Of a DNA stretch of 55,095 nt, positions 1-55,095 are shown one piece after another. Where the stretch lies: positions 1 to 55,095 of IMG/VR virus record IMGVR_UViG_3300009149_008416; one strand, written 5' to 3'. Numbering within the stretch: the stretch's first letter is position 1; each line of letters starts with the position of its first letter. Origin of the DNA: a virus. A model generated the notes under the pieces. That model worked only from the letters and a program-made list of their open reading frames with translations, was not told where the DNA came from and did not search any database. Both the position numbers and the translations under genes were made by a program.

Positions 1-429
1 AGGAGACATATACAAGCCCTGTCCTGCTTTGGTAGTTGAATCTTGTGCTGTTAATCTAAATATCTGTCCTACTACAATACTGTCACCAGTTGGAAGCGCA
101 GTACCGACAGCAGCACCTTGAGCCAACAATGCGGTCAACGCATCGGGTCCAGTCGCTGAGCCCGTTCCGCCTTGAGCAATTGAGAGAGGGGTTGTCATTC
201 CTTCTATTTGTATTGTATTAATTCCTGAATCAAAGATAGGCGTTCCATTAGAAACTGTTTGAGGTGTTGTTTGATCTAGTTTCAAACATACTGTTGTTAA
301 ATAATTAGAAGACACTCCTGAATCCTTTATGATAATCATTTTACCGCTTATTCTATCAATAGAAATAAGATTACCTTCTGTTATATTAGATTCAAGAACA
401 ATATCATTAACTGAGAATGAATTAGACAT
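1..429 (-). CDS. Tail-fibre-like structural protein, N-terminal part (runs off window)
   Basis: An open frame of 143 codons starts at an ATG (complement of 427-429) and continues without a stop to the left edge, so only the N-terminus is present. An AAAGGA ribosome binding site lies about 11 bases upstream of the ATG. The visible part is rich in Ser, Thr, Gly and Ile and contains the stretch LSIAQGGTGSATG near residues 82-94. The AQGGTGS motif is common in phage tail fibres and other repetitive beta-structured virion proteins, usually ahead of a trimeric shaft. No catalytic residues are visible. It is divergent from the small gene at 577. The family assignment rests on this single motif and on composition; another virion surface protein is equally possible. 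Confidence 0.6.
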   Translation of the reverse strand, partial: MSNSFSVNDIVLESNITEGNLISIDRISGKMIIIKDSGVSSNYLTTVCLKLDQTTPQTVSNGTPIFDSGINTIQIEGMTTPLSIAQGGTGSATGPDALTALLAQGAAVGTALPTGDSIVVGQIFRLTAQDSTTKAGQGLYMSP

Positions 430-576
430 AAAATTTATTTCCTTTTGTTTGTTTTAATATTCTTTTTTATTCATTATAATTCCTTTTGTTTGCATAAAAA
501 AATTTAGAGGAATTTTTGTGAAATGAAGAAATGTATAATATATATTGAACCAAAATTTCACCATAAGGAGGCTTAT

Positions 577-894
577 ATGAATCCTTGTCGAAGACGCCGT
601 GGAGTATTGAAAGCTCTTAAGGTTCTCAAAATATGGTCATCTCTAGGAATTCATGATTATCTAAAGGATTTTAAAGAAAAAAAGAAATATATAAGATCTA
701 TGGTAAACACAAGAAAGCCATGCTCTTGTTCTATGTGTGGAAATCCAAGAAGAAATAAATGGGAATCTAATGATTCTAGAATAACTAGACAAGAAAAACG
801 TGCAGAAATTTCATTTAAAGAGCAAATGCAAGAAACATTATCACAAGAAGAACAAGATTTAGATATATTTGCTTTAGCTGAAGGTGAAAAATAG
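577..894 (+). CDS. Small basic protein with CxCxxC motif, unknown function
   Basis: This is a 105-residue protein. An in-frame ATG exists at 523, but the ATG at 577 follows a perfect AAGGAGG (565-571) at 6-base spacing, so 577 is preferred. The N-terminal half is strongly basic (CRRRRG near residue 4) and the middle carries KPCSCSMCGNPRR, a four-residue Cys cluster followed by basic residues that could bind zinc and nucleic acid. The C-terminal third is acidic and Gln/Glu-rich. Small proteins with this PCSCxMCGNPRR signature occur scattered in phages and bacteria, but I know of no assigned function. The gene ends with TAG, one of seven genes here to do so. Confidence 0.7.
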   Translation: MNPCRRRRGVLKALKVLKIWSSLGIHDYLKDFKEKKKYIRSMVNTRKPCSCSMCGNPRRNKWESNDSRITRQEKRAEISFKEQMQETLSQEEQDLDIFALAEGEK

Positions 895-954
895 AAGGTC
901 TTTTAATTTTTTAGAAGAACTTTATTATAAATCTTTAGTAGAAAAGGCTTCATC

Positions 955-1686
955 ATGAATTGGTATAAAAATATCAAAGTTAGCGCCTCTGATCGTAGGG
1001 CTTTTCCAGTTCGTCATTATGTTGATAAATATAGAGACGGAACTGTCGATATTACATTTGATATGACCAGACCTGGTGGAACATTCCGTCTTATGACAAG
1101 AGAGCCAGTTTCTAATTCCTACCTTAATTTAGGTTCTTCTGGATCTATATTTATAAAATTAAAAGACGAAGGAAAATTAACTACTCCTTTGGCTAGACGT
1201 AGAAAAGAATCGCAAGAAAGAATTAATTCTCAAACCAATCAACCGCAAGAAACAGTAGAAGAAGAACCCCAACCACAACGAAAGCCTCCTGAACAACTTC
1301 AATTTAACTTTTCAAGCAAAAGATCAAAATTGTTACATAGAAAAGCTAGAGTTAACAGGATAAAAGGCGGAATGGGCGACAATGTAGAGGTTAAAGACGT
1401 TGATAAAGAAGAGTTAATTATGGGAATTAAAGTAGAGTTAGAACATATTGGAAAAGGAGTGAGCATTCCCAGTAATATTATCAGAGAATTTGTTGAAAAT
1501 CAAATTGATGAAAATAATAAAACTTTTAAAAATCAAAAGATTCTTGAAACATCTCAGGATATAGCCATAGATCATTTGTGCGAAATTGACGATTATTATA
1601 CGAGACTTGCAAAGATGGAAAAAGAAGCCAAGGAAAATAAGAATGAAAAAGAAATCAATTCCGATGTTAAGGATAATACTAAATGA
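955..1686 (+). CDS. Hypothetical protein, unknown function
   Basis: A 243-residue protein I do not recognise. The ATG at 955 follows an AAAAGG ribosome binding site. It begins MNWYKNIKVSAS, a start shared with the post-terminase gene at 14585 (MNWYKIRKSAES). Residues about 20-75 look folded (mixed beta pattern with Gly and aromatic residues). Residues 80-120 are a Gln/Pro/Glu-rich linker. The C-terminal 110 residues are highly charged and probably helical. The final 44 bases overlap the start of the peptide deformylase gene in another frame, so the two are likely translated together. No catalytic motif, membrane segment or signal peptide is visible. Confidence 0.7.
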   Translation: MNWYKNIKVSASDRRAFPVRHYVDKYRDGTVDITFDMTRPGGTFRLMTREPVSNSYLNLGSSGSIFIKLKDEGKLTTPLARRRKESQERINSQTNQPQETVEEEPQPQRKPPEQLQFNFSSKRSKLLHRKARVNRIKGGMGDNVEVKDVDKEELIMGIKVELEHIGKGVSIPSNIIREFVENQIDENNKTFKNQKILETSQDIAIDHLCEIDDYYTRLAKMEKEAKENKNEKEINSDVKDNTK

Positions 1687-2206
1687 ACAAACCCCCTGTA
1701 CTAATCCAACCGAAAATACCAAAGAATGGATAGAAAAAAATCAAACTATTCTCAGAACCTTTCTGGCCTACTGTTTTCATTTAAAAAATGCAGTAGGATT
1801 GGCCTCAAATCAAATAGCCTTCCGTGGCAATAGAATTATGGATAGATTTTTTGCTACAAAATCTTCTGGTCATTGGAAAATTATTATAAATCCAGAATTA
1901 AAAAGCATAAAGGGTGATAGCATTCGATGTGAAGAAGGATGTTTAACGTGGCCCAATAGAACAATTATTGCAGAGAGATATCCGTCTATTTTAGTCTCTT
2001 ATTGGAATCAAGATGGTTCTTTTATAGAAAACGAATTTCTAGATGATTATGAAGCCCAGGTTTGGCAACATGAAATTAATCATCTGGATGGAAAACAAGA
2101 AATACTTAAAGATCTGCCTATTAAAAAAGAAGAAAGGCTACCTGGCAGAAATGAACCGTGTTTTTGCGGTTCAGGCAAAAAATTTAAAAAATGCTGTGGT
2201 AAATAA
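1643..2206 (+). CDS. def: Peptide deformylase with C-terminal SEC-C zinc motif
   Basis: Predicted to remove the N-terminal formyl group from nascent proteins. The three deformylase motifs are visible: GLASNQ (about residue 51; consensus GxGLAAxQ), EEGCLTWPN (about residue 96; the Cys is a metal ligand) and HEINHLDG (about residue 143; consensus HExxH). The last 20 residues match the SEC-C zinc motif (PCxCGSGKKxKxCC), best known from SecA tails, where it contacts SecB and ribosomes. Phage deformylases are usually short and lack this tail, so the fusion is unusual. The ATG at 1643 is preferred over 1586 because AAGGAAAA precedes it and it reduces the overlap with the upstream gene. The protein is then 187 residues. 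Confidence 0.85.
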   Translation: MKKKSIPMLRIILNEQTPCTNPTENTKEWIEKNQTILRTFLAYCFHLKNAVGLASNQIAFRGNRIMDRFFATKSSGHWKIIINPELKSIKGDSIRCEEGCLTWPNRTIIAERYPSILVSYWNQDGSFIENEFLDDYEAQVWQHEINHLDGKQEILKDLPIKKEERLPGRNEPCFCGSGKKFKKCCGK

Positions 2207-2229
2207 CAATTAATGGAGAGTATATTTTT

Positions 2230-3531
2230 ATGACTAAACACTACGTCCTCGATACCAACGTGTTGCTCTATGATCCTAATTCCATCACTATGTTTGAAGA
2301 CAATAAAATACATATTCCGATGGTTGTATTAGAAGAGTTAGATAAATTTAAAAAAGATCCCAACGAATTAGGAGTAAATGCTAGATAAACAATTAATTTT
2401 TTAGATTCGCTTAGATCTCGTGGAAAACTTTCAGAAGGGGTTCCATTAGATTCAGGAGGAACGCTTATTGTAAGTTCTTCAGATCAAAAAATTGATTCAT
2501 CTTTATCCACAGAATACCCGGACAATAAATTGCTTCAACTTTCTTCCTATTTAAAAACACTTAATCATGGCACAAGTGTTATTCTTATAACAAAAGATAT
2601 TAATCTGCGAGTTAAAGCAGACGCAATGGGAATTGATGCTCAAGATTATAAAAAGCCATCAGAAGGAAATGGAACCAATTATGATGGAGTTTTAGATTTG
2701 TATTTAGAATCAGAAATTATAAATAAAATACATTCTGATGAAAATGGATATAGTTTAACAGAAGATTATGGACTTGTTGAAAATCAATATATTATATTGC
2801 ATTCAAATAATAATGATCAACACAAGGGAATAGGTGTTTATAGAAAAGGAAAAATTTATGCAATAAAATCAAAATTAAAAGCTGTTAATATAGTGCCTAA
2901 AAATGTTAAACAATCATTTGCTCTTGATGCATTATTAAATCCTGACATAAAAGTTGTTACACTTTCCGGTATAAGTGGAACAGGAAAGACACTATTATGT
3001 ACATCTTCAGCAATTCAACAAACAATTATTGATGAAAATTATTATAGAATTACAATTACAAGACCAACGATTTCAGTTGGAAAAGAACTGGGGTTTTTGC
3101 CTGGTGATTTGGAAGAAAAAATGGACCCATGGATAAAACCGATCTACGATTCAATTGATTTAATTAGAGACACAGATATGAAAAGTGGAAAAAGTAAAAT
3201 AAATACTGCAATAAAATTAGAAGACTATATACATATAGCTCCATTATGTTATATAAGAGGCCGCAGTCTTATAAATAGTTTTATGATCATAGACGAAAGT
3301 CAAAATCTTTCTCCATTGGAAATAAAAACTATTGTTACTAGAGTTGGACAAGGAACAAAAATAGTATTTACTGGCGATATTTTTCAGATAGATAATCCAT
3401 ATTTGAATAAGCATTCAAATGGTCTTTCTCAATTGATAAAAAAATTTAAAGGACAGAATTTTTATGCTCACGTCACTCTTACAGATGGTGAAAGAAGCGA
3501 TGTGGCAGAAGCAGCAGCAACACTTCTGTAA
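2230..3531 (+). CDS. phoH: PIN-PhoH family ATPase, interrupted by an in-frame TAA at 2386-2388
   Basis: The frame from ATG 2230 encodes a PIN domain (YVLDTNVLLYDP near residue 5; VVLEELDKFK near residue 36) followed by a PhoH ATPase with Walker A GISGTGKT (about residue 247) and DESQNLSP plus FTGDIFQID further on. This is the PhoH2 architecture, a predicted RNA-acting nuclease-helicase. After NELGVNAR the next codon is TAA, then TINFLDSLRS continues the PIN fold without a gap, so codon 53 (Glu or Gln is expected in the family) is a stop. Downstream the frame is open for 380 codons and well conserved. A restart would lose most of the PIN domain. It may be a nonsense mutation, a sequencing error or readthrough. 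Confidence 0.8.
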
Positions 3532-3536
3532 TAATT

Positions 3537-5837
3537 TTAGGGAAGAGGGAGGCTTGACCTCCCCTTCTCTTGTAATTCTTTTTTAAATTTTTCTTGAATT
3601 TCTTTGTCATAAAGATTATAAACTGGAATTCCAATAGACTGTGCTAATCTAATTGCTTGTCCGGTCCCACCACTTGCTTTACCGTCTTTTGTATAACACA
3701 CTACGAATTGAGAAGGAGTATCTTGGGAATCCTTACCTATGATTTGTGCAGAATTTCTAATCATCAATCTTTTAACAGCGTATTTAAAATATTGAAAGTT
3801 AGGATGATGTTTTTCAGCAAGTTTTAGATGTATCTTTTTATATTTCCAATTTTCACCATCATAGATAGATTTATTATCTTGAAAATTTGGCCATGGCAGG
3901 AATATTTCTTTCTGATCCCCAGCACCTTTTTCAAAGGCCGAATCGGCCCCTTCTGCTCCTCCAGACCGTAGTACATATCCTTTTACCTTAAAGTGTTCAG
4001 CTATTTTTGTCATTAAATCCTGAATGTCATCAGGCGTACTTCTAGAACCTATGCCGGCATAGTATTTTGTGTTTTCCATAATTTCTTTAAGCTCCTCAGT
4101 GTTTAGATTCTTTTGAGCAGTATTTTCTTTTATTGGTTCTGGAGTGTAGGTCGATTCTTTTACTTTTGATATAATAATAGCCCATTTTTTGTCGTCTTTA
4201 AAATTTTCACCTATTTCAAATAATATATCAATTGTTTTATCTTGTAGTTTTTCTTTGGCGTTTGATTCATAGATAAAACAATCAAAATCAAGTCCATCAA
4301 AAGCAACAAAAGCTCCAGAGCCGCTTCCCCATTCATTTATACTTTTACATTTTATGTTATTTGTTCTGAATAATATTTTTTTGTTTTCCTGTCCAAATGG
4401 ACCGAATTTCTGTATTTTATCACAGAAGTCATCGTTAATTGTTTTAAACGTATTTGTTTTTAGTAGTATATCATATTCGATTGGTTCTTCTTTTATATTA
4501 TTTTGTTCTTTATATTCCACAATTGCTTTATTAAATATATTATGAGCTTCTTTGGCATATTCTTCTTTGAGAGTAGCGCCTGCTGCCATTTCATGTCCAC
4601 CGTAAGTTTCAAAAATATAAGAAACTTTATCCATAACTTCTTTTATATTAATTCCTTTTACGGAACGTGCAGAGCCTTTTATTTTATTATCGTGATTCCC
4701 AAATACGAGTGATGGAACACTGTATTTGTCAGTTAATTTACTTGCAACAATTCCGACTATTCCTATTTCCCATTTATCATTATAAATAAGTATGCTTTGT
4801 TTTTGTAGATTATCTCCTATTTCTTTAGTTGCATATTCAACCATTTTTTTTTGTAATTTTTTTCTATTTTCGTTAAGTGCGTCCATTTCAAGGGCTAAAC
4901 CAAATGCCTCATCTTCATTTTTTTCATTTAATAGATTGATTACTTTTTTAGCATGTTCTATTCTTCCATTAGCATTGATTCTTGGACCGAGTTTAAATGA
5001 AACATCCTCAACAGAACAATTTTCTGGATCTACTCCACTCACTCTCATAAGTTCAATTAATCCATGATTTTTTACTGCATTCATTTGTTTTAATCCATTC
5101 GCTACAATTATTCTATTGTCTCCATAAAGAGGAGAAACATCAGCAATAGTTGTGATAGCTGCGTATGGCAATAATTTGTCTGGATTAAATTTTAACTTAC
5201 CATCAAGCTTTTTAGCTATTTGATATATGAGTCCTCCAGTACTATATGGTGGAACATTCTCTGCGAGTCTATTATTAATTATTACATCTGCATTGCTTGC
5301 GAAATTTTCTTCATCAACAATATGATGGTCTATAACAACAACATATGGATTGTTGTGTTTTTCTTTTAGAATTGCAATTTCTTCTTTGGAATTGGTTCCA
5401 CAATCTAAAAAAACAACCATTCCCACAGGCTTGCTTTCAATCACATCAAGAAAATTCCAAATAGATTTTTTATTTAATCCATAACCGTCTGTTTTTCTGT
5501 GTGAAATGTAAAAATTAACATCTTTACATCCTCCGCTGTATAATATGTTCTTGAGCATAAAAGATGAGAATGTGCCATCCACGTCATAATCTCCGAATAT
5601 ATAAACAGTTTCTGGTGGATTAGTGAAAATATCAACAATTTCATTAATATTAGGAATTATGTCGGGATATTGAAGGTCATTTAAATTATTATTTATAAAA
5701 GAGTTAAAATCATGAATATTTTTTATTCCATAATCTCTTACCGAGGCTATAGTACATGTAAGATTATCTTTGATTGTAGTAGAAAGATTTTTAAATAAAG
5801 ATGTATTTAATGTTTTTTGTTTCCAGATGTATGTCAT
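3537..5837 (-). CDS. RecJ-like DHH exonuclease fused to a C-terminal SLOG (DprA-like) domain
   Basis: The N-terminal 580 residues resemble RecJ, a 5'-3' single-strand DNA exonuclease. DYDVDG lies near residue 83, a DCGTNS motif follows, and VIDHH (the DHH signature) lies near residue 168; GSARSVKG, GGHEMAAGA and a C-terminal OB-like region follow. From about residue 590 a Rossmann-type domain begins (YYAGIGSRSTP, then LRSGGAEGADSAFE, later ASGGTGQAIRLA), matching the SLOG/DprA-like superfamily that binds nucleotides or single-stranded DNA. The start at 5837 has AAAGGAG at suitable spacing, while the upstream ATG at 5864 has none. The gene is divergent from dnaJ, with about 50 bases between starts. 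RecJ joined to SLOG in one chain is unusual; roles in recombination or nucleotide sensing are inferred. Confidence 0.88.
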   Translation of the reverse strand: MTYIWKQKTLNTSLFKNLSTTIKDNLTCTIASVRDYGIKNIHDFNSFINNNLNDLQYPDIIPNINEIVDIFTNPPETVYIFGDYDVDGTFSSFMLKNILYSGGCKDVNFYISHRKTDGYGLNKKSIWNFLDVIESKPVGMVVFLDCGTNSKEEIAILKEKHNNPYVVVIDHHIVDEENFASNADVIINNRLAENVPPYSTGGLIYQIAKKLDGKLKFNPDKLLPYAAITTIADVSPLYGDNRIIVANGLKQMNAVKNHGLIELMRVSGVDPENCSVEDVSFKLGPRINANGRIEHAKKVINLLNEKNEDEAFGLALEMDALNENRKKLQKKMVEYATKEIGDNLQKQSILIYNDKWEIGIVGIVASKLTDKYSVPSLVFGNHDNKIKGSARSVKGINIKEVMDKVSYIFETYGGHEMAAGATLKEEYAKEAHNIFNKAIVEYKEQNNIKEEPIEYDILLKTNTFKTINDDFCDKIQKFGPFGQENKKILFRTNNIKCKSINEWGSGSGAFVAFDGLDFDCFIYESNAKEKLQDKTIDILFEIGENFKDDKKWAIIISKVKESTYTPEPIKENTAQKNLNTEELKEIMENTKYYAGIGSRSTPDDIQDLMTKIAEHFKVKGYVLRSGGAEGADSAFEKGAGDQKEIFLPWPNFQDNKSIYDGENWKYKKIHLKLAEKHHPNFQYFKYAVKRLMIRNSAQIIGKDSQDTPSQFVVCYTKDGKASGGTGQAIRLAQSIGIPVYNLYDKEIQEKFKKELQEKGRSSLPLP

Positions 5838-5890
5838 TGTATTTGCTCCTTTGTTACAGTTCATTATACAAAGTTAGGAGAACGAGTTAG

Positions 5891-6946
5891 ATGGAAAATG
5901 ATTATTATAAAATACTTGGTGTTGAAAAAGATGCTAATGATAGCGATATTAAAAAAGCATATAGAAAATTAGCAAAACAATATCATCCTGATAAAAATCC
6001 AAACGATAGTAATGCGGAAGAAAATTTTAAAAAAGTCACAGAAGCATATAATGTTCTTTCAGACAATAAAAAAAGATCACAATATGATCGTTTTGGAACC
6101 GTGGAAAATAATATTCCATTTGGAAATGAAGAAATGCGTTGGAATCATTTTAATTTTGGTAGATTTAATAACAGATCTCCATTTGGTTTTAATGAAACTG
6201 CTGACAATGCAGTTGCTGAAGTATCAATAACAATTAGAGAAGCATTTGATGGGTGTAAAAAGACTATTAAATTTAAAGTATTAGAGAAATGTGATGAATG
6301 TGATGGAAAAGGACATGATAAAGATGGTAGAACAGAAAAATGCAATGTATGTGATGGATCTGGAGAAGTTGGATTTGCGAATATGGGTTCAACAATACTA
6401 ACAAGAACTTGTTCTTATTGTGGTGGAAGAGGAGAAAAAATTATTAGTCCTTGTAGTAAATGTAAAACAAATGGAGTTTTGCAATCAATAAAAAGCATTG
6501 ATATAGAAATTCCAAAAGGAGCAATGTCTGGTAATGTTATGAAAATAGGTGGCATAGGACATTATATTCCAAAAATAGATAAATATGGGGCCGTCGCTGT
6601 TGTTATTAATGTGGAGAATTCTGAATTTTTTGTAGCAAAAGGTCCAGATCTTTATTGCGCGGTTCCATTAACAGTTAAAGAAGCTGTTTTTGGCGGTGAA
6701 AGAGAAATATTTACTTTACATGGAAAAATTAGTGTAAAAATTCCAAAACAGACAAAGAATAAATCTGTGCTTAGAATTAGAAATAAGGGTCTAAGAAAAG
6801 GCGTAAATAGAGAAAATGATTTTGGAGATATGTATTTGAATTTCTTTATTGATATACCTGATGTTGAAGATTTAAGATCGGATCAAATTAATGAAGATGG
6901 GTTTTTATATAAAGTTGTGGATAAATTTAAAGAATCAACAATATAA
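5891..6946 (+). CDS. dnaJ: DnaJ (Hsp40) co-chaperone, full-length type A
   Basis: A 351-residue DnaJ with all the parts of the bacterial protein. The J domain is at residues 4-68 with HPD at 32-34, the motif that stimulates DnaK ATPase. A short Gly/Phe-like linker ([14 protein letters not shown]) follows. Four CxxCxGxG-type zinc repeats begin near residue 137 ([24 protein letters not shown], and CSKCKTNG as a degenerate fourth). Two beta-barrel substrate domains follow ([21 protein letters not shown]). AGGAGAACGAG precedes the ATG. No DnaK or GrpE is encoded in this window, so it probably recruits the host DnaK. It faces Hsp20 across a shared bidirectional terminator. Confidence 0.95.
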
Positions 6947-6975
6947 AAAAGGCCCGCATAAAGCGGGCCTCTTTT
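6945..6975. terminator. Bidirectional Rho-independent terminator between dnaJ and hsp20
   Basis: A perfect 8-bp GC-rich stem (AGGCCCGC / GCGGGCCT, 6950-6957 and 6963-6970) with a 5-base ATAAA loop is flanked by an A-run on the left and CTTTT on the right. It can stop transcription from dnaJ (plus) and from hsp20 (minus). Confidence 0.92.
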
Positions 6976-6987
6976 AAGTTTGAAAAA

Positions 6988-7443
6988 TTATTCAAAACAA
7001 ACTTTTACAGAAGTATTTTTTTCTGGTTCTTCTATTTTTTCATTAATAATTTTTGGAAGACTAACTTTTAAAACACCGTTTTTATATTTTGCAGTAAGCT
7101 TGTCCACATCTTGTTCTACATCGTTAGATAAACGAACAGTTCTGCTATAACTTCCTGAACTGATTTCGCTATAATATATTTTTCCGTCTTCTTTTTCTTC
7201 TTTATGTTCTTCTTTTTTAGCCTCAATAGTGAGATATCCATTATTAATAGTAACATTCAGATTATCTTCAGTAATGCCTGGTAATTCTACTTCGACAATA
7301 TGTTCTGTATTCGTTTCTGAAATTTGTACTTTTGGAACTAAACCATCAAAATTGGATAATTCTTTTGATGGCCAATTCCAAAAATTGTCAAAAAATGGAT
7401 CGTATTTTTTTGGCCACACTGAGTTTCTTTTTACTAGATTCAT
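6988..7443 (-). CDS. Small heat-shock protein, Hsp20/alpha-crystallin family
   Basis: A 151-residue ATP-independent holdase that keeps unfolded proteins soluble. After about 35 divergent N-terminal residues rich in Trp, Phe and Pro, the alpha-crystallin domain spans roughly residues 38-140. It contains VEVELPGITEDNLNV, the sheet-forming segment after it, YSRTVRLSNDV, and the conserved GVLKVSLPK near the end. The C-terminal tail lacks a clear IxI oligomerisation motif; VKVCFE closes the protein. AAAGGGA precedes the ATG. It converges on dnaJ at the shared terminator. Hsp20 genes are common in T4-like and cyanophage-type genomes, so a late assembly or stress role is plausible. Confidence 0.93.
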   Translation of the reverse strand: MNLVKRNSVWPKKYDPFFDNFWNWPSKELSNFDGLVPKVQISETNTEHIVEVELPGITEDNLNVTINNGYLTIEAKKEEHKEEKEDGKIYYSEISSGSYSRTVRLSNDVEQDVDKLTAKYKNGVLKVSLPKIINEKIEEPEKNTSVKVCFE

Positions 7444-7495
7444 GTTTTTTCCCTTTCAATTTAATGTTTAATGTTTAAACACGACTGACAACATT

Positions 7496-7538
7496 AAGCA
7501 AGTTTTGTGCCAACTTTTTTATGGCAACTTGCTTTTTT
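7496..7538 (+). terminator. Terminator-like hairpin in the hsp20-7627 divergent intergenic region
   Basis: AAGCAAGT (7496-7503) pairs with ACTTGCTT (7527-7534), with an inner TGCCA/TGGCA helix (7508-7512, 7522-7526) and a TTTTTT run at 7533-7538. The shape is that of a Rho-independent terminator on the plus strand, yet no plus-strand gene ends just upstream. On the minus strand it would lie in the hsp20 leader, so it could be an attenuator, a leader structure or the end of a small transcript. Confidence 0.6.
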
Positions 7539-7626
7539 GTTCTGACGCCTATTGTGACATTATGTCTCACATTGTGTCAAAAGGATTTTTTCAGACGCGC
7601 ACCAATTATACATAAAAGGAGATGAA

Positions 7627-7908
7627 ATGTCTGAAAAAATTTATAGTCCTGTTTTAGATTACAAAATGATTATAGAAAATCTTTCTATTTTTAATTCTAT
7701 ATCTGGTTTTTATGAAGAATACAATAAGTTAAAATCAAAAACTCGTGGAAAATGTGAAGAATGTAAATTTTCTGAAAGAAATTCTTTTGCTCAATTTATT
7801 AGAAATAAAATAATAGAAGAAAACATGAAACATATATTTTCCAATTTAAATCCACGTACAATAATACGATATGGGGGGAAAATATATAGAGCTTCTGATT
7901 TCATTTAG
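7627..7908 (+). CDS. Small hypothetical protein with a CxxC pair
   Basis: A 93-residue protein I do not recognise. AAGGAG precedes the ATG at good spacing, making the start firm. A KCEECKFSER segment near residue 40 holds a single CxxC that could bind metal with a partner, but no second pair is visible. It ends in TAG at 7906-7908 and overlaps the 3' end of the opposite-strand gene at 7901-8326 by 8 bases. No membrane segment or signal peptide is present. Confidence 0.65.
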   Translation: MSEKIYSPVLDYKMIIENLSIFNSISGFYEEYNKLKSKTRGKCEECKFSERNSFAQFIRNKIIEENMKHIFSNLNPRTIIRYGGKIYRASDFI

Positions 7909-8326
7909 GAGGACTTAAAGATATTGAATATAAGCCTCTTCGGTCTAATATAACTGCACAATTTTTTTCTTTGCTTTTTGTAACAATCATAATACAGTCA
8001 TCTAAATGAAGAAGTCTTTTTTTATCCATCTCATCCTTTTCTTCCATTTCTTTTTTTAGTTGTGTTTTCCAGTAATCTGGTATTCTTCCTATATGGATTA
8101 TTTCTCCACCTATAATTTTTTGAAGTTCTTCTATGATAGTAAATAATTTTAATGAAGAATCTCTCGCATTTTTAGAATCATTTGAAATCATAGCATTTTT
8201 TATTTTGTTTGATTTTATAAGTTTAGTTACACAATTTTTTAATTCGTCTTCGACATCTTTTGCATTTAATCCAGAACACAAAATCTCACACTCAAATATA
8301 TAATCTGAACCAGGTTTATATTTCAT
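7901..8326 (-). CDS. Hypothetical protein, unknown function
   Basis: A 141-residue protein with an AAGGAAA site ahead of its ATG, lying 8 bases downstream of the stop of the 8335-8727 gene, so the two probably form one minus-strand operon. It begins with a beta-strand-like segment (YKPGSDYIFECEILCSGL), continues with a charged helical middle and ends in another beta pair (CIMIVTKSKEKNCAVILDRRG). The pattern suggests a small alpha/beta fold, but no family is recognised. Confidence 0.6.
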   Translation of the reverse strand: MKYKPGSDYIFECEILCSGLNAKDVEDELKNCVTKLIKSNKIKNAMISNDSKNARDSSLKLFTIIEELQKIIGGEIIHIGRIPDYWKTQLKKEMEEKDEMDKKRLLHLDDCIMIVTKSKEKNCAVILDRRGLYSISLSPPK

Positions 8327-8334
8327 GATTTTCC

Positions 8335-8727
8335 TTACAATTTAGAATAATCTATTTCTTCATCAAGAACAGAAAGATCTTCTACTATACCAGGGATATC
8401 ATTTATAATAATTTCATTATTATCTACAGATATTTTTTTATTATCTTCTAAAACATCAAAAACTCTAGAATATGCGCTGCTATAATTTGAAAAATTTACT
8501 TCGAGAGGCTTATATTGATTTTGAATTGCAAATTTAACTATTTCCACAATATCTGGAGCATAATGTTTAAGTTCTTTTCTATATTGATGTTTTGCATGAT
8601 CTTCTTTTACTTTCATTATAAGCAATCTAAGAAGCACTGATAACGTATCCTTTTCAATGTCTTTGGGTAAGAACCCAAGATTATTTGGTTCTACCCAATT
8701 TATAAGTCCATCATTTTTTTGTGGCAT
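8335..8727 (-). CDS. Hypothetical protein, unknown function
   Basis: A 130-residue acidic, mostly helical protein, not recognised. Its start is well supported by a strong GGAGGTGA site five to eight bases ahead of the ATG, itself preceded by GGTATAATAA (complement of 8744-8753), a motif found upstream of two more minus-strand genes here. It is first in a two-gene minus-strand unit with 7901-8326 and divergent from 8820. No Cys clusters, membrane segments or nucleotide-binding motifs are visible. Confidence 0.6.
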   Translation of the reverse strand: MPQKNDGLINWVEPNNLGFLPKDIEKDTLSVLLRLLIMKVKEDHAKHQYRKELKHYAPDIVEIVKFAIQNQYKPLEVNFSNYSSAYSRVFDVLEDNKKISVDNNEIIINDIPGIVEDLSVLDEEIDYSKL

Positions 8728-8743
8728 AAATCACCTCCAACTT

Positions 8744-8753
8744 TTATTATACC
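8744..8753 (-). promoter_or_regulatory. GGTATAATAA motif, possible -10 element
   Basis: The complement reads GGTATAATAA, followed by AAGTTGGAGGTGATTT and the ATG of the 8335-8727 gene. It matches a sigma-70 -10 box, but no convincing -35 is seen. The same core precedes the minus-strand genes starting at 10996 and 11617. Confidence 0.35.
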
Positions 8754-8819
8754 TATTAACTAAAGGAAAAAATAGTTTTTAATTCAATATAAGAGTAAAC
8801 TCAAACTTAGGAATAAACC

Positions 8820-9278
8820 ATGGACATTGAGAAAGAAATAATATCTTTAGAAAATAAAAATCAACGCTTAGAAAATAAGTGTGAAAATATTTTCGATCAA
8901 TTAACTGAGTTGAGAACTGTCATCCAAGAAATATATAGTGACTCATCAAAGAGTGAACGATTTTTATGCCAGGAAATGCTTAAAATTTCAAAAAGATTGG
9001 AAGACATGGCAAAATCAATCAATTCTTCAAATACAACGCATCTTAATTTTTCTCCACATGTAAATCCTAAAATAACTCAATCTCCTACTATTATTTCAGA
9101 CAATTCAGAAAAAATTCCTTCTGTTGAAGATAGTAATAAAAAAGATTTTTTTAAATTTGATTTGAAAAAAATAGTGACCATAGGAGTATCTGCTATTGTT
9201 GGTTTTATTGTTATTGTAGGTCTTGTTTCTATGTTTGTTTTTAAGTTAATTGATATTTTTGGTTCACTGCTTAATTAG
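8820..9278 (+). CDS. Coiled-coil protein with a C-terminal membrane anchor
   Basis: A 152-residue protein. Residues 1-70 are a probable coiled coil (ENKNQRLENKCENIFDQLTE and following heptads). Residues 70-115 form a Ser/Asn/Pro-rich linker. Near the C-terminus a hydrophobic helix (VTIGVSAIVGFIVIVGLVSM and onward, about residues 121-145) is long enough to span a membrane, preceded by lysines, so the bulk should stay cytoplasmic. Tail-anchored coiled coils of this kind could be signalling partners, lysis accessory proteins or nucleus/membrane tethers. The neighbouring receiver gene, 11 bases downstream, makes a signalling link tempting but unproven. It ends with TAG; in-frame reading beyond would stop at a TGA overlapping the next ATG. 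Confidence 0.65.
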   Translation: MDIEKEIISLENKNQRLENKCENIFDQLTELRTVIQEIYSDSSKSERFLCQEMLKISKRLEDMAKSINSSNTTHLNFSPHVNPKITQSPTIISDNSEKIPSVEDSNKKDFFKFDLKKIVTIGVSAIVGFIVIVGLVSMFVFKLIDIFGSLLN

Positions 9279-9289
9279 AGGGATTTTCG

Positions 9290-9715
9290 ATGAAGACTCT
9301 TATTGTAGATGATAATATTAATGTTATTGAATGTTATAAAAGACATATTAATCAAAATTACAATTATTTAGTTGATTTTGTTGCAAATCCTTTTGACGCC
9401 ATTTCACTAATAAAAAATAACTACTATACAAGAATTGTTACAGAAATATTTTTTAAAAATTGTACAACAAATGGCTTAGAAATAATTAAAATAGCAAAAA
9501 AACAAGACATTAAAGAAAGAATAATACTGACATCAATAAGCCATCCAATAATAATAAAAAATACTGGAGCAATTCTATTATTAAGAAAACCAATAACAAA
9601 AAATAAAATTATAAGTCTTATATCAGAGGAAATGAATGATTTTTTAAAAATATTTGAAAATAAAGAAATTTCTAAAACAGAAAATTTTTCATTATTTCAT
9701 TCGATAACTATGTAA
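9290..9715 (+). CDS. CheY-like receiver domain with Glu at the phospho-acceptor position
   Basis: A 141-residue stand-alone receiver domain. LIVDDN at residues 4-9 gives the acidic metal-binding pair. IVTEIFF (residues 49-55) is the third strand, where receivers carry the phosphorylated Asp; here that position is Glu 52. ILTSIS gives the switch Thr 81 and LLLRKPI gives the conserved Lys 100-Pro 101. Spacings match CheY. A Glu there cannot be phosphorylated normally and often mimics the active state, so the domain may be constitutively on or act as a decoy for host signalling. No output domain follows; the last 35 residues are charged and Ser-rich. It converges on the sialidase-like gene with an 8-base overlap. 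Confidence 0.75.
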   Translation: MKTLIVDDNINVIECYKRHINQNYNYLVDFVANPFDAISLIKNNYYTRIVTEIFFKNCTTNGLEIIKIAKKQDIKERIILTSISHPIIIKNTGAILLLRKPITKNKIISLISEEMNDFLKIFENKEISKTENFSLFHSITM

Positions 9716-10688
9716 TATCTTTAAGATCATTGGATGTTATATATTTTCTAGTTAAAACCTTATTATATTTTGTAGCAACTGTAGCCACACATATTGAACT
9801 TCCATAATTAATTCCTTTTTCATAGGACGTATACACAACGACCAATTGATTCTTTTTATTAAAACAACAATTGGGATATGATGCTTTTATGGAATCATTC
9901 AATACAGTTAGTGGTTTAACTCCCATAATTCCATTTTTTTGTTCAAGCATACCGAGAGTAAGATTTTTTCTATTTTTTTCAGCATTATAAACTATTAACG
10001 GGTTGCCATTATTATCATTTAATGTCGATATTGATTCATTATGGTTTGGAATGGAACTTATTTTTGTTTCTCCAAATACGAATGTTTTTTGTGCTGTACT
10101 AAAAATTATTTCAGAAAATGGGCAGCAACATTCTTCTGGATAATAGATCAAATTCTTTTTAAAATTTCTGAAAAAAACAAAAAATTTATCATTAAATTTA
10201 ACTACTGATGGTTGAATTACAGGAAAATCATTCATGCACATATATCGCTCCATCAATTGCCCTTTTCCAAAATGAAAAATCATGCCTCTGCTTATGCTCT
10301 CATCATAACACGACAGAAGCAGAGAATCTTTATTAAAATAATATGGATTAGTTCTAGGACAACAGTAAGTACTAAGAACATATTTGTCATTTTTTTCTGA
10401 AATTAAATCTTGAACACATGTATATGTCGTTCTCCAAAGATCAAAAACATTATTATTCATTGGTCTTGTAAACATACTATAACAACAATATAAATTATTA
10501 TTATAAACCATCAAAACAGGATTGCCACTGCCTATTGGCATTTGTTTAAAAAATTTTAGTTTACTTTTCTCTTTTTTGAATATAAGAACTCTCTGCTTGA
10601 CACATTCTTGCTCGCCAGCATAAAATGCAACATAGAATTCACCCTTATAATAAGTACATGATGGACTATGTAGAGCTATTAATGACAT
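9708..10688 (-). CDS. Sialidase-like (BNR-type) beta-propeller protein
   Basis: A 326-residue protein built from repeated blades with alternating strand patterns: HSPSCTYYKGEFYVAFYAG, NPVLMVYNNNLYCCYSMF, NPYYFNKDSLLLSCYDE, QPSVVKFNDKFFVFFRNF. The segment IPNHNESISTLNDNNGNPLI followed by VYN matches the sialidase-type NPxSGxD...LxDGxxLLxYN pattern, and SYPNCCFNKKNQLVVVYTSY matches the next blade. Propellers of this group cleave or bind surface sugars, so a role on host glycans is inferred. No signal peptide or virion-anchor domain is visible. Cys content is high (a CCCP run near residue 188). It starts at a TAATG overlap with the upstream gene and ends in TAG. Confidence 0.55.
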   Translation of the reverse strand: MSLIALHSPSCTYYKGEFYVAFYAGEQECVKQRVLIFKKEKSKLKFFKQMPIGSGNPVLMVYNNNLYCCYSMFTRPMNNNVFDLWRTTYTCVQDLISEKNDKYVLSTYCCPRTNPYYFNKDSLLLSCYDESISRGMIFHFGKGQLMERYMCMNDFPVIQPSVVKFNDKFFVFFRNFKKNLIYYPEECCCPFSEIIFSTAQKTFVFGETKISSIPNHNESISTLNDNNGNPLIVYNAEKNRKNLTLGMLEQKNGIMGVKPLTVLNDSIKASYPNCCFNKKNQLVVVYTSYEKGINYGSSICVATVATKYNKVLTRKYITSNDLKDIT

Positions 10689-10996
10689 TATAGTGTTATT
10701 CCAGTTTCATTATTTATTAAATCTTCAAATTCTTCAGCCTCTTCAATTCTTAATTTTCTTGCATTATCTTCATAATTTCCTGATTCTGCTTCTCCAATAT
10801 ATTCATTTATAGCATCGAGAGTATTATAAATTTCTGTTTCTTCAAGAAAAATAACCATATCTGATTCCTGTGATAAACATGTTTTTTCTATTCTTTCTAT
10901 TAAATTTTTATATACAGGATCATATGATCTGCCATCAACAAAATTAAGCATAGAAATAAAAAAATCATATTCTGCTTGTCTTAGAACAATTTTCAT
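10688..10996 (-). CDS. Small acidic hypothetical protein
   Basis: A 102-residue acidic, mostly helical protein, not recognised. AAAGGAG about 7 bases before the ATG supports the start. Its TAA overlaps the ATG of the sialidase-like gene (TAATG), so translation of the two is probably coupled. GGTATAATAA lies some 34 bases upstream of the start. It has no Cys, membrane segment or known motif. Confidence 0.65.
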   Translation of the reverse strand: MKIVLRQAEYDFFISMLNFVDGRSYDPVYKNLIERIEKTCLSQESDMVIFLEETEIYNTLDAINEYIGEAESGNYEDNARKLRIEEAEEFEDLINNETGITL

Positions 10997-11029
10997 TTTG
11001 AAACTCCTTTAATTTTTGTATTAACAATT

Positions 11030-11039
11030 TTATTATACC
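11030..11039 (-). promoter_or_regulatory. GGTATAATAA motif, possible -10 element
   Basis: The complement reads GGTATAATAA, 34 bases ahead of the start of the 10688-10996 gene and immediately after the 3' end of the gene at 11039-11617. It is identical to the copy at 8744-8753. No clear -35 box is seen. Confidence 0.35.
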
Positions 11040-11617
11040 TAAATTTTAATAATTCCAGTCCCATTACCATTATCAAGTATTACTTTTTTCTTTCCATTAG
11101 AAATTTTTTCAAAATATTTAATACTATGTTCACTTTTTTTCAGATTATGATAATAAATATCAATATTTTCAGAAAAATAAAAATCATAAGTATCAAAAAT
11201 GGAATCCATATATTCGTCATTTACCATATATTCAATGACAAAAAGTCCAATCTCATCTTCAAGAAACAATTTTCTTGCTACTTTTAAAATGTCATTAGCA
11301 AACGCATCTCCTTGAAAATGTTCTACAAAGCCATCATTTCTTTCTGATAGGGCGGAGAATATTCTCTTTTTTTCGTAAAACTCTTTTTCGCCTTGTTTAA
11401 ATTTATTGAGAACGTCTATGGAAAGAATTTTTTTAGTTCTGTCTTTAAGTTCTGAGGTAATGCCAAAAAGTAGGCTATAGTTTCCATTTCCTATTTCTAG
11501 GATGTTTATTTTATTTTGATATTTTAAATACATAAGTGAATATATAAATTCCCATTTATTTCCATGGAATTCAATATCTTGCAATCTATATTTATCAATA
11601 TTTATTGTGTTTTTCAT
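11039..11617 (-). CDS. Class I methyltransferase-like protein
   Basis: A 192-residue protein. The segment ILEIGNGNYSLLFGITSEL (about residues 36-54) fits the first strand and Gly-rich SAM loop of class I methyltransferases, and KILSIDV some 20 residues later fits the acidic end of strand two that binds the ribose. GLFVIEYMVNDEY could be the strand-four region, though the usual catalytic tetrad is not obvious. The substrate is unknown. An in-frame ATG exists 36 bases upstream, but the chosen ATG at 11617 has AAAGG just ahead and GTATAATAA upstream. It ends in TAG followed one codon later by TAA. Confidence 0.5.
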   Translation of the reverse strand: MKNTINIDKYRLQDIEFHGNKWEFIYSLMYLKYQNKINILEIGNGNYSLLFGITSELKDRTKKILSIDVLNKFKQGEKEFYEKKRIFSALSERNDGFVEHFQGDAFANDILKVARKLFLEDEIGLFVIEYMVNDEYMDSIFDTYDFYFSENIDIYYHNLKKSEHSIKYFEKISNGKKKVILDNGNGTGIIKI

Positions 11618-11621
11618 GCCT

Positions 11622-11631
11622 TTATTATACG
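11622..11631 (-). promoter_or_regulatory. CGTATAATAA motif, possible -10 element
   Basis: The complement reads CGTATAATAAAGGC and runs almost directly into the ATG at 11617. As a -10 box it would give a nearly leaderless transcript; alternatively TAAAGG simply serves as ribosome binding site. It is the third copy of this motif upstream of minus-strand genes in 8-12 kb. Confidence 0.3.
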
Positions 11632-11712
11632 TTGCGCATATGATAAAAATCATTTTATGCTTAAATAAAGGAAATTCTTTATTATTTTCAAATATTTAAT
11701 TAGGAGACAAAT

Positions 11713-11970
11713 ATGAGTGAACTTGTTGATAAAATTTTTTCTATATGTAAAAACCACAAAAACATGCTTAATGATGAAAATGAAATTGCCATAAAAGCAA
11801 TGATAAATACTGTTGTTAGTAAAAAAGAACACGAGCCGACAAAAGAAGACATCATGAAAGTTTTTCTTGGCCATGTAAATTTGTCAGAAGTATCAGCAAA
11901 AAACATTGATTGTATTGTTGAAAATATTAGAGCAATGATTTCTAAATGGGAAAAATATAAAAATTCATGA
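11713..11970 (+). CDS. Small hypothetical protein opening the late operon
   Basis: An 85-residue, helical, charged protein, not recognised. TAGGAGACAAAT precedes the ATG, a solid ribosome binding site. It ends with TGA in an ATGA overlap with the next gene, so translation is coupled. It is the first gene of the continuous plus-strand run leading to the terminase. Position and size would suit a small packaging or regulatory protein, but no helix-turn-helix is evident and no function is claimed. Confidence 0.7.
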   Translation: MSELVDKIFSICKNHKNMLNDENEIAIKAMINTVVSKKEHEPTKEDIMKVFLGHVNLSEVSAKNIDCIVENIRAMISKWEKYKNS

Positions 11971-12542
11971 ATCTTTTGGATGGACATATTATATATCCAA
12001 AGCTTACGGTGGCTGAATTTATGACAGAGACAGCCACGTGGTCAATTGGACTTCATGGAGTTATTTGTGATGATGCTGGTAGCGCTCACGATGATTTGGC
12101 CGTCAATCTCATAAATTATAACGCGCTATTAAGTAGAGATCTTTCTGTTTATGATTATGATTCTGATGAAATGATATATTATAGGACAGAACGAGAGCGT
12201 TTTTTATTTCATTTTGATCGTATACATAGAATACAATGGAGATATAGGGCCGTTCTTCATGGTCTTAGTGCCTATCCTGCAATTAATTCTCAAGATGCAC
12301 TTAATGCTAGTTATTTAAAAATAAAACATTTAGCTGATTCTTCGTATGCAGTTTTATTTCTAACTTTGCCTTCTTATATTAACGGTGTTGACAAAATTTG
12401 TTCACAAATTGTAATAGATTACACATATTCGAGTGGAAAACATGGCGCAGAACGCAGCATAAAGAATTATGATATGAAAAGGACTTCTAACGTATATTAT
12501 GTATATGACCAAGAAGAAAATTTTTTCTATAGATTGTCATAA
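11967..12542 (+). CDS. Hypothetical protein upstream of terminase
   Basis: A 191-residue protein beginning at an ATGA overlap with the preceding gene. It is rich in aromatic residues and His, with a central helical part (YRTERERFLFHFDRIHRIQW) and a C-terminal beta-rich part ending in YYVYDQEENFFYRLS. No known family is recognised. Its place two genes before the large terminase makes a packaging accessory role possible, but the usual features of a small terminase subunit (N-terminal helix-turn-helix, central coiled coil) are not seen. Confidence 0.7.
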   Translation: MNLLDGHIIYPKLTVAEFMTETATWSIGLHGVICDDAGSAHDDLAVNLINYNALLSRDLSVYDYDSDEMIYYRTERERFLFHFDRIHRIQWRYRAVLHGLSAYPAINSQDALNASYLKIKHLADSSYAVLFLTLPSYINGVDKICSQIVIDYTYSSGKHGAERSIKNYDMKRTSNVYYVYDQEENFFYRLS

Positions 12543-12552
12543 GGAGATAAAA

Positions 12553-12744
12553 ATGTCAGAAGGACTAGATGTTAAACATATTCAAACGAGATCTTATAGA
12601 TTTTCTGGTTATAAATTAAAAAGAGATGAAAACAATAATATTATAGTTAGCGATCATAGAATTTATCAGCCTGAATATTGGAAAACTAGGGCAATATCAC
12701 TTCCTGAAGGAACTCAGCCTTATGAATCGATTGGGAGTAAATAA
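12553..12744 (+). CDS. Small hypothetical protein (63 aa) preceding terminase
   Basis: The start is set at ATG 12553, eight bases after the AAGGAGAT at 12541-12548; an in-frame ATG 54 bases earlier would overlap the upstream gene and has no ribosome binding site. The 63-residue protein is basic and aromatic (SYRFSGYKLKRDENNN; IYQPEYWKTRA) and ends at a TAA that overlaps the terminase ATG. Not recognised; coupling to the terminase suggests a related role. Confidence 0.7.
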   Translation: MSEGLDVKHIQTRSYRFSGYKLKRDENNNIIVSDHRIYQPEYWKTRAISLPEGTQPYESIGSK

Positions 12745-14585
12745 TGGCAAAGCAACAATCAAAAGAGAATGTTTTTGATTTTACAGACTTTGAAAGTGTA
12801 ATCAATAGAATTAAAGAAGAAACTGGAGTAAAAGGCGCTGATTCTTCTGGGAAAAAACAAAAAGTCGTAGATATAATTACCTTTTGTGAAGATGATAATT
12901 ATCTTGGTTTTCTTAGTACGCAGCCTCCAATTATTTTAACATTGGTACAAAGAATTATTCTTAAATGTTTTTACGCAGGAAGTGAAGCAAATGAAAATTT
13001 ACATCTATCAAAATCTGAAGAAGAATGGTTAGAAAATTGGGCCGAAAATAAAGATAAACAAAAGCAAGATATTATTCGAAATGTATTACAGAAGCACCAT
13101 GATAAAATAAGAATATATGAACTAATTTTGGTGCTTGGTAGGAGAAGTGGCAAGACGCTATTAGCCTCTATTATAGCAACTTATGAAGCCTATAAATGTC
13201 TTGAATTATACAATCCTCAAGAATATTACGGATTAGCGCCTAATAACCCTATTTTTATACTCAATATAGCAACAGCAGCTCCTCAGGCCAAACATCTATA
13301 CAATGAGATACGTTCAAGAATTAGAAATGGACATTATTTTAGGGACAAACTTAATCAAGAATCAAGTAGTGAAGAATATACATATTTATTAACACAATAC
13401 GATAAAGATACTAATGAAAGTCTAATTAAACGCGGTCGTCACAAAGAACTTATTAAAGGAAGCATTATTATTCAATGTGGACATAGTAACTCGAATTCTT
13501 TGATGGGTAGTGGTATTATTTGTTTAATTTTTGACGAGTTGGCATATTTTAATGAAGGAGCAGGAAAATCTGGTGGACAAAAAGTTTATGGAGACCTAAT
13601 TCCTGCTACAAAGGCTTTTAGACATCCAGACGGAACTCCAGCCGCAAGAGTCGTAGAAATTAGCGCCCCTGCCGGAAAATCAGGCGTTTTTTATTCTAAC
13701 TTTAAAGTTAGTTTGGAGCCAGAAGGACAGAACATGATGTCATTCCAATTTCCGACATGGGAATGTAGTCCCAACATTAAATGTAAAGAAGATTTATCAG
13801 CAGAATTCAAAAAAAATGAAGCAGAAGCTATGATAAGATATGGTGCTGAGTTTAGTGCTACAATGGCTAGTGTATTTTTCCCTCCTGAAAATATTGATGA
13901 TTGTGTTGAACATAATAGTTTTTGTAAAGAAAGAGGAACGCCATATTTTAAATATTATATGCATGTTGATCCAGCATTGACAAACCATAATTATGCGTTA
14001 GTAATATTACATCAAGAAATTTTTCTTGACAAAGAATCTCATGAAAGAAAACGAAGAATAGTAATAGATCATATAAAAAAATGGACACCTAGTCCTGGAA
14101 GAGAAATTAGAATTACTGATGTTGAAAATTACATAATAAAACTATGTTCAAAATTTAATATCGGCTCCATTACTTTTGATGATTGGAATAGCGCTAGTAC
14201 AATACAAAAGTTTAGAAAAAAAGGACTCCCTGTAAAAAGAACTCCATATAGAAGCTCATATAAACAATTAATATACGGTGAACTAAGGGATTTGGTAATT
14301 GAAAAAAGGCTTAAAATAATTCCTGACGAACTACTTATTGGTGAGTTAAAAAGTTTACAATATCGTCTTATTGGAAATGGATTTAAAGTAATGCCAGATC
14401 CAGAAAGCGAATATCCGACTGATGATTATGTTGATTGCATTGCGGGTGCAGCACATATGGCTCTATCTTCTAATCTTTTTGATTTACCAAAGACAACAGT
14501 TATTAGAACGAATGTTGGGCTAGGAGGAATGATTCCATCTTTGTTTAGCAGCAAGCCGCTTGTCGGCTATAGGAGTGACAACTAA
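12744..14585 (+). CDS. terL: Terminase large subunit (packaging ATPase and nuclease)
   Basis: The 613-residue motor protein that cuts concatemeric DNA and pumps it into the prohead. The N-terminal ATPase has Walker A LGRRSGKT near residue 131, Walker B ICLIFDELAYF near residue 258 with its catalytic Glu, and a coupling-type region around EISAPAGKSGVF. The C-terminal RNase H-like nuclease shows its acidic residues in MHVDPALTNHN (about 405), ITFDDWNS (about 477) and DDYVDCIAGA (about 559). Length and order are typical. GGGAG precedes the start, which overlaps the TAA of the previous gene. No intein is present here, although inteins often sit in terminase genes. Confidence 0.95.
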   Translation: MAKQQSKENVFDFTDFESVINRIKEETGVKGADSSGKKQKVVDIITFCEDDNYLGFLSTQPPIILTLVQRIILKCFYAGSEANENLHLSKSEEEWLENWAENKDKQKQDIIRNVLQKHHDKIRIYELILVLGRRSGKTLLASIIATYEAYKCLELYNPQEYYGLAPNNPIFILNIATAAPQAKHLYNEIRSRIRNGHYFRDKLNQESSSEEYTYLLTQYDKDTNESLIKRGRHKELIKGSIIIQCGHSNSNSLMGSGIICLIFDELAYFNEGAGKSGGQKVYGDLIPATKAFRHPDGTPAARVVEISAPAGKSGVFYSNFKVSLEPEGQNMMSFQFPTWECSPNIKCKEDLSAEFKKNEAEAMIRYGAEFSATMASVFFPPENIDDCVEHNSFCKERGTPYFKYYMHVDPALTNHNYALVILHQEIFLDKESHERKRRIVIDHIKKWTPSPGREIRITDVENYIIKLCSKFNIGSITFDDWNSASTIQKFRKKGLPVKRTPYRSSYKQLIYGELRDLVIEKRLKIIPDELLIGELKSLQYRLIGNGFKVMPDPESEYPTDDYVDCIAGAAHMALSSNLFDLPKTTVIRTNVGLGGMIPSLFSSKPLVGYRSDN

Positions 14586-14977
14586 TGAATTGGTATAAAA
14601 TTAGAAAAAGTGCAGAATCTATAGCTGATTTAGCTTATAATGAATGGAAAAATTCATCTTTTGATGCTAATGTTGGTACTATAATTCATAGAATTTATCA
14701 AATTGGAGTATCAAAAGATGCTAAACGAGATGAATTAGATGAGCGTATTGAACAGGTGGTGAAAGAACTTATCAATGAAGATGGAGAATTACAAATGTGG
14801 CATAAAGTTATAAAAGATAGAAAATATTATGGAAAAATTAAACATTCAGTTAAAAAACAATACAAAAAAAAGATAAACGAAATTGAAAAGAGTAAACGCG
14901 GGCCATTGCCTATAAATACTCCACAAACTCCATCTGCGCCTCCTGGTGGTGGAGGCGGAGGCGGTATGTTAATGTAA
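14585..14977 (+). CDS. Hypothetical protein with poly-Gly tail, after terminase
   Basis: A 130-residue basic helical protein that starts at a TAATG overlap with terL and has GGAG 14 bases ahead. It begins MNWYKIRKSAES, like the 955 gene. Residues 20-115 are charged and helical; the last 25 are Pro/Ala-rich and end in a seven-Gly run before MLM. Not recognised. Its place suggests a virion or head-vertex component. Confidence 0.7.
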   Translation: MNWYKIRKSAESIADLAYNEWKNSSFDANVGTIIHRIYQIGVSKDAKRDELDERIEQVVKELINEDGELQMWHKVIKDRKYYGKIKHSVKKQYKKKINEIEKSKRGPLPINTPQTPSAPPGGGGGGGMLM

Positions 14978-15041
14978 AAAAAGGGTTTTTTATATTTTTC
15001 TAAGAATTTGTAAAGATAAATCAAGCATAAGGAGTCATATA

Positions 15042-15572
15042 ATGGGATTCAATCTAAAAAAAGCTAAAGTAGAATATAGTCATACTGATGCTCTACTCGA
15101 TGAAAAGAGAAAGCAAAGAGGACATGAATCTCCTGACGGAGGAAATTACGAAAAGAATTTATTTAAGAATCACAAAGATAAAGATGAAACGGATTTGTGG
15201 GAAAAATCACTTAAGAAACATCATAAAGAAGAAAGTGATTCTCCTCGCACGACCGAAGCAAGGCTAGAAGATGGTGATAAAAGAGATGATCGAACGCATA
15301 AAACAAACACTCTTCCGATTAATGAGCTTGCCGAAGAGGCACAGAGAGCAAGATTAAAGGACAGGGGAGAAAAGACTACTGACGAAACTCACTTCCAACA
15401 ATATAAAAAAGAAAATCTTGATCTTAGTAAAGCAAATTTTGCAAGATTGGATGGAATCAATAGACAAATTGATAAATTGTGGATGGCTTCTTCATGGAGT
15501 AGACTTACTAGTGCTGAAAAGAAAAAGGTACGTACTCTCGTAGAAGAAAGAGACAACATTGTAAGGTCATAA
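15042..15572 (+). CDS. Highly charged hypothetical protein
   Basis: A 176-residue, very hydrophilic protein with AAGGAG before its ATG. Residues 10-120 are rich in Lys, Asp, Glu, His and Arg and look disordered; the C-terminal 50 residues are helical (FARLDGINRQIDKLWMASSW and onward). No family is recognised. The composition is typical of phage head-internal or scaffold-associated proteins, but that is only inference from context in the late operon. Confidence 0.7.
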   Translation: MGFNLKKAKVEYSHTDALLDEKRKQRGHESPDGGNYEKNLFKNHKDKDETDLWEKSLKKHHKEESDSPRTTEARLEDGDKRDDRTHKTNTLPINELAEEAQRARLKDRGEKTTDETHFQQYKKENLDLSKANFARLDGINRQIDKLWMASSWSRLTSAEKKKVRTLVEERDNIVRS

Positions 15573-15573
15573 T

Positions 15574-16425
15574 ATGATCGTTGGAACACTGAAAAATTAT
15601 ATTCTTCAGGAAGAATCCGTCGAAGGATATAAAATTAGAGTAATGCGTCTTGATTCTTCAGATTTTGTAGAACTGGAGATTAAAAAAGATGACGCCGTTG
15701 TTGTGCGTAAAAGAATGGATAATTTAGAAAAAGCTAAACAATTTATAAAAAATTTAAAAAATAAATTTAAAAAAAATCCATCTAACAAAAAATTTAATTT
15801 AAAAAATAATAAAGAAGCAAGAATAAATAGTGACAATCCTAAAGCATTTGCACCTGGCAGTCCCAGTGAACAGCCATTTATGGGAGATGGACCAGGAGGT
15901 TTATTGAATCACATAAAAGTACTAAAAGATAAAAAGAAAAATCCATATAACAGAAGAAATAAACGAACAAGAGGCAGAGAAAAATGGGATGAAACGAGTG
16001 GTCGAGAAAAGAATGACCAATTCCAACTTTCAAGATGGGGGCCTGAAAATGGTCCTAGTAGAGATAGCGGCCCAGACAGAGATGGATTTGAACGCGCTCT
16101 TGAGAAAGAGCGTGAAGGGCATAGACCAGCTCTTCCAAAAGGAGAAGATTCGATAGATTTAATGGAAAATCCGGATAATTATAATCCTATTTATGATTCT
16201 GGTTATCCAGGAGATAGAATTACAGAACAAGATGTTAATCAAAAAACTAAACATAGAGAGATAAAACAAAGACAAAAACAATTACAAGATATTGATGAAA
16301 AAGATATGTATATGGTTGTTTATAGAGATAGTGGAGAAAAAAGAAAATTAGTTGACTTGACGTTTCAAGATGCTACTGAAAAATTAAGAAAGCATCCTGG
16401 AGCTAAAATTGTAAAACAGATATAA
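15574..16425 (+). CDS. Hypothetical protein, charged and Gly/Pro/Arg-rich
   Basis: A 283-residue protein starting two bases after the previous stop, with AAGG nearby. Residues 1-65 look folded (MIVGTLKNYILQEE, beta-rich, then a basic helix). Residues 80-230 are low-complexity, rich in Gly, Pro, Arg and Asp (GPGGL, RGREKW, GPSRDSGPDRDG). The C-terminal 50 residues resemble a small alpha/beta unit (MYMVVYRDSGEKRKLVDLTF). Similar beta-hairpin segments at the two ends hint at a duplicated module. No function is assigned. Confidence 0.7.
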   Translation: MIVGTLKNYILQEESVEGYKIRVMRLDSSDFVELEIKKDDAVVVRKRMDNLEKAKQFIKNLKNKFKKNPSNKKFNLKNNKEARINSDNPKAFAPGSPSEQPFMGDGPGGLLNHIKVLKDKKKNPYNRRNKRTRGREKWDETSGREKNDQFQLSRWGPENGPSRDSGPDRDGFERALEKEREGHRPALPKGEDSIDLMENPDNYNPIYDSGYPGDRITEQDVNQKTKHREIKQRQKQLQDIDEKDMYMVVYRDSGEKRKLVDLTFQDATEKLRKHPGAKIVKQI

Positions 16426-16436
16426 GGAGATGACAA

Positions 16437-17207
16437 ATGATTAAAATGAAATGTAAAATTGATGGTAAGAGAACTGTTGTGTTGGATTCGTGTGGTATAT
16501 CTAAAATAAAAGATGGGGATATATTTAGCATTAAAAATGAAGACGTTATTCAACCAGAAATACAATTTCTTATTTCAAAAAATATATTAACAGTAATTGA
16601 AGAAATCAAAGATCCGCTTGTCATAGAAACAAAAGATTATATTAGACCAAGCTTTGTGGTTTTTAAATGCAATCTTTCTGAAAAAAGAAAGCTAACACTA
16701 GATAGTATCAAAGGCACAGTACAAGGAGGACAGAAAATAGAGATAAAAACTGCTGACATTACCAATGAAGATATTGCATATGCAATTAGAAATAATTATA
16801 TAAAAGCCATCCAGGATACTACTGAAATCGCAGAAAAAAATGAGATTAAACCAATTATAGAAGCTAAAGTTGATTCAACTGCAACAATTTCTAAAGAAAC
16901 TGCTTCAGATATATTAAAAGAAGCAGAAAAAATTGTTGAAGATGTATCTATAGAAGAAGTAACAGAAAAAGTAGAAAAAGAAGACGTGCCTAAATTTAGA
17001 GTTAATGAAAATGTAGATAATGTTTTAAAAGAATTAGGTGAAGAAATTGTAAAATTAAATACTACAAGACCTAAAAAAACAGAATCAAACAAAGAAACAT
17101 CTACAAAAAAGACAAGCACAAGAAAGAAAACAACTAAAAGAAAAAGCACTGTGAAAAAGAACAATGTGGAAACAGCAAGTAAGGAAATAATTGATGCAAC
17201 TACTTAA
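16437..17207 (+). CDS. Hypothetical protein with histone H1-like Lys/Thr tail
   Basis: A 256-residue protein with AAGGAGATGACAA before the ATG. The N-terminal 110 residues contain two similar beta-rich units: KCKIDGKRTVVLDSCGISKI and FKCNLSEKRKLTLDSIKGTV align, suggesting an internal duplication. A long acidic helical part follows (about 115-205). The C-terminal 45 residues are Lys/Thr/Ser-rich (KKTSTRKKTTKRKSTVKK), like histone H1 or bacterial HU-extension tails, so DNA or polyanion binding is likely. It overlaps the start of the next gene by 14 bases. Confidence 0.7.
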   Translation: MIKMKCKIDGKRTVVLDSCGISKIKDGDIFSIKNEDVIQPEIQFLISKNILTVIEEIKDPLVIETKDYIRPSFVVFKCNLSEKRKLTLDSIKGTVQGGQKIEIKTADITNEDIAYAIRNNYIKAIQDTTEIAEKNEIKPIIEAKVDSTATISKETASDILKEAEKIVEDVSIEEVTEKVEKEDVPKFRVNENVDNVLKELGEEIVKLNTTRPKKTESNKETSTKKTSTRKKTTKRKSTVKKNNVETASKEIIDATT

Positions 17208-17376
17208 AACAAGTAAATTACATGCAAATTCTAAGGTGGAATGGGATTCTATATCCGGCACTAAAGAAGGTAAAATTAAACAAATTATGGGAACTCATGC
17301 TAGCATAATAGATTCTTCTGGATTAATATATATTATTCCAATAAAAAGAATTAGGAAAAAAATAAATGTCCTATAA
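17194..17376 (+). CDS. Small hypothetical protein (60 aa)
   Basis: A 60-residue basic protein starting at ATG 17194, with AAGGAAAT upstream, inside the 3' end of the previous gene. A TTG one codon earlier is a weaker alternative. The pattern VEWDSISGTKEGKIKQIMG and SGLIYIIPIKRIRKK suggests a small beta-barrel of the SH3/KOW kind, often RNA- or DNA-binding; that is inference. It overlaps the next gene's start by 11 bases. Confidence 0.6.
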   Translation: MQLLKTSKLHANSKVEWDSISGTKEGKIKQIMGTHASIIDSSGLIYIIPIKRIRKKINVL

Positions 17377-18367
17377 TAATCAAGAATACTCAAATGAATT
17401 TTATGAAACGCTATATGAGCTAGGTGTTTATGCGCAACCTGACCAAAAAATTGCTGTTTCCGAAAAACTGCCAAGAGGGCACGTGGAAGAACAATACATT
17501 GTTTCATTTTCATCATTTGGAGAATGTGTCTTATATTTAGAATCTGAATTAGAAAATGAAGTCTCTAATTTTATCGCAATTTGGAATTCTTTGGAAGATG
17601 AAATAGATCAATTAACATTTGAAAAACCAAATTATAATCCTACAATTCAAGACGATCTTGTTTTTTCTTTTTTAAATTCAATCATAATAATTGCACAGAA
17701 TTATGAAGATTTACAAGAAATATCGAAAAAAATGTCAATGTTAAAAAGAGATTTATTTTTTATTGATAATGCCTTTAGAGAAAGACTTGGATATTTTAGT
17801 ATATTAATTCAGTCAACAGACGCTGAAATTCTTGGAGAAAATGAAAGACTATTAATTCTTAAACATATACAGGAAACAAATCAAGATTCTAAAATAAAAA
17901 ATATGTTAAAATATGCATATTATTCTCCATGGGGAGGAATGGAAGAAGGCGTAGGCCCACGTGGAAGAAATAATCCAATGACGCCTTTTGGAGGTTATGA
18001 TTATTGGTATGATAGAGTTATGGACGGAACAGATCTTCATGATTATAGCGGTGGACATGCTACTGAAAAATTTGTTGGAAGAGATGGATATAATAAATTT
18101 AAAAAACATCCAGATTTACTCAAAAAGACACGAATAAGATTACGCACAAAGCCTCTTCGTTATTTGAGTAGAGAAAAAAGAAGAAGAATGAAGGGAAAAC
18201 AGAAGCATCAGAATAGGCACAACGTATCTCCCAGCGGTATGGTTAAAAATGAATTGGTAACAGATCCAACTCATTATTATTGGTGGGATCAGCAAAGAAA
18301 TAACCCATATTTGTGGTCAGACAGAGGCGAAAGCGGTGTGTCGCCAACATGGGAAACATATCGGTAA
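17366..18367 (+). CDS. Hypothetical protein with basic C-terminal region
   Basis: A 333-residue protein, not recognised. TAGGAAAAA precedes the ATG, which overlaps the end of the previous gene. Residues 1-175 are acidic and helical. Residues 190-333 are Gly-, Trp-, Tyr- and Arg-rich with a strongly basic stretch (SREKRRRMKGKQKHQNRHN, about residue 271), suggesting nucleic-acid contact. The position between the terminase and portal genes suggests a virion protein. Confidence 0.7.
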   Translation: MSYNNQEYSNEFYETLYELGVYAQPDQKIAVSEKLPRGHVEEQYIVSFSSFGECVLYLESELENEVSNFIAIWNSLEDEIDQLTFEKPNYNPTIQDDLVFSFLNSIIIIAQNYEDLQEISKKMSMLKRDLFFIDNAFRERLGYFSILIQSTDAEILGENERLLILKHIQETNQDSKIKNMLKYAYYSPWGGMEEGVGPRGRNNPMTPFGGYDYWYDRVMDGTDLHDYSGGHATEKFVGRDGYNKFKKHPDLLKKTRIRLRTKPLRYLSREKRRRMKGKQKHQNRHNVSPSGMVKNELVTDPTHYYWWDQQRNNPYLWSDRGESGVSPTWETYR

Positions 18368-18371
18368 TATT

Positions 18372-19202
18372 ATGTCAAGTACATCAAAATTCAAACGAAT
18401 AGTAAAAGAAGTTGCATCAATAGCACTATCATATGGAATTAAAAATTCCTATGTGGTAGGAGGATATCCGCGATCAATTATTATGGGAACTACAAAAGAT
18501 GATGTACATGATTTGGATTTTGCTTCAGCATGGCCAGGAGAAGCAACCAAATTAGGGACTCTTGTGGCTTCTGAATTGGTTGGAGATCTTCCAGAAATAT
18601 ACCATCGAACAGGTACTATAAAATTCACATATGAGGATGTTGATTTAGAATTTCAAGGAACTCTTGGTTCCGTGGCCGAAACTCAACCAATTATGTCTGA
18701 ACTTATTAAATATGGCATAGCTGTTTCTCCGCTTACTCTTAATATTTATGCTAGAGATTTTACTATCAATACTTTAATTCAAGATCTTAATAATTTACAA
18801 ATTTATGATATAACTGGTTTTGGCGTTATAGATATTGAAAATGGATTAATAAGATCAGCTATTAATCCATCTGTTATGGCTAAAATTAATACATTAATAA
18901 TACTTAGAGCCATAAGATTTTCACTTAGATATAATTTTAGAATAGTAGATTCTTTAAGTGAAACTATCGATCAATATAAGCACCTTCTATTAAAAAAATA
19001 TACTCCAGAGCGACTTCAAATTGAAGTTTTAAAGATGCTTCAGGAAAATTATGAAGGAACACTGTATATGTTGAAGAAATATAGATTAGAACAAGTTTTA
19101 GAAAATAAATCATATAATATATTTGATATTTTAGATCGCATAGATATTACTACTTTTGATGGGGATCTAAAATCATTAGTAACAGGAGATTTTAAGTCAT
19201 GA
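18372..19202 (+). CDS. CCA-adding enzyme / poly(A) polymerase family nucleotidyltransferase
   Basis: A 276-residue protein matching the class II tRNA nucleotidyltransferase / poly(A) polymerase head. YVVGGYPRSIIMG (near residue 24) corresponds to the GG nucleotide-binding motif, HDLDFAS (near residue 45) holds the catalytic DxD, YARDFTINTLIQDL fits the conserved RDF(T)xNA motif, and RAIRFSLRYNFRI fits the RxxRF motif used in base recognition. The later tRNA-binding body seems short. It could repair tRNA CCA ends or add A tails; the substrate is uncertain. The start at 18372 is chosen because the earlier in-frame ATG overlaps the previous gene. It ends in an ATGA overlap with the AAA+ gene. 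Confidence 0.85.
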   Translation: MSSTSKFKRIVKEVASIALSYGIKNSYVVGGYPRSIIMGTTKDDVHDLDFASAWPGEATKLGTLVASELVGDLPEIYHRTGTIKFTYEDVDLEFQGTLGSVAETQPIMSELIKYGIAVSPLTLNIYARDFTINTLIQDLNNLQIYDITGFGVIDIENGLIRSAINPSVMAKINTLIILRAIRFSLRYNFRIVDSLSETIDQYKHLLLKKYTPERLQIEVLKMLQENYEGTLYMLKKYRLEQVLENKSYNIFDILDRIDITTFDGDLKSLVTGDFKS

Positions 19203-21025
19203 AATGGATGAAAAGCAAAATAACACAAGAATCGTTGGAAAAAATAGCAGAAAAATATGATGTAAAAATTGTTAAAACTGCTCAATTTGGTAATGTAGAA
19301 GCAATAGAAAATTGTGATCCACCAGTATTATATGAAACAAATACAAAAGAAGCTTCTGAAAATCATATTCCTATTGAAGGCGGAAGATTTATTGATTTAG
19401 CCGGATTGCAATCTACAAGCGCAAGTTTCTCAAATTTATTGAATCCAATTTGTAAATATGCTTTTGCAAGAATATTAGATGATTTAGGAACGCCTCTTTT
19501 CTTTACTTCAAACAATTTTTCTAAATATCCAGGAACATGTGAAATATCTGTTGACGTTGATAAAACAGAGACTGTAGTTAATGACGCGTGTGTGGTATTT
19601 CCGGATAAAATTTTAACAATTGCAGAAAGTTATGGTACTGTTTCAATTAATTGTTACGCAAAAAGTAAAAAAGATACAAAATCATTTATTAGTGGACTGA
19701 ATAAAAAAATGAGCAAAGAAAATCAATATAGAGGAAAATGCTTATTCTTTTCTGAGGACAATATAATTTTTAGAGATACTCCAACAGTCGCATGGGATGA
19801 CGTTGTAATGGAAGCTAAAAATAAAAATGAAATTAAAATAAACACAGTTGATTTTCTTACTAACAAAAAATTTGCAGAACTTGGGATTAACAGAAGAGGA
19901 CTTATTTTGTACGGTCCTCCAGGAACTGGAAAAACAATGATGGTTAAATCCCTTTTCAATCAAATGAATGATGGATCGGTAACTAGAATTTATGCTACAG
20001 CAGACACATTTACTTATCCCGCTGTTGTAACACAGCTTTTTGATTTCTTAAAATTTGCTGGTAAAACGGTACTTGCTTTTGAAGACATGGATTTAATTAG
20101 TCCAGAAAGAAGTGATGGAAGTGGCAGAAAAGTTCTTGGAGCACTTTTAAATAATCTTGATGGTATTAGAAAAATGGAAGAACCGCTCGTTGTCATTGGG
20201 ACAACTAATGATATTACTATGATCGATAAAGCACTAGCCAATAGGCCATGTCGTTTTGATAGAAAAATTGAAGTACCATTGCCTGGAGAAGAGCAGGTCA
20301 AGACCTTCTTTTCTATGCTTATGGGTTCTAGTGTCACTGACGAGATTATATCTTTATCTAAGGGATTTTCAGGCGCACACATAAAAGAAGCAGTAAATAC
20401 AGCAAAATTACTTGCTGCTCAAACAGATTTGGATACATCAAGTTGTTTAAAAGACGCCTGTACAATTATTCGTGAGAACTTTTTTCCAATGACAAAAGAA
20501 GCAACAAAAACATTATATAAAAATAAAGAAGGAAATATGAAAAAAGAAGCGCAAGTAGCATTAATAACTCCTTTTATTACTAATCCAATGGGAGATTATA
20601 ATTTTATTCCTCTTATGCAATTTTTTAAAAAATCACCCGAATTTTCTAATAAAGAAGCTACATCCATGTGGAAAATATGGAAAAATCATGAAGGACAAAT
20701 AGATAATAATAAAATTACCATTAACGAATCTAAATATTCAGATGCCATATCAACTCTCACAAAGAAAGAATTAATGCAAGGTGATGGTAATGGGAAGTAT
20801 GCTCTTACTGATAAAGGAAAGAAACTTTTAAGAAGCATAATTCTTACAACTGAAGTAAATTCTTTTGAAAAAAACGCATCGGAACCAGAAGAAATTAACA
20901 TGGAAACTATAGATAAAAAAATCCATGGTGGAACTAGTAAAAAAGTAAAAAAAGCCTCTATAAAGAATAAAAAAATAGAGAAAGATTGGTATTTTAATGC
21001 CGTCAGAGACATTCAAAAAGATTAA
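19199..21025 (+). CDS. AAA+ ATPase, classic (Bcs1/FtsH-like) type
   Basis: A 608-residue protein. Residues 1-200 are a divergent N-terminal region. The AAA module begins around 205, with Walker A GPPGTGKT near residue 239, Walker B TVLAFEDMDLI near 290, sensor-1 VIGTTN near 325 and an Arg-rich RPCRFDRKIEVPLPG near 342, a classic AAA signature. About residues 430-590 carry a separate helical C-terminal part that may contain a winged-helix-like unit (YALTDKGKKLLRSIIL). No protease or membrane domain is present, so it is probably an unfoldase or remodeller. The gene starts at an ATGA overlap with the nucleotidyltransferase gene, suggesting joint expression. Confidence 0.88.
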   Translation: MKWMKSKITQESLEKIAEKYDVKIVKTAQFGNVEAIENCDPPVLYETNTKEASENHIPIEGGRFIDLAGLQSTSASFSNLLNPICKYAFARILDDLGTPLFFTSNNFSKYPGTCEISVDVDKTETVVNDACVVFPDKILTIAESYGTVSINCYAKSKKDTKSFISGLNKKMSKENQYRGKCLFFSEDNIIFRDTPTVAWDDVVMEAKNKNEIKINTVDFLTNKKFAELGINRRGLILYGPPGTGKTMMVKSLFNQMNDGSVTRIYATADTFTYPAVVTQLFDFLKFAGKTVLAFEDMDLISPERSDGSGRKVLGALLNNLDGIRKMEEPLVVIGTTNDITMIDKALANRPCRFDRKIEVPLPGEEQVKTFFSMLMGSSVTDEIISLSKGFSGAHIKEAVNTAKLLAAQTDLDTSSCLKDACTIIRENFFPMTKEATKTLYKNKEGNMKKEAQVALITPFITNPMGDYNFIPLMQFFKKSPEFSNKEATSMWKIWKNHEGQIDNNKITINESKYSDAISTLTKKELMQGDGNGKYALTDKGKKLLRSIILTTEVNSFEKNASEPEEINMETIDKKIHGGTSKKVKKASIKNKKIEKDWYFNAVRDIQKD

Positions 21026-21359
21026 AGTAGAGTTAGCAAAAACTACTGCTGAAAAAGAGGCCGGGTTAATGTTTAGAAAAAGCATTAATCCAGACTCAGG
21101 TATGCTTTTTATTTTTGATAGTAAAAAGCCTCTTAGTTTTTGGGGCATGAATACATATATACCTCTTGACATAGCCTTCATAGAAGACGATAAAATTATT
21201 GATATAAAAAAAATAGTTCCTTTATCAACTAAACAGGTAAAATGTGAAATCCCATGTAATCGCGTAATTGAAGTTTCTTCTAACTTTTTTGAAAATAATG
21301 GAATTAAAACTGGGAGTTCTATAAGAGTGAATGGAGACGAAGTGACATTTTTGTTATAA
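20997..21359 (+). CDS. DUF192 family protein
   Basis: A 120-residue protein carrying the DUF192 signature: AGLMFRKSINPDSGMLFIFD, then FWGMNTYIPLDIAFIEDDKI and IVPLS. The family forms a small beta-barrel found in bacteria, archaea and some phages; its biochemical role is not established. Most bacterial members are exported, but no signal peptide is visible here, so it should be cytoplasmic or a virion component. The ATG overlaps the last 29 bases of the AAA+ gene in another frame and has only a weak ribosome binding site, so coupled translation is likely. Confidence 0.85.
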   Translation: MPSETFKKIKVELAKTTAEKEAGLMFRKSINPDSGMLFIFDSKKPLSFWGMNTYIPLDIAFIEDDKIIDIKKIVPLSTKQVKCEIPCNRVIEVSSNFFENNGIKTGSSIRVNGDEVTFLL

Positions 21360-21374
21360 ACAAAAAAAGGAAAA

Positions 21375-21875
21375 ATGGTGTCTCTAATGAAGGTTATATA
21401 TGTAGAACAATTAAATAAAATAACTAAAGCCAATATTTTTGATGGCGTTATTGAAAAGGGAGATGGAATTTATAAAAAAGTAATGGATGCATTCCCTGGA
21501 GATACTGAACATGCTAAAACAATGGTTTCAGAACTTCAAGAAGAGGAAATGGAAAAACAGTTGGCTCAAGAGGCCCTTCAAAATAGACCTCCTGATCCTC
21601 AATCGATTCAGTTAAATACTGACGAACTTACGGAAAGTCAGCTAAGAATATCAGATGCCATTTCGATGCATAAAGATGTTAAGATAGGATATTTTACATA
21701 TGCCTCTAGTATATATATAGAAAGAGAAATAAAACCAGAATATATATATTATGCGGAAACAACTAGAAATAATGTTTTAGTTAGTTGGTGTTATGATTGG
21801 AATGATTATAGAGCATTTATATTAGACAATATAGTATTCGTAGAAGATATAAATAATAAGCCAGAAATAGGATAA
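21375..21875 (+). CDS. Hypothetical protein
   Basis: A 166-residue acidic protein, with AAAGGAAAA before the ATG. The middle (residues 40-90) is helical and Gln/Glu-rich; the C-terminal 75 residues are aromatic and beta-rich (GYFTYASSIYIEREIKPEYI, SWCYDWNDYRAFILDN). A second in-frame ATG four codons later is possible. No family is recognised. The C-terminal pattern suggests a small WYL- or SH3-like barrel, but this is weak. Confidence 0.7.
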   Translation: MVSLMKVIYVEQLNKITKANIFDGVIEKGDGIYKKVMDAFPGDTEHAKTMVSELQEEEMEKQLAQEALQNRPPDPQSIQLNTDELTESQLRISDAISMHKDVKIGYFTYASSIYIEREIKPEYIYYAETTRNNVLVSWCYDWNDYRAFILDNIVFVEDINNKPEIG

Positions 21876-21882
21876 AGCTATT

Positions 21883-22278
21883 ATGAAAAATAAAGAAAAC
21901 CTTCAGAAGATAGCGCACCAGGTTGGAACGCAAGGCTATGCGCTTATGAATGATCGAGCTTTCTGCAATTGTCAGAAGAAAAAGACTGAAGCGATGGACA
22001 GCGCATGGGAAGCATGGAATAGTTGTTGGGAAGAATATAAAGATGCTTATAATGGAGATCCAGATAAGTGGCTTGAAACATATATCCCTTTGTCATCAAA
22101 GAAAAAAGTTCAAGCTTCGTTTTCTCCTAAAATAAAGAAAATTGTTAAAGATAATCTAATTAATGATGTGGAAGCTTTAAAAGGAGAATCACCATTTACA
22201 GGAGCATCCATACGAAACGTTTTAAGATCTTATGCGCTTAAGGAATTGAAGGATAAAATAGAGAAAGTTTCCAATTAA
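21883..22278 (+). CDS. Hypothetical protein
   Basis: A 131-residue basic helical protein, not recognised. It follows the previous stop by 7 bases with a weak GGATAA site. A CNCQKKKTEAMDSAWEAWNS segment near residue 28 holds two Cys close together, but no second pair is seen. The C-terminal half is Lys/Ala/Ile-rich and helical. Its neighbours are also unknowns of the late operon. Confidence 0.65.
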   Translation: MKNKENLQKIAHQVGTQGYALMNDRAFCNCQKKKTEAMDSAWEAWNSCWEEYKDAYNGDPDKWLETYIPLSSKKKVQASFSPKIKKIVKDNLINDVEALKGESPFTGASIRNVLRSYALKELKDKIEKVSN

Positions 22279-22333
22279 TAATAGGAATAGATTTAATCAA
22301 TTAGAGTAAGCTAACAAAAATAGGAGTGCAAAT

Positions 22334-22768
22334 ATGAAATTCATTACAAGTAGAATTATATCACCTAGTAAGGTTAAGAGCCTAATGGAGATTATTGCAG
22401 AAAAAGAAGCAGAAAAACAAGCGGTGGTTAAACAAGCTTCTGTAAAAACAGAAAAGACTGTAAAAAAAGCATCTATTAAAGCTGTTGAAAAAGAAGAAGC
22501 TAAAGTTGTTAAGAAAGCTGCTATAAAAACAGAAAAGACTGTGAAAGCTTCAGTAGAACCAAAAAAAGAGACAGTAAAAGATTCTAAAGAATACAATCTT
22601 AAGAATGTTAAAGTTGCAAAAAATCAATATACTGAGAAATTGGGCACGGTTTGGAAAAAACTCAAATCTAAAGCCGCTCTTTCTTCACAGGACAGAGGTT
22701 TTCTCTTTGAATATTTCAAAAAGTACTATCCTGCTGATTACGTAGAAGCCCTAATTGCTCAATACTAA
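22334..22768 (+). CDS. Lys/Ala/Val-repeat protein (H1-like) with folded C-terminus
   Basis: A 144-residue protein with TAGGAG before its ATG. Residues 20-90 contain repeats of a KTEKTVKKASIKA type (copies at about 36-49 and 61-70) and resemble histone H1-like basic tails. The last 45 residues look folded (WKKLKSKAALSSQDRGFLFE, then YFKKYYPADYVEALIAQY). The tail suggests binding to DNA or polyanions; the C-terminal fold is not recognised. Lys- and Ala-rich repeats make this region prone to expansion and contraction. Confidence 0.7.
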   Translation: MKFITSRIISPSKVKSLMEIIAEKEAEKQAVVKQASVKTEKTVKKASIKAVEKEEAKVVKKAAIKTEKTVKASVEPKKETVKDSKEYNLKNVKVAKNQYTEKLGTVWKKLKSKAALSSQDRGFLFEYFKKYYPADYVEALIAQY

Positions 22769-22783
22769 TCTGGGAGGTGTAGA

Positions 22784-23119
22784 ATGAAAATAGTACCCTT
22801 TGGAAAACAAAAGGGCCAGGAAGACGAATTTTTCGTTTATGCTGACCTTTTAGAAGATACTGGGATTTCTACAGATAAAGATAGTGCTTTTGATCTTCCG
22901 GCGGGATCTCAATCTCCTGGTAAAACAAAAATTGACGAAGTACAATCTGCTATAGAAAATGTAGTAGGAGAACCAAGTCTTGATAATTTAATGATTATCT
23001 TGGCGGCTATTGGTATGTCAAAAATTGGCATGAATTTATCTGAAGATGGCTCAAGCCTTTCAGTCAGTGGAATTATAAGTTTTACTGCGCCTGAAGAGAA
23101 AATTAGTAAAAAGGAATAA
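22784..23119 (+). CDS. Small acidic hypothetical protein
   Basis: A 111-residue acidic protein with a strong GGGAGGTG site ahead of the ATG. It opens with a beta-rich stretch (KIVPFGKQKGQEDEFFVYAD), has a disordered middle and a helix-plus-sheet C-terminal half (NLMIILAAIGMSKIGMNLS, SGIISFTAPEE). No function is recognised. It ends four bases before the next start. Confidence 0.65.
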   Translation: MKIVPFGKQKGQEDEFFVYADLLEDTGISTDKDSAFDLPAGSQSPGKTKIDEVQSAIENVVGEPSLDNLMIILAAIGMSKIGMNLSEDGSSLSVSGIISFTAPEEKISKKE

Positions 23120-23123
23120 TGTT

Positions 23124-24041
23124 ATGAAAATAATTAAAACTGAAGAAAAACAAGATTCTCAATGGGCAACAGGCTTAGTTGAGGCCAGCATTCCAAAATA
23201 TGCATCTCTTTCTGTGTCAAATGGAAAAATAATGTGTCCATTAAAAAATATGTTAGTATCAACTGTTAATTGTGAAATTTGTCAATTCTGTACTGGCATA
23301 GATTTTATTACAGCAACTAATGCTGAAGTTATTAAATGCGCTCACAAAAATAGCCATAATATTAAACAATCTAAAGTTGATGAAGTTGATAGATTGTTTG
23401 TTTCAGACAGTAAAGAAAGAGAGAAACAACGTACTGACGGAGTAACCGCTGAAGATCTTAAGAGCATCTTTGCACGTTCCACTTCCAAATTTGATGAGAT
23501 TGATGAAGAAGATCTTATGAATGGGAGTAAAATTGTTTCTGCGAAAAATATTACAGAAAACGAAAATGATGGAACATCTAGTTTCATTCCAAAAGTTAGC
23601 AACTCTATTTTTAATTCTGAAATAATTAAGAACATGATAGAAGAGCAGAAACAAGAAGATGATACAAGAGATAAAAAAATTGCAGAAGCTAAAGTTGAAA
23701 AGGCAAAAGCTAAAAGAGAATGGGAAGATGAAACTCATAAAAGTCTTTCAGAAATTGGCTATGAACCAAAAGGACCAATTATGTCTATTTCTCATGAAAC
23801 TGAAGCAAGTAATCCGGACATCTCAGAATATAAATTTAGTATATTTGATAATAATTTAGAAGATAAAGTAAAAAATATACCTGAATTAACGGATGGTGAA
23901 AAACTTAAAAGTCAAGCAGATCAAAGAAGAGAAAATATTAGTAGAACAAAAATAAAAGATGATTGGGAATCTAATCATTCAAAAAACACAACTACATCAG
24001 AAATAGTTAAAGGCTTTTTTGATAAAATGCTTGGAGAATAA
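23124..24041 (+). CDS. Hypothetical protein with Cys cluster, unknown function
   Basis: A 305-residue acidic protein, AAAGGA before its ATG. Residues 30-75 contain four to five Cys (MCPLKNMLVSTVNCEICQFC, then KCAH), a plausible zinc site with CxxCxxC spacing. The remainder is charged and largely helical or disordered, with repeated Glu/Lys runs. Not recognised. Confidence 0.65.
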   Translation: MKIIKTEEKQDSQWATGLVEASIPKYASLSVSNGKIMCPLKNMLVSTVNCEICQFCTGIDFITATNAEVIKCAHKNSHNIKQSKVDEVDRLFVSDSKEREKQRTDGVTAEDLKSIFARSTSKFDEIDEEDLMNGSKIVSAKNITENENDGTSSFIPKVSNSIFNSEIIKNMIEEQKQEDDTRDKKIAEAKVEKAKAKREWEDETHKSLSEIGYEPKGPIMSISHETEASNPDISEYKFSIFDNNLEDKVKNIPELTDGEKLKSQADQRRENISRTKIKDDWESNHSKNTTTSEIVKGFFDKMLGE

Positions 24042-24045
24042 ATAG

Positions 24046-25479
24046 ATGCCATACAATAGTAAATCTTCTTCAATAATTGAGTCGCAAAAAAACGATATGA
24101 TTCGCTATGCCTGTAATTTAGTTGCAGATAAAGAAAAACAAATCAAAATAGCATCTATTGTTGGAATAAAATCAACAATTCATTCTCTTCGTGACGAATT
24201 AGATTCATTAAGAAATAAATATTCTCAATTTCTTCCTCAAGATCCTATAGATATGGGAATAGGTGAAGGATTGACAGAAGAACAACCAATGCAACCAATA
24301 GAAGACAGTTTTGGTCAAGAAAAAGACGGTGATCCAGTACCAACAAATGAATCTGAATTAAATAATATTTTATTTCAATCAATAGCAGATTCTTTTACAA
24401 CAGTGTTAAATGAAAACGACGAGCCTGTTTTTGATGTTCGTCTTTCCGATCCTAACACTATTATTATAGAATATAGTACAGAAAAAGGAGGAGTTGAAAA
24501 AGCTCCTTTTATTTTTCAAAACTTAGATCAATTTATGAAACCAATTCTTTTGGATATAGTTGATAAAGTTGGTTTTGGAGAAGAAAATCCTGAAGCAAAG
24601 AAGCAAGCACTGATTGATGAAATTAAAGAACCGATAGAAATGTACAGAGACAGTCTTGAAAGTAGAAATTATAAATCAGGAACAAAAGAAGGAAAAAACG
24701 TATTAATATATAAAAGAAGTGAACAGAGTTTAGTTATGGCAAGTAAAATTTATGATATATTAAAAAAACATGGTTTGGCTGGACCTATTGCAGATATGGA
24801 TTATGAGGAAATAGCCCAATCAGATAATATGGATAATACAAATACAATGGGAGAACCAGTTATGGAAGCAAAAAGTAAATCTTTTAATTTGAGAAAACAT
24901 GCGGACAAGCTGTTTGATACCGTTCGAGAAAGAGTAATTCAAGAGACAGATCCGCAATATAAATCGAGACATGGAAAACATGCTCTTCCATGGTATGAAG
25001 ATGCTTATATTCCAGAGGTTGATTATAAAGAAAATATAATGGATAAATACTATCCTGAACAACTTAATGCTGATGGAGAATACAGGGGCGGATATATTAA
25101 TGACAGATTTATTGTCCATCATAATACTGAAGGAAATTCACTTCATGTTAAACCAGGAACGCGTGGCGCGCCAGATAGAGTTGAAAGTTATTCAACTGAA
25201 AGGCGTCTTGAAGAAATGAGAAATAATAATCTTAGAGAATATGAATTGTCTGAAGGATCTAAAACAGAACAGCAAACAAATGAAGTCACTGCTTCTAAAA
25301 ATGAAGAAATTGTTATTTCAGAAGATTGTGGACTTTATAAAATTGTCTGTGGTTCTAAAGTTGCTTATTTAGATACTGAAGAACAGATAGAAGCTTTCAA
25401 AGAAATAAAATTATTGTTAGATCAAGAACATAATATTATTTCAGATACTAAAGAAGAGCTAAACCAAAAAAAAAAATAG
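24046..25479 (+). CDS. Hypothetical protein ahead of the portal
   Basis: A 477-residue acidic protein, not recognised. GGAGA precedes the ATG at 24046. Residues 1-55 are helical. Residues 100-250 look folded (a beta-hairpin FDVRLSDPNTIIIEYSTEKG, then helices). Residues 290-380 are aromatic and charged. Near the end, EEIVISEDCGLYKIVCGSKV looks like another beta unit. The gene ends in AAAAAATAG; reading through the TAG would reach a TGA that overlaps the next ATG (ATGA at 25497-25500), notable because the next gene has no ribosome binding site. Confidence 0.65.
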   Translation: MPYNSKSSSIIESQKNDMIRYACNLVADKEKQIKIASIVGIKSTIHSLRDELDSLRNKYSQFLPQDPIDMGIGEGLTEEQPMQPIEDSFGQEKDGDPVPTNESELNNILFQSIADSFTTVLNENDEPVFDVRLSDPNTIIIEYSTEKGGVEKAPFIFQNLDQFMKPILLDIVDKVGFGEENPEAKKQALIDEIKEPIEMYRDSLESRNYKSGTKEGKNVLIYKRSEQSLVMASKIYDILKKHGLAGPIADMDYEEIAQSDNMDNTNTMGEPVMEAKSKSFNLRKHADKLFDTVRERVIQETDPQYKSRHGKHALPWYEDAYIPEVDYKENIMDKYYPEQLNADGEYRGGYINDRFIVHHNTEGNSLHVKPGTRGAPDRVESYSTERRLEEMRNNNLREYELSEGSKTEQQTNEVTASKNEEIVISEDCGLYKIVCGSKVAYLDTEEQIEAFKEIKLLLDQEHNIISDTKEELNQKKK

Positions 25480-25496
25480 CTCAAACAAATGATTTT

Positions 25497-25832
25497 ATGA
25501 CAGAAATGCCTGAAAATGAAGAGGCTGGAATCTCCACAATAAATAATACTGAAGCAAATGAAAATGTATCTACCGACTTGTCCCCAGAAAATCCTTTGCT
25601 TTCTATTGTTAATGAATTAAGAAAACAATATCCTGAAACTCCTGTTGAAAATCTTATACAACAAGGTTTAATACGATTAACTTCGTCTGGAATTATTACT
25701 TCCGAAGCAGAGCGTTTTAGAATTGAAACTCTTAGGGCACTTGGTATTCCTGCTAAAGAAAGAGATTATGGTCAAATGGAAGTTGATCATTCAACTAAAC
25801 AAGAAGAACTTGCAGAAATAATGGGAGAGTGA
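25497..25832 (+). CDS. Small acidic hypothetical protein
   Basis: A 111-residue acidic protein starting at ATG 25497 with no Shine-Dalgarno match in the preceding 18 bases, unlike most neighbours. It may depend on ribosomes arriving from the upstream gene. The N-terminal 35 residues are disordered; the rest is helical (SIVNELRKQYPETPVENLIQ, ITSEAERFRIETLRALGIP). Not recognised. Confidence 0.6.
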   Translation: MTEMPENEEAGISTINNTEANENVSTDLSPENPLLSIVNELRKQYPETPVENLIQQGLIRLTSSGIITSEAERFRIETLRALGIPAKERDYGQMEVDHSTKQEELAEIMGE

Positions 25833-25834
25833 AT

Positions 25835-26002
25835 ATGAAAGAAAAAATTCAAATAACTTTTTATCAATGTACTGGATGTGGATCTAAATTCAAAAAACAA
25901 TGCACTTCTATTGTAACATGTCCTATTGAGGAAAAATGCAAAAAATGTGGTTCAGACATGAATAAAATTGGCAATCCATATAATAAATCGAAATCAATTT
26001 AA
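25835..26002 (+). CDS. 55-residue zinc-ribbon protein
   Basis: A short gene starting at ATG 25835 after GGGAGAG, ending at TAA 26000-26002. The protein has CTGCGSKFKKQC, then TCP and CKKCG: two CxxC pairs with two extra Cys, as expected of a small zinc ribbon. It sits directly before the portal gene. Such proteins can bind DNA, RNA or protein; no specific role can be named. Confidence 0.65.
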   Translation: MKEKIQITFYQCTGCGSKFKKQCTSIVTCPIEEKCKKCGSDMNKIGNPYNKSKSI

Positions 26003-26031
26003 TAAATGAATATGAAAAGGATAAAAATAAG

Positions 26032-29000
26032 ATGGACAAACCTATAAAATTTATTCAGTCAAATAAAACAATAGGACGTAATAGACAGGGGCGTAGCGGA
26101 ATTAGTAAAGGTGTCGAAAGACAAGATATAAAAACACAAAAATTCGCTTCTTCTAATACTGTTTATACTCAACCTCACTTCTATTCTCCATTACATACAC
26201 CACAAAACTGGCAGATTCCTAGTCGAAGAGAAGAAATATATCAGTGGCAAATCATTGATGGCCAACTACTTACAGAACAAGGAACATATGTAAATATAGA
26301 AGATTTTGAATTTATACCAGAAGAAATTATAGAAGATGCTGTTACTGGTGGGCTTTTATATAATAATATAGAATCTCAAAATGTTATTACTGGCAAAGGT
26401 AATTTAGAATTTCCAACAAAATTTAGCGTTCGTGAATGTATAGAAAAAGAATGTTATAAATTTAGTTCAACAGGACAGTGGAGAAATTTTTCTGTTTCTG
26501 AAGAACACGGTATTTATGTTATTGACGGGGATGATTATAGAAAAAGAAAAAAAATTAAATCTGATAAAGAATATTGTTTAAAATTGGGAAAGAAACTTGG
26601 TTGGGCGAAAATAGAGACTTCTTTTTTAGATTTAGTTATTAGAAAAGAAGCAAAAGACGTAAAGCTTAATGATTATCTTTTGATTCCAGTTCGTAAATTT
26701 GTCGAAAATGCAATCATACTTAATACTGATCTAGCTTGGAGTATTGGATTGCTCCAAGCTGACGGTCATTTATCCCATAGTGATAATGGAGGATATAATA
26801 CATGTTATACATTAAATAAAAACGAAGTTGTTTGTGAAAAAATAAAAACTATTTTGGAGAAATTTACAAAAAATAAAGTTCAATATTATCCTCACACAAA
26901 TAGTAAACAATCAAAAAGAATAATATTATCTGAAAAAGAACATTATAATAAAATTGCAAAATATACAATTGGAAAACACTCTGAAAAATGTTTTACTAAA
27001 GATATATTTGATTTAGACAAAGAATCTATGATGCATGTATTAGGAGGATATATTGATGGAGATGGTAGTTTTAATAAAGCTGAAGAAAAAATTATAATAA
27101 ATTGCTATTCTGAAAATATGTCTGATCAATTACAGCAGATGTTTTTAATGTGCGGTGTAAAATGTTCTCTAAAAAGATATCCTTTATATGGGGATCATTA
27201 TAAAACCAATTCAAAATGGTGTTATAAAATTTTTATTTCATCATCTGAGATTCCAAAAATTATACCCTATTTAAGATCTGACAAAATGCCAGAAGATTTT
27301 ATTCCTAAAACAACAAGAGAACTCAGATTTTTTTACGAAGAAGATGGAAATATCTTTGTGGCAAGTCCAATAGAAAAAATAGAAAAATTTTTATATTCTG
27401 GACCTGGTTATGATATAGAAATTCCAATTGATAGAAGTTATTGTTGTAGTGGATTTTATGTGAGCAATTGTCGCTTTTTCGTTGAAAATGAACCAAAGGT
27501 CGCTGCTGCTATTCAGTTTTATTGTTTTGACCCAGATGTTCCTATCTTGATGGCGGATGGTGAACAGAAGTCCATATCATCCATTAAAATAGGAAGTAAT
27601 ATTAGATCTCATGACGGCAGCATTAATAAAGTTATTAATAAATATGTAAGACATGCTGACGAAAAAATGATGAAGGTATCTGTTGCTGGAATAAATATTA
27701 GATCATTGAGAATGACGCCAGGTCACGAGGTTTTGACTGATGTAGATGGAAAAATTTGTTTTAAACAAATTGGAACATTGAAAAAAGGAGATTATTTATT
27801 AACTCCTATTAATTATGGAAATGAAGAATCAAATTTCATAAATAACGATTTAGCATGGCTTCTTGGTGCATATGCGGCCGAGGGATGTGGAATACCATAT
27901 GAACATATTAGTAAAATAGGAGTAAGTAGACAATATTATAAAGGAGTTTATTTTACAATACATTCTGACGAAAAGGAAACTTTTGGAAGTAAAATTATAG
28001 AAAAACTAAAAAAATTATATGGTGATTGTAACATAACAAGCTATGAATTAAAAGATAAAAATGCTTTCAAAATATGTGCTTATGGACAATCAATAGCTGA
28101 CGATTTAATTGGATTGTGCCCAGGTAATGCTAAAGATGGAGAAAAAAGATTTTCTCCTTTGGTTATGAATTTAAATCATAAAAATTTAACTGCTATTCTG
28201 GGCGGTTTTATGAGTGGTGATGGATGTTTTGCAGAAAATAATGGATTCCAAGGTGTAGGGGTTTCTAAAAAATTATGTGATCAAATTGCAAATATATGTG
28301 ATAAATTAGGATTAGAATATTCTTATTCAAAAACAAGAATATCTTTAAAAAATAGACAGGTTATTTATAATATAAGAATTTCAAGATGGGCATGTGAATG
28401 TTTACAGGAATACACTCATAAAATACCCAATAAATCTTGTTATGAAAAAAATGGAACAAATATTCCTTATTTTAAAAAAGGAAATTATATTTATAGAAGA
28501 ATTAAAAAAATAGAAGAATTTGATTATTCTGGAGATGTATATGATTTAGAAATAGAAAATAAACATTCTTACGTTGCAAATAGAATTGCGGTTCATAATT
28601 CGGAGTTCCCGATGCAAGGGTTCGAACTTCAATGTGGAGATCCAAAAATAAAAAGATATTATGAAGAACTAAATAAAAGACTTAGTTTAAATTATTGGCT
28701 TCCAATTATAAGTTCTGAATATTATTTGTTGGGCGATGCTTTTCCATTTCTTACTATTCAATGTAAAAAGTGCGGCGGTTCAGGAGTCTATGAAGATAAA
28801 GAATGTGATCATCAGGGCGGAACATTTTCTAAACTTACAGTTTTCAACCCTGACTGGATTGATGTTAAAGAAAATAGTCTTTTTAATGAACCATATATAC
28901 AGTTAAAACCAAACGAAGAATTAAGAAGAATTGTAACAGATAGACAGCCTGTTGAAATATATAATAGAATTCCAGAACATATTAGAATAATGGTTATGGC

Positions 29001-30495
29001 AGGACAGCCGATACCTCTTTCTAATAGGGCTGTTACTCATTTAAAACATATGCCAACACCAATTAGTCCATATGGTACATCTATTATCAGAAGACTATTT
29101 AAAACACTCGCATATAAAGATAGATTAATGACTGCAAACTGGATTGTTGCTGAAAGGCTTATTCTTCCTATTAGAATAATAAAAATAGGAAATGATGATC
29201 GTCCTGCTGGTGCCATTGATATTGCCAATGTGCAAGAACAAATTGCCGCAGTCATGAATGACCCCAACCTTACCCTCGTAACTCATCATGCTTTTACTTA
29301 TGAATTTGTAGGTGCTCAAGGACAAATTGTACAATTAGGGCCAGAATATGAGATGATAACTGGGGAAATTTTAGATGGTCTCATGCTTCCACAGGCCGTA
29401 TTAACATCAGAAATGCAGGGGTATCAAGGAGTTCAAATAGGCGCTGAAATACTCATTACCAGATTAGAAAACTGGAGAAATAAACTTAAAAATTATATAG
29501 AAGAAAGTATTTATCTTCCGGTAGCAAAAATGCAGGGATTTATTGATGAAGATGCAAGTAAAGATCTAGGCGATATTATCTATACATATCCAGAAATAAA
29601 ATGGAATGATCTTAAAATAAGAGACGACACACAAAGAAAACAACAATATTTAGGCTTACATGATGCTGGTATTATTTCTACACAAACACTTTCTGAAATA
29701 TTTGACTTAGATTATGATCAAGAAATAGAAAGAAAAAGAGAAGAAGTCAGTATTCAAATGAGTTTGGGTGGAGGAAATATGGGTGGTATGGGAGCAATGG
29801 GTGGAGGAATGGGCGGTATGCCTCCAATGGGAGGTGGTGGCCCTATGGGTGGTGGAGCGCCTCCGATGCCTGGAGGAGAAATGGGTGGTATGCCTCCGAT
29901 GCCTGGAGGAGAAATGGGCGGTATGACTGGCGCACCTGGCGGAGAAATGGGTGGGGGTATAGGAGGAGCATCTTCTGCTTCAAGAGGGCCAGGAACCGAA
30001 GGAAAAATTTTAAAAAGAAAAACTAAAAGTAGAATTGACAGAAAAAGTGAACAACAACAGCAACAACTTCCTGAAGTTATACAATTAACGTCAATAGAAA
30101 AAATATTATGGAGAAGATTATTTAGTGATCCATCTATTGAAATACCATTTCCAAAATATGCACAATTTAAAGTAGCCAATACACAGGGACAGTCATTTGT
30201 TTTAGATTTTGCTATACCTCATTTGAAAATAGGAATTGAAGCAGACGGCGCACTTCATCAACTGGATGAAAATAAAACCAGAGATGTTGATAGAGACCAA
30301 AGACTTGCAAGAAAAGGCTGGTGGATTCTAAGATTTAATGAGAGGGAGATCGAAAATAAAACAGAACAAGTTATACAAACAATAATGAAATATGTATCTA
30401 TGAGAATGCAGATGATAAAAAAAGAATCTTCATCAACAAAAGAGAAAGTAATTGGGACGATTACACAAACACTGGATTCTCTGACTGAGAGTTAA
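26032..30495 (+). CDS. Portal protein precursor with two inteins and a C-terminal endonuclease-like domain
   Basis: A 1487-residue precursor. Joining residues 1-72, an 18-residue piece (27469-27522) and the part from 28600 gives about 721 residues: WQIPSRREEIYQW-CRFFVENEPKVA...QFY-SEFPMQGFEL, typical of phage portals, followed by a CxxC-type insert (CKKCGGSG) and a helical core (ILDGLMLPQAVLTSEMQGYQ). The portal forms the dodecameric DNA gate at the head vertex. About 64 residues of Gly/Met/Pro (from residue 1247) link to a final domain (about 1355-1465) with DFAIPHLKIGIEADGALHQL and a later RDQRLARKGWWILRFNE. That pattern is DUF559/Vsr-like, a PD-(D/E)xK endonuclease fold. Both inteins and the fusion are unusual. 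Confidence 0.9.
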   Translation: MDKPIKFIQSNKTIGRNRQGRSGISKGVERQDIKTQKFASSNTVYTQPHFYSPLHTPQNWQIPSRREEIYQWQIIDGQLLTEQGTYVNIEDFEFIPEEIIEDAVTGGLLYNNIESQNVITGKGNLEFPTKFSVRECIEKECYKFSSTGQWRNFSVSEEHGIYVIDGDDYRKRKKIKSDKEYCLKLGKKLGWAKIETSFLDLVIRKEAKDVKLNDYLLIPVRKFVENAIILNTDLAWSIGLLQADGHLSHSDNGGYNTCYTLNKNEVVCEKIKTILEKFTKNKVQYYPHTNSKQSKRIILSEKEHYNKIAKYTIGKHSEKCFTKDIFDLDKESMMHVLGGYIDGDGSFNKAEEKIIINCYSENMSDQLQQMFLMCGVKCSLKRYPLYGDHYKTNSKWCYKIFISSSEIPKIIPYLRSDKMPEDFIPKTTRELRFFYEEDGNIFVASPIEKIEKFLYSGPGYDIEIPIDRSYCCSGFYVSNCRFFVENEPKVAAAIQFYCFDPDVPILMADGEQKSISSIKIGSNIRSHDGSINKVINKYVRHADEKMMKVSVAGINIRSLRMTPGHEVLTDVDGKICFKQIGTLKKGDYLLTPINYGNEESNFINNDLAWLLGAYAAEGCGIPYEHISKIGVSRQYYKGVYFTIHSDEKETFGSKIIEKLKKLYGDCNITSYELKDKNAFKICAYGQSIADDLIGLCPGNAKDGEKRFSPLVMNLNHKNLTAILGGFMSGDGCFAENNGFQGVGVSKKLCDQIANICDKLGLEYSYSKTRISLKNRQVIYNIRISRWACECLQEYTHKIPNKSCYEKNGTNIPYFKKGNYIYRRIKKIEEFDYSGDVYDLEIENKHSYVANRIAVHNSEFPMQGFELQCGDPKIKRYYEELNKRLSLNYWLPIISSEYYLLGDAFPFLTIQCKKCGGSGVYEDKECDHQGGTFSKLTVFNPDWIDVKENSLFNEPYIQLKPNEELRRIVTDRQPVEIYNRIPEHIRIMVMAGQPIPLSNRAVTHLKHMPTPISPYGTSIIRRLFKTLAYKDRLMTANWIVAERLILPIRIIKIGNDDRPAGAIDIANVQEQIAAVMNDPNLTLVTHHAFTYEFVGAQGQIVQLGPEYEMITGEILDGLMLPQAVLTSEMQGYQGVQIGAEILITRLENWRNKLKNYIEESIYLPVAKMQGFIDEDASKDLGDIIYTYPEIKWNDLKIRDDTQRKQQYLGLHDAGIISTQTLSEIFDLDYDQEIERKREEVSIQMSLGGGNMGGMGAMGGGMGGMPPMGGGGPMGGGAPPMPGGEMGGMPPMPGGEMGGMTGAPGGEMGGGIGGASSASRGPGTEGKILKRKTKSRIDRKSEQQQQQLPEVIQLTSIEKILWRRLFSDPSIEIPFPKYAQFKVANTQGQSFVLDFAIPHLKIGIEADGALHQLDENKTRDVDRDQRLARKGWWILRFNEREIENKTEQVIQTIMKYVSMRMQMIKKESSSTKEKVIGTITQTLDSLTES
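26248..27468 (+). other. Intein 1 in portal, non-canonical (Gln start), with LAGLIDADG endonuclease
   Basis: About 407 residues interrupt the portal. The first residue is inferred to be Gln (QIIDGQLLTEQG), the end is YVSN followed by Cys of the extein. Block B is SVSEEHGIYVID. LAGLIDADG-type motifs appear as SIGLLQADGHL and VLGGYIDGDGSF. Gln at position 1 and Ser in place of the penultimate His are rare, so splicing may be slow or follow a non-standard path. Boundaries come from extein continuity and need checking. Confidence 0.75.
27523..28599 (+). other. Intein 2 in portal, canonical Cys...HN/Ser, with LAGLIDADG endonuclease
   Basis: About 359 residues beginning CFDPDVPILMADGEQKSISS and ending RIAVHN before a Ser of the extein. 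Block B is MTPGHEVL. LAGLIDADG-type motifs appear as LLGAYAAEGCG and ILGGFMSGDGCF. All core splicing residues are present, so it should splice. It is only 18 extein residues downstream of intein 1. Confidence 0.92.
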
Positions 30496-30514
30496 CAATA
30501 AGAGGAGTTATCCG

Positions 30515-30913
30515 ATGAGTTATAATCTTAATGCAGCAAAAAGAATTAAAGATAGAGGTATAGTTTGGAAAGAAAAATATACTAAAAAAACTCTTGCTTT
30601 GAAAAAGAAATTTTTTAAAGAATTAGGTGTAGGAAGTTATTTTCGTTGGGAAGGTTATGATCCAACAACAGGAAAAGATTATTATATAGTAGTAGGCCCT
30701 GGGTATTCTAAAACCAAAGGAAAAATGTTTTTTGCTGGTATAAGAAGATTACCAGGAGAATATAGCCCAAATGGAGAATATTTCAGATCTCTTAGAAGAG
30801 CAATGAGCTATGCTAGAGATATGTGGGCGGTTAGATTTCCAAAAGATTTCCATGACTATACACAAGAACATTTGGCATTAGTAAGAATGGAACCAAAAGA
30901 ACTTAGGACTTAA
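30515..30913 (+). CDS. Hypothetical protein following the portal
   Basis: A 132-residue basic protein with GAGGAG before the ATG at 30515. The N-terminal 40 residues are helical and Lys-rich; the rest is a mixed fold with aromatic residues (GVGSYFRWEGYDPTTGKDYY, FAGIRRLPGEYSPNGEYFRS). Not recognised. It lies between portal and a large unknown virion-type protein, so a head or connector accessory role is possible. Confidence 0.7.
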   Translation: MSYNLNAAKRIKDRGIVWKEKYTKKTLALKKKFFKELGVGSYFRWEGYDPTTGKDYYIVVGPGYSKTKGKMFFAGIRRLPGEYSPNGEYFRSLRRAMSYARDMWAVRFPKDFHDYTQEHLALVRMEPKELRT

Positions 30914-30918
30914 TCTTA

Positions 30919-33498
30919 ATGTTCAATTTGAATAAACAAAAAAATTATAAGTATTCAATGGCAACTGGGCCACGCGCCATGATGCCTGGTAACTTTGCTG
31001 CTGGCGCAAGAAAATTTAGACTTGTAGAAATTAATGAAGAAACAACACCAAGAATAGCAAAAATTAGAGATGATATAAACAAAACATATTCTGACGATGA
31101 TGGTCAACTTTATTTTCTTTTTGCGGCTGAAAATAAATATTCAGAACCAATGGATGTTAATGATGATAGAGTACTTAGTCAAATGGAATTAGAGAAAAAT
31201 GCTAGAGAATCTTTTGTGGATTCTATTATTTTACGTGATATTAATGATATGAGAGAAGAAGAGTTAGATCTAATAGCAAAAGATATTATTCCACAAATAG
31301 CTAATTACAAATCAACACAAATTGGAGCGTTAGATGTTGAACCGGAAAAAAGAGAATTTCGTACAAAAAATTATATTAGAATAATGAAAGATTCTCCACT
31401 TAATGTGATTATAGAAGATGAAAGAAAGCCTAGCAACGAGTATATTTTTAAACCTATTTTTACAAATAAGATTGAAGAAGCTCATCCTAGTAGATTTTCT
31501 ATAGATAGAGCAAAACTTTCAAAATTAGGATATAATGCACCTGCGATGACATCAATAGACGTTTTTAGAATCTATAATCTTTATACAAAATCTGCAAATT
31601 ATCATCCGGAAGTTTCGAATAAGGGTGAAATACAAATGCTTGAAAAATCAATTGATAAATTAAAAAAATCAAAAAATAATGGTTATGAAAAATATGATGT
31701 AAATGGATATATAGAAACAAAAATTAATGAAATAGACGATGAAAAAGAGAGAAAAAATTTAAATTGGGCATGGACCGTAGTTAAAAAATTAAAACTTCCT
31801 CTTCAATATCCATCATGGGTTGCCATAGGTTGGCCACAACTTGGTGGAGATAGACTTAATCTACGCGGTTTTAATCATGGAGATAATAAAGAAATAGATA
31901 ATCTTTCTGAATTAACTTTTTGTAATTCTGAAACAGGAAGAAAAATGACATGGATAGGTGGTGGAATGAAAGAATCTAATTCAGGAACTAAACTTCCTGT
32001 TACTCCTCACACAACATTAATTGAAACAATAGGTTTAAAACAATCGACTGGTAAAAATAAATCAATTGAATATCTTAGAAAAAAACTGTCTGGTTTTATG
32101 CAAATTGTAAAAATTAGTAAAGGAAAAAAAAGAGAAAGCTCATTTAAAAAAGCCAAGCATACGAGGGCGGTTTTAAATTTATTTGAAGATATAAGAGATA
32201 ATATGAATTCTTTTTCACATACTGATGTTAATAGTTTTTTTTATTTATATGATGAATTGTGTCATTTATATTTTCAATATAATAGAGAAAGATATGGCGA
32301 TGGTATTATGCTAAGGTTTTCTGCTTTTTCTACAGACGATAATGGAGGACGAACTATATCTATAAATCCTAATGGAATAAAAGGACAATCTAATCGTCCT
32401 TTTATACCGACAACTCTTCATGATGATTTGAGAGAAGTTATCATATCTGTACATTATGCTTATGGAACAGAAATACCACAATTGGCTGCGACTGCTTTTT
32501 CTGGTAATACATCATTTTTATTAGATGTTAACATTTTTAATCGACTTATTGAAAAAGCAAAAGAAAGAGGAATTAAGAAACTAACTGTTGATAAAGGGCA
32601 AATTTCTGAAAAAACGATACCAACAGAAGAACTTTCAGATTTCTTTAATCGAATGGCAAAAGGTGGGGTACTTGTTTATAGAATAAATACTAATTTAAAA
32701 GATAGTGATAATGCTAATATAGTTTGGTACACTGGTATGAGATCATTTTCTGACAGATATGATGAAAAAAGTATAGTTACTAGAATGGTACACGATGGGG
32801 ATAAATTAGTACCAATAACAGGATATGGTAAAAGTAGAATTTCGTCAGGAACAGCAGCAATATCAAATGAATTTAGAGAAGAACTCGCAAAAATGCAATC
32901 TTACGGTAAAGATGAAGCTGTTCTTGGAATAAAAGGATGGGAAGATATATTTGTAGGAAATAATTTAATGGATGTTTATAGATATGCAAATGCAAAATAT
33001 GGTTTAGATTATGATTTTGATTCAATTGAACAAATGGCATCAAAAAAAATAAAATCTATATCTCCAGATATTATAAAAGAAATGACAACATCTTCAGAAA
33101 TTGGAATTCGTCAGGAAATTATTGATAAAGAAAATGATAAAAGAAATCCAAGCATTATTATTACTGAAAATACACAAGAATTAGTAAAAGAAATTGTCAC
33201 TGAAATAGCAAATGAAGATTTAAGACAAAAAAATAGTAATACACCAATAATAGAAGAAGTACAATCAAAAGAAACTGATATTATAACAACACCATCTGTA
33301 ACTCCACAAGCGTCACAGCAAACAGAAGAAGATATCCAATTGGCTCAGAGTTACCAATTTGCTAATAATGTTGCTGGAGGAATAGCGGTAAATGAGGAAC
33401 AATTAAAAGATCTTCAAAGTAAAGGTTATATATTAGAACCTAACGGTCCTCTGTATAAAATAGTTCAATTTCCTTCATGGGTCAATACGGCTTATTAA
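30919..33498 (+). CDS. Large hypothetical protein, probable virion or morphogenesis component
   Basis: An 859-residue protein with AGGA before its ATG, not recognised. Residues 1-200 are charged and helical. The middle holds several folded segments, with GWPQLGGDRLNLRGFNHGDN near 310 and FSAFSTDDNGGRTISINPNG near 475. The C-terminal 130 residues are Thr/Gln/Glu-rich and look like a linker to a final small unit (VAGGIAVNEEQLKDLQSKGY). No nuclease, ATPase or protease motif is seen. Its size and place between portal and protease fit a minor head protein, by inference. Confidence 0.7.
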   Translation: MFNLNKQKNYKYSMATGPRAMMPGNFAAGARKFRLVEINEETTPRIAKIRDDINKTYSDDDGQLYFLFAAENKYSEPMDVNDDRVLSQMELEKNARESFVDSIILRDINDMREEELDLIAKDIIPQIANYKSTQIGALDVEPEKREFRTKNYIRIMKDSPLNVIIEDERKPSNEYIFKPIFTNKIEEAHPSRFSIDRAKLSKLGYNAPAMTSIDVFRIYNLYTKSANYHPEVSNKGEIQMLEKSIDKLKKSKNNGYEKYDVNGYIETKINEIDDEKERKNLNWAWTVVKKLKLPLQYPSWVAIGWPQLGGDRLNLRGFNHGDNKEIDNLSELTFCNSETGRKMTWIGGGMKESNSGTKLPVTPHTTLIETIGLKQSTGKNKSIEYLRKKLSGFMQIVKISKGKKRESSFKKAKHTRAVLNLFEDIRDNMNSFSHTDVNSFFYLYDELCHLYFQYNRERYGDGIMLRFSAFSTDDNGGRTISINPNGIKGQSNRPFIPTTLHDDLREVIISVHYAYGTEIPQLAATAFSGNTSFLLDVNIFNRLIEKAKERGIKKLTVDKGQISEKTIPTEELSDFFNRMAKGGVLVYRINTNLKDSDNANIVWYTGMRSFSDRYDEKSIVTRMVHDGDKLVPITGYGKSRISSGTAAISNEFREELAKMQSYGKDEAVLGIKGWEDIFVGNNLMDVYRYANAKYGLDYDFDSIEQMASKKIKSISPDIIKEMTTSSEIGIRQEIIDKENDKRNPSIIITENTQELVKEIVTEIANEDLRQKNSNTPIIEEVQSKETDIITTPSVTPQASQQTEEDIQLAQSYQFANNVAGGIAVNEEQLKDLQSKGYILEPNGPLYKIVQFPSWVNTAY

Positions 33499-33563
33499 AT
33501 ATAAAGGAATATTAGAAGTAAAATATAATTATAGTTACTAATATAAATAAAGAAAGATATTCT

Positions 33564-36011
33564 ATGTTAACAAAAACAAAAATAGATTTACAAATGAGAA
33601 ATTTTGAATTTCTTAATAGAGTAAAAATGCCTTTTGCTAAAATGAGCAATGATTTATCTAAAAAAGTATCTTTATATGAGAATTTCGGTTTTGTTAAAAC
33701 CGCAACAAAAAAACCTACAGAACATCCTGGTACTCTTCAATTCCCAGAAGATTTTGATTTAAAAAAAGATATGCTGGATCATCCTGACAATCTTTATGTT
33801 AAAGCTTTGGCTATAGTTGCTGACGAAGCTAATGATAACGGTGATTTTTTTAGTAAAGAAGAACTTCAAAAAAGTTATCATACATTTGTAGGATGTCCAC
33901 TATTCGTAAATCACAAAAATGATGATGTAGAAGAAGCTAGAGGAACTATTATTTATGCCGAATGGTCTGATGAAGAAAATGGTGTGATGATTATAGGAAG
34001 AGTTGATGCCAGAGCCTATCCAAAACTTGCTAGAGGAATATCAGAAGGATATATAAGTGGCGTCTCGATGGGAGCAGTTAGTGCTGGCACTATGATATTA
34101 ATGTCTGACTTTTCACAAAAACCAATTGAAGAAATAAAAGCAGGTGATTTTGTAATTTCTCATAATGGAAATATAAATGAAGTAGAATTTGTACATGGAA
34201 CTTTAGTAGGTAAGGAAATGTATAAATTTGATTTAATGACCTATCATAAATCTCCATTTTTTACTGAAGAACATCCAATTTTAGTTATAGATCAAGAACA
34301 AATTAATTTTGAAAAGAAAGAATCAATAAAAAAAGCAAATTTAAATACATATAATAGAAAAAAAGGGAAAACTTTTGATTTTATTGGTCAAGATGGATGG
34401 AGATCAAAAAGTTATTCACCTGTATTTAAAGAAGCAAAAGATATTAAAAATGGAGATTTCTTATTAATTCCGTCAAGATTTAATTTAGAAGATAGAATTG
34501 ATAATGATGATGATTTTTACTATTTATTAGGTGCATTTATTGGGGACGGATATTTACAAAGAGATAAATATGGAAAAGAAAATGAAATTTGTTTTTGTTT
34601 TGGACTTTCAGAAACTAAATTGCATGATAAAATAATTGAAATTGGAAAAAAATATTTTAAATCAGAACCAAGAAAAATTATTTGTTCTGAAAGAAATGGA
34701 ATGTATATAAGTTTTAGAGACGAAGAAAAAGCACAATGGATATTAAATAATATAGGAAATGGGTCAAAAAATAAAAGACTTAATATAAATATTGATACTT
34801 ATTCAAAGGCTTCATATTTATTAAGTGGATATTTGGATACTGATGGATGTATAGTAAATAAAATAAATCAAAATGTAAGAGGAAATAAATTTGGAGGATT
34901 TCAAATTTCAAGTGCAAATATTTCTCTTCTTGAAGATATACAAAATTTATTAATAGCATGTGATTGTTTATCAAGAATAAGTACAATGTTTAGGGTTCCA
35001 TCAAAAAATAGTGTTGTAAAGATTAAAACTATAGAACATACTTTATCTATTGGCAGTAATTGTTATAACATATTTAGAAATTCTTTAAAATATTCAGATT
35101 CAATTTTTTCTACTCCTATTATAAAAGCAGGTAAAAGTTTTATAACAACAATTTATAATAGAAAATATATGATCTGTCCTGTTAAAAATACTTTTATAAC
35201 AGAATGGAACGAACCAGTATATGATTTGACAGTAAAAAATGATGAAAGTTATATAGCAGACGGAATAGCAATTCATAATTGTCAGGTGGAATATAGTAAG
35301 TGTTCAATTTGTGGAAATGAAGCGGCTAAAGAGGAGGATTATTGTGTACACATCAAAGAACATAAAACTCGTAAATATAACGGTAAAGATGTATATGAAA
35401 TTAATTTTGGTTTAAAATTTATTGAACTTTCTTTTGTCGTTGATCCAGCATGTTCAACTTGTTTTATACAGGAAATTTATGATGTAGATGATTTAAAACA
35501 AAAAGTTGCAGAAATTAAGAATTTTGCTGGTAGATTTAGAAAAATTGCTTCAAAGATTGCCGGCAAAGCTGAGTTAGATAAGTTAAATCAAGCAGAAAAT
35601 CTTATTCAAGAAGTTGCGAAAACAATGTTGGATCAAAAGGAACATCTTGAACTTTCATATGTTACAGATTTAGTAGAAGCATTAGCAAAACTTCAAGAAA
35701 CTAAAGATGAATTATTAGATATGGGATATGAAACATTAGATTCTTCAGGACAACAAAATCAACAAGAAACAGGTTTAACAACTACTCCACCAGAAGAAAA
35801 TTTACCAATTGAAAAAGGACAAAATCCGGAAGAACAACAAGATATAGAGTATGAAAATGCGGGCGCAATGCCTGCGGGAGAAGTTGGTAGTGTAACAATG
35901 CCAACTCCGCTTGCATCCGCCTTTAGAAAAAAAATAATGAAGCAAGCAAAACAAAAAAACTTATCAAATGTTTTTAAAAATAGTTTAAGGAAAAAATGGA
36001 ACAAGGAGTAA
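33564..36011 (+). CDS. Prohead protease precursor with an intein
   Basis: An 815-residue precursor; removing the intein (34080-35279) leaves about 415 residues. The protease is a herpesvirus-assemblin-like serine protease: NHKNDDVEEARGTI gives the catalytic His region, and YISGVSMGA gives the nucleophilic Ser just before the intein. CSICGNEAAKEEDYC after it is a zinc-like pair, and INFGLKFIELSFVVDPAC is typical of this family. The C-terminal 120 residues are acidic and Gln-rich, like a scaffold extension. Such proteases cleave scaffold and capsid N-termini during head maturation. Only a weak AAAGAAAG site precedes the ATG. The stop nearly abuts the next gene, whose ribosome binding site lies inside this one. 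Confidence 0.9.
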   Translation: MLTKTKIDLQMRNFEFLNRVKMPFAKMSNDLSKKVSLYENFGFVKTATKKPTEHPGTLQFPEDFDLKKDMLDHPDNLYVKALAIVADEANDNGDFFSKEELQKSYHTFVGCPLFVNHKNDDVEEARGTIIYAEWSDEENGVMIIGRVDARAYPKLARGISEGYISGVSMGAVSAGTMILMSDFSQKPIEEIKAGDFVISHNGNINEVEFVHGTLVGKEMYKFDLMTYHKSPFFTEEHPILVIDQEQINFEKKESIKKANLNTYNRKKGKTFDFIGQDGWRSKSYSPVFKEAKDIKNGDFLLIPSRFNLEDRIDNDDDFYYLLGAFIGDGYLQRDKYGKENEICFCFGLSETKLHDKIIEIGKKYFKSEPRKIICSERNGMYISFRDEEKAQWILNNIGNGSKNKRLNINIDTYSKASYLLSGYLDTDGCIVNKINQNVRGNKFGGFQISSANISLLEDIQNLLIACDCLSRISTMFRVPSKNSVVKIKTIEHTLSIGSNCYNIFRNSLKYSDSIFSTPIIKAGKSFITTIYNRKYMICPVKNTFITEWNEPVYDLTVKNDESYIADGIAIHNCQVEYSKCSICGNEAAKEEDYCVHIKEHKTRKYNGKDVYEINFGLKFIELSFVVDPACSTCFIQEIYDVDDLKQKVAEIKNFAGRFRKIASKIAGKAELDKLNQAENLIQEVAKTMLDQKEHLELSYVTDLVEALAKLQETKDELLDMGYETLDSSGQQNQQETGLTTTPPEENLPIEKGQNPEEQQDIEYENAGAMPAGEVGSVTMPTPLASAFRKKIMKQAKQKNLSNVFKNSLRKKWNKE
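34080..35279 (+). other. Intein in prohead protease, Ser start, with LAGLIDADG endonuclease
   Basis: About 400 residues beginning SAGTMILMSDFSQKPIEEIK, ending GIAIHN before Cys of the extein. Motifs LLGAFIGDGYL and LLSGYLDTDGCI identify a dodecapeptide homing endonuclease. Position 1 is inferred to be Ser. Insertion lies a few residues after the catalytic Ser, so the protease is inactive until spliced. Confidence 0.9.
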
Positions 36012-36016
36012 CAAAT

Positions 36017-39000
36017 ATGCTTGGAACACAAGATAAAAAGAGATCTGCTTTAAAAAATAAGCTTAGTAAACTCTTTAATTCTAATCCTGAAATTTCATAT
36101 AATATGAGTGTCAGGAGCGGATTGTTTAGAGTTGCTGTCACAGAAGAAGAAGTAACTGGCTTTCTAGATGACAAACCAATTAAGAGCATTAAAATCGAGG
36201 ATCTTGATGAAGAGATCAGAGAAGCTCTGGAAAATAATCCCGAAGAAGCCGGTGAATTAATTATGGAAGAGTTCATAAACGCTCACAAAGAAGGGAAATT
36301 AGCTATGTCAGACAAAATAAAAAAAGAAGCCAGGGCTGGTGATAATAATTACGAAGATCAGCTTTCAGGAACTACAGAACGTCAATTAAAAGATGCCGGT
36401 CCTTTATATGATAGAGAGGAAGAGGAAAGAAAAGATATCACCGAAAAACAACTTGGTGATAAAAGCTATGACGAATATGAAAAAACTGCCAGAGTTGATG
36501 AAGAACAAAAATCAATTACTGAGAAACAAATAGAACAGGGTAAAAACCCAAATCCAGATACTTCACCTAGAGAAGATGACGAAAGAGATTCTATTACTCA
36601 GAAACAACTTGACAAGGGAAAAGTTAGTACTCGTAGAGATGATGAAAAAACAGATATTACTGAAAAACAACTAGAAGCTGATTTCAGAAATGATGAAATT
36701 AAAGGGATTACAGAAAAACAATTAGCTGGTGATGAACAGGATCATGATAAGGTTCTTGTTAGACGCCTTGCTAATAAAGATGAAGCCATTGCTTTCGCAA
36801 AGAAAGTTGCTAAAGCAACTGCTAAAACTATTAAAACAAAAGAATTAGAAAAAGAAAATACTCTTGCTTTACTTAAGGCAAGCGTTAAGAATTTTACTGC
36901 ACAGAAAAATCTTGCTACTAAGCTCGCACAAATGATGGATGAGCCTCTCCCTCCAGAAGATCTTGACATGGAATCTCCAGAAGACGTTGGTGGAGAAATT
37001 CTTTCTGACGAAGAGATTGGCGGCTCATATGAATCTGATCTTATTGTTAATGTATTGAAATCTCTCGTTGAAAATCCTAAATTTGCCACACTTGTTGATG
37101 AAGCTATGGCAGAAGAAGAAGCTGAAGAAGAGACAATTCCAGAAGACGATGTTTTAATGGATGAAGCTCTTGGCGATATGAATGAAATGCCAGCCGAAGA
37201 AGCCCCACCTCTACCTGAAGCAGGGCCTATTGCATCTTCAGAAGAAAATGTCGTTGAAGCATCTATTGAAAAAGATAATGAAGATAATGACGGACTTATA
37301 GCTGTAGAAGGTTCACTGGAAGAACTAAAAAAAGCATCTGAACAAGAAGATTTGGAAAAAACAGCATTTGAATTTTCTAGAAAAGTTGCCGGTGATGAAA
37401 TAAGTGAAAATATGGATAATTTACTTTTAGAAATTGATGAAGAAAATGGTGTTTTTAGAACTATTTTTATAAATTCAGAAATAGCAGATATGGACAGCGA
37501 TGAAGTTAAAGAACTTATGGCTAAACGTGAAAAGAAAAGAGTTCAAAAAATTGCTGAGTCTTTACGCAGTTTAGAAGTTAAAGCACAGGCGATGCCTGCG
37601 GGCGGTGGTATTCCTAACCTAGCTCCTGGTGGAGAACCTGGCGGTGGCGGTACTACAATGCCTCCTGGTCCTGCTGATATGGGATTAGAAACACCTCCTG
37701 TCGAAAGTTTTGACAGCGGTATGGAAGAAGGTGAAGCAGAAGATATTTCTGGTGATAATGAGCCTTCACCTCCAGGAACTCGTTGTCCAGTATGTGGCTC
37801 CGATGATGTAGATGTAGAAAATGGTGTTTGGGAATGTAATAATTGTGAAAGCAATGGTGACATTTCTATTAGTATGAATACTAAGAGATGGACTGGTACA
37901 TTAGAAGATAATAAAGGAACGGGTTTAGAAGAAGAAGAGGGATTGGGCACTGAATTAGGTGAAGAAGAAACAGCTATGCCAATGGCAGCATCTATTTATA
38001 ATATAAATAAAGGATTAGTCAAAGAGGCTATTAATTCTGGTAAAGGTTATATTAATGTTGGTGAATATTGTCCTAACTGCGGTAGCGATAATACTGAAGT
38101 AGATCATGTTGGTAATGGTAAATGTTTTAGTTGTTCACAACTTTATATCTCAAAAATTGCTCACAAGGATGGGGAATTTAAGGGTCTAACTATTTGGCAA
38201 CCAATTCCAGTTAAACCTGAATGCCCGGACTGTAAAGCAAAAGAGTTAGGCGAAAAGATTGCTAAGAAATACATTCCTGACTTTGTAAAAACTGCTGGGT
38301 CAGAAAAATTCCCATACATAGAATGCGTTAACAAAATTGGAAAACGTTATGGGCTTAATGCTGTCGCACTTTCTGGCGATTGTGCTGGCAAACCATTGGT
38401 TGATTGTATTTGTAAAAAAATGAAGTCTGCTGGAAGATATTCACAATCTCTTATGATAGCTCTTGCTTCCAGATTAACAGAAAAAGATCCTATGGAAGAA
38501 TGCATTGAAGATCAAATGAGAGATGCTAGTAAGAAAATTACTATTAAGGAAGCCTGTGCAACATGTGAAAAACTTAGAAATGAAGCTTTAGCAAACATGC
38601 CTGAACAGGAAGAACTCGAATTCGTAGCTTCACAACCTATAAATAAAACTGCCGGTATAATTCCAGGTATTCCAGATGGAACAGGGCCTAGAGGGGGAAC
38701 AGAAAATTGTCCTTTCAGTGATGATAATTCAGATACTTTTGGGCTTTCATATGATATAGATAATTTTGAAGATGATATGGTAACGCTGTCTCCAGAAGAT
38801 GAATTACTTGATCAAATTCGTCAATTATTAGAAGTTATGAGAGATTTTGTTGGTAGCAAAACTGACGGAATGGCATTAGATGAAGATGACGATACTTCTG
38901 TAGATATTGTCGAAGATACAGATTTAATTATAGATGACGATGATGACAAAGTTGATTTTACAGATGATAATGGTGAAGGTGAAGGTGAAGATGACGACAA

Positions 39001-40606
39001 AGTTGATTTTACAGATGATAATGGTGAAGAAGACGAAGTAGAATTTGAATTTGAAATAAATGATGGCGGGGATGATGACGATGATGACGACGGTGGAGAT
39101 GATGACGGTGGAGATGATGACGATGACGGTGGAGATGATGACGATGACGATGACGGTGACGGTGGGGATGATGAAGCATTTGGTGGAAAAATTCCTGGAG
39201 TACCAGATGGTACGGGGCCAGGAAAAGATTCTAAAAAATGTCCTTTTAACAAAGATAAAAAGAGTAATGAAGATAATGATGATGAAGATAATGATGAAGA
39301 TGATGATGAAGAAGAAGATGATGAAAAAACTTCAATAGAATCCGAAGCTGGAACTCTTCCTCCTGCGTTAAAAGAATATAACGAAAAGAAGAAAAATAAT
39401 GGAAAGAAAAAGGAAGATGCTGACGATACTGAAGATCCTGACGATACTGAAGATGAAGAAAAAGACGAAGATGATAAAGGAAAAAAATCGGCAAGTTCAA
39501 ATAATAGTATAAATGATTCAAAGGAAGGTAAAGTTATGGATCTGGATAAAATATCAAAAGAAATGAGCGTAAAGAAAATCAAAAGATATTCTGAAGGTGA
39601 TGTTCTTACGACCGCTGATACTATGCAGATCAATGACCTTTTAGGAGATAGAAAAATTAGTGATCAAGCTGCGGAAAAGGAAGTCGAAAGAGTAACTTCT
39701 CAAGACACTAAAGACGTAGATAAATATCAAGATGGTAAAACTATGGGCGCAGAAGAAAAATTCGATGCAAAAGATCCAGATGTCCCTGAAAGGGGAAGCG
39801 GCAGCACAATGGGAGAAGGAGAAGAGATGCCCGAAGGTAAAGCTAAAATTCCTGCTGGTGAAGGTGCCATGAGGAAAGAAGATGAAATCGTAGATACAGA
39901 TGTTAGTACAGAAGCGGATGGCAGAGTAGCGTCATCCAAATCAAAGAAAGTAACTGCCGGAGAAAAGAAAGTAGAAGATCCTAAACCTGTTGATCAAAGT
40001 AAGGATCTCAAAAATCAGAAATTAAAAGATACTATGGAAATGGGTGCAGAAAGAGAAACAGGATTGACTCCTGACACGCTTGAGGAGCCAGATGTACCAA
40101 CAGACAATCAATTAATGGGTCCAGATGAATCAAAAGATATGCAGAAACCATCAGTCCCTGCTGGAGACGGCGGAATGGGACATGAGGACGAAACAGTAGG
40201 AACAGATGTGTCAGTCGAAACCAAGGGAACTGTCCTTGCGGAGATGGAAGCAAAATTAAAAGAAGCAGAAGTTAAAGCACAACGTATGAAACTGGCTACA
40301 AATTTAGCCGCATTGGAACTAATGGACGGAGAAATAACTCAAGATGAATTCGATACATCAGTGTCGAAATTAGCAACAAGTAGTGTACAAACATTGAAGA
40401 TGCTGATTGAAAGATATCAGAATAGAAGAGCAAAAAAGATAGAACATAATAAAATAGCAAGAAAAGAAGAAACAGTTAGAGATGCTAAATTGGTTGGCTT
40501 GGAAACTCCTCTTATCATAGAAAAACAAGCTGGAAATCTTAAAGATCAAATTATGGGACTGTTCTCGTTAGAACAGACAATCCGTAACTTTGAGGAAAAC
40601 AAGTAA
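36017..40606 (+). CDS. Very large acidic repeat protein, scaffold-position
   Basis: A 1529-residue, extremely acidic protein. The start is ATG 36017, eight bases after AAGGAG; an earlier ATG at 35996 lacks this. Between about residues 118 and 240 an ITEKQL-type motif recurs about six times. From 590 two zinc-ribbon-like regions appear (CPVCGSDDVDVENGVWECNN; CPNCGSDNTEVD), then a Cys-rich helical part. The motif IPGxPDGTGP followed by CPF occurs twice (near 885 and 1060), bracketing an Asp/Gly-rich tract. The C-terminal quarter is helical. Its place between protease and capsid genes, and its acidity, suggest scaffold or internal core protein; the zinc ribbons and Asp tract are not typical of either. 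No family is recognised. Confidence 0.75.
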   Translation: MLGTQDKKRSALKNKLSKLFNSNPEISYNMSVRSGLFRVAVTEEEVTGFLDDKPIKSIKIEDLDEEIREALENNPEEAGELIMEEFINAHKEGKLAMSDKIKKEARAGDNNYEDQLSGTTERQLKDAGPLYDREEEERKDITEKQLGDKSYDEYEKTARVDEEQKSITEKQIEQGKNPNPDTSPREDDERDSITQKQLDKGKVSTRRDDEKTDITEKQLEADFRNDEIKGITEKQLAGDEQDHDKVLVRRLANKDEAIAFAKKVAKATAKTIKTKELEKENTLALLKASVKNFTAQKNLATKLAQMMDEPLPPEDLDMESPEDVGGEILSDEEIGGSYESDLIVNVLKSLVENPKFATLVDEAMAEEEAEEETIPEDDVLMDEALGDMNEMPAEEAPPLPEAGPIASSEENVVEASIEKDNEDNDGLIAVEGSLEELKKASEQEDLEKTAFEFSRKVAGDEISENMDNLLLEIDEENGVFRTIFINSEIADMDSDEVKELMAKREKKRVQKIAESLRSLEVKAQAMPAGGGIPNLAPGGEPGGGGTTMPPGPADMGLETPPVESFDSGMEEGEAEDISGDNEPSPPGTRCPVCGSDDVDVENGVWECNNCESNGDISISMNTKRWTGTLEDNKGTGLEEEEGLGTELGEEETAMPMAASIYNINKGLVKEAINSGKGYINVGEYCPNCGSDNTEVDHVGNGKCFSCSQLYISKIAHKDGEFKGLTIWQPIPVKPECPDCKAKELGEKIAKKYIPDFVKTAGSEKFPYIECVNKIGKRYGLNAVALSGDCAGKPLVDCICKKMKSAGRYSQSLMIALASRLTEKDPMEECIEDQMRDASKKITIKEACATCEKLRNEALANMPEQEELEFVASQPINKTAGIIPGIPDGTGPRGGTENCPFSDDNSDTFGLSYDIDNFEDDMVTLSPEDELLDQIRQLLEVMRDFVGSKTDGMALDEDDDTSVDIVEDTDLIIDDDDDKVDFTDDNGEGEGEDDDKVDFTDDNGEEDEVEFEFEINDGGDDDDDDDGGDDDGGDDDDDGGDDDDDDDGDGGDDEAFGGKIPGVPDGTGPGKDSKKCPFNKDKKSNEDNDDEDNDEDDDEEEDDEKTSIESEAGTLPPALKEYNEKKKNNGKKKEDADDTEDPDDTEDEEKDEDDKGKKSASSNNSINDSKEGKVMDLDKISKEMSVKKIKRYSEGDVLTTADTMQINDLLGDRKISDQAAEKEVERVTSQDTKDVDKYQDGKTMGAEEKFDAKDPDVPERGSGSTMGEGEEMPEGKAKIPAGEGAMRKEDEIVDTDVSTEADGRVASSKSKKVTAGEKKVEDPKPVDQSKDLKNQKLKDTMEMGAERETGLTPDTLEEPDVPTDNQLMGPDESKDMQKPSVPAGDGGMGHEDETVGTDVSVETKGTVLAEMEAKLKEAEVKAQRMKLATNLAALELMDGEITQDEFDTSVSKLATSSVQTLKMLIERYQNRRAKKIEHNKIARKEETVRDAKLVGLETPLIIEKQAGNLKDQIMGLFSLEQTIRNFEENK
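38945..39028 (+). repeat. 33-bp direct repeat inside the acidic protein gene
   Basis: A 33-base stretch at 38945-38977 recurs at 38996-39028 (51-base offset), encoding DKVDFTDDNGE twice. It suggests recent duplication within the Asp-rich region. Confidence 0.85.
39060..39175 (+). repeat. GAT/GAC-GGT microsatellite encoding Asp/Gly tract
   Basis: Repeated GATGATGACGATGAC and GGTGGAGAT units encode a run of Asp with Gly. The tandem triplets make length variation by slippage likely. The Asp-rich tract could bind divalent cations. Confidence 0.85.
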
Positions 40607-40636
40607 TACAGGAAATAATCATAAGGAGAAAGTAAA

Positions 40637-41167
40637 ATGGCTTTAATTCCTCGTTATCACGTAGTAGCAGACAGTCTAGCAGTAGACGCTGATGCTGAAA
40701 TAATCATGGGTTCGTTTGTCAAGTTAAACACCGATGGTGAAGTAGTACAAGCAACCGGCGCAGCTTCAGAATATGCATTTGGCGTAGCTGGTGATACTAA
40801 AAGTGCAGATACTTCTGGTATGCCAAGCACAAATGATGCTGTTATGGGCGCATCCGGTACTTCCCAAGCTTTCGTTAATAGGGCCTCAGATGGTCTTACT
40901 GATGAAACTAAGGCTTCCGCAAAAATGACTGTTTATCACAGTGGCGGAAAATTTGCTACAGATCAATATGACACAGACGGCACATATGTCCCTGGCGCAG
41001 CTTTGTATGTTGGCGCATCTGGCAAACTCCAGACCTCAGATGCAGGTTCTGGGCAGATCGCTGCTCGTACAATAAGCGAAGGTGCATATCCTTCTGGCGT
41101 ACCAGGTGTTGATGTTGACGGCGACATTACCCTTGGAGACTATCTTACGTTTAAGATGGTTATTTAA
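40637..41167 (+). CDS. Putative capsid decoration or head-stabilising protein
   Basis: A 176-residue protein rich in Ala, Gly, Asp, Ser and Thr, with AAGGAG before the ATG. Its beta-pattern (ADAEIIMGSFVKLNTDGEVV, AFGVAGDTKSADTSG, MTVYHSGGKFATDQYDTDGT, AALYVGASGKLQTSD) matches small head proteins encoded just before the capsid gene in many phages (decoration or DUF2190-like). The gene is richer in GC and in C-ending codons than its neighbours, as is the capsid gene, which suits high expression. No catalytic motif is visible. The assignment rests on position, composition and strand pattern. Confidence 0.65.
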   Translation: MALIPRYHVVADSLAVDADAEIIMGSFVKLNTDGEVVQATGAASEYAFGVAGDTKSADTSGMPSTNDAVMGASGTSQAFVNRASDGLTDETKASAKMTVYHSGGKFATDQYDTDGTYVPGAALYVGASGKLQTSDAGSGQIAARTISEGAYPSGVPGVDVDGDITLGDYLTFKMVI

Positions 41168-41230
41168 TTATAGATATTTAATTGGAACTGTTATAGAATG
41201 GTTCTGATAAGAATAAAGGAGAAATAAAAA

Positions 41231-42100
41231 ATGGCTCTTACAAAAACAGGTCTAACAGACGAAGAAAAATAGCAAGTAGTTGCGCAGGCTCTAGAAACCG
41301 AAGAAGGCCGTATGGCCCTAGCTCAGGCGATGGTTGAACCAATTCGCAGAGCGCTTGAATATCAAGCTGTCGGAAGAAAGTGTCTTATGGTTGACGAACT
41401 TCCACAGGGTGCATTGGCAAGATACGAACGTGACGTTACCGCAAAGGCATACGTTCTGTCTCGTAGAGGCGCTGTACCAGATGCAATTACAGAAGGCGAA
41501 GAGGTACTTGTACCTACATTCGAAATCGCAACTAACCCTCAAATTCGTTTGAGTGAAATCAAAGCACGTAGATTTTATATCGTTGACCGTGCTCAAATCA
41601 AGGCTAAAGAAGCAATCCAAAAGGAAGAAGATAGCAATATCTTTACCGCCGCTTTTGCAGCCGTTCCAACCGCTCATAGCGTTCTCGCTTCAGGCGGTGC
41701 TCTGACAATTACTGCTCTTAACCAGGCTTTTGCTGCAATCGAAGAGCACGATCTTACTGTTGCCAAGATCATCATGCATGCACAGCGTTATGCAGATGTC
41801 CGTAACTTTGGTAAGAACGTCTTTGATGAAGCAACAACCAGAGAAGTATTGGTCTCAGGTCTGTTTGGGCATCTTTGGACTGCTGACATTCATGTTAGCT
41901 CAAGAATGCCTACGAACAAGGCTCTCTTGTTCGCTCCAGCAGACAACGTTGGCGCATTCCCAATTAGACAGGACATCACTGTTCTGCCTGCTGACGATCC
42001 TAAAAAGCTTCGTCTGGGTTGGGTTATATATGAAGAGGTCGGAATTGTAATTATTAACGATTATGCCTTGGCTGAAGTCGAAGTTGGTTCAAGCTCATAA
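41231..42100 (+). CDS. Major capsid protein (HK97-type), interrupted by in-frame TAG at codon 14
   Basis: The frame from ATG 41231 (after AAAGGAG) reads MALTKTGLTDEEK, then TAG (41270-41272), then QVVAQALETEEGRMALAQAM and onward to the TAA at 42100, 289 residues if the TAG is decoded. The body is typical of an HK97-fold capsid (LARYERDVTAKAYVLSRRGA, FEIATNPQIRLSEIKARRFY, VGIVIINDYALAEVEVG). Downstream of the TAG the frame is conserved-looking and GC-richer, so the protein is evidently used. A start at ATG 41312 with GAAGAAGG ahead would give 262 residues. The N-terminus of such capsid proteins is often cleaved, so either route could work. Position directly after protease and scaffold supports the call. 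Confidence 0.85.
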
Positions 42101-42143
42101 ATCTATAACTAACTAAGTATAAGCTAATAATAACAAATAACAG

Positions 42144-42186
42144 AAAAGACCGGGTAAGAAATTGCTCGGTCTTTTCTTTTTTGTAA
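42144..42186 (+). terminator. Terminator after the major capsid gene
   Basis: AAAAGACCG (42144-42152) pairs with CGGTCTTTT (42167-42175) around a 14-base loop, followed by C and a T-rich run. It lies 44 bases after the capsid stop and closes the long late operon. Confidence 0.85.
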
Positions 42187-42196
42187 AAAGGATATT

Positions 42197-42235
42197 TGTC
42201 AATCTGTATGTAGAATAACTCCACACAGATTGACA
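42197..42235 (+). promoter_or_regulatory. Hairpin abutting the ribosome binding site of a 38-residue ORF
   Basis: TGTCAATCTGT (42197-42207) and ACAGATTGACA (42225-42235) form a perfect 11-bp inverted repeat with a 17-base loop. The right arm ends immediately before GGAGAT, the ribosome binding site of the ORF at 42246. It could control translation, bind a repressor, or protect the RNA end. Confidence 0.6.
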
Positions 42236-42245
42236 GGAGATAAAT

Positions 42246-42362
42246 ATGAAAAATGCTTTAAAATCAATAACTGGTAGAAAAATGAGAAAAGATTCTTTTG
42301 AATTTAATCATGATTCGGATAAAAACGATAGATTAGAGCCTATGGTTGTTCTTCATAAATAA
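42246..42362 (+). CDS. Short hypothetical protein (38 aa)
   Basis: A 38-codon ORF (MKNALKSITGRKMRKDSFEF, then an acidic stretch and EPMVVLHK) with GGAGAT seven bases ahead of the ATG. It is too short to recognise. It sits alone between the capsid-gene terminator and a convergent gene, with a perfect hairpin upstream of its start. A 9-base inverted repeat (42267-42275 and 42362-42370) spans it, possibly by chance. The ribosome binding site and hairpin make it a credible small gene. Confidence 0.5.
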   Translation: MKNALKSITGRKMRKDSFEFNHDSDKNDRLEPMVVLHK

Positions 42363-42430
42363 CCAGTTATCATCCTGTTTTTTGTTAATAAATATTTAAG
42401 GGAGATTGAGGACAGTTATCGTAACAGCAC

Positions 42431-42814
42431 CTATGTTTTCTTTAATAACTCTTCAATGGTCGCTGTGGGTTCCATAACAATCTCTCCGTCTTTCTCTACT
42501 GGTCTGAAATCATTATGATCTTCGGGTGAGTAATTTTCTTTCTTTATTTGACATTCTAAAACTCTATCCATTTCTAAACTATGATCATAATTTCTAAACT
42601 GTGGGTGTATTTCTGACTTATTATTTAAACCACCGTCATTTATTATTGAAGAAATTATGTCACCGGATTTAGCCAATTGTTTTAAAGCTTTATTGTATTC
42701 AGCTTCCTGTATTTTAGCTATGGCAGCATTTCTTGCATCATTTTTAGTTGAATCAATATCAGTCTGCTCCAAAAAAGCTTTCATCATTGGGGAAATTGTT
42801 GTATTATTTTTCAT
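42431..42814 (-). CDS. Hypothetical protein (127 aa)
   Basis: A 127-residue charged protein, not recognised, on the minus strand. It starts MKNNTTISPMMKAFLEQTDI, is helical through about residue 55, and has an acidic C-terminal half. It ends in TAG and converges on the 38-residue ORF. The upstream 40-bp tandem hairpin repeats (42822-42951) lie immediately before its start, so they may control it. No canonical ribosome binding site is obvious. Confidence 0.6.
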   Translation of the reverse strand: MKNNTTISPMMKAFLEQTDIDSTKNDARNAAIAKIQEAEYNKALKQLAKSGDIISSIINDGGLNNKSEIHPQFRNYDHSLEMDRVLECQIKKENYSPEDHNDFRPVEKDGEIVMEPTATIEELLKKT

Positions 42815-42821
42815 AAATGTA

Positions 42822-42951
42822 GATCCTCAATATTATATATCGGTCTACACATAACTAGACCGATCCTCAATATTGTACATCAGTCTACACATAACTAGAC
42901 CGATCCGCAGTACTATATATATAATAGACCTGGTTCTATACATATAGTACT
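42822..42951. repeat. Three-unit 40-bp tandem repeat with nested hairpins
   Basis: Period is exactly 40 bases from 42822, 42862 and 42902. Units 1 and 2 share GATCCTCAATATT and CTACACATAACTAGACC. In unit 1, CGGTCTA/TAGACCG forms a perfect 7-bp stem with an 8-base loop; unit 2 has one G-to-A change (CAGTCTA). Unit 3 has diverged to a longer stem, AGTACTATAT (42909-42918) with ATATAGTACT (42942-42951), plus an inner ATAGA/TCTAT helix. It may be operator sites or structured RNA in the leader of the 42431 gene. Confidence 0.8.
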
Positions 42952-43011
42952 ATTAACACTGTACTTTATTAATATTTAAAAGAAAAAAGAAAAATAAAAG
43001 AAAAAAGAAAG

Positions 43012-43443
43012 TTAAAATTGCATTTTACCTGACTTCATACCCTTTTTTATCCCGTATTCTTCTTTTATCTTCTTTTTCTCTTCAGAAGTCATTTTTTCTC
43101 CTTCTGCTTTCATCTTTTGAAAAATATCCTGGGATTTAGCCATCTCTTGTTCTGCTTTCCAATCAGATAAACCTTTGTTTTCTTCCTGTCCTCTTTCTTT
43201 TCTGAAACTATCACGGTAATCTTTATTACCTTTCATTCTTTTCACAAGATCTTGATGACGACCAGAATACCCATGTGTACTAAATTTTTCAGTTCCTCCT
43301 ATTACGTGAAAATTTATAGAACTAAAAAGTTTTTTTATATTAGAACTACCACAGAGGTTACAATTATTTTGTTTTTCATTCATTCCATGTTGCACTTCAA
43401 ATATAGAGTCACATTCTTTGCATTTATAGTCATAGATTGGCAT
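43012..43443 (-). CDS. FmdB-type zinc-ribbon protein
   Basis: A 143-residue protein starting at ATG 43443, which follows AAAGGAGAG; an in-frame ATG 69 bases upstream has no such site. The N-terminus is a textbook FmdB-family zinc ribbon: MPIYDYKCKECDSIFEVQHG with C8/C11, then C28/C31, followed by a short beta segment (NIKKLFSSINFHVIGG). In bacteria this family is named for a putative regulator of formamidase genes and is widespread with unclear role. The C-terminal 90 residues are highly charged and helical. It lies divergent from the SpoVR gene. Confidence 0.8.
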   Translation of the reverse strand: MPIYDYKCKECDSIFEVQHGMNEKQNNCNLCGSSNIKKLFSSINFHVIGGTEKFSTHGYSGRHQDLVKRMKGNKDYRDSFRKERGQEENKGLSDWKAEQEMAKSQDIFQKMKAEGEKMTSEEKKKIKEEYGIKKGMKSGKMQF

Positions 43444-43489
43444 TTCACTCTCCTTTGTTTTTACACTTTTTAAAATCATATTCAAAAAT

Positions 43490-43519
43490 TTGTTATCAAT
43501 CGATCTTTTCATGTATAAT
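43490..43519 (+). promoter_or_regulatory. Sigma-70-like promoter ahead of spoVR
   Basis: TTGTTA (43490-43495) and TATAAT (43514-43519) are 18 bases apart, giving a perfect -10 and a four-of-six -35. The promoter points toward the SpoVR-PrkA cluster, whose first start is 109 bases downstream. AT-richness makes chance matches common. Confidence 0.5.
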
Positions 43520-43627
43520 GATGCAACGATACGATCTAAGATAACTCACCTATTTAATTCATATCTTTTTAAGTATTTTCCTTTTTTTTTGCATCGTACA
43601 TTAAATATATGAAATTGGAGTTATTAT

Positions 43628-45259
43628 ATGATACGTTCTAAAAAAATAATTGAATTAAAAAATATTGAAGAAGCAGTTCTTAAAAGTGCTTCCAATTACG
43701 GAAGGATTATTCCGGAAATTAGATTTTTTATGCTTGATGCCAACGAATTTATATCTCTTCTTGAAAAAAATGTTTATCCAACAAGTCCAATGAATGTATG
43801 GGAAGGAAAAAATGTTATTAAAAGACGTTTTATGAGTGATATTGGTAGAGAAACAGGACTTTATTATGAAGTCGTTCAATGTGGTAATCCTTCATATGCT
43901 TATCTTAATGAAAATAATTCATTTACTACTCAGGCATCTGTGATGTCCCATGTTATAGGTCATTGTGAATTTTCTGAATTAAATATTATGAAGAATTCTA
44001 ATCTATACAGAACAGAGTATGTTATGTATTTAACCAAAAAAATAGAAAATTCAGTTAAAAATATGGGTTTCAATAATTACACAAAATATTGGAATGCATG
44101 TGAGTCTATTATTCCGCTTGTTAATCCAAATTCTCAATATAATTTAGATAATTCTATAGAAACTGAATTTTCTGAAGTTAAACAATCATCTCTTGAAGAA
44201 GAAAAGCAAGAAAGACAAATGTTCAAGGGATATTCTTCTACATTAGATTCTATATTAAGTCCTCTTAATTCAAATGAAATATATAAAGAAGATCAAGATA
44301 ATAAAAATAAAAGAGAAACAATAAGCCGACATGGATATAAATTGAAGGCTCCTTGTCAGGATGTTCTTGGTTTTCTTAAACGTTTTGCTCCTGCCAGTGA
44401 AAATGAAACAAATATTATGGAATATATGTATTTTGTGGCTAGACATCATGATTTTGTAGTAAAAACACAAATTATGAATGAGGGTTGGGCAATGTATTGG
44501 GAAAAGAAAATTATGATGGATCTCTTTTCTGAAAAAATAGTTCCTGATGTTATTGATTATTGCAGAATTTTTTCTGCTGTTTGTAAACCTAGACCATTTT
44601 TTGTTAGAAATCCATATCATGTTGGATATTATATGTGGAATCATATTGAAGATCTATATAGAAAAGGAAAAATTTCTCTTAATTTTTCTGAAGAAAAAGA
44701 AAGACTAAAAAAAGATGAATGGAATAATGGCGGAACAGATAACCCAATAGAAAAAATGGATCATTTAGTTAAAACTATTACTGATTATGAATTTTTAAGA
44801 AGATTTTTAGATAAGGAGCTTATAGATAAATTATATTTGAATAGAATAACTACAGATGAAGCTTTTACTTATGGATTTCTTTCACCAGAAAATCATGACA
44901 AAATAGTTAAAACAGACAAAAAATATGTATATCTTTCTCAAGATTGGGTTAAGAAACAAATGCTTAATTTTTTTGTAGATTTTTATAGACCTTTAGTATA
45001 TATTATTGATACTAATTTTTTAGATGGAGGTTTACTTCTTTTTCATAGACATAAAGGAAGAGATTTAAAAGAAAGTTGGATTCCTCCGACTTTAGGAAAT
45101 ATTAATACAATTTGGAAAGCACCAGTACATTTAATTACTGGCAAATATATATATAAAGTTTCTGGAAAGGAAGCTATAAGAAAAGAAATAGCACCAGTTG
45201 ATTTTAATGTTATTAAAGAGAGAATGTTTGAAAATAAAAAACCATTCAAGGCGGAATAA
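43628..45259 (+). CDS. spoVR: SpoVR family protein
   Basis: A 543-residue protein, close to the size of bacterial SpoVR/YcgB proteins. The family signature is clear: YYEVVQCGNPSYAYLNENNS, MSHVIGHCEFSELN, VARHHDFVVKTQIMNEGWAM (about residue 268), PRPFFVRNPYHVGYYMWNHI and IDTNFLDGGLLLFHRHKGRD. In Bacillus subtilis SpoVR affects spore cortex formation; in Enterobacteria ycgB is a stress gene of the RpoS regulon next in function to prkA (yeaG) and yeaH. The molecular activity is unknown. TTGGAG precedes the ATG. The PrkA-like gene follows two bases after the stop, so the pairing seen in bacteria is retained here. Confidence 0.92.
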   Translation: MIRSKKIIELKNIEEAVLKSASNYGRIIPEIRFFMLDANEFISLLEKNVYPTSPMNVWEGKNVIKRRFMSDIGRETGLYYEVVQCGNPSYAYLNENNSFTTQASVMSHVIGHCEFSELNIMKNSNLYRTEYVMYLTKKIENSVKNMGFNNYTKYWNACESIIPLVNPNSQYNLDNSIETEFSEVKQSSLEEEKQERQMFKGYSSTLDSILSPLNSNEIYKEDQDNKNKRETISRHGYKLKAPCQDVLGFLKRFAPASENETNIMEYMYFVARHHDFVVKTQIMNEGWAMYWEKKIMMDLFSEKIVPDVIDYCRIFSAVCKPRPFFVRNPYHVGYYMWNHIEDLYRKGKISLNFSEEKERLKKDEWNNGGTDNPIEKMDHLVKTITDYEFLRRFLDKELIDKLYLNRITTDEAFTYGFLSPENHDKIVKTDKKYVYLSQDWVKKQMLNFFVDFYRPLVYIIDTNFLDGGLLLFHRHKGRDLKESWIPPTLGNINTIWKAPVHLITGKYIYKVSGKEAIRKEIAPVDFNVIKERMFENKKPFKAE

Positions 45260-45260
45260 A

Positions 45261-47747
45261 ATGAATTTTGATTATAAAAAGTTTTTAGTAAATCCAAAAT
45301 CTGATTCTGAGACTTTTTCAGAATTTATGAAAAATATGGTTGAGAATCCGAAAGTTTATCTTTATACTTCTCCATCTCTTGTTTCAGATGCTATTAGAAG
45401 TTTCGGTTATAAAATAGTTGTTAGAAGTGGAGAGCCTGTTATTAATTATGATATATTTTCTGATCCCTTTTCAGATGGAATTAATGCTATTTATGGACAA
45501 GAGTTTTGTATAGATAAAATTCTTGATATTGTAGACTCAGCAGATCAAGAATCTGTTCCTAGACGAGGCATAATTCTTGTTGGACCTCCATCAAGTGGAA
45601 AAACAAATATTATTGACATGATTACGAGGGGTCTTGAAGAATATACAAGGAAGGAAAATGTTAAAGTATGTTCATTTTCTATAATTTTTGAAGATGATGG
45701 AAAGAAATTTATTTATCGTTCACCATTTATGCATCATCCTATTTTATTAATTCCTATAACATCTGAGAATAAAGGAAAGATTATTTATCCAAGAAAAGAG
45801 TTTTTAACTGAGTTAGAAAATAATAATAATGAATTTTCAATTCCAAATTATTATAAAAATGCTACTTTAGATAAAGTAACATTAAATATATTAGATCATT
45901 TAATATTATCTTATGGTATGACATATTCAGAAATATTAGAAAATTATATATTTGTAGATAGAACTAATTTTTCTATAGCTCAGGGAAGAGGAATTGCTAA
46001 TATTGATGATATGAAAAAACTTATAGCACAAACTAAGTCAATTCGAATTGGTTCTTCTTTTAAAGAAATTTTAGATAAATTTATTCCTGGCATGGATATT
46101 TATACATATGAAGGATCATTAGTTTCTTCTAACAGGGGGATTCTTCATATTCATGATGCGTTTAATAAGGAAAAAACCGAAGATGCATACCGCCCGCTTC
46201 TTATGCTTTTAGGAAGTGGAAAAATATCTGTTGAAGCAACTCAAACTTTTTTAGATACAACTGTTTTTATAACTACAAATTTGGAAGAAATGTCAAATCT
46301 TGAAGAAGAATTAACATCAAAGAAATTATTGGATAGAGTAGAAAAAGTACCTGTTAATTATCTTATTGATGCTAATTCTGAAATGGAAATATTAAATAGA
46401 GATATGGTTGTAATTAAAGATAAATATGATATCGATCCGAATTTAATAAGAGTTGCATCTTATTATTCAGTTATGACTAGACTATTTCCCACAAAAAAAA
46501 CAGATAGTGATTTGCCAAAAAATTGGACTCAGGAGAAAAAAGATTTTTATAAAATACTTCCTCCTGAAAAGAAACTTCTTATTTATTCATCGCAATGTCG
46601 TGATCCAATAAAAACGATCAATTCTTTACCCCCATTACATCAATTTAAAAATGAATGTTCAAAATTAGGCATAGATTTGAATAATCCGGAATCTTATAAA
46701 GATAAAGTTCATATTAATAGTGATGCTATCCCTTTAGAAGAGACGGGATTATTTTCAAATGAACAAATTAAGATGGTTGATGATGAATTTATGAGAATTT
46801 TAATTAGAGAAAATAAGATGTCTGAAGGAAAGTATGGAATGAGTGTTCGGCAACTTCAAAATGTTATGCGAGACACAATCGCATCATCTGACGGAAGAAA
46901 AGTAACTGTTCCTCAATTTATAAAACAATTGACAAAAATTGTAATAGAAGGTTCAACTGTTCATTATTGGTTGAATGATAAATATATTTCTCAAATGACA
47001 AATAATCTAACTATTGAGGAAAGAATGATAGGTGATATTATATTTGATGAAACAGATGGTATGTATGGTGATTATGCAGAAATGATAGATCTTGTGACTG
47101 CATTGTATAATGAAATTATTAAGAAAGAGATAATAATAGCATCAGTAAACAGAGATCCTAAAAAGATAGAGGTAGATTTAAGACGCTATTTGCAATATGT
47201 TTTGTTATATAGGGCATCTAATAATAAATCATTTTCTAAAGTTTTAATAGATAAATTTTCATTTATAGACCCTATAAAAGGAAGTAGAGTTGATTCATAT
47301 GATTCAAAATTTATGCAATCAATTGAATCAATATTATATTCGAAAAATATTGCTTCTGATGAACAGTGTGAAGATTTTAGAAATTCTATGGCTGAAAAGT
47401 TTTTTAAATTAAAAGATTCTGGAGAATTAAAAATAGGAGAAAATAATTCAATTATTAATTCATCAAATGATGGATTAAAACTCTGTTTCGCACAAGAATA
47501 TTCATCATTATTATCGCATAACCGCGTTATGGATGATATTAATATAAATCTTCTTGAAGAAGCTTTTTATTATAAATATAACTCTCCTTCTAAATATAAT
47601 AAATGTACAACTAGAATCCGTGAAATGGTAGATATGATTATAAATAATATGATTAAAAATAATGGATATTCTAAAGATATGGCTTTAGAAACGGTAATTT
47701 ACGCATTAACAGAACAAGTTATTAATTTCGCTGAAATTTTAAGTTAA
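45261..47747 (+). CDS. PrkA-like AAA+ protein, first copy
   Basis: An 828-residue protein starting at ATG 45261 (AAGGCGGA ahead). The N-terminal half is a PrkA-type AAA domain: FSDGINAIYGQEFCIDKILD, Walker A ILVGPPSSGKT near residue 108, SSNRGILHIHDAF near residue 290 (the PrkA NxRGxLEF-like motif) and TVFITTNLEEM near 334. PrkA (about 640 residues in bacteria) was described as a serine kinase and later as an AAA+ protease-like protein, so its activity is debated. The C-terminal region is longer than usual and not recognised. It is one of two tandem copies after spoVR. Confidence 0.85.
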   Translation: MNFDYKKFLVNPKSDSETFSEFMKNMVENPKVYLYTSPSLVSDAIRSFGYKIVVRSGEPVINYDIFSDPFSDGINAIYGQEFCIDKILDIVDSADQESVPRRGIILVGPPSSGKTNIIDMITRGLEEYTRKENVKVCSFSIIFEDDGKKFIYRSPFMHHPILLIPITSENKGKIIYPRKEFLTELENNNNEFSIPNYYKNATLDKVTLNILDHLILSYGMTYSEILENYIFVDRTNFSIAQGRGIANIDDMKKLIAQTKSIRIGSSFKEILDKFIPGMDIYTYEGSLVSSNRGILHIHDAFNKEKTEDAYRPLLMLLGSGKISVEATQTFLDTTVFITTNLEEMSNLEEELTSKKLLDRVEKVPVNYLIDANSEMEILNRDMVVIKDKYDIDPNLIRVASYYSVMTRLFPTKKTDSDLPKNWTQEKKDFYKILPPEKKLLIYSSQCRDPIKTINSLPPLHQFKNECSKLGIDLNNPESYKDKVHINSDAIPLEETGLFSNEQIKMVDDEFMRILIRENKMSEGKYGMSVRQLQNVMRDTIASSDGRKVTVPQFIKQLTKIVIEGSTVHYWLNDKYISQMTNNLTIEERMIGDIIFDETDGMYGDYAEMIDLVTALYNEIIKKEIIIASVNRDPKKIEVDLRRYLQYVLLYRASNNKSFSKVLIDKFSFIDPIKGSRVDSYDSKFMQSIESILYSKNIASDEQCEDFRNSMAEKFFKLKDSGELKIGENNSIINSSNDGLKLCFAQEYSSLLSHNRVMDDININLLEEAFYYKYNSPSKYNKCTTRIREMVDMIINNMIKNNGYSKDMALETVIYALTEQVINFAEILS

Positions 47748-47763
47748 TAGGAGAGTAAAAATT

Positions 47764-49986
47764 ATGCATGAAAAATTAAAAAGTATTTTTGGGGACAAGG
47801 ATGCTCATTACACTGATAATAAAGAAGTGATTTCATTTGATGAATATATTGATGTTGTTATTGAAAAACCATGGGTGAGCAGAAATATGTTTCAACTTTT
47901 GCACGACATGATTGTTTCAAGTGGTGTAGTTCATAAACTTACTCCTGGTAAGCCACCAACTCATAAATATAACTTTTTTGAAGATTCTAAATATGTTGGA
48001 GATTTTGTTGTTTTTGGTCAACAAAAAGCAAAAGAGAATCTTGTTGAAAGAGTTTATAACGCTTCTAGAAAAAATGAAGCTTCAAAAAGATTATGGATTT
48101 TACTTGGACCTCCTGGTTCAGCAAAAAGTAGATCAATGGAAGCAATTAAGACTGGTCTTAATAGATATTCTAAAATGGAAGAAGGAAAAACATATACTTT
48201 GCTTCTTCCAACCATAAATCCAAAACTTAAAAGTAGATCTATGTTTGAAGAGAATGGAATTTATTATATACAATCACCGTGCTTTGAAAGACCATTGCAA
48301 ATTATTTCAATAGATAAAAGAACAGAATTTCTTAATGCCCTTAATAGTTCTGTTGATCAATCATCTATGGAATTATTTCTTGAAACACATAAACATTATG
48401 ATAATGGATTTTCAGTAGATATTGATGGAATTATGTCTCCTGCATCTCAATTTATTGTAGAAGAATTTATGAAAGATAAAAATTTGTCTTTTTCTGAAAT
48501 GCTTGGATATCTTAAGGCTAAGAGAATGATATTTGATGCTAAAACAAAAACCGGCATTGGGTCTTATACTCCAAGAGATGAAAAAAGTCAGGAAGCAGGT
48601 TCTTTAGTTGGAAATATTGATTATACTTTACTTCCACAATTTGGTAGTGAATCTCATCCTTTGGTCCATGATTATAAAGGTGAACTTTGTGTTGGTGCTA
48701 ATGGATTTGTTGAAATTCATGAAATATTAAAGCTTTCAGATAGATTTTTATATGAGTTGCTTTTTGCAACACATGATAGATTTTTTAAGCCTGAAGGTCA
48801 GCCACCTATTCCATTTAATGGTGTTATTATAGGTCATACTAATTTTCATGAATATAATATGTTCCAACAAAATGAGGCTTTTGAGGCTCTGCGAAAGAGA
48901 ACTATGTTTATTGAAATGCCATTTTCAACAAATTTTAGAGAAGAAGAAAAAATATATTCATTCACATATTCTAATGAAGCAAGAAGTTGGAATAAAAATC
49001 AAAAATATACTGCTCATGTAGCTCCTCATAGTTTAGAATTGCTTAGTTTGGCTGCTGTAATGTCTAGATTATATGATTCAAAGAAAACTAAAGATTTACA
49101 GTTAATTCAAAAAGCATTAATTTATGCTGGTAGAGTTGATACTGGAGTAGATAATAATATGGCAAATAGTATTATTGATGAATTTAAGTATACAAAACCA
49201 TCTGAAGGGACATTTGGTCTTGATCCAAGATTTATACAAAATACTTTTGAGACAACTGAACACTTTCAGATAAATGAGTTTCTTGCTAATATTGATAAGC
49301 TTAATAAAGAAGGTGGAGATCAGACAATGTTGGATTCTATATCGTTAAGAAATCCATGTGTTACTCCATTGGATATTTTACTTAAAATGGAAAATGATAT
49401 TAAAGATAATTATGCTCTAAATAAAAATTTGCTTCAGAAATATACTGAAAATGTTATTCCTCAAGCAAAAAGATGGATTTATTCTCAAATAGCTAATGAT
49501 GTATATAGTTCAATTCTAAGAGATGATACTATAATTGAGAATACTTGGAAAAAATATACTGACCATGTTCGTGCTTTTGCTCATAATACAACAGTCAAAC
49601 ATGAAATTACTCAAAAAGATGTTAAGCCAGATGAAAAATTTATGAGATCAATTGAAGAGTATATTGGTGTGCCAGACAGGGAAGTATTTAGAAAAGAACT
49701 TAGTGATGCGATTTCAAGTGTTGGACATTTAGTATTGCTTAAGGATGAGCCATCTTATCAAGCAGCTATTAAAAAATATGTATTTGAAAATGAGTTCAAG
49801 TCAGGAGAAAATATGAAGCTTTTGGGTTGGATTAAGAGCGGTTTTTCGTCTGCCGACGCTAACTCAAAGGAACAAGAACAATTGAATGATACTATTAAGT
49901 ATTTAATGGATAACATGGGCTACTGTGGCAAATGTGCTCACCAGGCGCTTGTGATTACAGCTAACTCTTCTTCAATTGTTGAGTAA
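47764..49986 (+). CDS. PrkA-like AAA+ protein, second copy
   Basis: A 740-residue protein, TAGGAGAG before its ATG. PrkA features are stronger than in the first copy: VVFGQQKAKENLVERV, Walker A LLGPPGSAKS near residue 115, GANGFVEIHEILKL near 310, and FNGVIIGHTNFHEYNMFQQN near 356, matching the PrkA FDGxxxxHSNxxEW motif. PFSTNFREEEKIYSF fits the segment that follows in PrkA. A C-terminal region of about 250 residues ends with a CGKCAHQA Cys pair. The two copies differ in length and sequence, suggesting different partners rather than a recent duplicate. Confidence 0.88.
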   Translation: MHEKLKSIFGDKDAHYTDNKEVISFDEYIDVVIEKPWVSRNMFQLLHDMIVSSGVVHKLTPGKPPTHKYNFFEDSKYVGDFVVFGQQKAKENLVERVYNASRKNEASKRLWILLGPPGSAKSRSMEAIKTGLNRYSKMEEGKTYTLLLPTINPKLKSRSMFEENGIYYIQSPCFERPLQIISIDKRTEFLNALNSSVDQSSMELFLETHKHYDNGFSVDIDGIMSPASQFIVEEFMKDKNLSFSEMLGYLKAKRMIFDAKTKTGIGSYTPRDEKSQEAGSLVGNIDYTLLPQFGSESHPLVHDYKGELCVGANGFVEIHEILKLSDRFLYELLFATHDRFFKPEGQPPIPFNGVIIGHTNFHEYNMFQQNEAFEALRKRTMFIEMPFSTNFREEEKIYSFTYSNEARSWNKNQKYTAHVAPHSLELLSLAAVMSRLYDSKKTKDLQLIQKALIYAGRVDTGVDNNMANSIIDEFKYTKPSEGTFGLDPRFIQNTFETTEHFQINEFLANIDKLNKEGGDQTMLDSISLRNPCVTPLDILLKMENDIKDNYALNKNLLQKYTENVIPQAKRWIYSQIANDVYSSILRDDTIIENTWKKYTDHVRAFAHNTTVKHEITQKDVKPDEKFMRSIEEYIGVPDREVFRKELSDAISSVGHLVLLKDEPSYQAAIKKYVFENEFKSGENMKLLGWIKSGFSSADANSKEQEQLNDTIKYLMDNMGYCGKCAHQALVITANSSSIVE

Positions 49987-49998
49987 GGATAGTGAATA

Positions 49999-52590
49999 AT
50001 GAAATTAATTAATAAAACAGAAACAACTTTAATATTCAATGATATTAATTTAGTACTGGTATATGATAAAGACGGAAAAGGTGTTGATGTGGAAGATTAT
50101 GATATTAAAAATTCTCCAACACTAAAACACTATATAGATAGAGGTCTCGTGGAAGTTAATAAACCAGATGAAGATAATGTTGTATATCGATCAATAAAAA
50201 ATAGACAAGAAGTTGTAGATAGGCAATTAAAAGAGCCTACTAAGATTAAGAAAAACAGTGAGCAATCAGAAAGTTCTAACTCAGACATTATTTTAGGTGG
50301 AGAAACGAAAGTGATATCATCTAGGGTTTATAGGGTTCCCGAGACCTCTTCTATTGACAAATTTAGAAATACAGGAAAGATGGATATATCTTATTGTGGC
50401 CCATGTTTTTCTGGTGATACAATAGTTATTATCACAGATGGTGTTAAATTTATTAAAGATGTTGAAATAAATGATCGCGTTCTAACTCATAATGGGAATT
50501 GGAAAAGTGTAACAGGAAAGCACATAAAGTTTTATAATTCATCCATGTTATCTATAAAGCCTAATTTATTTAATGGAATTAGTATAAATTGTACTCCAAA
50601 CCATAGATTTTATATCAAAAACATAGAAGAAATAAAATGGAAAAAAGCAAGATCAATATCTTCTGAAGATTCTTTTATTATTCCTCCAATTTCATTTGAG
50701 AGTGAGAAAAAATTTATTCTACTTTCAGACTATGTTAAAATAGATTTTGATGAATTGCAAGATGGTTTTTGTTCTGTAATTAAACTTACCGATGGTTTTC
50801 TTAATATTATATGGGAATATATTAACTCTGGAGAAATAATAGGTGATTCAGAAGTTTCTTTTAAGATTAATAAATATTTCTTTTTTGAGTTTATGTCATT
50901 AATGAGAGAAATTTTTGGTGTTAGTTCGGTTAAGTATGTAGAGTATGAAAAATATTTTAAATATACTTGTCATTCTTTTTCGTTAGTTAAATTTTTTGAA
51001 TATTTTTGCGGTTCAGAATTTAAGAAGATTCCATCATTTATATTTAAGAAAAATATATCAAAAAGATTTTTGAAGTTAATACTTTTTGAAAAAGAAGCAA
51101 ATAAAAAAGGAACAATTGTTATATATTCCAGACATCCATTGATTGCCTGGGGCATTAGACTTTTACTTCTTGAATCATCTATTGTATCATCAATTCAGTA
51201 TATCCCATCAAGAAAAAATTATTGTGTATCATTTTCTTTAAAAAAATTCTTTAAGACATTAAAAGATAATAATTTGGTTGATGAATCATTTAAATGGGAG
51301 GATACAACGGTTAAAAATAGACCGGCAACTTATGATTTTACTGATAATGGAATATATGTGCCATTTTATGATATGAAACCAGGAGAATATTCTGAATATG
51401 TTTATAATCTTGATGTTGAAGATGACAATTCATATACTGCTGGTTTTTGTTCTGTTCATAATTGTTATGATGCAGGAGGCTATGCTAAAATGAACAGAAA
51501 TTATATGTTCGGATTATCTAAAAAAGATGATGTTAATTTAAAACTTGATTTACCAAAAGATTTATCAATAAGAAAACAAGTTGAAGAGGAATTAGTTAAT
51601 AAGCTTGATGAATTAAGAAAAAACAAAGTTGGTGAAAATGTGGTAAAAATTTATGGAAGTACGGCAACAGGACCGATGACGGGCAGATATAATATTTTGT
51701 ATACAATGATGGAAACTGAAAAAGTACATCCTCAATATATTGAAAAATGTAACATGGCTAATGAATTATGGTTGCCTACCGATTGGTGCATAGAAAAATT
51801 TAAAGAAAGCGGTGCTCGTTCAAAGATTTATAAGATGCCAATAGGAGTTGATTTTGAGAATTATGTCGAAGGTAAACCTCCAGTAACGTTTGGTGGCAAA
51901 GAGAATGGCTTTATATTCTTAACGGTATTTGGTTGGAGTCTTCGTAAGGGTTATGATATACTTTTACAGTCTTATTATGAGGAATTTTCTAAAAATGATG
52001 ATGTAACTCTTGTTATATGTAGTAGATTTGCTGGCAAGACTGATAAAACATCAAAACAAGTAATTAAAGATAATATTAAGACAATAGAACAATCTGTTAA
52101 AAAATTAAATAAACCAAAACCTCCACTCTTAATAGCTGATGTTATACCAGAGAAGATGATGGGAAGTTTATATAATTCTGCTCATGCATACATATGCATT
52201 TCTAGGGGTGAGGGATTTGGCATGCCTTTTTGCGAGGCCAGTTTATGTGGTTTACCTGTTATAGCTTCTAATTATTCTGGACAGAAAGATTTTCTTAATT
52301 ATGATAATTCATTTTTAGTGGAACCGGAAGGATGTCAAGTAAATCCAGGGGCAGAATGGGTTTCATATTATTATACTGATATGCCAATGGCTTATTTTGG
52401 TAGAGATTCTATTGATCAAACAAGGGCACATATGAGATATGTATATGAAAATTATGCGCTTGCAAAGGATAGAAATAGGAAATTACAGAAGTTTATAAAA
52501 GAAAACTATGATTGGAATAAATGTGTTAACAGGATGTACGATAGATTAAAAATAATCTATTCAGAAATTAAACATAGAGGTGAAAAATGA
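49999..52590 (+). CDS. GT4 glycosyltransferase precursor with an intein
   Basis: An 863-residue precursor; splicing out 50404-51462 leaves about 510 residues. Residues 1-130 form a non-GT N-terminal region of unknown role. The GT-B enzyme starts at SYCGP-CYDAGGYAKMNRNY, the N-terminal donor/acceptor loop. It continues with VFGWSLRKGYDILLQSYYEE and the EGFGMPFCEASLCGLPVIAS motif, whose E-x7-E is typical of GT4 retaining transferases. The sugar and acceptor are unknown; phage GTs modify DNA bases, virion proteins or host glycans. It is followed by a gene coupled through an ATGA overlap. Confidence 0.88.
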   Translation: MKLINKTETTLIFNDINLVLVYDKDGKGVDVEDYDIKNSPTLKHYIDRGLVEVNKPDEDNVVYRSIKNRQEVVDRQLKEPTKIKKNSEQSESSNSDIILGGETKVISSRVYRVPETSSIDKFRNTGKMDISYCGPCFSGDTIVIITDGVKFIKDVEINDRVLTHNGNWKSVTGKHIKFYNSSMLSIKPNLFNGISINCTPNHRFYIKNIEEIKWKKARSISSEDSFIIPPISFESEKKFILLSDYVKIDFDELQDGFCSVIKLTDGFLNIIWEYINSGEIIGDSEVSFKINKYFFFEFMSLMREIFGVSSVKYVEYEKYFKYTCHSFSLVKFFEYFCGSEFKKIPSFIFKKNISKRFLKLILFEKEANKKGTIVIYSRHPLIAWGIRLLLLESSIVSSIQYIPSRKNYCVSFSLKKFFKTLKDNNLVDESFKWEDTTVKNRPATYDFTDNGIYVPFYDMKPGEYSEYVYNLDVEDDNSYTAGFCSVHNCYDAGGYAKMNRNYMFGLSKKDDVNLKLDLPKDLSIRKQVEEELVNKLDELRKNKVGENVVKIYGSTATGPMTGRYNILYTMMETEKVHPQYIEKCNMANELWLPTDWCIEKFKESGARSKIYKMPIGVDFENYVEGKPPVTFGGKENGFIFLTVFGWSLRKGYDILLQSYYEEFSKNDDVTLVICSRFAGKTDKTSKQVIKDNIKTIEQSVKKLNKPKPPLLIADVIPEKMMGSLYNSAHAYICISRGEGFGMPFCEASLCGLPVIASNYSGQKDFLNYDNSFLVEPEGCQVNPGAEWVSYYYTDMPMAYFGRDSIDQTRAHMRYVYENYALAKDRNRKLQKFIKENYDWNKCVNRMYDRLKIIYSEIKHRGEK
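50404..51462 (+). other. Intein in glycosyltransferase, with degenerate endonuclease region
   Basis: About 353 residues beginning CFSGDTIVIITDGVKFIKDV and ending FCSVHN before a Cys extein residue. Block B is NCTPNHRFYI. No clear LAGLIDADG pair remains in the middle; the region looks like a decayed endonuclease. Splicing residues are intact. Confidence 0.92.
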
Positions 52591-53369
52591 AGCCTTTCGT
52601 TCTTTTAGATATTGATACAATGGAATTAATTTTAGTAATAAAAAATACCGTTAAAAGAATAAAAGTATCAGAATTGGATGGTGCTGAAGATTTTATAGAC
52701 GAATTTTATAGACATTTTAAAGAAATGAATTTTGTCCCAAAATATAACATAATGAACAGAAAAGAATTTGTCGATCTTGTGGCCGGTTTGAAAAATATGA
52801 AAAAAGCAGAAATAGTAGAAGAAGATTTGCCTCTTATAGAACATAAAATTATTGAGAGAAATCAGATCTTAGAAGAAGAAAATACTAATGAAAATGCAAC
52901 ATTAGTAAGATCGAATACTGACAGAAAAATATCTATAGATGATTTACAGATGCGTTTTGACGAACCTTATGATTATTATGACTTGTCTGTTTTTGATAAA
53001 GAACGAATAGATAAATCGAACCAGCTTAAATTTTTTCTTGATAGAAAAATGTTAGTTATGACAACTATGGATGAAATTACAAAAATTAGAGGAAAGCTTA
53101 TTGCTAAAAAAGAGCAGGAGAAAAGGGAAAGACAGGAAAATCTTATCGTTAATCGAAAAGAGGTTATGGGTGAAGAGGAAGGAATATTGATAAGTTCAGA
53201 TGATTATAGAAATGCTGATACAAATATGTCTGGAGGAATGAATTCAGGAAATGTATCAAGTGAAGAAATGTCAGAAGCAAAGGTTGCTATTGCAGACATG
53301 TTTTCATCTGGTGTTGCGGTTGATGGCGATGAATCAAAGAGTATTGATGAACTTTTAAGGAGGGCATAA
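52587..53369 (+). CDS. Hypothetical protein
   Basis: A 260-residue acidic protein, starting at an ATGA overlap with the glycosyltransferase gene, which suggests coupled translation. Residues 1-75 look folded (LLDIDTMELILVIKNTVKRI). Residues 80-240 are charged and helical with an RQEN-rich coiled-coil-like stretch near 185-195. Not recognised. Confidence 0.65.
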   Translation: MKPFVLLDIDTMELILVIKNTVKRIKVSELDGAEDFIDEFYRHFKEMNFVPKYNIMNRKEFVDLVAGLKNMKKAEIVEEDLPLIEHKIIERNQILEEENTNENATLVRSNTDRKISIDDLQMRFDEPYDYYDLSVFDKERIDKSNQLKFFLDRKMLVMTTMDEITKIRGKLIAKKEQEKRERQENLIVNRKEVMGEEEGILISSDDYRNADTNMSGGMNSGNVSSEEMSEAKVAIADMFSSGVAVDGDESKSIDELLRRA

Positions 53370-53640
53370 TGAATGTGTCATTTATAACGATTCGATTAAA
53401 TTTTTTGGGATCTATGCTATAACTCAAAGAGATATAGACAACGTTCAAAAACAACTTTCACAGTTAAATAATGATACTGACCTTATTATTGCAACTAAAA
53501 ATCATTTTGATTTTTTTCCTATAAAAAAAGGAAACTTATATAATAACATCGAATATATTGAAGGAATTAACGAACAAACATGCGAACATAGTGCAAGAGA
53601 TGTGTTTGATTATAACGATTTGATAAATTATTTTGAATAA
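53369..53640 (+). pseudogene. Small gene with apparent one-base frameshift just after its start
   Basis: AAGGAGGGC lies ahead of ATG 53369 (overlapping the previous TAA), but that frame stops after 17 codons. The reading frame from 53371 is open for 89 codons (YNDSIKFFGIYAITQRDIDN and onward to YNDLINYFE) and ends at TAA 53638-53640. One extra base after ATGAA would join start and body, giving about 90 residues beginning MKCVIYND or MNCVIYND. This looks like a recent deletion in a short A-run, a sequencing error or a programmed shift. The product is not recognised. Confidence 0.6.
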
Positions 53641-53654
53641 AAGGGAGAATAAAA

Positions 53655-53954
53655 ATGAATGATAGAGAAATTGATGAAAAAGATGCTATAACTGGTACCG
53701 TTTACCAAGAAACTCTCTCTGCTATGAAGAGAATTTTAGATTTAGGAGAATTTAAAATTGGTGCATCAAATTCTAGAGATTTTGCATTTTTTAAGAGAGA
53801 AGTTATGGACAGTATTTATAGTTCATTAAAAAATATTTTTAAAGAGTTAGAGACAGATGGTTTGGTTCAAGAGTGCCCATATTGCAGCGCTGATTTAAGA
53901 AAAGGATGGAAACCTTGTGTTTGTAGGGGTTCTGGTTATGTCTCAGCTCAATAA
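53655..53954 (+). CDS. Small protein with C-terminal Cys-rich (zinc-ribbon-like) end
   Basis: A 99-residue protein with GGGAGA ahead of the ATG. Residues 1-70 are helical and charged. Near the C-terminus, QECPYCSADLRKGWKPCVC gives CxxC followed by CxC, a compact zinc site, ending GSGYVSAQ. Not recognised beyond this; binding to nucleic acid or protein is possible. Confidence 0.65.
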   Translation: MNDREIDEKDAITGTVYQETLSAMKRILDLGEFKIGASNSRDFAFFKREVMDSIYSSLKNIFKELETDGLVQECPYCSADLRKGWKPCVCRGSGYVSAQ

Positions 53955-53982
53955 TTTATAACGTCATAAAGGATATAATAAA

Positions 53983-55095
53983 ATGGAAAAAGACGACAAT
54001 ATTCTTAAGATAGCCAGTGATTTAGATTCCAAAAAAATGTATTCTTTTGCGAATCGTCTTACTAATATTTTTGATGAGATGTCTGTGGTAGATACTAAGG
54101 AAAAATATAAGATTGTTGATAAAAAGTATAGAACATTTTTATCTGACCTTAAAGAAGCTGACTCAGATATGCATGATAGACTTACTAAAACATCATTTAG
54201 ATGGTGGGATCGTATGGGGGATTGGTTTACAGGGAAGACAAAAGGAGAAGATTATAGACGAGACAGAATTCAAGATAGAGTTACAAAAGATACACGTGGT
54301 CCAGAAAATAAACCTACTACTTCTATAGGAACTTATAAAAGCATCATACAAAAATTACAAGATAATCGAGTTGAAGATGCTGTAAAAGCATTTTCTCAGA
54401 CTATTGGAAAATTTGCAGATAGTATGAAAAATGCAGAAAGTCAAGGACAGAGAGCAATTGGCTTTGCTAAATCTATTCAAACTAATATGGCAAAAATAGC
54501 AAGTAATTATAAAAAAGCTAGACAACCAGATGCCGCTCTTTTAGTTGAAGATATGACTAAACCAGTAAGTCAACAATTAAATGCTGTTTTGGAACAACTT
54601 AACGCTCCGAGATTTGATGGTACATATTCACAGGGCATGAAAAATGCTTCCACTATTTTCCCTGAAACTTATAATAAAGTTAAAGAAGATGCCGCTAAAG
54701 GATATATACCAGAAGATGAAACTTTAGATTGGGGAGATTATTTAGATTCTGATGGCGATGGTATTCCTGACTCTCAGGAACCAGATGCGGTTCCGCCAAC
54801 AGGTGGAGAACCCGTAGATGCGGGAGAAACTGGAACTGTTACAAGAATGACTCCAGAAGAAACGGCTGAAGTCAACGCTGATCAAGGCGTTATTAATGCT
54901 CCAAAACAGTTGGGGACTGGTGGTGCGCTAATTACAACACCAAAACAAGAGGCTCAAAAACTTCTTGAGCAAGGAAGGCAGACGCAAAATACTGCTACCG
55001 TTACTCCATATTTACAAAGATTAGTTGATGATGCTTATAATAATAATAATCAAGAATCTTTAGATAAGGCTATGGAAATTATGTATCATATGAAA
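53983..55095 (+). CDS. Hypothetical protein with calcium-binding type motif (runs off window)
   Basis: An open frame of 371 codons from ATG 53983 (AAAGGATAT upstream) continues past the right edge, so the C-terminus is missing. Residues 1-250 are charged and helical, with coiled-coil-like stretches around 120-190. Near residue 254 the segment LDSDGDGIPDSQEPD is a clear thrombospondin-type-3 or EF-hand-like Ca-binding loop. A Pro/Gly/Thr-rich linker follows. The N-terminal region contains FRWWDRMGDWFTGK near residue 67. No enzyme family is seen. Position and repeats suit a virion-associated protein. Confidence 0.65.
   Translation, partial: MEKDDNILKIASDLDSKKMYSFANRLTNIFDEMSVVDTKEKYKIVDKKYRTFLSDLKEADSDMHDRLTKTSFRWWDRMGDWFTGKTKGEDYRRDRIQDRVTKDTRGPENKPTTSIGTYKSIIQKLQDNRVEDAVKAFSQTIGKFADSMKNAESQGQRAIGFAKSIQTNMAKIASNYKKARQPDAALLVEDMTKPVSQQLNAVLEQLNAPRFDGTYSQGMKNASTIFPETYNKVKEDAAKGYIPEDETLDWGDYLDSDGDGIPDSQEPDAVPPTGGEPVDAGETGTVTRMTPEETAEVNADQGVINAPKQLGTGGALITTPKQEAQKLLEQGRQTQNTATVTPYLQRLVDDAYNNNNQESLDKAMEIMYHMK

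Follow-up and report, generated by a model that had tools for sequence, protein, structure and literature searches.

The first of two inteins in the portal gene of this virus carries a homing endonuclease and probably splices by a class 2-type route, in which the first C-extein residue, Cys+1, would attack the N-terminal junction directly. The gene lies in the window, a 55-kb viral contig that is perhaps a fragment (Table 1). Residue 1 of the intein is Gln, which is not a nucleophile. This is no oddity of one sequence, as 15 inteins at the same insertion site form one clade in which residue 1 is free to vary.

Table 1. Positions of the portal inteins, their motifs, and other features of the window. 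A slash marks a splice junction.
Feature	Position	Strand	Remarks
Portal ORF, 1487 aa	26032..30495		two inteins inside
N-extein of portal, aa 1-72, ending ...SRREEIYQW	26032..26247	+	conserved in intein-free portals L004-L008 and L078-L121
Intein 1, 407 aa, Gln1...Ser406-Asn407 (portal aa 73-479, Gln73 to Asn479)	26248..27468	+	41 empty sites and structure alignment
Block A, QIIDGQLLTEQG, Q1-G12	26248..26283	+	residue 1 hypervariable across the family
Family-I motif DAVTGG (invariant D30, T33, G35)	26335..26352	+	not found in sister family
Block B, S84-E-E-H87 (B:7 Ser, B:10 His)	26497..26508	+	His invariant in family
First LAGLIDADG motif of homing endonuclease, GLLQADG	26746..26766	+	fold matches I-DmoI, PI-SceI
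Second LAGLIDADG motif, GGYIDGDG	27043..27066	+	
Blocks F and G, YDIEIPIDRSYCCSGFYVSN (Asp F:4, Ser G:6, Asn G:7)	27409..27468	+	
Cys+1, first C-extein residue	27469..27471	+	proposed attacking nucleophile
Second portal intein, 359 aa, Cys1...His-Asn/Ser	27523..28599	+	ordinary class 1
DUF559/MTES_1575 nuclease-like domain, C-terminal in portal	30082..30393 (approx.)		
Prohead protease ORF	33564..36011		
Prohead protease intein, 402 aa, Ala1	34074..35279		
Glycosyltransferase-like protein ORF	49999..52590		
Intein in glycosyltransferase-like protein, Cys1...His-Asn/Cys	50404..51462		

Portals of the same kind are encoded by viral contigs, 12 at first and dozens later, and the portal of Bacillus phage G is a distant relative (30% identity). 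In 41 distinct intein-free portals from viral contigs, the insertion site reads ...HTPQNWQIASKRREIYQW(A/S/C/V)RFYYENEPKVAA..., and the residue between KRREIYQW and RFYY is Ala in 27, Ser in 8, Cys in 5, and Val in 1. Because these empty sites place Trp72 as the last N-extein residue, Gln is residue 1 of the intein. The junctions are REEIYQW/QIIDGQ on the N-terminal side and GFYVSN/CRFFVENEP on the C-terminal side, and the insertion is in frame and precise between exteins that are contiguous in the relatives, as expected of an intein. The ORF translation and the empty sites show that the coordinates in the initial annotation are exact, and its reading of a Gln start and a Ser-Asn end holds: alignment with solved inteins agrees on the Gln, and a Ser-Asn end is found in the whole family. 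A boundary at a nearby Cys or Ser, which would have undone that reading, is excluded by the empty sites and by the structure alignment. Trp72 as residue 1, which allows block A to align without a gap, was dropped because this Trp is extein in every empty site.

Intein-splicing models of Pfam and NCBIfam do not match intein 1. The profile search that had been proposed for locating blocks A, B, F, and G therefore recognizes the endonuclease alone, and homologues were needed to place the blocks. Searches of viral contigs and phage records with the single intein sequence, and profile searches of genome contigs, revealed no full-length relative, and a scan with the pattern YxCxGFxVSNC gave mostly chance matches outside long reading frames. 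Adding the conserved N-extein as an anchor to the query recovered the relatives. This precursor search, together with an intein-profile search, yielded 15 same-site inteins with a readable N terminus, plus one fragment (L134).

An AlphaFold2 model of the precursor, based on a 26-sequence alignment (pLDDT 87.8, pTM 0.88; an earlier model from 3 sequences, with pLDDT 36, was not usable), has a predicted HINT fold with blocks A, B, F, and G. Using VIA-align, model residues 21..427 (Gln1..Asn407) pair with the first through last residues of 2cw7, 1dq3, and 1vde. Foldseek and VIA-align group the model with intact endonuclease-bearing inteins (TliVMA, Z 31.4; 2cw7, 1dq3, and PI-SceI), and mini-inteins are also matched, including the class 2 KlbA precursor 2jmz (Z 16.2, rmsd 2.8, 165 residues, 19% identity). 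Because the match to 2jmz is no better than that to many class 1 inteins, the modeled fold does not choose between classes, and these structure matches support the fold and the boundary, not the choice of mechanism.

Nine different residues (Q, S, D, E, L, K, M, V, and T, never Ala) occupy position 1 among the 15 family members. These are Gln in the window, L043, and L136; Leu in L046, L048, L052, and L128; Thr in L053 and L072; and Ser, Asp, Glu, Lys, Met, and Val in L042, L044, L045, L047, L050, and L051, respectively. The Leu of L048 is encoded by TTG and is Met only if this codon is read as a start. Thus, 12 of the 15, including the window, have a residue other than Cys, Ser, or Thr. When measured on 13 sequences, before L128 and L136 were included, the entropy of column 1 is 3.03 bits, which ranks third in variability of 425 columns. 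On the tree, residue 1 changes at least nine times within the family.

A second group of 12 inteins occupies the identical insertion point, and its members are class 1. The two groups are related over both the splicing and endonuclease domains (130-162 bits) and have similar mean pairwise identities (51% in the family and 54% in the sister group), yet Ser1 (11 inteins) or Cys1 (1 intein) and a C-terminal Gln in place of Asn belong to the sister inteins (L054-L066) only. Column 1 of the sister group has an entropy of 0.41 bits and ranks 276 of 415. Each group is supported 100/100 by IQ-TREE, in a tree whose root is not firm, as the only outgroup, the class 1 intein L067, has a long branch. The residue before the C-terminal Gln in sister inteins is His, Tyr, Asn, or Phe, and these sequences constitute a natural set of inteins ending in Gln.

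The remaining catalytic positions of the family are conserved. His B:10, Asp F:4, Ser G:6, and Asn G:7 do not vary (15/15), and B:7 is Ser or Thr in 14 of 15, with His in L136 only. In the window, block F begins Y388-D389 and block G is F403-Y-V-S406-N407; position F:13 appears to be Arg, not His. All members end in Ser-Asn followed by Cys, and this Cys+1 is present in 16 of 16 sequences vs. 5 of 41 empty sites (Fisher p about 4e-10, a guide rather than a strict probability as the sequences are related). The +1 Cys in all members also sets them apart from bacterial intein-like domains, which have no +1 nucleophile. The dN/dS ratio over the intein in close pairs is about 0.1-0.28, with synonymous sites at or close to saturation in every pair except one. 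The inteins are therefore proteins maintained by purifying selection, not decaying ones. The suggestion in the initial annotation that the intein splices poorly is accordingly unsupported, as neither this ratio nor the invariance of the catalytic residues is what a decayed intein would show.

A nucleophile at residue 1 is required by class 1 inteins, and Cys F:4, Trp B:12, and Thr G:5 by class 3 inteins. Class 2 inteins have no first nucleophile, rely on direct attack by Cys+1, and need Thr B:7, His B:10, and Asp F:4. The class 2 examples published up to 2014 are all KlbA orthologues with Ala1 and Ser G:6 (PMC4031507, PMC3196547). Gln1 of the window is not the Cys, Ser, or Thr of class 1. Class 3 features are also missing: Asp F:4 is invariant, and the window has Ile at B:12 (S84-E-E-H87-G-I) and Val at G:5. 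In contrast, the class 2 features other than Ala1 and KlbA orthology are present, with L136 an exception at B:7; the family is found in phage portals and is most closely related to class 1 portal inteins. Direct attack by the extein Cys, one of the routes considered in the initial annotation, is thus the best-fitting mechanism judged from the sequences, with residue 1 hypervariable and His B:10, Asp F:4, Asn G:7, and Cys+1 invariant. That annotation also held that both unusual residues block the first acyl shift. This is correct for Gln1, which is no nucleophile, but not for the penultimate Ser, because G:6 acts in Asn cyclization. Because all reviewed class 2 inteins have Ser G:6, this Ser fits the class 2 route; about 5% of functional inteins are without His at G:6 (PMC4031507).

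In the proposed mechanism, His B:10 and Ser B:7 would activate the Trp(-1)-Gln1 peptide bond, and Asp F:4 would activate the Cys+1 thiol, which would attack that bond directly to form the branched block G intermediate in a single step. Asn407 would then cyclize, with Ser406 replacing the usual His, to release the intein, and an S-N acyl shift would leave a seamless portal (...YQW-CRFF...). Residue 1 would have no chemical role and could drift. We infer splicing itself, the order of these steps, and the absence of another nucleophile. One point against direct attack is that L042 (Ser1) and L053 and L072 (Thr1) could still use residue 1. The apparent Arg at F:13 is another. Also, the literature examined contains no tested class 2 precedent for a bulky or charged residue 1, and KlbA inteins have Ala1.

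Freedom of residue 1 and of the first strand, with Ser406-Asn407 fixed, would also be expected if splicing had been lost and only C-junction cleavage by Asn cyclization persisted, with the portal working without its first 72 residues. This is improbable, because the N-junction residues are kept (His B:10 in 15/15, Ser or Thr B:7 in 14/15) and conservation of the N-extein HTPQNWQIASKRREIYQW seems no lower than in intein-free portals. Moreover, Asn cyclization needs no Cys+1, yet this residue is found in 16/16 where empty sites mostly have Ala.

A similarly unlikely alternative is that another internal residue attacks first, as in a new relative of class 3. Within the splicing domain, no hydroxyl residue is invariant apart from Thr33 of the DxxTxG motif and Ser406, and the Thr33 motif was not found in the Ser1 sister family. 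However, hydroxyls are weaker nucleophiles, the sequence position of Thr33 is outside the known catalytic blocks, Ser G:6 is shared with class 2 KlbA, and F:4 is Asp, not Cys. The family alignment contains no invariant Cys inside the intein, so a class 3 route is unlikely. Two Cys residues considered as internal nucleophiles were dropped: Cys400 (SYxCSGF), present in the first three homologues, is Ala or Ser in most members, and Cys64 is not conserved in the family. Slow or signal-dependent splicing that regulates head assembly, as raised in the initial annotation, has a parallel in the possible modulated splicing of phage inteins with an unusual penultimate residue (PMC5050341). Nevertheless, it is unsupported here and we regard it as very unlikely, since further sites in the portal gene of relatives are also occupied by inteins, a pattern that simple homing targets would show.

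The 55 kb contain four inteins, and head or portal genes account for three of these. The prohead protease intein starts with Ala (GVSMG/AVSAGTM...IAIHN/CQVEYSKC), and several intein-free homologues of this protease read DVSMG/C. These sequences make the Ala1 intein another class 2-like candidate; its G:6 residue is His, not Ser. Searches of viral contigs gave no homologue of it. The remaining intein is in a glycosyltransferase-like protein. Portal genes of relatives (L064, L072, L017, and L013) have additional intein sites, after RFYY or RFYQ, DFY, and EWYGA or VGS, and the L064 portal has three inteins in one gene. The nuclease-like domain at the C terminus of the portal lies behind a Gly/Met/Pro-rich linker, and a similar tail is found in relatives such as L004-L008.

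Taken together, we lean toward the view that direct-attack inteins of class 2 type arose a second time, independently, in phage portal genes, at a site shared with class 1 Ser1 inteins, and that selection on their residue 1 was released. According to reviews, class 2 apparently had a single origin, and it is unsolved why class 1 inteins are incapable of direct attack (PMC4031507, PMC3196547). A 2020 review gives only the Ala1 KlbA example of class 2 (PMC7765530), mycobacteriophage inteins are reported as classes 1 and 3 only (PMC5050341), and we found no class 2 intein outside KlbA in the open-access papers that were searched. If the proposal is true, a single insertion-site lineage offers a way to study how the first nucleophile was lost. 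The 15 natural sequences, with nine first residues and a Ser1 sister at the same site, make the question of class 1 and direct attack testable, and inteins that tolerate nearly any residue 1 could serve protein ligation.

Among the known systems closest to the family is class 2 KlbA (Mja KlbA, PDB 2jmz/2jnq). Both have no N-terminal nucleophile, Cys+1, Ser/Thr B:7, His B:10, Asp F:4, Ser G:6, and the HINT fold, and the C-terminal junction is GFYVSN/C here vs. GFAVSN/C in KlbA. GYDIEI..GFYVSN of the window aligns in blocks F and G with IYDLTV..GFAVSN of KlbA by hhalign, within a weak overall relationship. In contrast to KlbA, the family is located in a phage portal, carries a LAGLIDADG endonuclease, and has nearly any residue at position 1, which is Ala in KlbA. 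Against a profile of the family's splicing domain, KlbA reaches 28 bits, compared with 37-60 for the Ser1 sisters, 48 for portal intein 2, and 52 for the Ala1 protease intein; all these alignments are short. Because the portal gene's own class 1 inteins mostly rank above KlbA, these scores favor an origin from those inteins, separate from KlbA. Class 3 inteins with the WCT motif (Mycobacteriophage Bethlehem DnaB, AceL NrdHF) likewise have no residue 1 nucleophile and are often found in phages, but the family differs in having Asp at F:4, no Trp B:12, and no invariant internal Cys. The Npu DnaE intein also ends in Ser-Asn/Cys, but is a split class 1 intein with Cys1; a penultimate Ser is therefore compatible with fast splicing.

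What the first reader, a model, noticed from the sequence alone, without database searches (positions are those of the whole stretch)
41231..42100. Amber codon in the major capsid gene
The major capsid gene has an in-frame TAG at codon 14, between GLTDEEK and QVVAQALETEEG, with the rest of the frame intact and codon-optimised. An essential, abundant protein should not carry a nonsense codon unless it is decoded, bypassed by internal start at 41312, or a sequence error. A CAG-to-TAG change would give Gln.
Basis: partly seen in the sequence, partly recalled or inferred. Interest (0 to 1): 0.75.

Follow-up and report, generated by a model that had tools for sequence, protein, structure and literature searches.

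The report
Stop codon inside phage capsid gene
The shell-protein gene of a large phage carries a stop codon near its start that is either a sequencing slip or is read through by a special transfer RNA, a trick that we find big phages use in at least one other gene.

Summary
The TAG at 41270-41272 is in the record: codon 14 of a phage-G-type major capsid gene with intact start, Shine-Dalgarno and frame. It sits at a Glu site (70 of 77 relatives Glu, 4 Gln, none a stop). The phage is not recoded: TAG ends 7 of 47 window ORFs, and this is the only early in-frame TAG with homology on both sides in eight records scanned. The 55-kb fragment holds no tRNA, so decoding cannot be shown or excluded from it. 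Following those tRNAs exposed a conserved module: a Pth2-like gene with an in-frame TAG before its domain in 44 of 58 loci (also in phage isolates), usually with an amber tRNA; one copy has TGA instead, next to a TCA-anticodon tRNA. So large phages do use stop codons as gated sense codons in single genes. My best reading of the capsid TAG is suppression by a phage tRNA outside the fragment (0.4); sequencing error (0.3) is close behind. An internal start at 41312, whose ATG is private to this sequence, and a dead or host-suppressed allele are weaker. Reads would decide.

The parts
41231..42100 (+). Major capsid gene (phage G gp27 type) with in-frame TAG at codon 14
41215..41221 (+). Shine-Dalgarno AAAGGAG before ATG 41231
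   Evidence: most relatives have a similar arrangement
41270..41272 (+). In-frame TAG (codon 14), Glu/Gln site in relatives
41312..41314 (+). First possible in-frame start after the TAG (ATG, residue 28); private to this sequence
   Evidence: no ATG, GTG or TTG in codons 15-27 by reading
40637..41167 (+). Gene before the capsid gene, conserved in order in relatives; the gene at that place in phage G is annotated capsid decoration (homology to it not tested)
42142..42177 (+). Terminator-like hairpin plus T run after the capsid gene (16 pairs)
   Evidence: consensus scan only

Best explanation
The TAG is a real base change at a Glu codon, and the full-length capsid protein is made by reading UAG with a phage-borne amber suppressor tRNA that lies outside this 55-kb fragment. 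TAG keeps its meaning as stop elsewhere, because readthrough competes with release factor 1. Capsid output would thus depend on suppressor tRNA level, which would delay or cap it: a translational gate like the one we find in the Pth2-like gene of many large phages. Shown: the TAG, the intact frame, the Glu site, no genome-wide recoding, amber tRNAs in relatives, and stop-containing Pth2-like genes usually with a matching suppressor tRNA. Inferred: that this phage has such a tRNA, that the capsid TAG is decoded, and that the effect is regulatory.
For: Frame, start and Shine-Dalgarno intact; residues 15-27 still match the conserved N-arm, so the segment after the TAG has not decayed. Clear CTA tRNAs in 6 of 78 relative records (G001, G002, G010, G016, G034, G036), including the only two records over 200 kb in the closest group (G001, G002; 76% capsid identity, identical tRNA, probably one lineage). 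Pth2-like genes: TAG before the domain in 44 of 58 loci (33 distinct at 90% identity), TGA in 1, TAA in 0; in 33 of the 44 no ATG/GTG/TTG lies between TAG and domain. A CTA tRNA was found for 33 of the 44; for 7 none was found and 4 were examined only within the short locus. In G039 the stop is TGA and a TCA-anticodon tRNA starts 357 nt before the domain. Several have a second TAG at one aligned place inside the domain (L310, L311, L313, L314, L318).
Against: No tRNA and no Pth2-like gene in the window. No relative has a stop at this site (0 of 77), not even those with amber tRNAs. Early stops in the window and seven relative records show no TAG excess (TAG 15, TAA 15, TGA 8 by adding), and only the window capsid gene has homology across an early TAG, so suppressor-bearing relatives do not generally put TAG in structural genes. 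The codons around the TAG differ from the Pth2-like contexts. Six of the 11 Pth2-like loci without a stop also have a CTA tRNA, so the tie is not exclusive. Gating the most abundant protein looks costly.
Confidence: 0.4

Rival explanations
1. Sequencing or assembly error: one wrong base in a metagenomic contig turned a Glu or Gln codon into TAG; the real gene is ordinary.
For: Single substitution at one site; no relative shares it (0 of 77); no other early TAG with homology on both sides in the window; the record is an IMG/VR contig with no read data here.
Against: No other gene that is clearly broken was noticed in the window: the one split reading frame looked at (20997-21875) has its own second start and looks like natural gene fission; this was not a systematic check. 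No capsid gene among the 77 readable relatives from the same kind of source carries a stop at this site.
Confidence: 0.3
2. Internal start: the protein is made from ATG 41312 by reinitiation about 40 nt after the TAG, and this phage has given up the N-terminal 27 residues.
For: ATG 41312 is the first possible start after the TAG and is private to this sequence (Val or Thr in all relatives with that end); it is the only Met among 10 private sense residues. By my rough reckoning such a coincidence has a chance of a few per cent.
Against: Residues 18-27 are mostly invariant or nearly so in the family and are kept here; the deposited phage G capsid chain runs from near its first residue (6wkk, 280 residues, match from chain residue 3, against a CDS of 849 bases), so the arm is probably not removed; no good Shine-Dalgarno before 41312 (read); no special RNA structure (z -0.05). 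Whether 6wkk resolves the arm was not checked.
Confidence: 0.15
3. A real but non-functional or conditional allele: a nonsense variant in the population, a copy backed by an intact second capsid gene, or one that lives only in hosts with their own amber suppressor.
For: Only 55 kb is held; G001 carries a second partial capsid-like ORF elsewhere (193672-193917), so extra capsid genes occur in this group.
Against: The rest of the frame is intact and conserved; the assembled consensus carries TAG, so it would be the major allele.
Confidence: 0.15

Closest known systems
Stop-recoded phages (TAG to Gln, code 15; crAss-like, Lak, some jumbo phages)
   Same: Phage amber suppressor tRNA reading TAG; viral hallmark genes can be affected (PMC9523058 and PMC10607447: start of abstract in search listing; PMC13037316: passages).
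   Different: Those phages have TAG in many ORFs and gain coding density under code 15. Here one gene has one TAG and TAG is still a stop.
Orphan amber tRNAs of jumbo phages, e.g. XacN1
   Same: CTA tRNAs in a phage with the standard code. The XacN1 authors could not find genes targeted by their two CUA tRNAs (PMC5852040, passages).
   Different: Here a likely target class emerges: a Pth2-like gene with an early in-frame TAG in relatives and in isolates CBB, GAP32, BF, XbC2, ME3, Arash, Cane17. In XacN1 itself the Pth2-like domain is fused to another N-terminus and has no TAG.
Autoregulated recoding such as prfB (RF2) with its in-frame UGA (recalled, no call)
   Same: A stop near the start of a translation gene makes expression depend on the decoding machinery.
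   Different: prfB uses frameshifting, not a suppressor tRNA; no homology claimed or tested.
Phage G gp27 major capsid protein (PDB 6wkk)
   Same: Capsid family and N-arm.
   Different: gp27 has Glu where the window has TAG.

Membership tests
Phage G gp27-type major capsid protein (phrog_2522) | Sequence match over the whole domain | tested here: met
Code-15 recoded phage | TAG inside many genes; better coding under TAG=Q | tested here: not met
   TAG ends 7 of 47 ORFs; one in-frame TAG in a conserved gene
Code-15 recoded phage | Suppressor tRNA with CTA anticodon | tested here: inconclusive
   none in the 55-kb fragment; rest of genome not held; present in 6 of 78 relative records
Suppressor-tRNA-gated phage gene (as in the Pth2-like gene) | SD-ATG, early in-frame TAG, intact conserved domain after it | tested here: met
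Suppressor-tRNA-gated phage gene (as in the Pth2-like gene) | Matching suppressor tRNA in the same genome | tested here: inconclusive
   not in the fragment
Suppressor-tRNA-gated phage gene (as in the Pth2-like gene) | Stop conserved among relatives | tested here: not met
   0 of 77 relatives have a stop at this site
Suppressor-tRNA-gated phage gene (as in the Pth2-like gene) | Full-length product made in infection | not testable with these tools
   needs proteomics
Pth2 (PF01981), for the gene beside the amber tRNAs in relatives | Pfam curated cut-off | tested here: not met
   21.8 and 21.1 bits against 23; hence called Pth2-like. The CBB and RaK2 papers name other ORFs (CBB_392, ORF188) as their peptidyl-tRNA hydrolases

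The most novel reading that the evidence does not exclude
Large tRNA-rich phages run a stop-gated set of genes: a phage suppressor tRNA unlocks a Pth2-like gene with a conserved early stop (TAG with CTA tRNA, TGA with TCA tRNA) and, in this phage, the major capsid gene as well, so that virion assembly waits for suppressor tRNA to build up.
Probability: 0.25. Interest if true: 0.88.

Novelty: new variant of a known kind. Interest (0 to 1): 0.7.

Why it matters
Amber suppressor tRNAs in phages that keep the standard code have had no clear targets; the XacN1 authors said so for theirs (PMC5852040, passages). The comparison made here points to one: a Pth2-like gene whose in-frame stop matches the anticodon of the phage tRNA. 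It is open to test in cultured phages. If the capsid TAG of this window is confirmed, the same device would reach the most abundant virion protein. The deposited annotations start such genes after the stop or leave them out (CBB, GAP32, BF, Arash).

Tried and rejected
Genome-wide recoding: rejected. Upstream mis-start: rejected, frame homologous on both sides. Indel: rejected, same length as relatives. tRNA in the window: none by ARAGORN, by Rfam at gathering, or in a lax Rfam scan of 42100-55095. The guess that the amber tRNA lies just off the window end, as in G001 (14 kb after the capsid gene), was not supported: beyond the capsid gene only the glycosyltransferase is shared (one search used a wrong frame for the last ORF, corrected). 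Other TAG-bridging ORFs in relatives were antisense or weak. RNA structure at the TAG: none. Amino acid of the suppressor tRNAs: not decided; best matches among other phage tRNAs are mixed. A likeness of the G010 tRNA to tRNA-Gln is from recall and was not tested. The AlphaFold2 model of the capsid protein had mean pLDDT 56, so no fold search was run; helices 10-20 and 24-45 only suggest an ordered arm. Rfam on the interrupted capsid loci: no hit. Literature: 8 searches; nothing on a stop-containing phage Pth2 gene appeared in the listings or in the passages read, but subscription papers are not held.

Full report
What is there. The window is a 55,095-base IMG/VR virus record. At 41231-42100 lies a major capsid gene: Shine-Dalgarno AAAGGAG at 41215-41221, ATG at 41231, TAG at 41270-41272 as codon 14, then 275 sense codons to TAA. 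It matches phrog_2522, major head protein, at 2.8e-63 and phage G gp27 (6wkk) at 1.1e-116.

The site in relatives. The search for related loci gave 102 relatives; the best 80 were kept. In 77 with the anchor motif the codon is GAA 54, GAG 16, CAA 3, CAG 1, GAT 1, GCA 1, AAA 1. Phage G has Glu. So the site is Glu or, rarely, Gln, and never a stop. The anchor demanded Val or Thr at residue 28; of the three loci without it, L051 and L053 show Thr there and L058 lacks the end. The ATG at 41312 is therefore private to the window. Of 289 window positions, 11 are private against 75 aligned relatives, the stop among them, and Met28 is the only private Met (five interrupted loci were left out of that alignment).

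Not recoded. TAG ends 7 of 47 window ORFs taken. Read as Gln, TAG extends no other conserved gene through its middle. In the window and seven relative records (G001, G010, G016, G034, G036, G014 and part of G009) TAG is a working stop with unremarkable distances to the next stop. Early stops after an SD-start in those records are TAG 15, TAA 15, TGA 8 by adding the lines (G036 gave none under that filter), so there is no general excess of early TAG. The window capsid gene is the only early-TAG case with homology across the stop.

Suppressor tRNAs in the group. Relatives are tRNA-rich: 12 of 16 long records have tRNAs, up to 72 matches. ARAGORN finds clear CTA-anticodon tRNAs in G001, G002, G010, G016, G034 and G036, and a poorly paired one in G011. 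The anticodon-to-T-arm pattern was run over 78 of the 80 records; that pattern can miss tRNAs. G001 and G002 belong to the closest group and share one identical CTA tRNA. The window fragment has none.

What the amber tRNAs sit beside. In G034, G036 and G016 the gene after or near the CTA tRNA is Pth2-like (PF01981 at 2-4e-4 in the two tested, just under the Pfam cut-off) and starts ATG-ACT-TAG, ATG-GGT-TTT-ACG-TAG, or with TAG at codon 8. The first search used a protein in which TAG was read as Gln, but the search patterns lie in the domain or would have required a Gln codon, so they did not favour TAG. In all I examined 58 loci: 33 from viral contigs, 19 from GenBank phages out of the 40 records with a match, and 6 more in the capsid relatives' records (two further hits there repeat loci already counted). 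TAG precedes the domain in 44, TGA in 1, TAA in 0. Two have a TAG only inside the domain (L258, L315). Eleven have no in-frame stop (L271, L273, L278, L281, L288, L289, L294, L296, L299, L307, L316), some of them fusions to another N-terminus. The 44 fall into 33 groups at 90% identity. L292 is counted although a TAA cuts its domain later. For RaK2 and RCIP0023 (L301, L319) no ATG precedes the TAG. In 33 of the 44 no ATG, GTG or TTG lies between TAG and domain; in 11 one does, so a start after the TAG is possible there. A loose SD-like motif precedes the ATG in 34 of 42.

Match of stop and anticodon. A CTA tRNA was found in the locus or record for 33 of the 44 early-TAG loci. It was not found for 7 (L270, L274, L291, RaK2, L310, L313, L314), and 4 (L277, L319, L321, L322) were examined only within the short locus, without a hit. 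Six of the eleven loci without a stop also have one (L271, L278, L281, L294, L296, L299), so the tie is not exclusive. In G039 (L312) the gene reads ATG-AAG-TGA and a tRNA that starts 357 nt before the domain has anticodon TCA. That is one case, but it is the change expected if the tRNA decodes the stop. L310, L311, L313, L314 and L318 carry a second TAG at about the same place inside the domain. In cultured phages CBB, GAP32, BF, XbC2, ME3, Arash and Cane17 the TAG is present, which argues against assembly error as its source.

Back to the capsid gene. Large phages related to this one do appear to use a stop codon as a sense codon in single genes, and the anatomy here (SD, ATG, 12 codons, TAG, intact essential domain) fits. 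The argument is by analogy: the tRNA is not in the fragment, no relative shares the stop, and a single wrong base would look the same. The internal start at 41312 would remove a strongly conserved arm that the deposited phage G capsid chain appears to keep. I put decoding at 0.4, error at 0.3, internal start at 0.15 and a dead or host-suppressed allele at 0.15; these weights are judgement.

Literature. PMC5852040 (passages): XacN1 has two CUA suppressor tRNAs and the authors could not identify target genes. PMC13037316 (passages): jumbo phage recoding by coding density, no mention of peptidyl-tRNA. PMC3622015 and PMC5259590 (passages): RaK2 ORF188 and CBB_392 are named peptidyl-tRNA hydrolases; the TAG-bearing CBB_406 is annotated hypothetical, starting downstream of the TAG. 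PMC7824862 (passages) and PMC8570332 (passages) gave nothing on stops; the latter cites the T=52 capsid. Others were seen only in search listings.

Noticed in passing
L252-L258, L270-L307, L310-L322: Pth2-like gene with an in-frame TAG before the domain in 44 of 58 loci, usually with a CTA tRNA in the locus or record; one copy has TGA with a TCA tRNA.
   Followed up: partly
L138 about 4600-4830 (minus) and L121 18448-18640: Right after the amber tRNA of G001 and of G010 lies a short ORF with two in-frame TAGs and a shared GFT-TAG and GPP; then a similar HIIHNR-type gene in both. Leader, decayed tRNA or chance not decided.
   Followed up: partly
L051, L053, L077, L081 (and probably L058): Capsid gene of relatives interrupted near its 5' end by about 1.1 kb with a LAGLIDADG-like or other ORF; looks like an intron, no Rfam hit.
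   Followed up: partly
26032-30495 and 49999-52590: Window ORFs with intein splicing and homing-endonuclease domains, the second inside a glycosyltransferase.
   Followed up: no
43628-47747: SpoVR and PrkA genes side by side in the phage.
   Followed up: no
L269 1363-1827 (G001 about 193.6 kb): A second, short capsid-like ORF with the N-arm motif in G001.
   Followed up: no
L123 13452-13533: tRNA with a possible four-base anticodon (aggt) in G012, next to tRNA-Thr, as the doubtful CTA tRNA of G011 is.
   Followed up: no
phrog_34073: 77-position family that covers only the C-terminal part of the Pth2-like protein, as expected if gene callers start it after the stop.
   Followed up: no
20997-21875: Two ORFs in one frame split by TAA with a new ATG 15 nt on; one continuous frame in some relatives. 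Read as natural gene fission.
   Followed up: partly

Follow-up and report, generated by a model that had tools for sequence, protein, structure and literature searches.

A diverged SpoVR gene and two PrkA-like genes in a giant-phage fragment: a possible rearranged form of the PrkA/DUF444/SpoVR cassette

The window analyzed here, a 55,095-nt stretch of the viral record IMGVR_UViG_3300009149_008416, carries a SpoVR homologue followed directly by two PrkA-like AAA+ genes (PrkA-a and PrkA-b; Table 1), all co-directional. Our leading but still tentative reading, to which we assign a probability of roughly 0.4, is that the locus represents a phage-borne version of the PrkA/DUF444/SpoVR stress cassette that evolves fast and has been rearranged, and in which a motor would be combined with a reduced partner subunit. 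PrkA and SpoVR are conserved widely across bacteria and are tied to stress survival and sporulation. Profile matches far above cut-offs confirmed the gene assignments made in a preliminary description of this DNA. The novelty which that description implied for SpoVR and PrkA together in a phage did not hold, however, as the two have been annotated since Thermus phage phiYS40, and also in phage RsoM2USA. The pairing is common in phages, and it is the doubled, rearranged form that is rare.

Table 1 Features of the SpoVR/PrkA locus and its flanks in the window.
Feature	Position	Strand	Size	Remarks
Major capsid protein, left flank	41312..42100	+		phrog_2522, 215 bits
Terminator-like stem, strong	42142..42177	+	16 pairs + T run	3' of capsid gene
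FmdB-type zinc ribbon protein	43012..43512	-	166 aa	Divergently transcribed; PF09723, TIGR02605
SpoVR homologue	43628..45259	+	543 aa	PF04293 match, alignment of 60 SpoVR proteins, AlphaFold2 model
PrkA-a (probable start)	45261..47747	+	828 aa	PF08298 + PF06798, motif table, AAA+ fold matches
Walker A of PrkA-a	45582..45605	+		GPPSSGKT, retained
PxDExxQD site of PrkA-a	46008..46034	+		Now DMKKLIAQT; P, D, E, and final D gone
Walker-B-like segment of PrkA-a	46140..46163	+		ILHIHDAF; first Glu to His, second to Asp
PrkA-b	47764..49986	+	740 aa	PF08298 + PF06798, motif table
GT4 glycosyltransferase with intein, right flank	49999..52590	+		PF00534 + Intein_splicing

The window is a fragment of a giant phage, kin of Bacillus phage G: its major capsid protein is 52% identical to phage G gp27, with identities to IMG/VR relatives reaching 80%. 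The complete genome is probably several hundred kb long, of which the window covers 55 kb. Upstream of the cassette are the genes for the major capsid, decoration, and portal proteins. On the downstream side is the glycosyltransferase, a homologue of which is encoded 0.1–2.4 kb past the capsid gene in 15 related phage loci. These phage genes on both sides bear out the original placement of the block within a phage. Together with the low identity (only about 30%) of the bacterial PrkA proteins closest to the window copies, they make it highly improbable that the locus is an assembly artefact joining a phage contig to host chromosome, even though searches of IMG/VR turned up no relative with this block. 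Single-sequence IMG/VR scans with each of the window SpoVR, PrkA-a, and PrkA-b yielded no close relatives; an alignment-based scan for PrkA-a yielded none either, its best match reaching about 27%. Since PrkA and SpoVR were both absent from all 50 phage-G-like relatives, phage G included, the cassette represents a sporadic acquisition.

The intergenic gaps are 1 nt (SpoVR to PrkA-a), 16 nt (PrkA-a to PrkA-b), and 12 nt (PrkA-b to the glycosyltransferase). Given this tight, co-directional spacing, SpoVR, PrkA-a, and PrkA-b likely form a single transcription unit, and the glycosyltransferase, starting just 12 nt downstream, is possibly co-transcribed with PrkA-b. The terminator-like stem separates the cassette from the head-gene unit. 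The most probable start of PrkA-a is ATG 45261, which lies a single base beyond the SpoVR stop codon and has GGCGG ahead of it; the ORF list gave TTG 45198, a position within spoVR, and this was rejected. The adjacent minus-strand gene, previously described as a divergent FmdB-type zinc ribbon, was recognized as such (PF09723, 47 bits; TIGR02605, 54.8 bits). No homologue was present in 80 related phage loci, and the gene appears to be a neighbor only, its cassette membership being unsupported. Defence-system models (PADLOC) matched none of SpoVR, PrkA-a, PrkA-b, FmdB, or a phage VWA protein.

The SpoVR homologue matched PF04293 across residues 8–412 (E = 8e-40, 137 bits, cut-off 27) and kept 11 of the 11 residues invariant across 60 SpoVR proteins (G60, E81, H108, H112, E285, G286, A288, N328, Y330, D386, and P455). 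In other phage SpoVRs, inteins are inserted at both invariant motifs, which fits with a functional site. To our knowledge, no activity has been assigned to SpoVR and no close structure has been solved; an AlphaFold2 model (pLDDT 80.9) matched no PDB fold at E below 0.3. Window SpoVR and PrkA proteins are only about 20–25% identical to their E. coli homologues.

Both PrkA copies are longer than usual, as first noted (828 and 740 aa, compared with 644 aa for the E. coli protein and about 690 aa for those of other phages). PrkA-b (PF08298, 170 bits; PF06798, 111 bits; cut-offs 25 bits) has essentially intact motifs (GPPGSAKS, PRDEKSQE, FVEIHEIL, HTN, and FEALRKR). PrkA-a, which scored 65.7 and 59.6 bits against the same two profiles, combines an AAA+ domain, recovered also by fold matches, with a PrkA C-terminal domain. 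It was aligned (E = 1e-21) to 9xip, one of the multi-chain entries in which a PrkA homologue has been solved (9xip/9xiq/9xir, 30 chains), and the PxDExxQD region aligned gap-free. Beyond the substitutions listed in Table 1, where the Q of PxDExxQD is possibly kept depending on the alignment, PrkA-a reads TTN in place of HxN, with the His gone, and SKKLLDR where [N/M]EA is lost. These missing residues are each conserved in almost every one of 100 other PrkAs. Walker A, the sensor-1 Asn (Asn340), and the conserved Arg (Arg359) are retained. Because it departs from the catalytic signature, we refer to PrkA-a as a PrkA paralogue rather than a standard PrkA; it could nevertheless have residual ATP hydrolysis, as the Asp at the second Walker-B position is a conservative change. 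PrkA-a also sits on a very long branch (4.93 vs. a median of 0.22) and carries C-terminal insertions of its own; owing to such long branches, the window proteins were unplaced in trees.

Under our preferred reading, PrkA-b would be the working AAA+ motor and PrkA-a a catalytically reduced paralogue, associated with PrkA-b in a mixed ring or in stacked rings and supplying binding or regulatory surfaces. A model for such an arrangement is Mg-chelatase, in which active and degenerate AAA+ subunits (BchI/BchD) are paired. The motor would remodel or activate SpoVR, or clients that SpoVR presents, during infection, probably so that host or phage protein machinery stays functional under stress, and PrkA-a may assume part of the role of the missing VWA partner. 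Claims of kinase and protease activity for PrkA are disputed. B. anthracis PrkA shows clade III AAA+ behavior and, once purified, no detectable kinase or protease activity. In E. coli, YeaG requires its AAA+ domain and has YeaH as a working partner.

Alternatively, PrkA-a and PrkA-b could be separate, unmixed machines, PrkA-a being a homo-oligomer with a new client and other hydrolysis chemistry. This would fit with its long branch, its own insertions, and the residues it retains, including the Walker-B Asp. We consider it an unlikely explanation, since the residues lost are those kept by nearly all other PrkAs, since similar residues are lost in two other second PrkAs, also located beside a PrkA (see below), and since adjacency and co-direction suggest joint use. 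It is less probable still that PrkA-b belongs to a standard PrkA-b/VWA/SpoVR system whose VWA gene lies elsewhere in the genome, PrkA-a being a decaying, functionless duplicate. While the incomplete coverage of the genome and the conserved residues gone from PrkA-a are compatible with this scenario, one would expect neutral decay to disrupt the frame, whereas the PrkA-a frame is intact and longer than in other PrkAs, with a start signal, both the AAA and PrkA domains, and its Walker A.

Co-occurrence of SpoVR and PrkA, which the preliminary description proposed searching for in viral genomes, was found in about 90 non-redundant viral loci, as a conserved three-gene phage cassette ordered either PrkA-VWA(DUF444)-SpoVR (67 loci) or VWA-SpoVR-PrkA (23 loci). 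Counted by individual genes, at least 175 (PrkA) and at least 458 (SpoVR) IMG/VR loci carry the cassette. Because the block is conserved across these 67 and 23 phage loci, the AAA+, VWA, and SpoVR proteins likely act jointly, and the presence of the trio in two fixed orders indicates that it is useful in the infection of many hosts. The window instead displays the order SpoVR-PrkA-PrkA. No VWA/DUF444 gene (PF04285) was matched in its 55 kb, even at E ≤ 10, or with a phage-trained VWA profile at 1e-4, and this gene may sit elsewhere in the phage genome. Neither the absence of VWA from the fragment nor the catalytic-signature losses of PrkA-a featured in the preliminary description. The earlier impression that the PrkA duplication is unusual was corroborated: the other PrkA-bearing viral records hold one copy each (31/31), four of them spanning 595–642 kb. 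The variant composed of SpoVR and two PrkAs, without VWA in the fragment, indicates residues and subunit contacts worth testing, as do the intein insertion sites in SpoVR.

Among known systems, Thermus phages phiYS40 (YS40_056–059), phiLo, MN1, and Lalka8 resemble the window in having a diverged SpoVR followed by PrkA (about 24–25% identical to PrkA-b), but differ in that a DUF444/VWA gene precedes SpoVR and PrkA is present only once. In phiYS40, the ORF between SpoVR and PrkA (YS40_058), where PrkA-a stands in the window, was rejected as a second PrkA, having no Pfam match and no PrkA similarity. The PrkA-VWA-SpoVR cassettes of large environmental phages (the 67 loci from IMG/VR; huge phage LR756511) encode the same families (27–34% identity to PrkA-b), with VWA, one PrkA, and an order other than that of the window. 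The bacterial YeaG-YeaH-YcgB (E. coli) and PrkA-YhbH-SpoVR (Bacillus) systems likewise pair homologous SpoVR and PrkA, but with VWA present and a single PrkA. Ralstonia jumbo phage RsoM2USA (ORF28/ORF30) encodes SpoVR and PrkA in one phage, as in the window, yet its SpoVR is bacterial-like (56% identical to a bacterial one) and a single PrkA is reported.

This distribution also bears on the possible role of the cassette, first suggested to be either holding the host in a stress- or spore-like state or remodeling proteins. Nothing here supports the spore-like state, and protein remodeling is the better half of that suggestion. With the trio spread over phages of many hosts, the function of the cassette is likely separate from sporulation. 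It is present both in phages whose annotated host is Thermus and in huge phages with a PrkA that groups with gammaproteobacterial PrkA, and neither case suggests an endospore-forming host. B. anthracis requires PrkA to sporulate and to survive stress, spoVR has already been reported as a viral auxiliary gene for which a virome paper proposes a sporulation or dormancy role, and the kinship with phage G makes a spore-forming host possible. However, the E. coli homologues serve nitrogen starvation, and 50 relatives of the window phage, phage G among them, lack both genes. Overall, we find it improbable that this phage uses SpoVR and PrkA to hold or push its host into a sporulation-like or dormant state.

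A second PrkA was found in two other loci, with the orders P-P'-V-S (L322, IMGVR_UViG_3300017828_000080) and P-V-S-P' (L334, Ca. Daviesbacteria contig JACPKP010000014.1), where P' denotes the second PrkA. Both of these second PrkAs have, like PrkA-a, lost PxDExxQD, the first Walker-B Glu, and [N/M]EA, and wherever a second PrkA was seen, another PrkA accompanied it in its locus. L322 and L334 differ from the window in retaining VWA and SpoVR; in L322, partial degeneration extends to the first PrkA as well. By analogy with Mg-chelatase, phages might repeatedly have made the PrkA motor two-component, with an active and a catalytically reduced paralogue forming a motor and scaffold acting on SpoVR, here at the cost of VWA; we view this broader scenario as speculative and rather unlikely. 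All three second PrkAs are on very long branches: PrkA-a weakly joins that of L322 (82/69), whereas that of L334 joins its own neighbor (92/69), so that the three probably do not represent a single orthologous subunit. The L322 second PrkA, used as a single-sequence query, returned only itself, and among 145 genomes of the L334 phylum, only one further genome gave a partial match to an L334-type second PrkA. Another apparent duplication (L276) was rejected as a single PrkA in two overlapping frames (479 and 145 bits). Finally, YeaG/YeaH of Enterobacter phage LAU1 were set aside as host flank or transduced DNA, since they share about 98% identity with the E. coli gene and are located at the record end.

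In the window, an IMG/VR record of 55,095 bases, three co-directional genes, encoding SpoVR, a diverged PrkA of 828 aa (PrkA-a) and a second PrkA of 740 aa with essentially intact motifs (PrkA-b), lie between the major capsid gene and an intein-containing glycosyltransferase gene. Their Pfam matches, well over the cut-offs, bear out the preliminary description of SpoVR encoded together with two PrkA proteins. Since only 1, 16 and 12 nt separate spoVR from prkA-a, prkA-a from prkA-b and prkA-b from the glycosyltransferase gene, the three genes, possibly together with the last, likely form a single transcription unit. The FmdB-type zinc ribbon gene is divergently oriented, and a homologue was absent from 80 related loci.

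Features of the cassette, its flanks and other window genes
Feature	Position	Remark
RecJ-like exonuclease fused to DprA-like protein	3537-5864 (-)	single 775-aa frame
DnaJ and HSP20 chaperone genes	5891-7443	adjoining
PolyA polymerase/tRNA nucleotidyltransferase-like head domain	18336-19202	
Portal	26032-30495	intein
Phage-G gp19-like	33564-36011	intein
Major capsid gene	41312-42100	left flank of block
Terminator-like stem, strong	42142-42177	3' of capsid gene
spoVR	43628-45259	Pfam match far above cut-off
prkA-a	45261-47747	Pfam match far above cut-off
prkA-b	47764-49986	Pfam match far above cut-off
GT4 glycosyltransferase	49999-52590	right flank of block; intein

The capsid protein shares 52% identity with gp27 of Bacillus phage G and 67-80% with most of 80 IMG/VR relatives (kept of 586 found), whose records reach 548 kb; the portal and gp19-like proteins likewise match phage G. 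In 15 related loci the capsid gene is followed, 0.1-2.4 kb downstream, by a homologue of the right-flank glycosyltransferase, and the cassette therefore sits inside a known phage interval. A join of host chromosome to a phage contig, which the preliminary description had raised against a phage location, is thus disfavoured. Because neither PrkA nor SpoVR was found anywhere in 50 relatives, among them phage G and records 333-548 kb long, the cassette is a sporadic acquisition within the phage-G-like lineage.

The block is real and intact, an unusual version of a phage cassette that is widely distributed and under-described. Its usual third partner is the VWA protein (DUF444, PF04285), and VWA-SpoVR-PrkA is present in Thermus phages phiYS40 (with a non-PrkA ORF between SpoVR and PrkA), phiLo, MN1 and Lalka8. 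Cassette genes also occur in four huge phages, as a diverged set in LR756511 and a bacterial-like set, with PrkA 62-65% identical to E. coli YeaG, in LR745206, LR756504 and LR756502. SpoVR and PrkA have been reported in phage RsoM2USA (PMC8504454), and among the viral genes annotated as sporulation genes in an oxygen-minimum-zone virome, spoVR ranked first in abundance (PMC8940887). IMG/VR scans yielded at least 175 PrkA and at least 458 SpoVR loci. Among loci read, PrkA-VWA-SpoVR order occurred in 192 and VWA-SpoVR-PrkA in 26, several sharing one contig; collapsing similar PrkA proteins left 67 and 23. A search of open-licence papers found no description of this set as a general phage cassette. 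Nine loci from bacterial genomes (Abditibacteriota, Calditrichota, Acidobacteriota and Myxococcota) encode a PrkA of the PKDEKNQD type, which falls with the common phage type, not with YeaG.

SpoVR-PrkA-PrkA order was found in the window alone among all loci read, and DUF444 had no match in the 55,095-base fragment at E<=10. Another 31 viral records have exactly one PrkA apiece, which upholds the earlier view of the duplicated PrkA as the unusual part. When aligned, 104 non-redundant PrkA proteins keep Walker A, PxDxxxQD (with single substitutions in a few), the first Walker-B Glu, HxN and [N/M]EA..R. PrkA-a retains Walker A, the sensor-1 Asn and Arg359, and reads DMKKLIAQT, ILHIHDAF, TTN and SKKLLDR at the remaining sites. 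Alignment slips are an unlikely source of these losses, since PrkA-a, aligned by phmmer with the solved PrkA homologue 9xip, shows no gaps across the motif sites. Second PrkAs with the same kinds of loss occur in two further loci, a viral contig (IMGVR_UViG_3300017828_000080; PrkA-PrkA'-VWA-SpoVR) and a Ca. Daviesbacteria MAG contig (JACPKP010000014.1; PrkA-VWA-SpoVR-PrkA'). Both keep VWA, so acquiring a second PrkA and losing VWA are distinct events. PrkA-a joined the viral contig's second copy weakly (82/69) and the MAG copy fell beside its own neighbour (92/69), placements made unsafe by branches 3.8-4.9 long where the median is 0.22; repeated origin of the second PrkA seems more likely.

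PrkA of B. anthracis belongs to clade III of the AAA+ proteins, its kinase or protease activity being undetectable (PMC13001217), and E. coli YeaG requires its AAA+ domain and acts with YeaH (PMC4664914). That motor, VWA partner and SpoVR travel together suggests a remodelling machine, whose motor in the window is doubled, with one copy, PrkA-a, reduced. Mg-chelatase pairs active BchI with degenerate BchD. Beyond gene identity and motif status, we infer each step: by this analogy, PrkA-a and PrkA-b may form a hetero-oligomer that PrkA-b would drive and in which PrkA-a would bind or regulate (probability roughly 0.4). The proposed spore-like state is unproven; since Thermus phages and gammaproteobacterial-type relatives share the cassette, it is not likely the core function.

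The window SpoVR keeps all residues invariant in 60 proteins (G60, E81, H108, H112, E285, G286, A288, N328, Y330, D386 and P455). In other phages, SpoVR inteins occupy two sites only, NEG(W)A (E285-A288) and just before (S/T)NPC after E81; 13 phage loci carry them, three sequences having both, and both sites fall in invariant motifs. As inteins usually insert at functional sites, these motifs probably line an active or binding site. HxxxH and the downstream NEG motif resemble metal-site arrangements; with HExxH absent and nothing significant in a PDB fold search (best E=0.39), a metalloenzyme is only a suggestion.

In the window itself, the intein-bearing portal and gp19-like genes also carry LAGLIDADG endonuclease domains, and portal residues 1351-1454 form a C-terminal DUF559/MTES-type nuclease domain. 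No tRNA genes were found in the window that encodes the nucleotidyltransferase-like domain. With DnaJ, HSP20 and SpoVR/PrkA, the phage carries several protein-quality-control genes.
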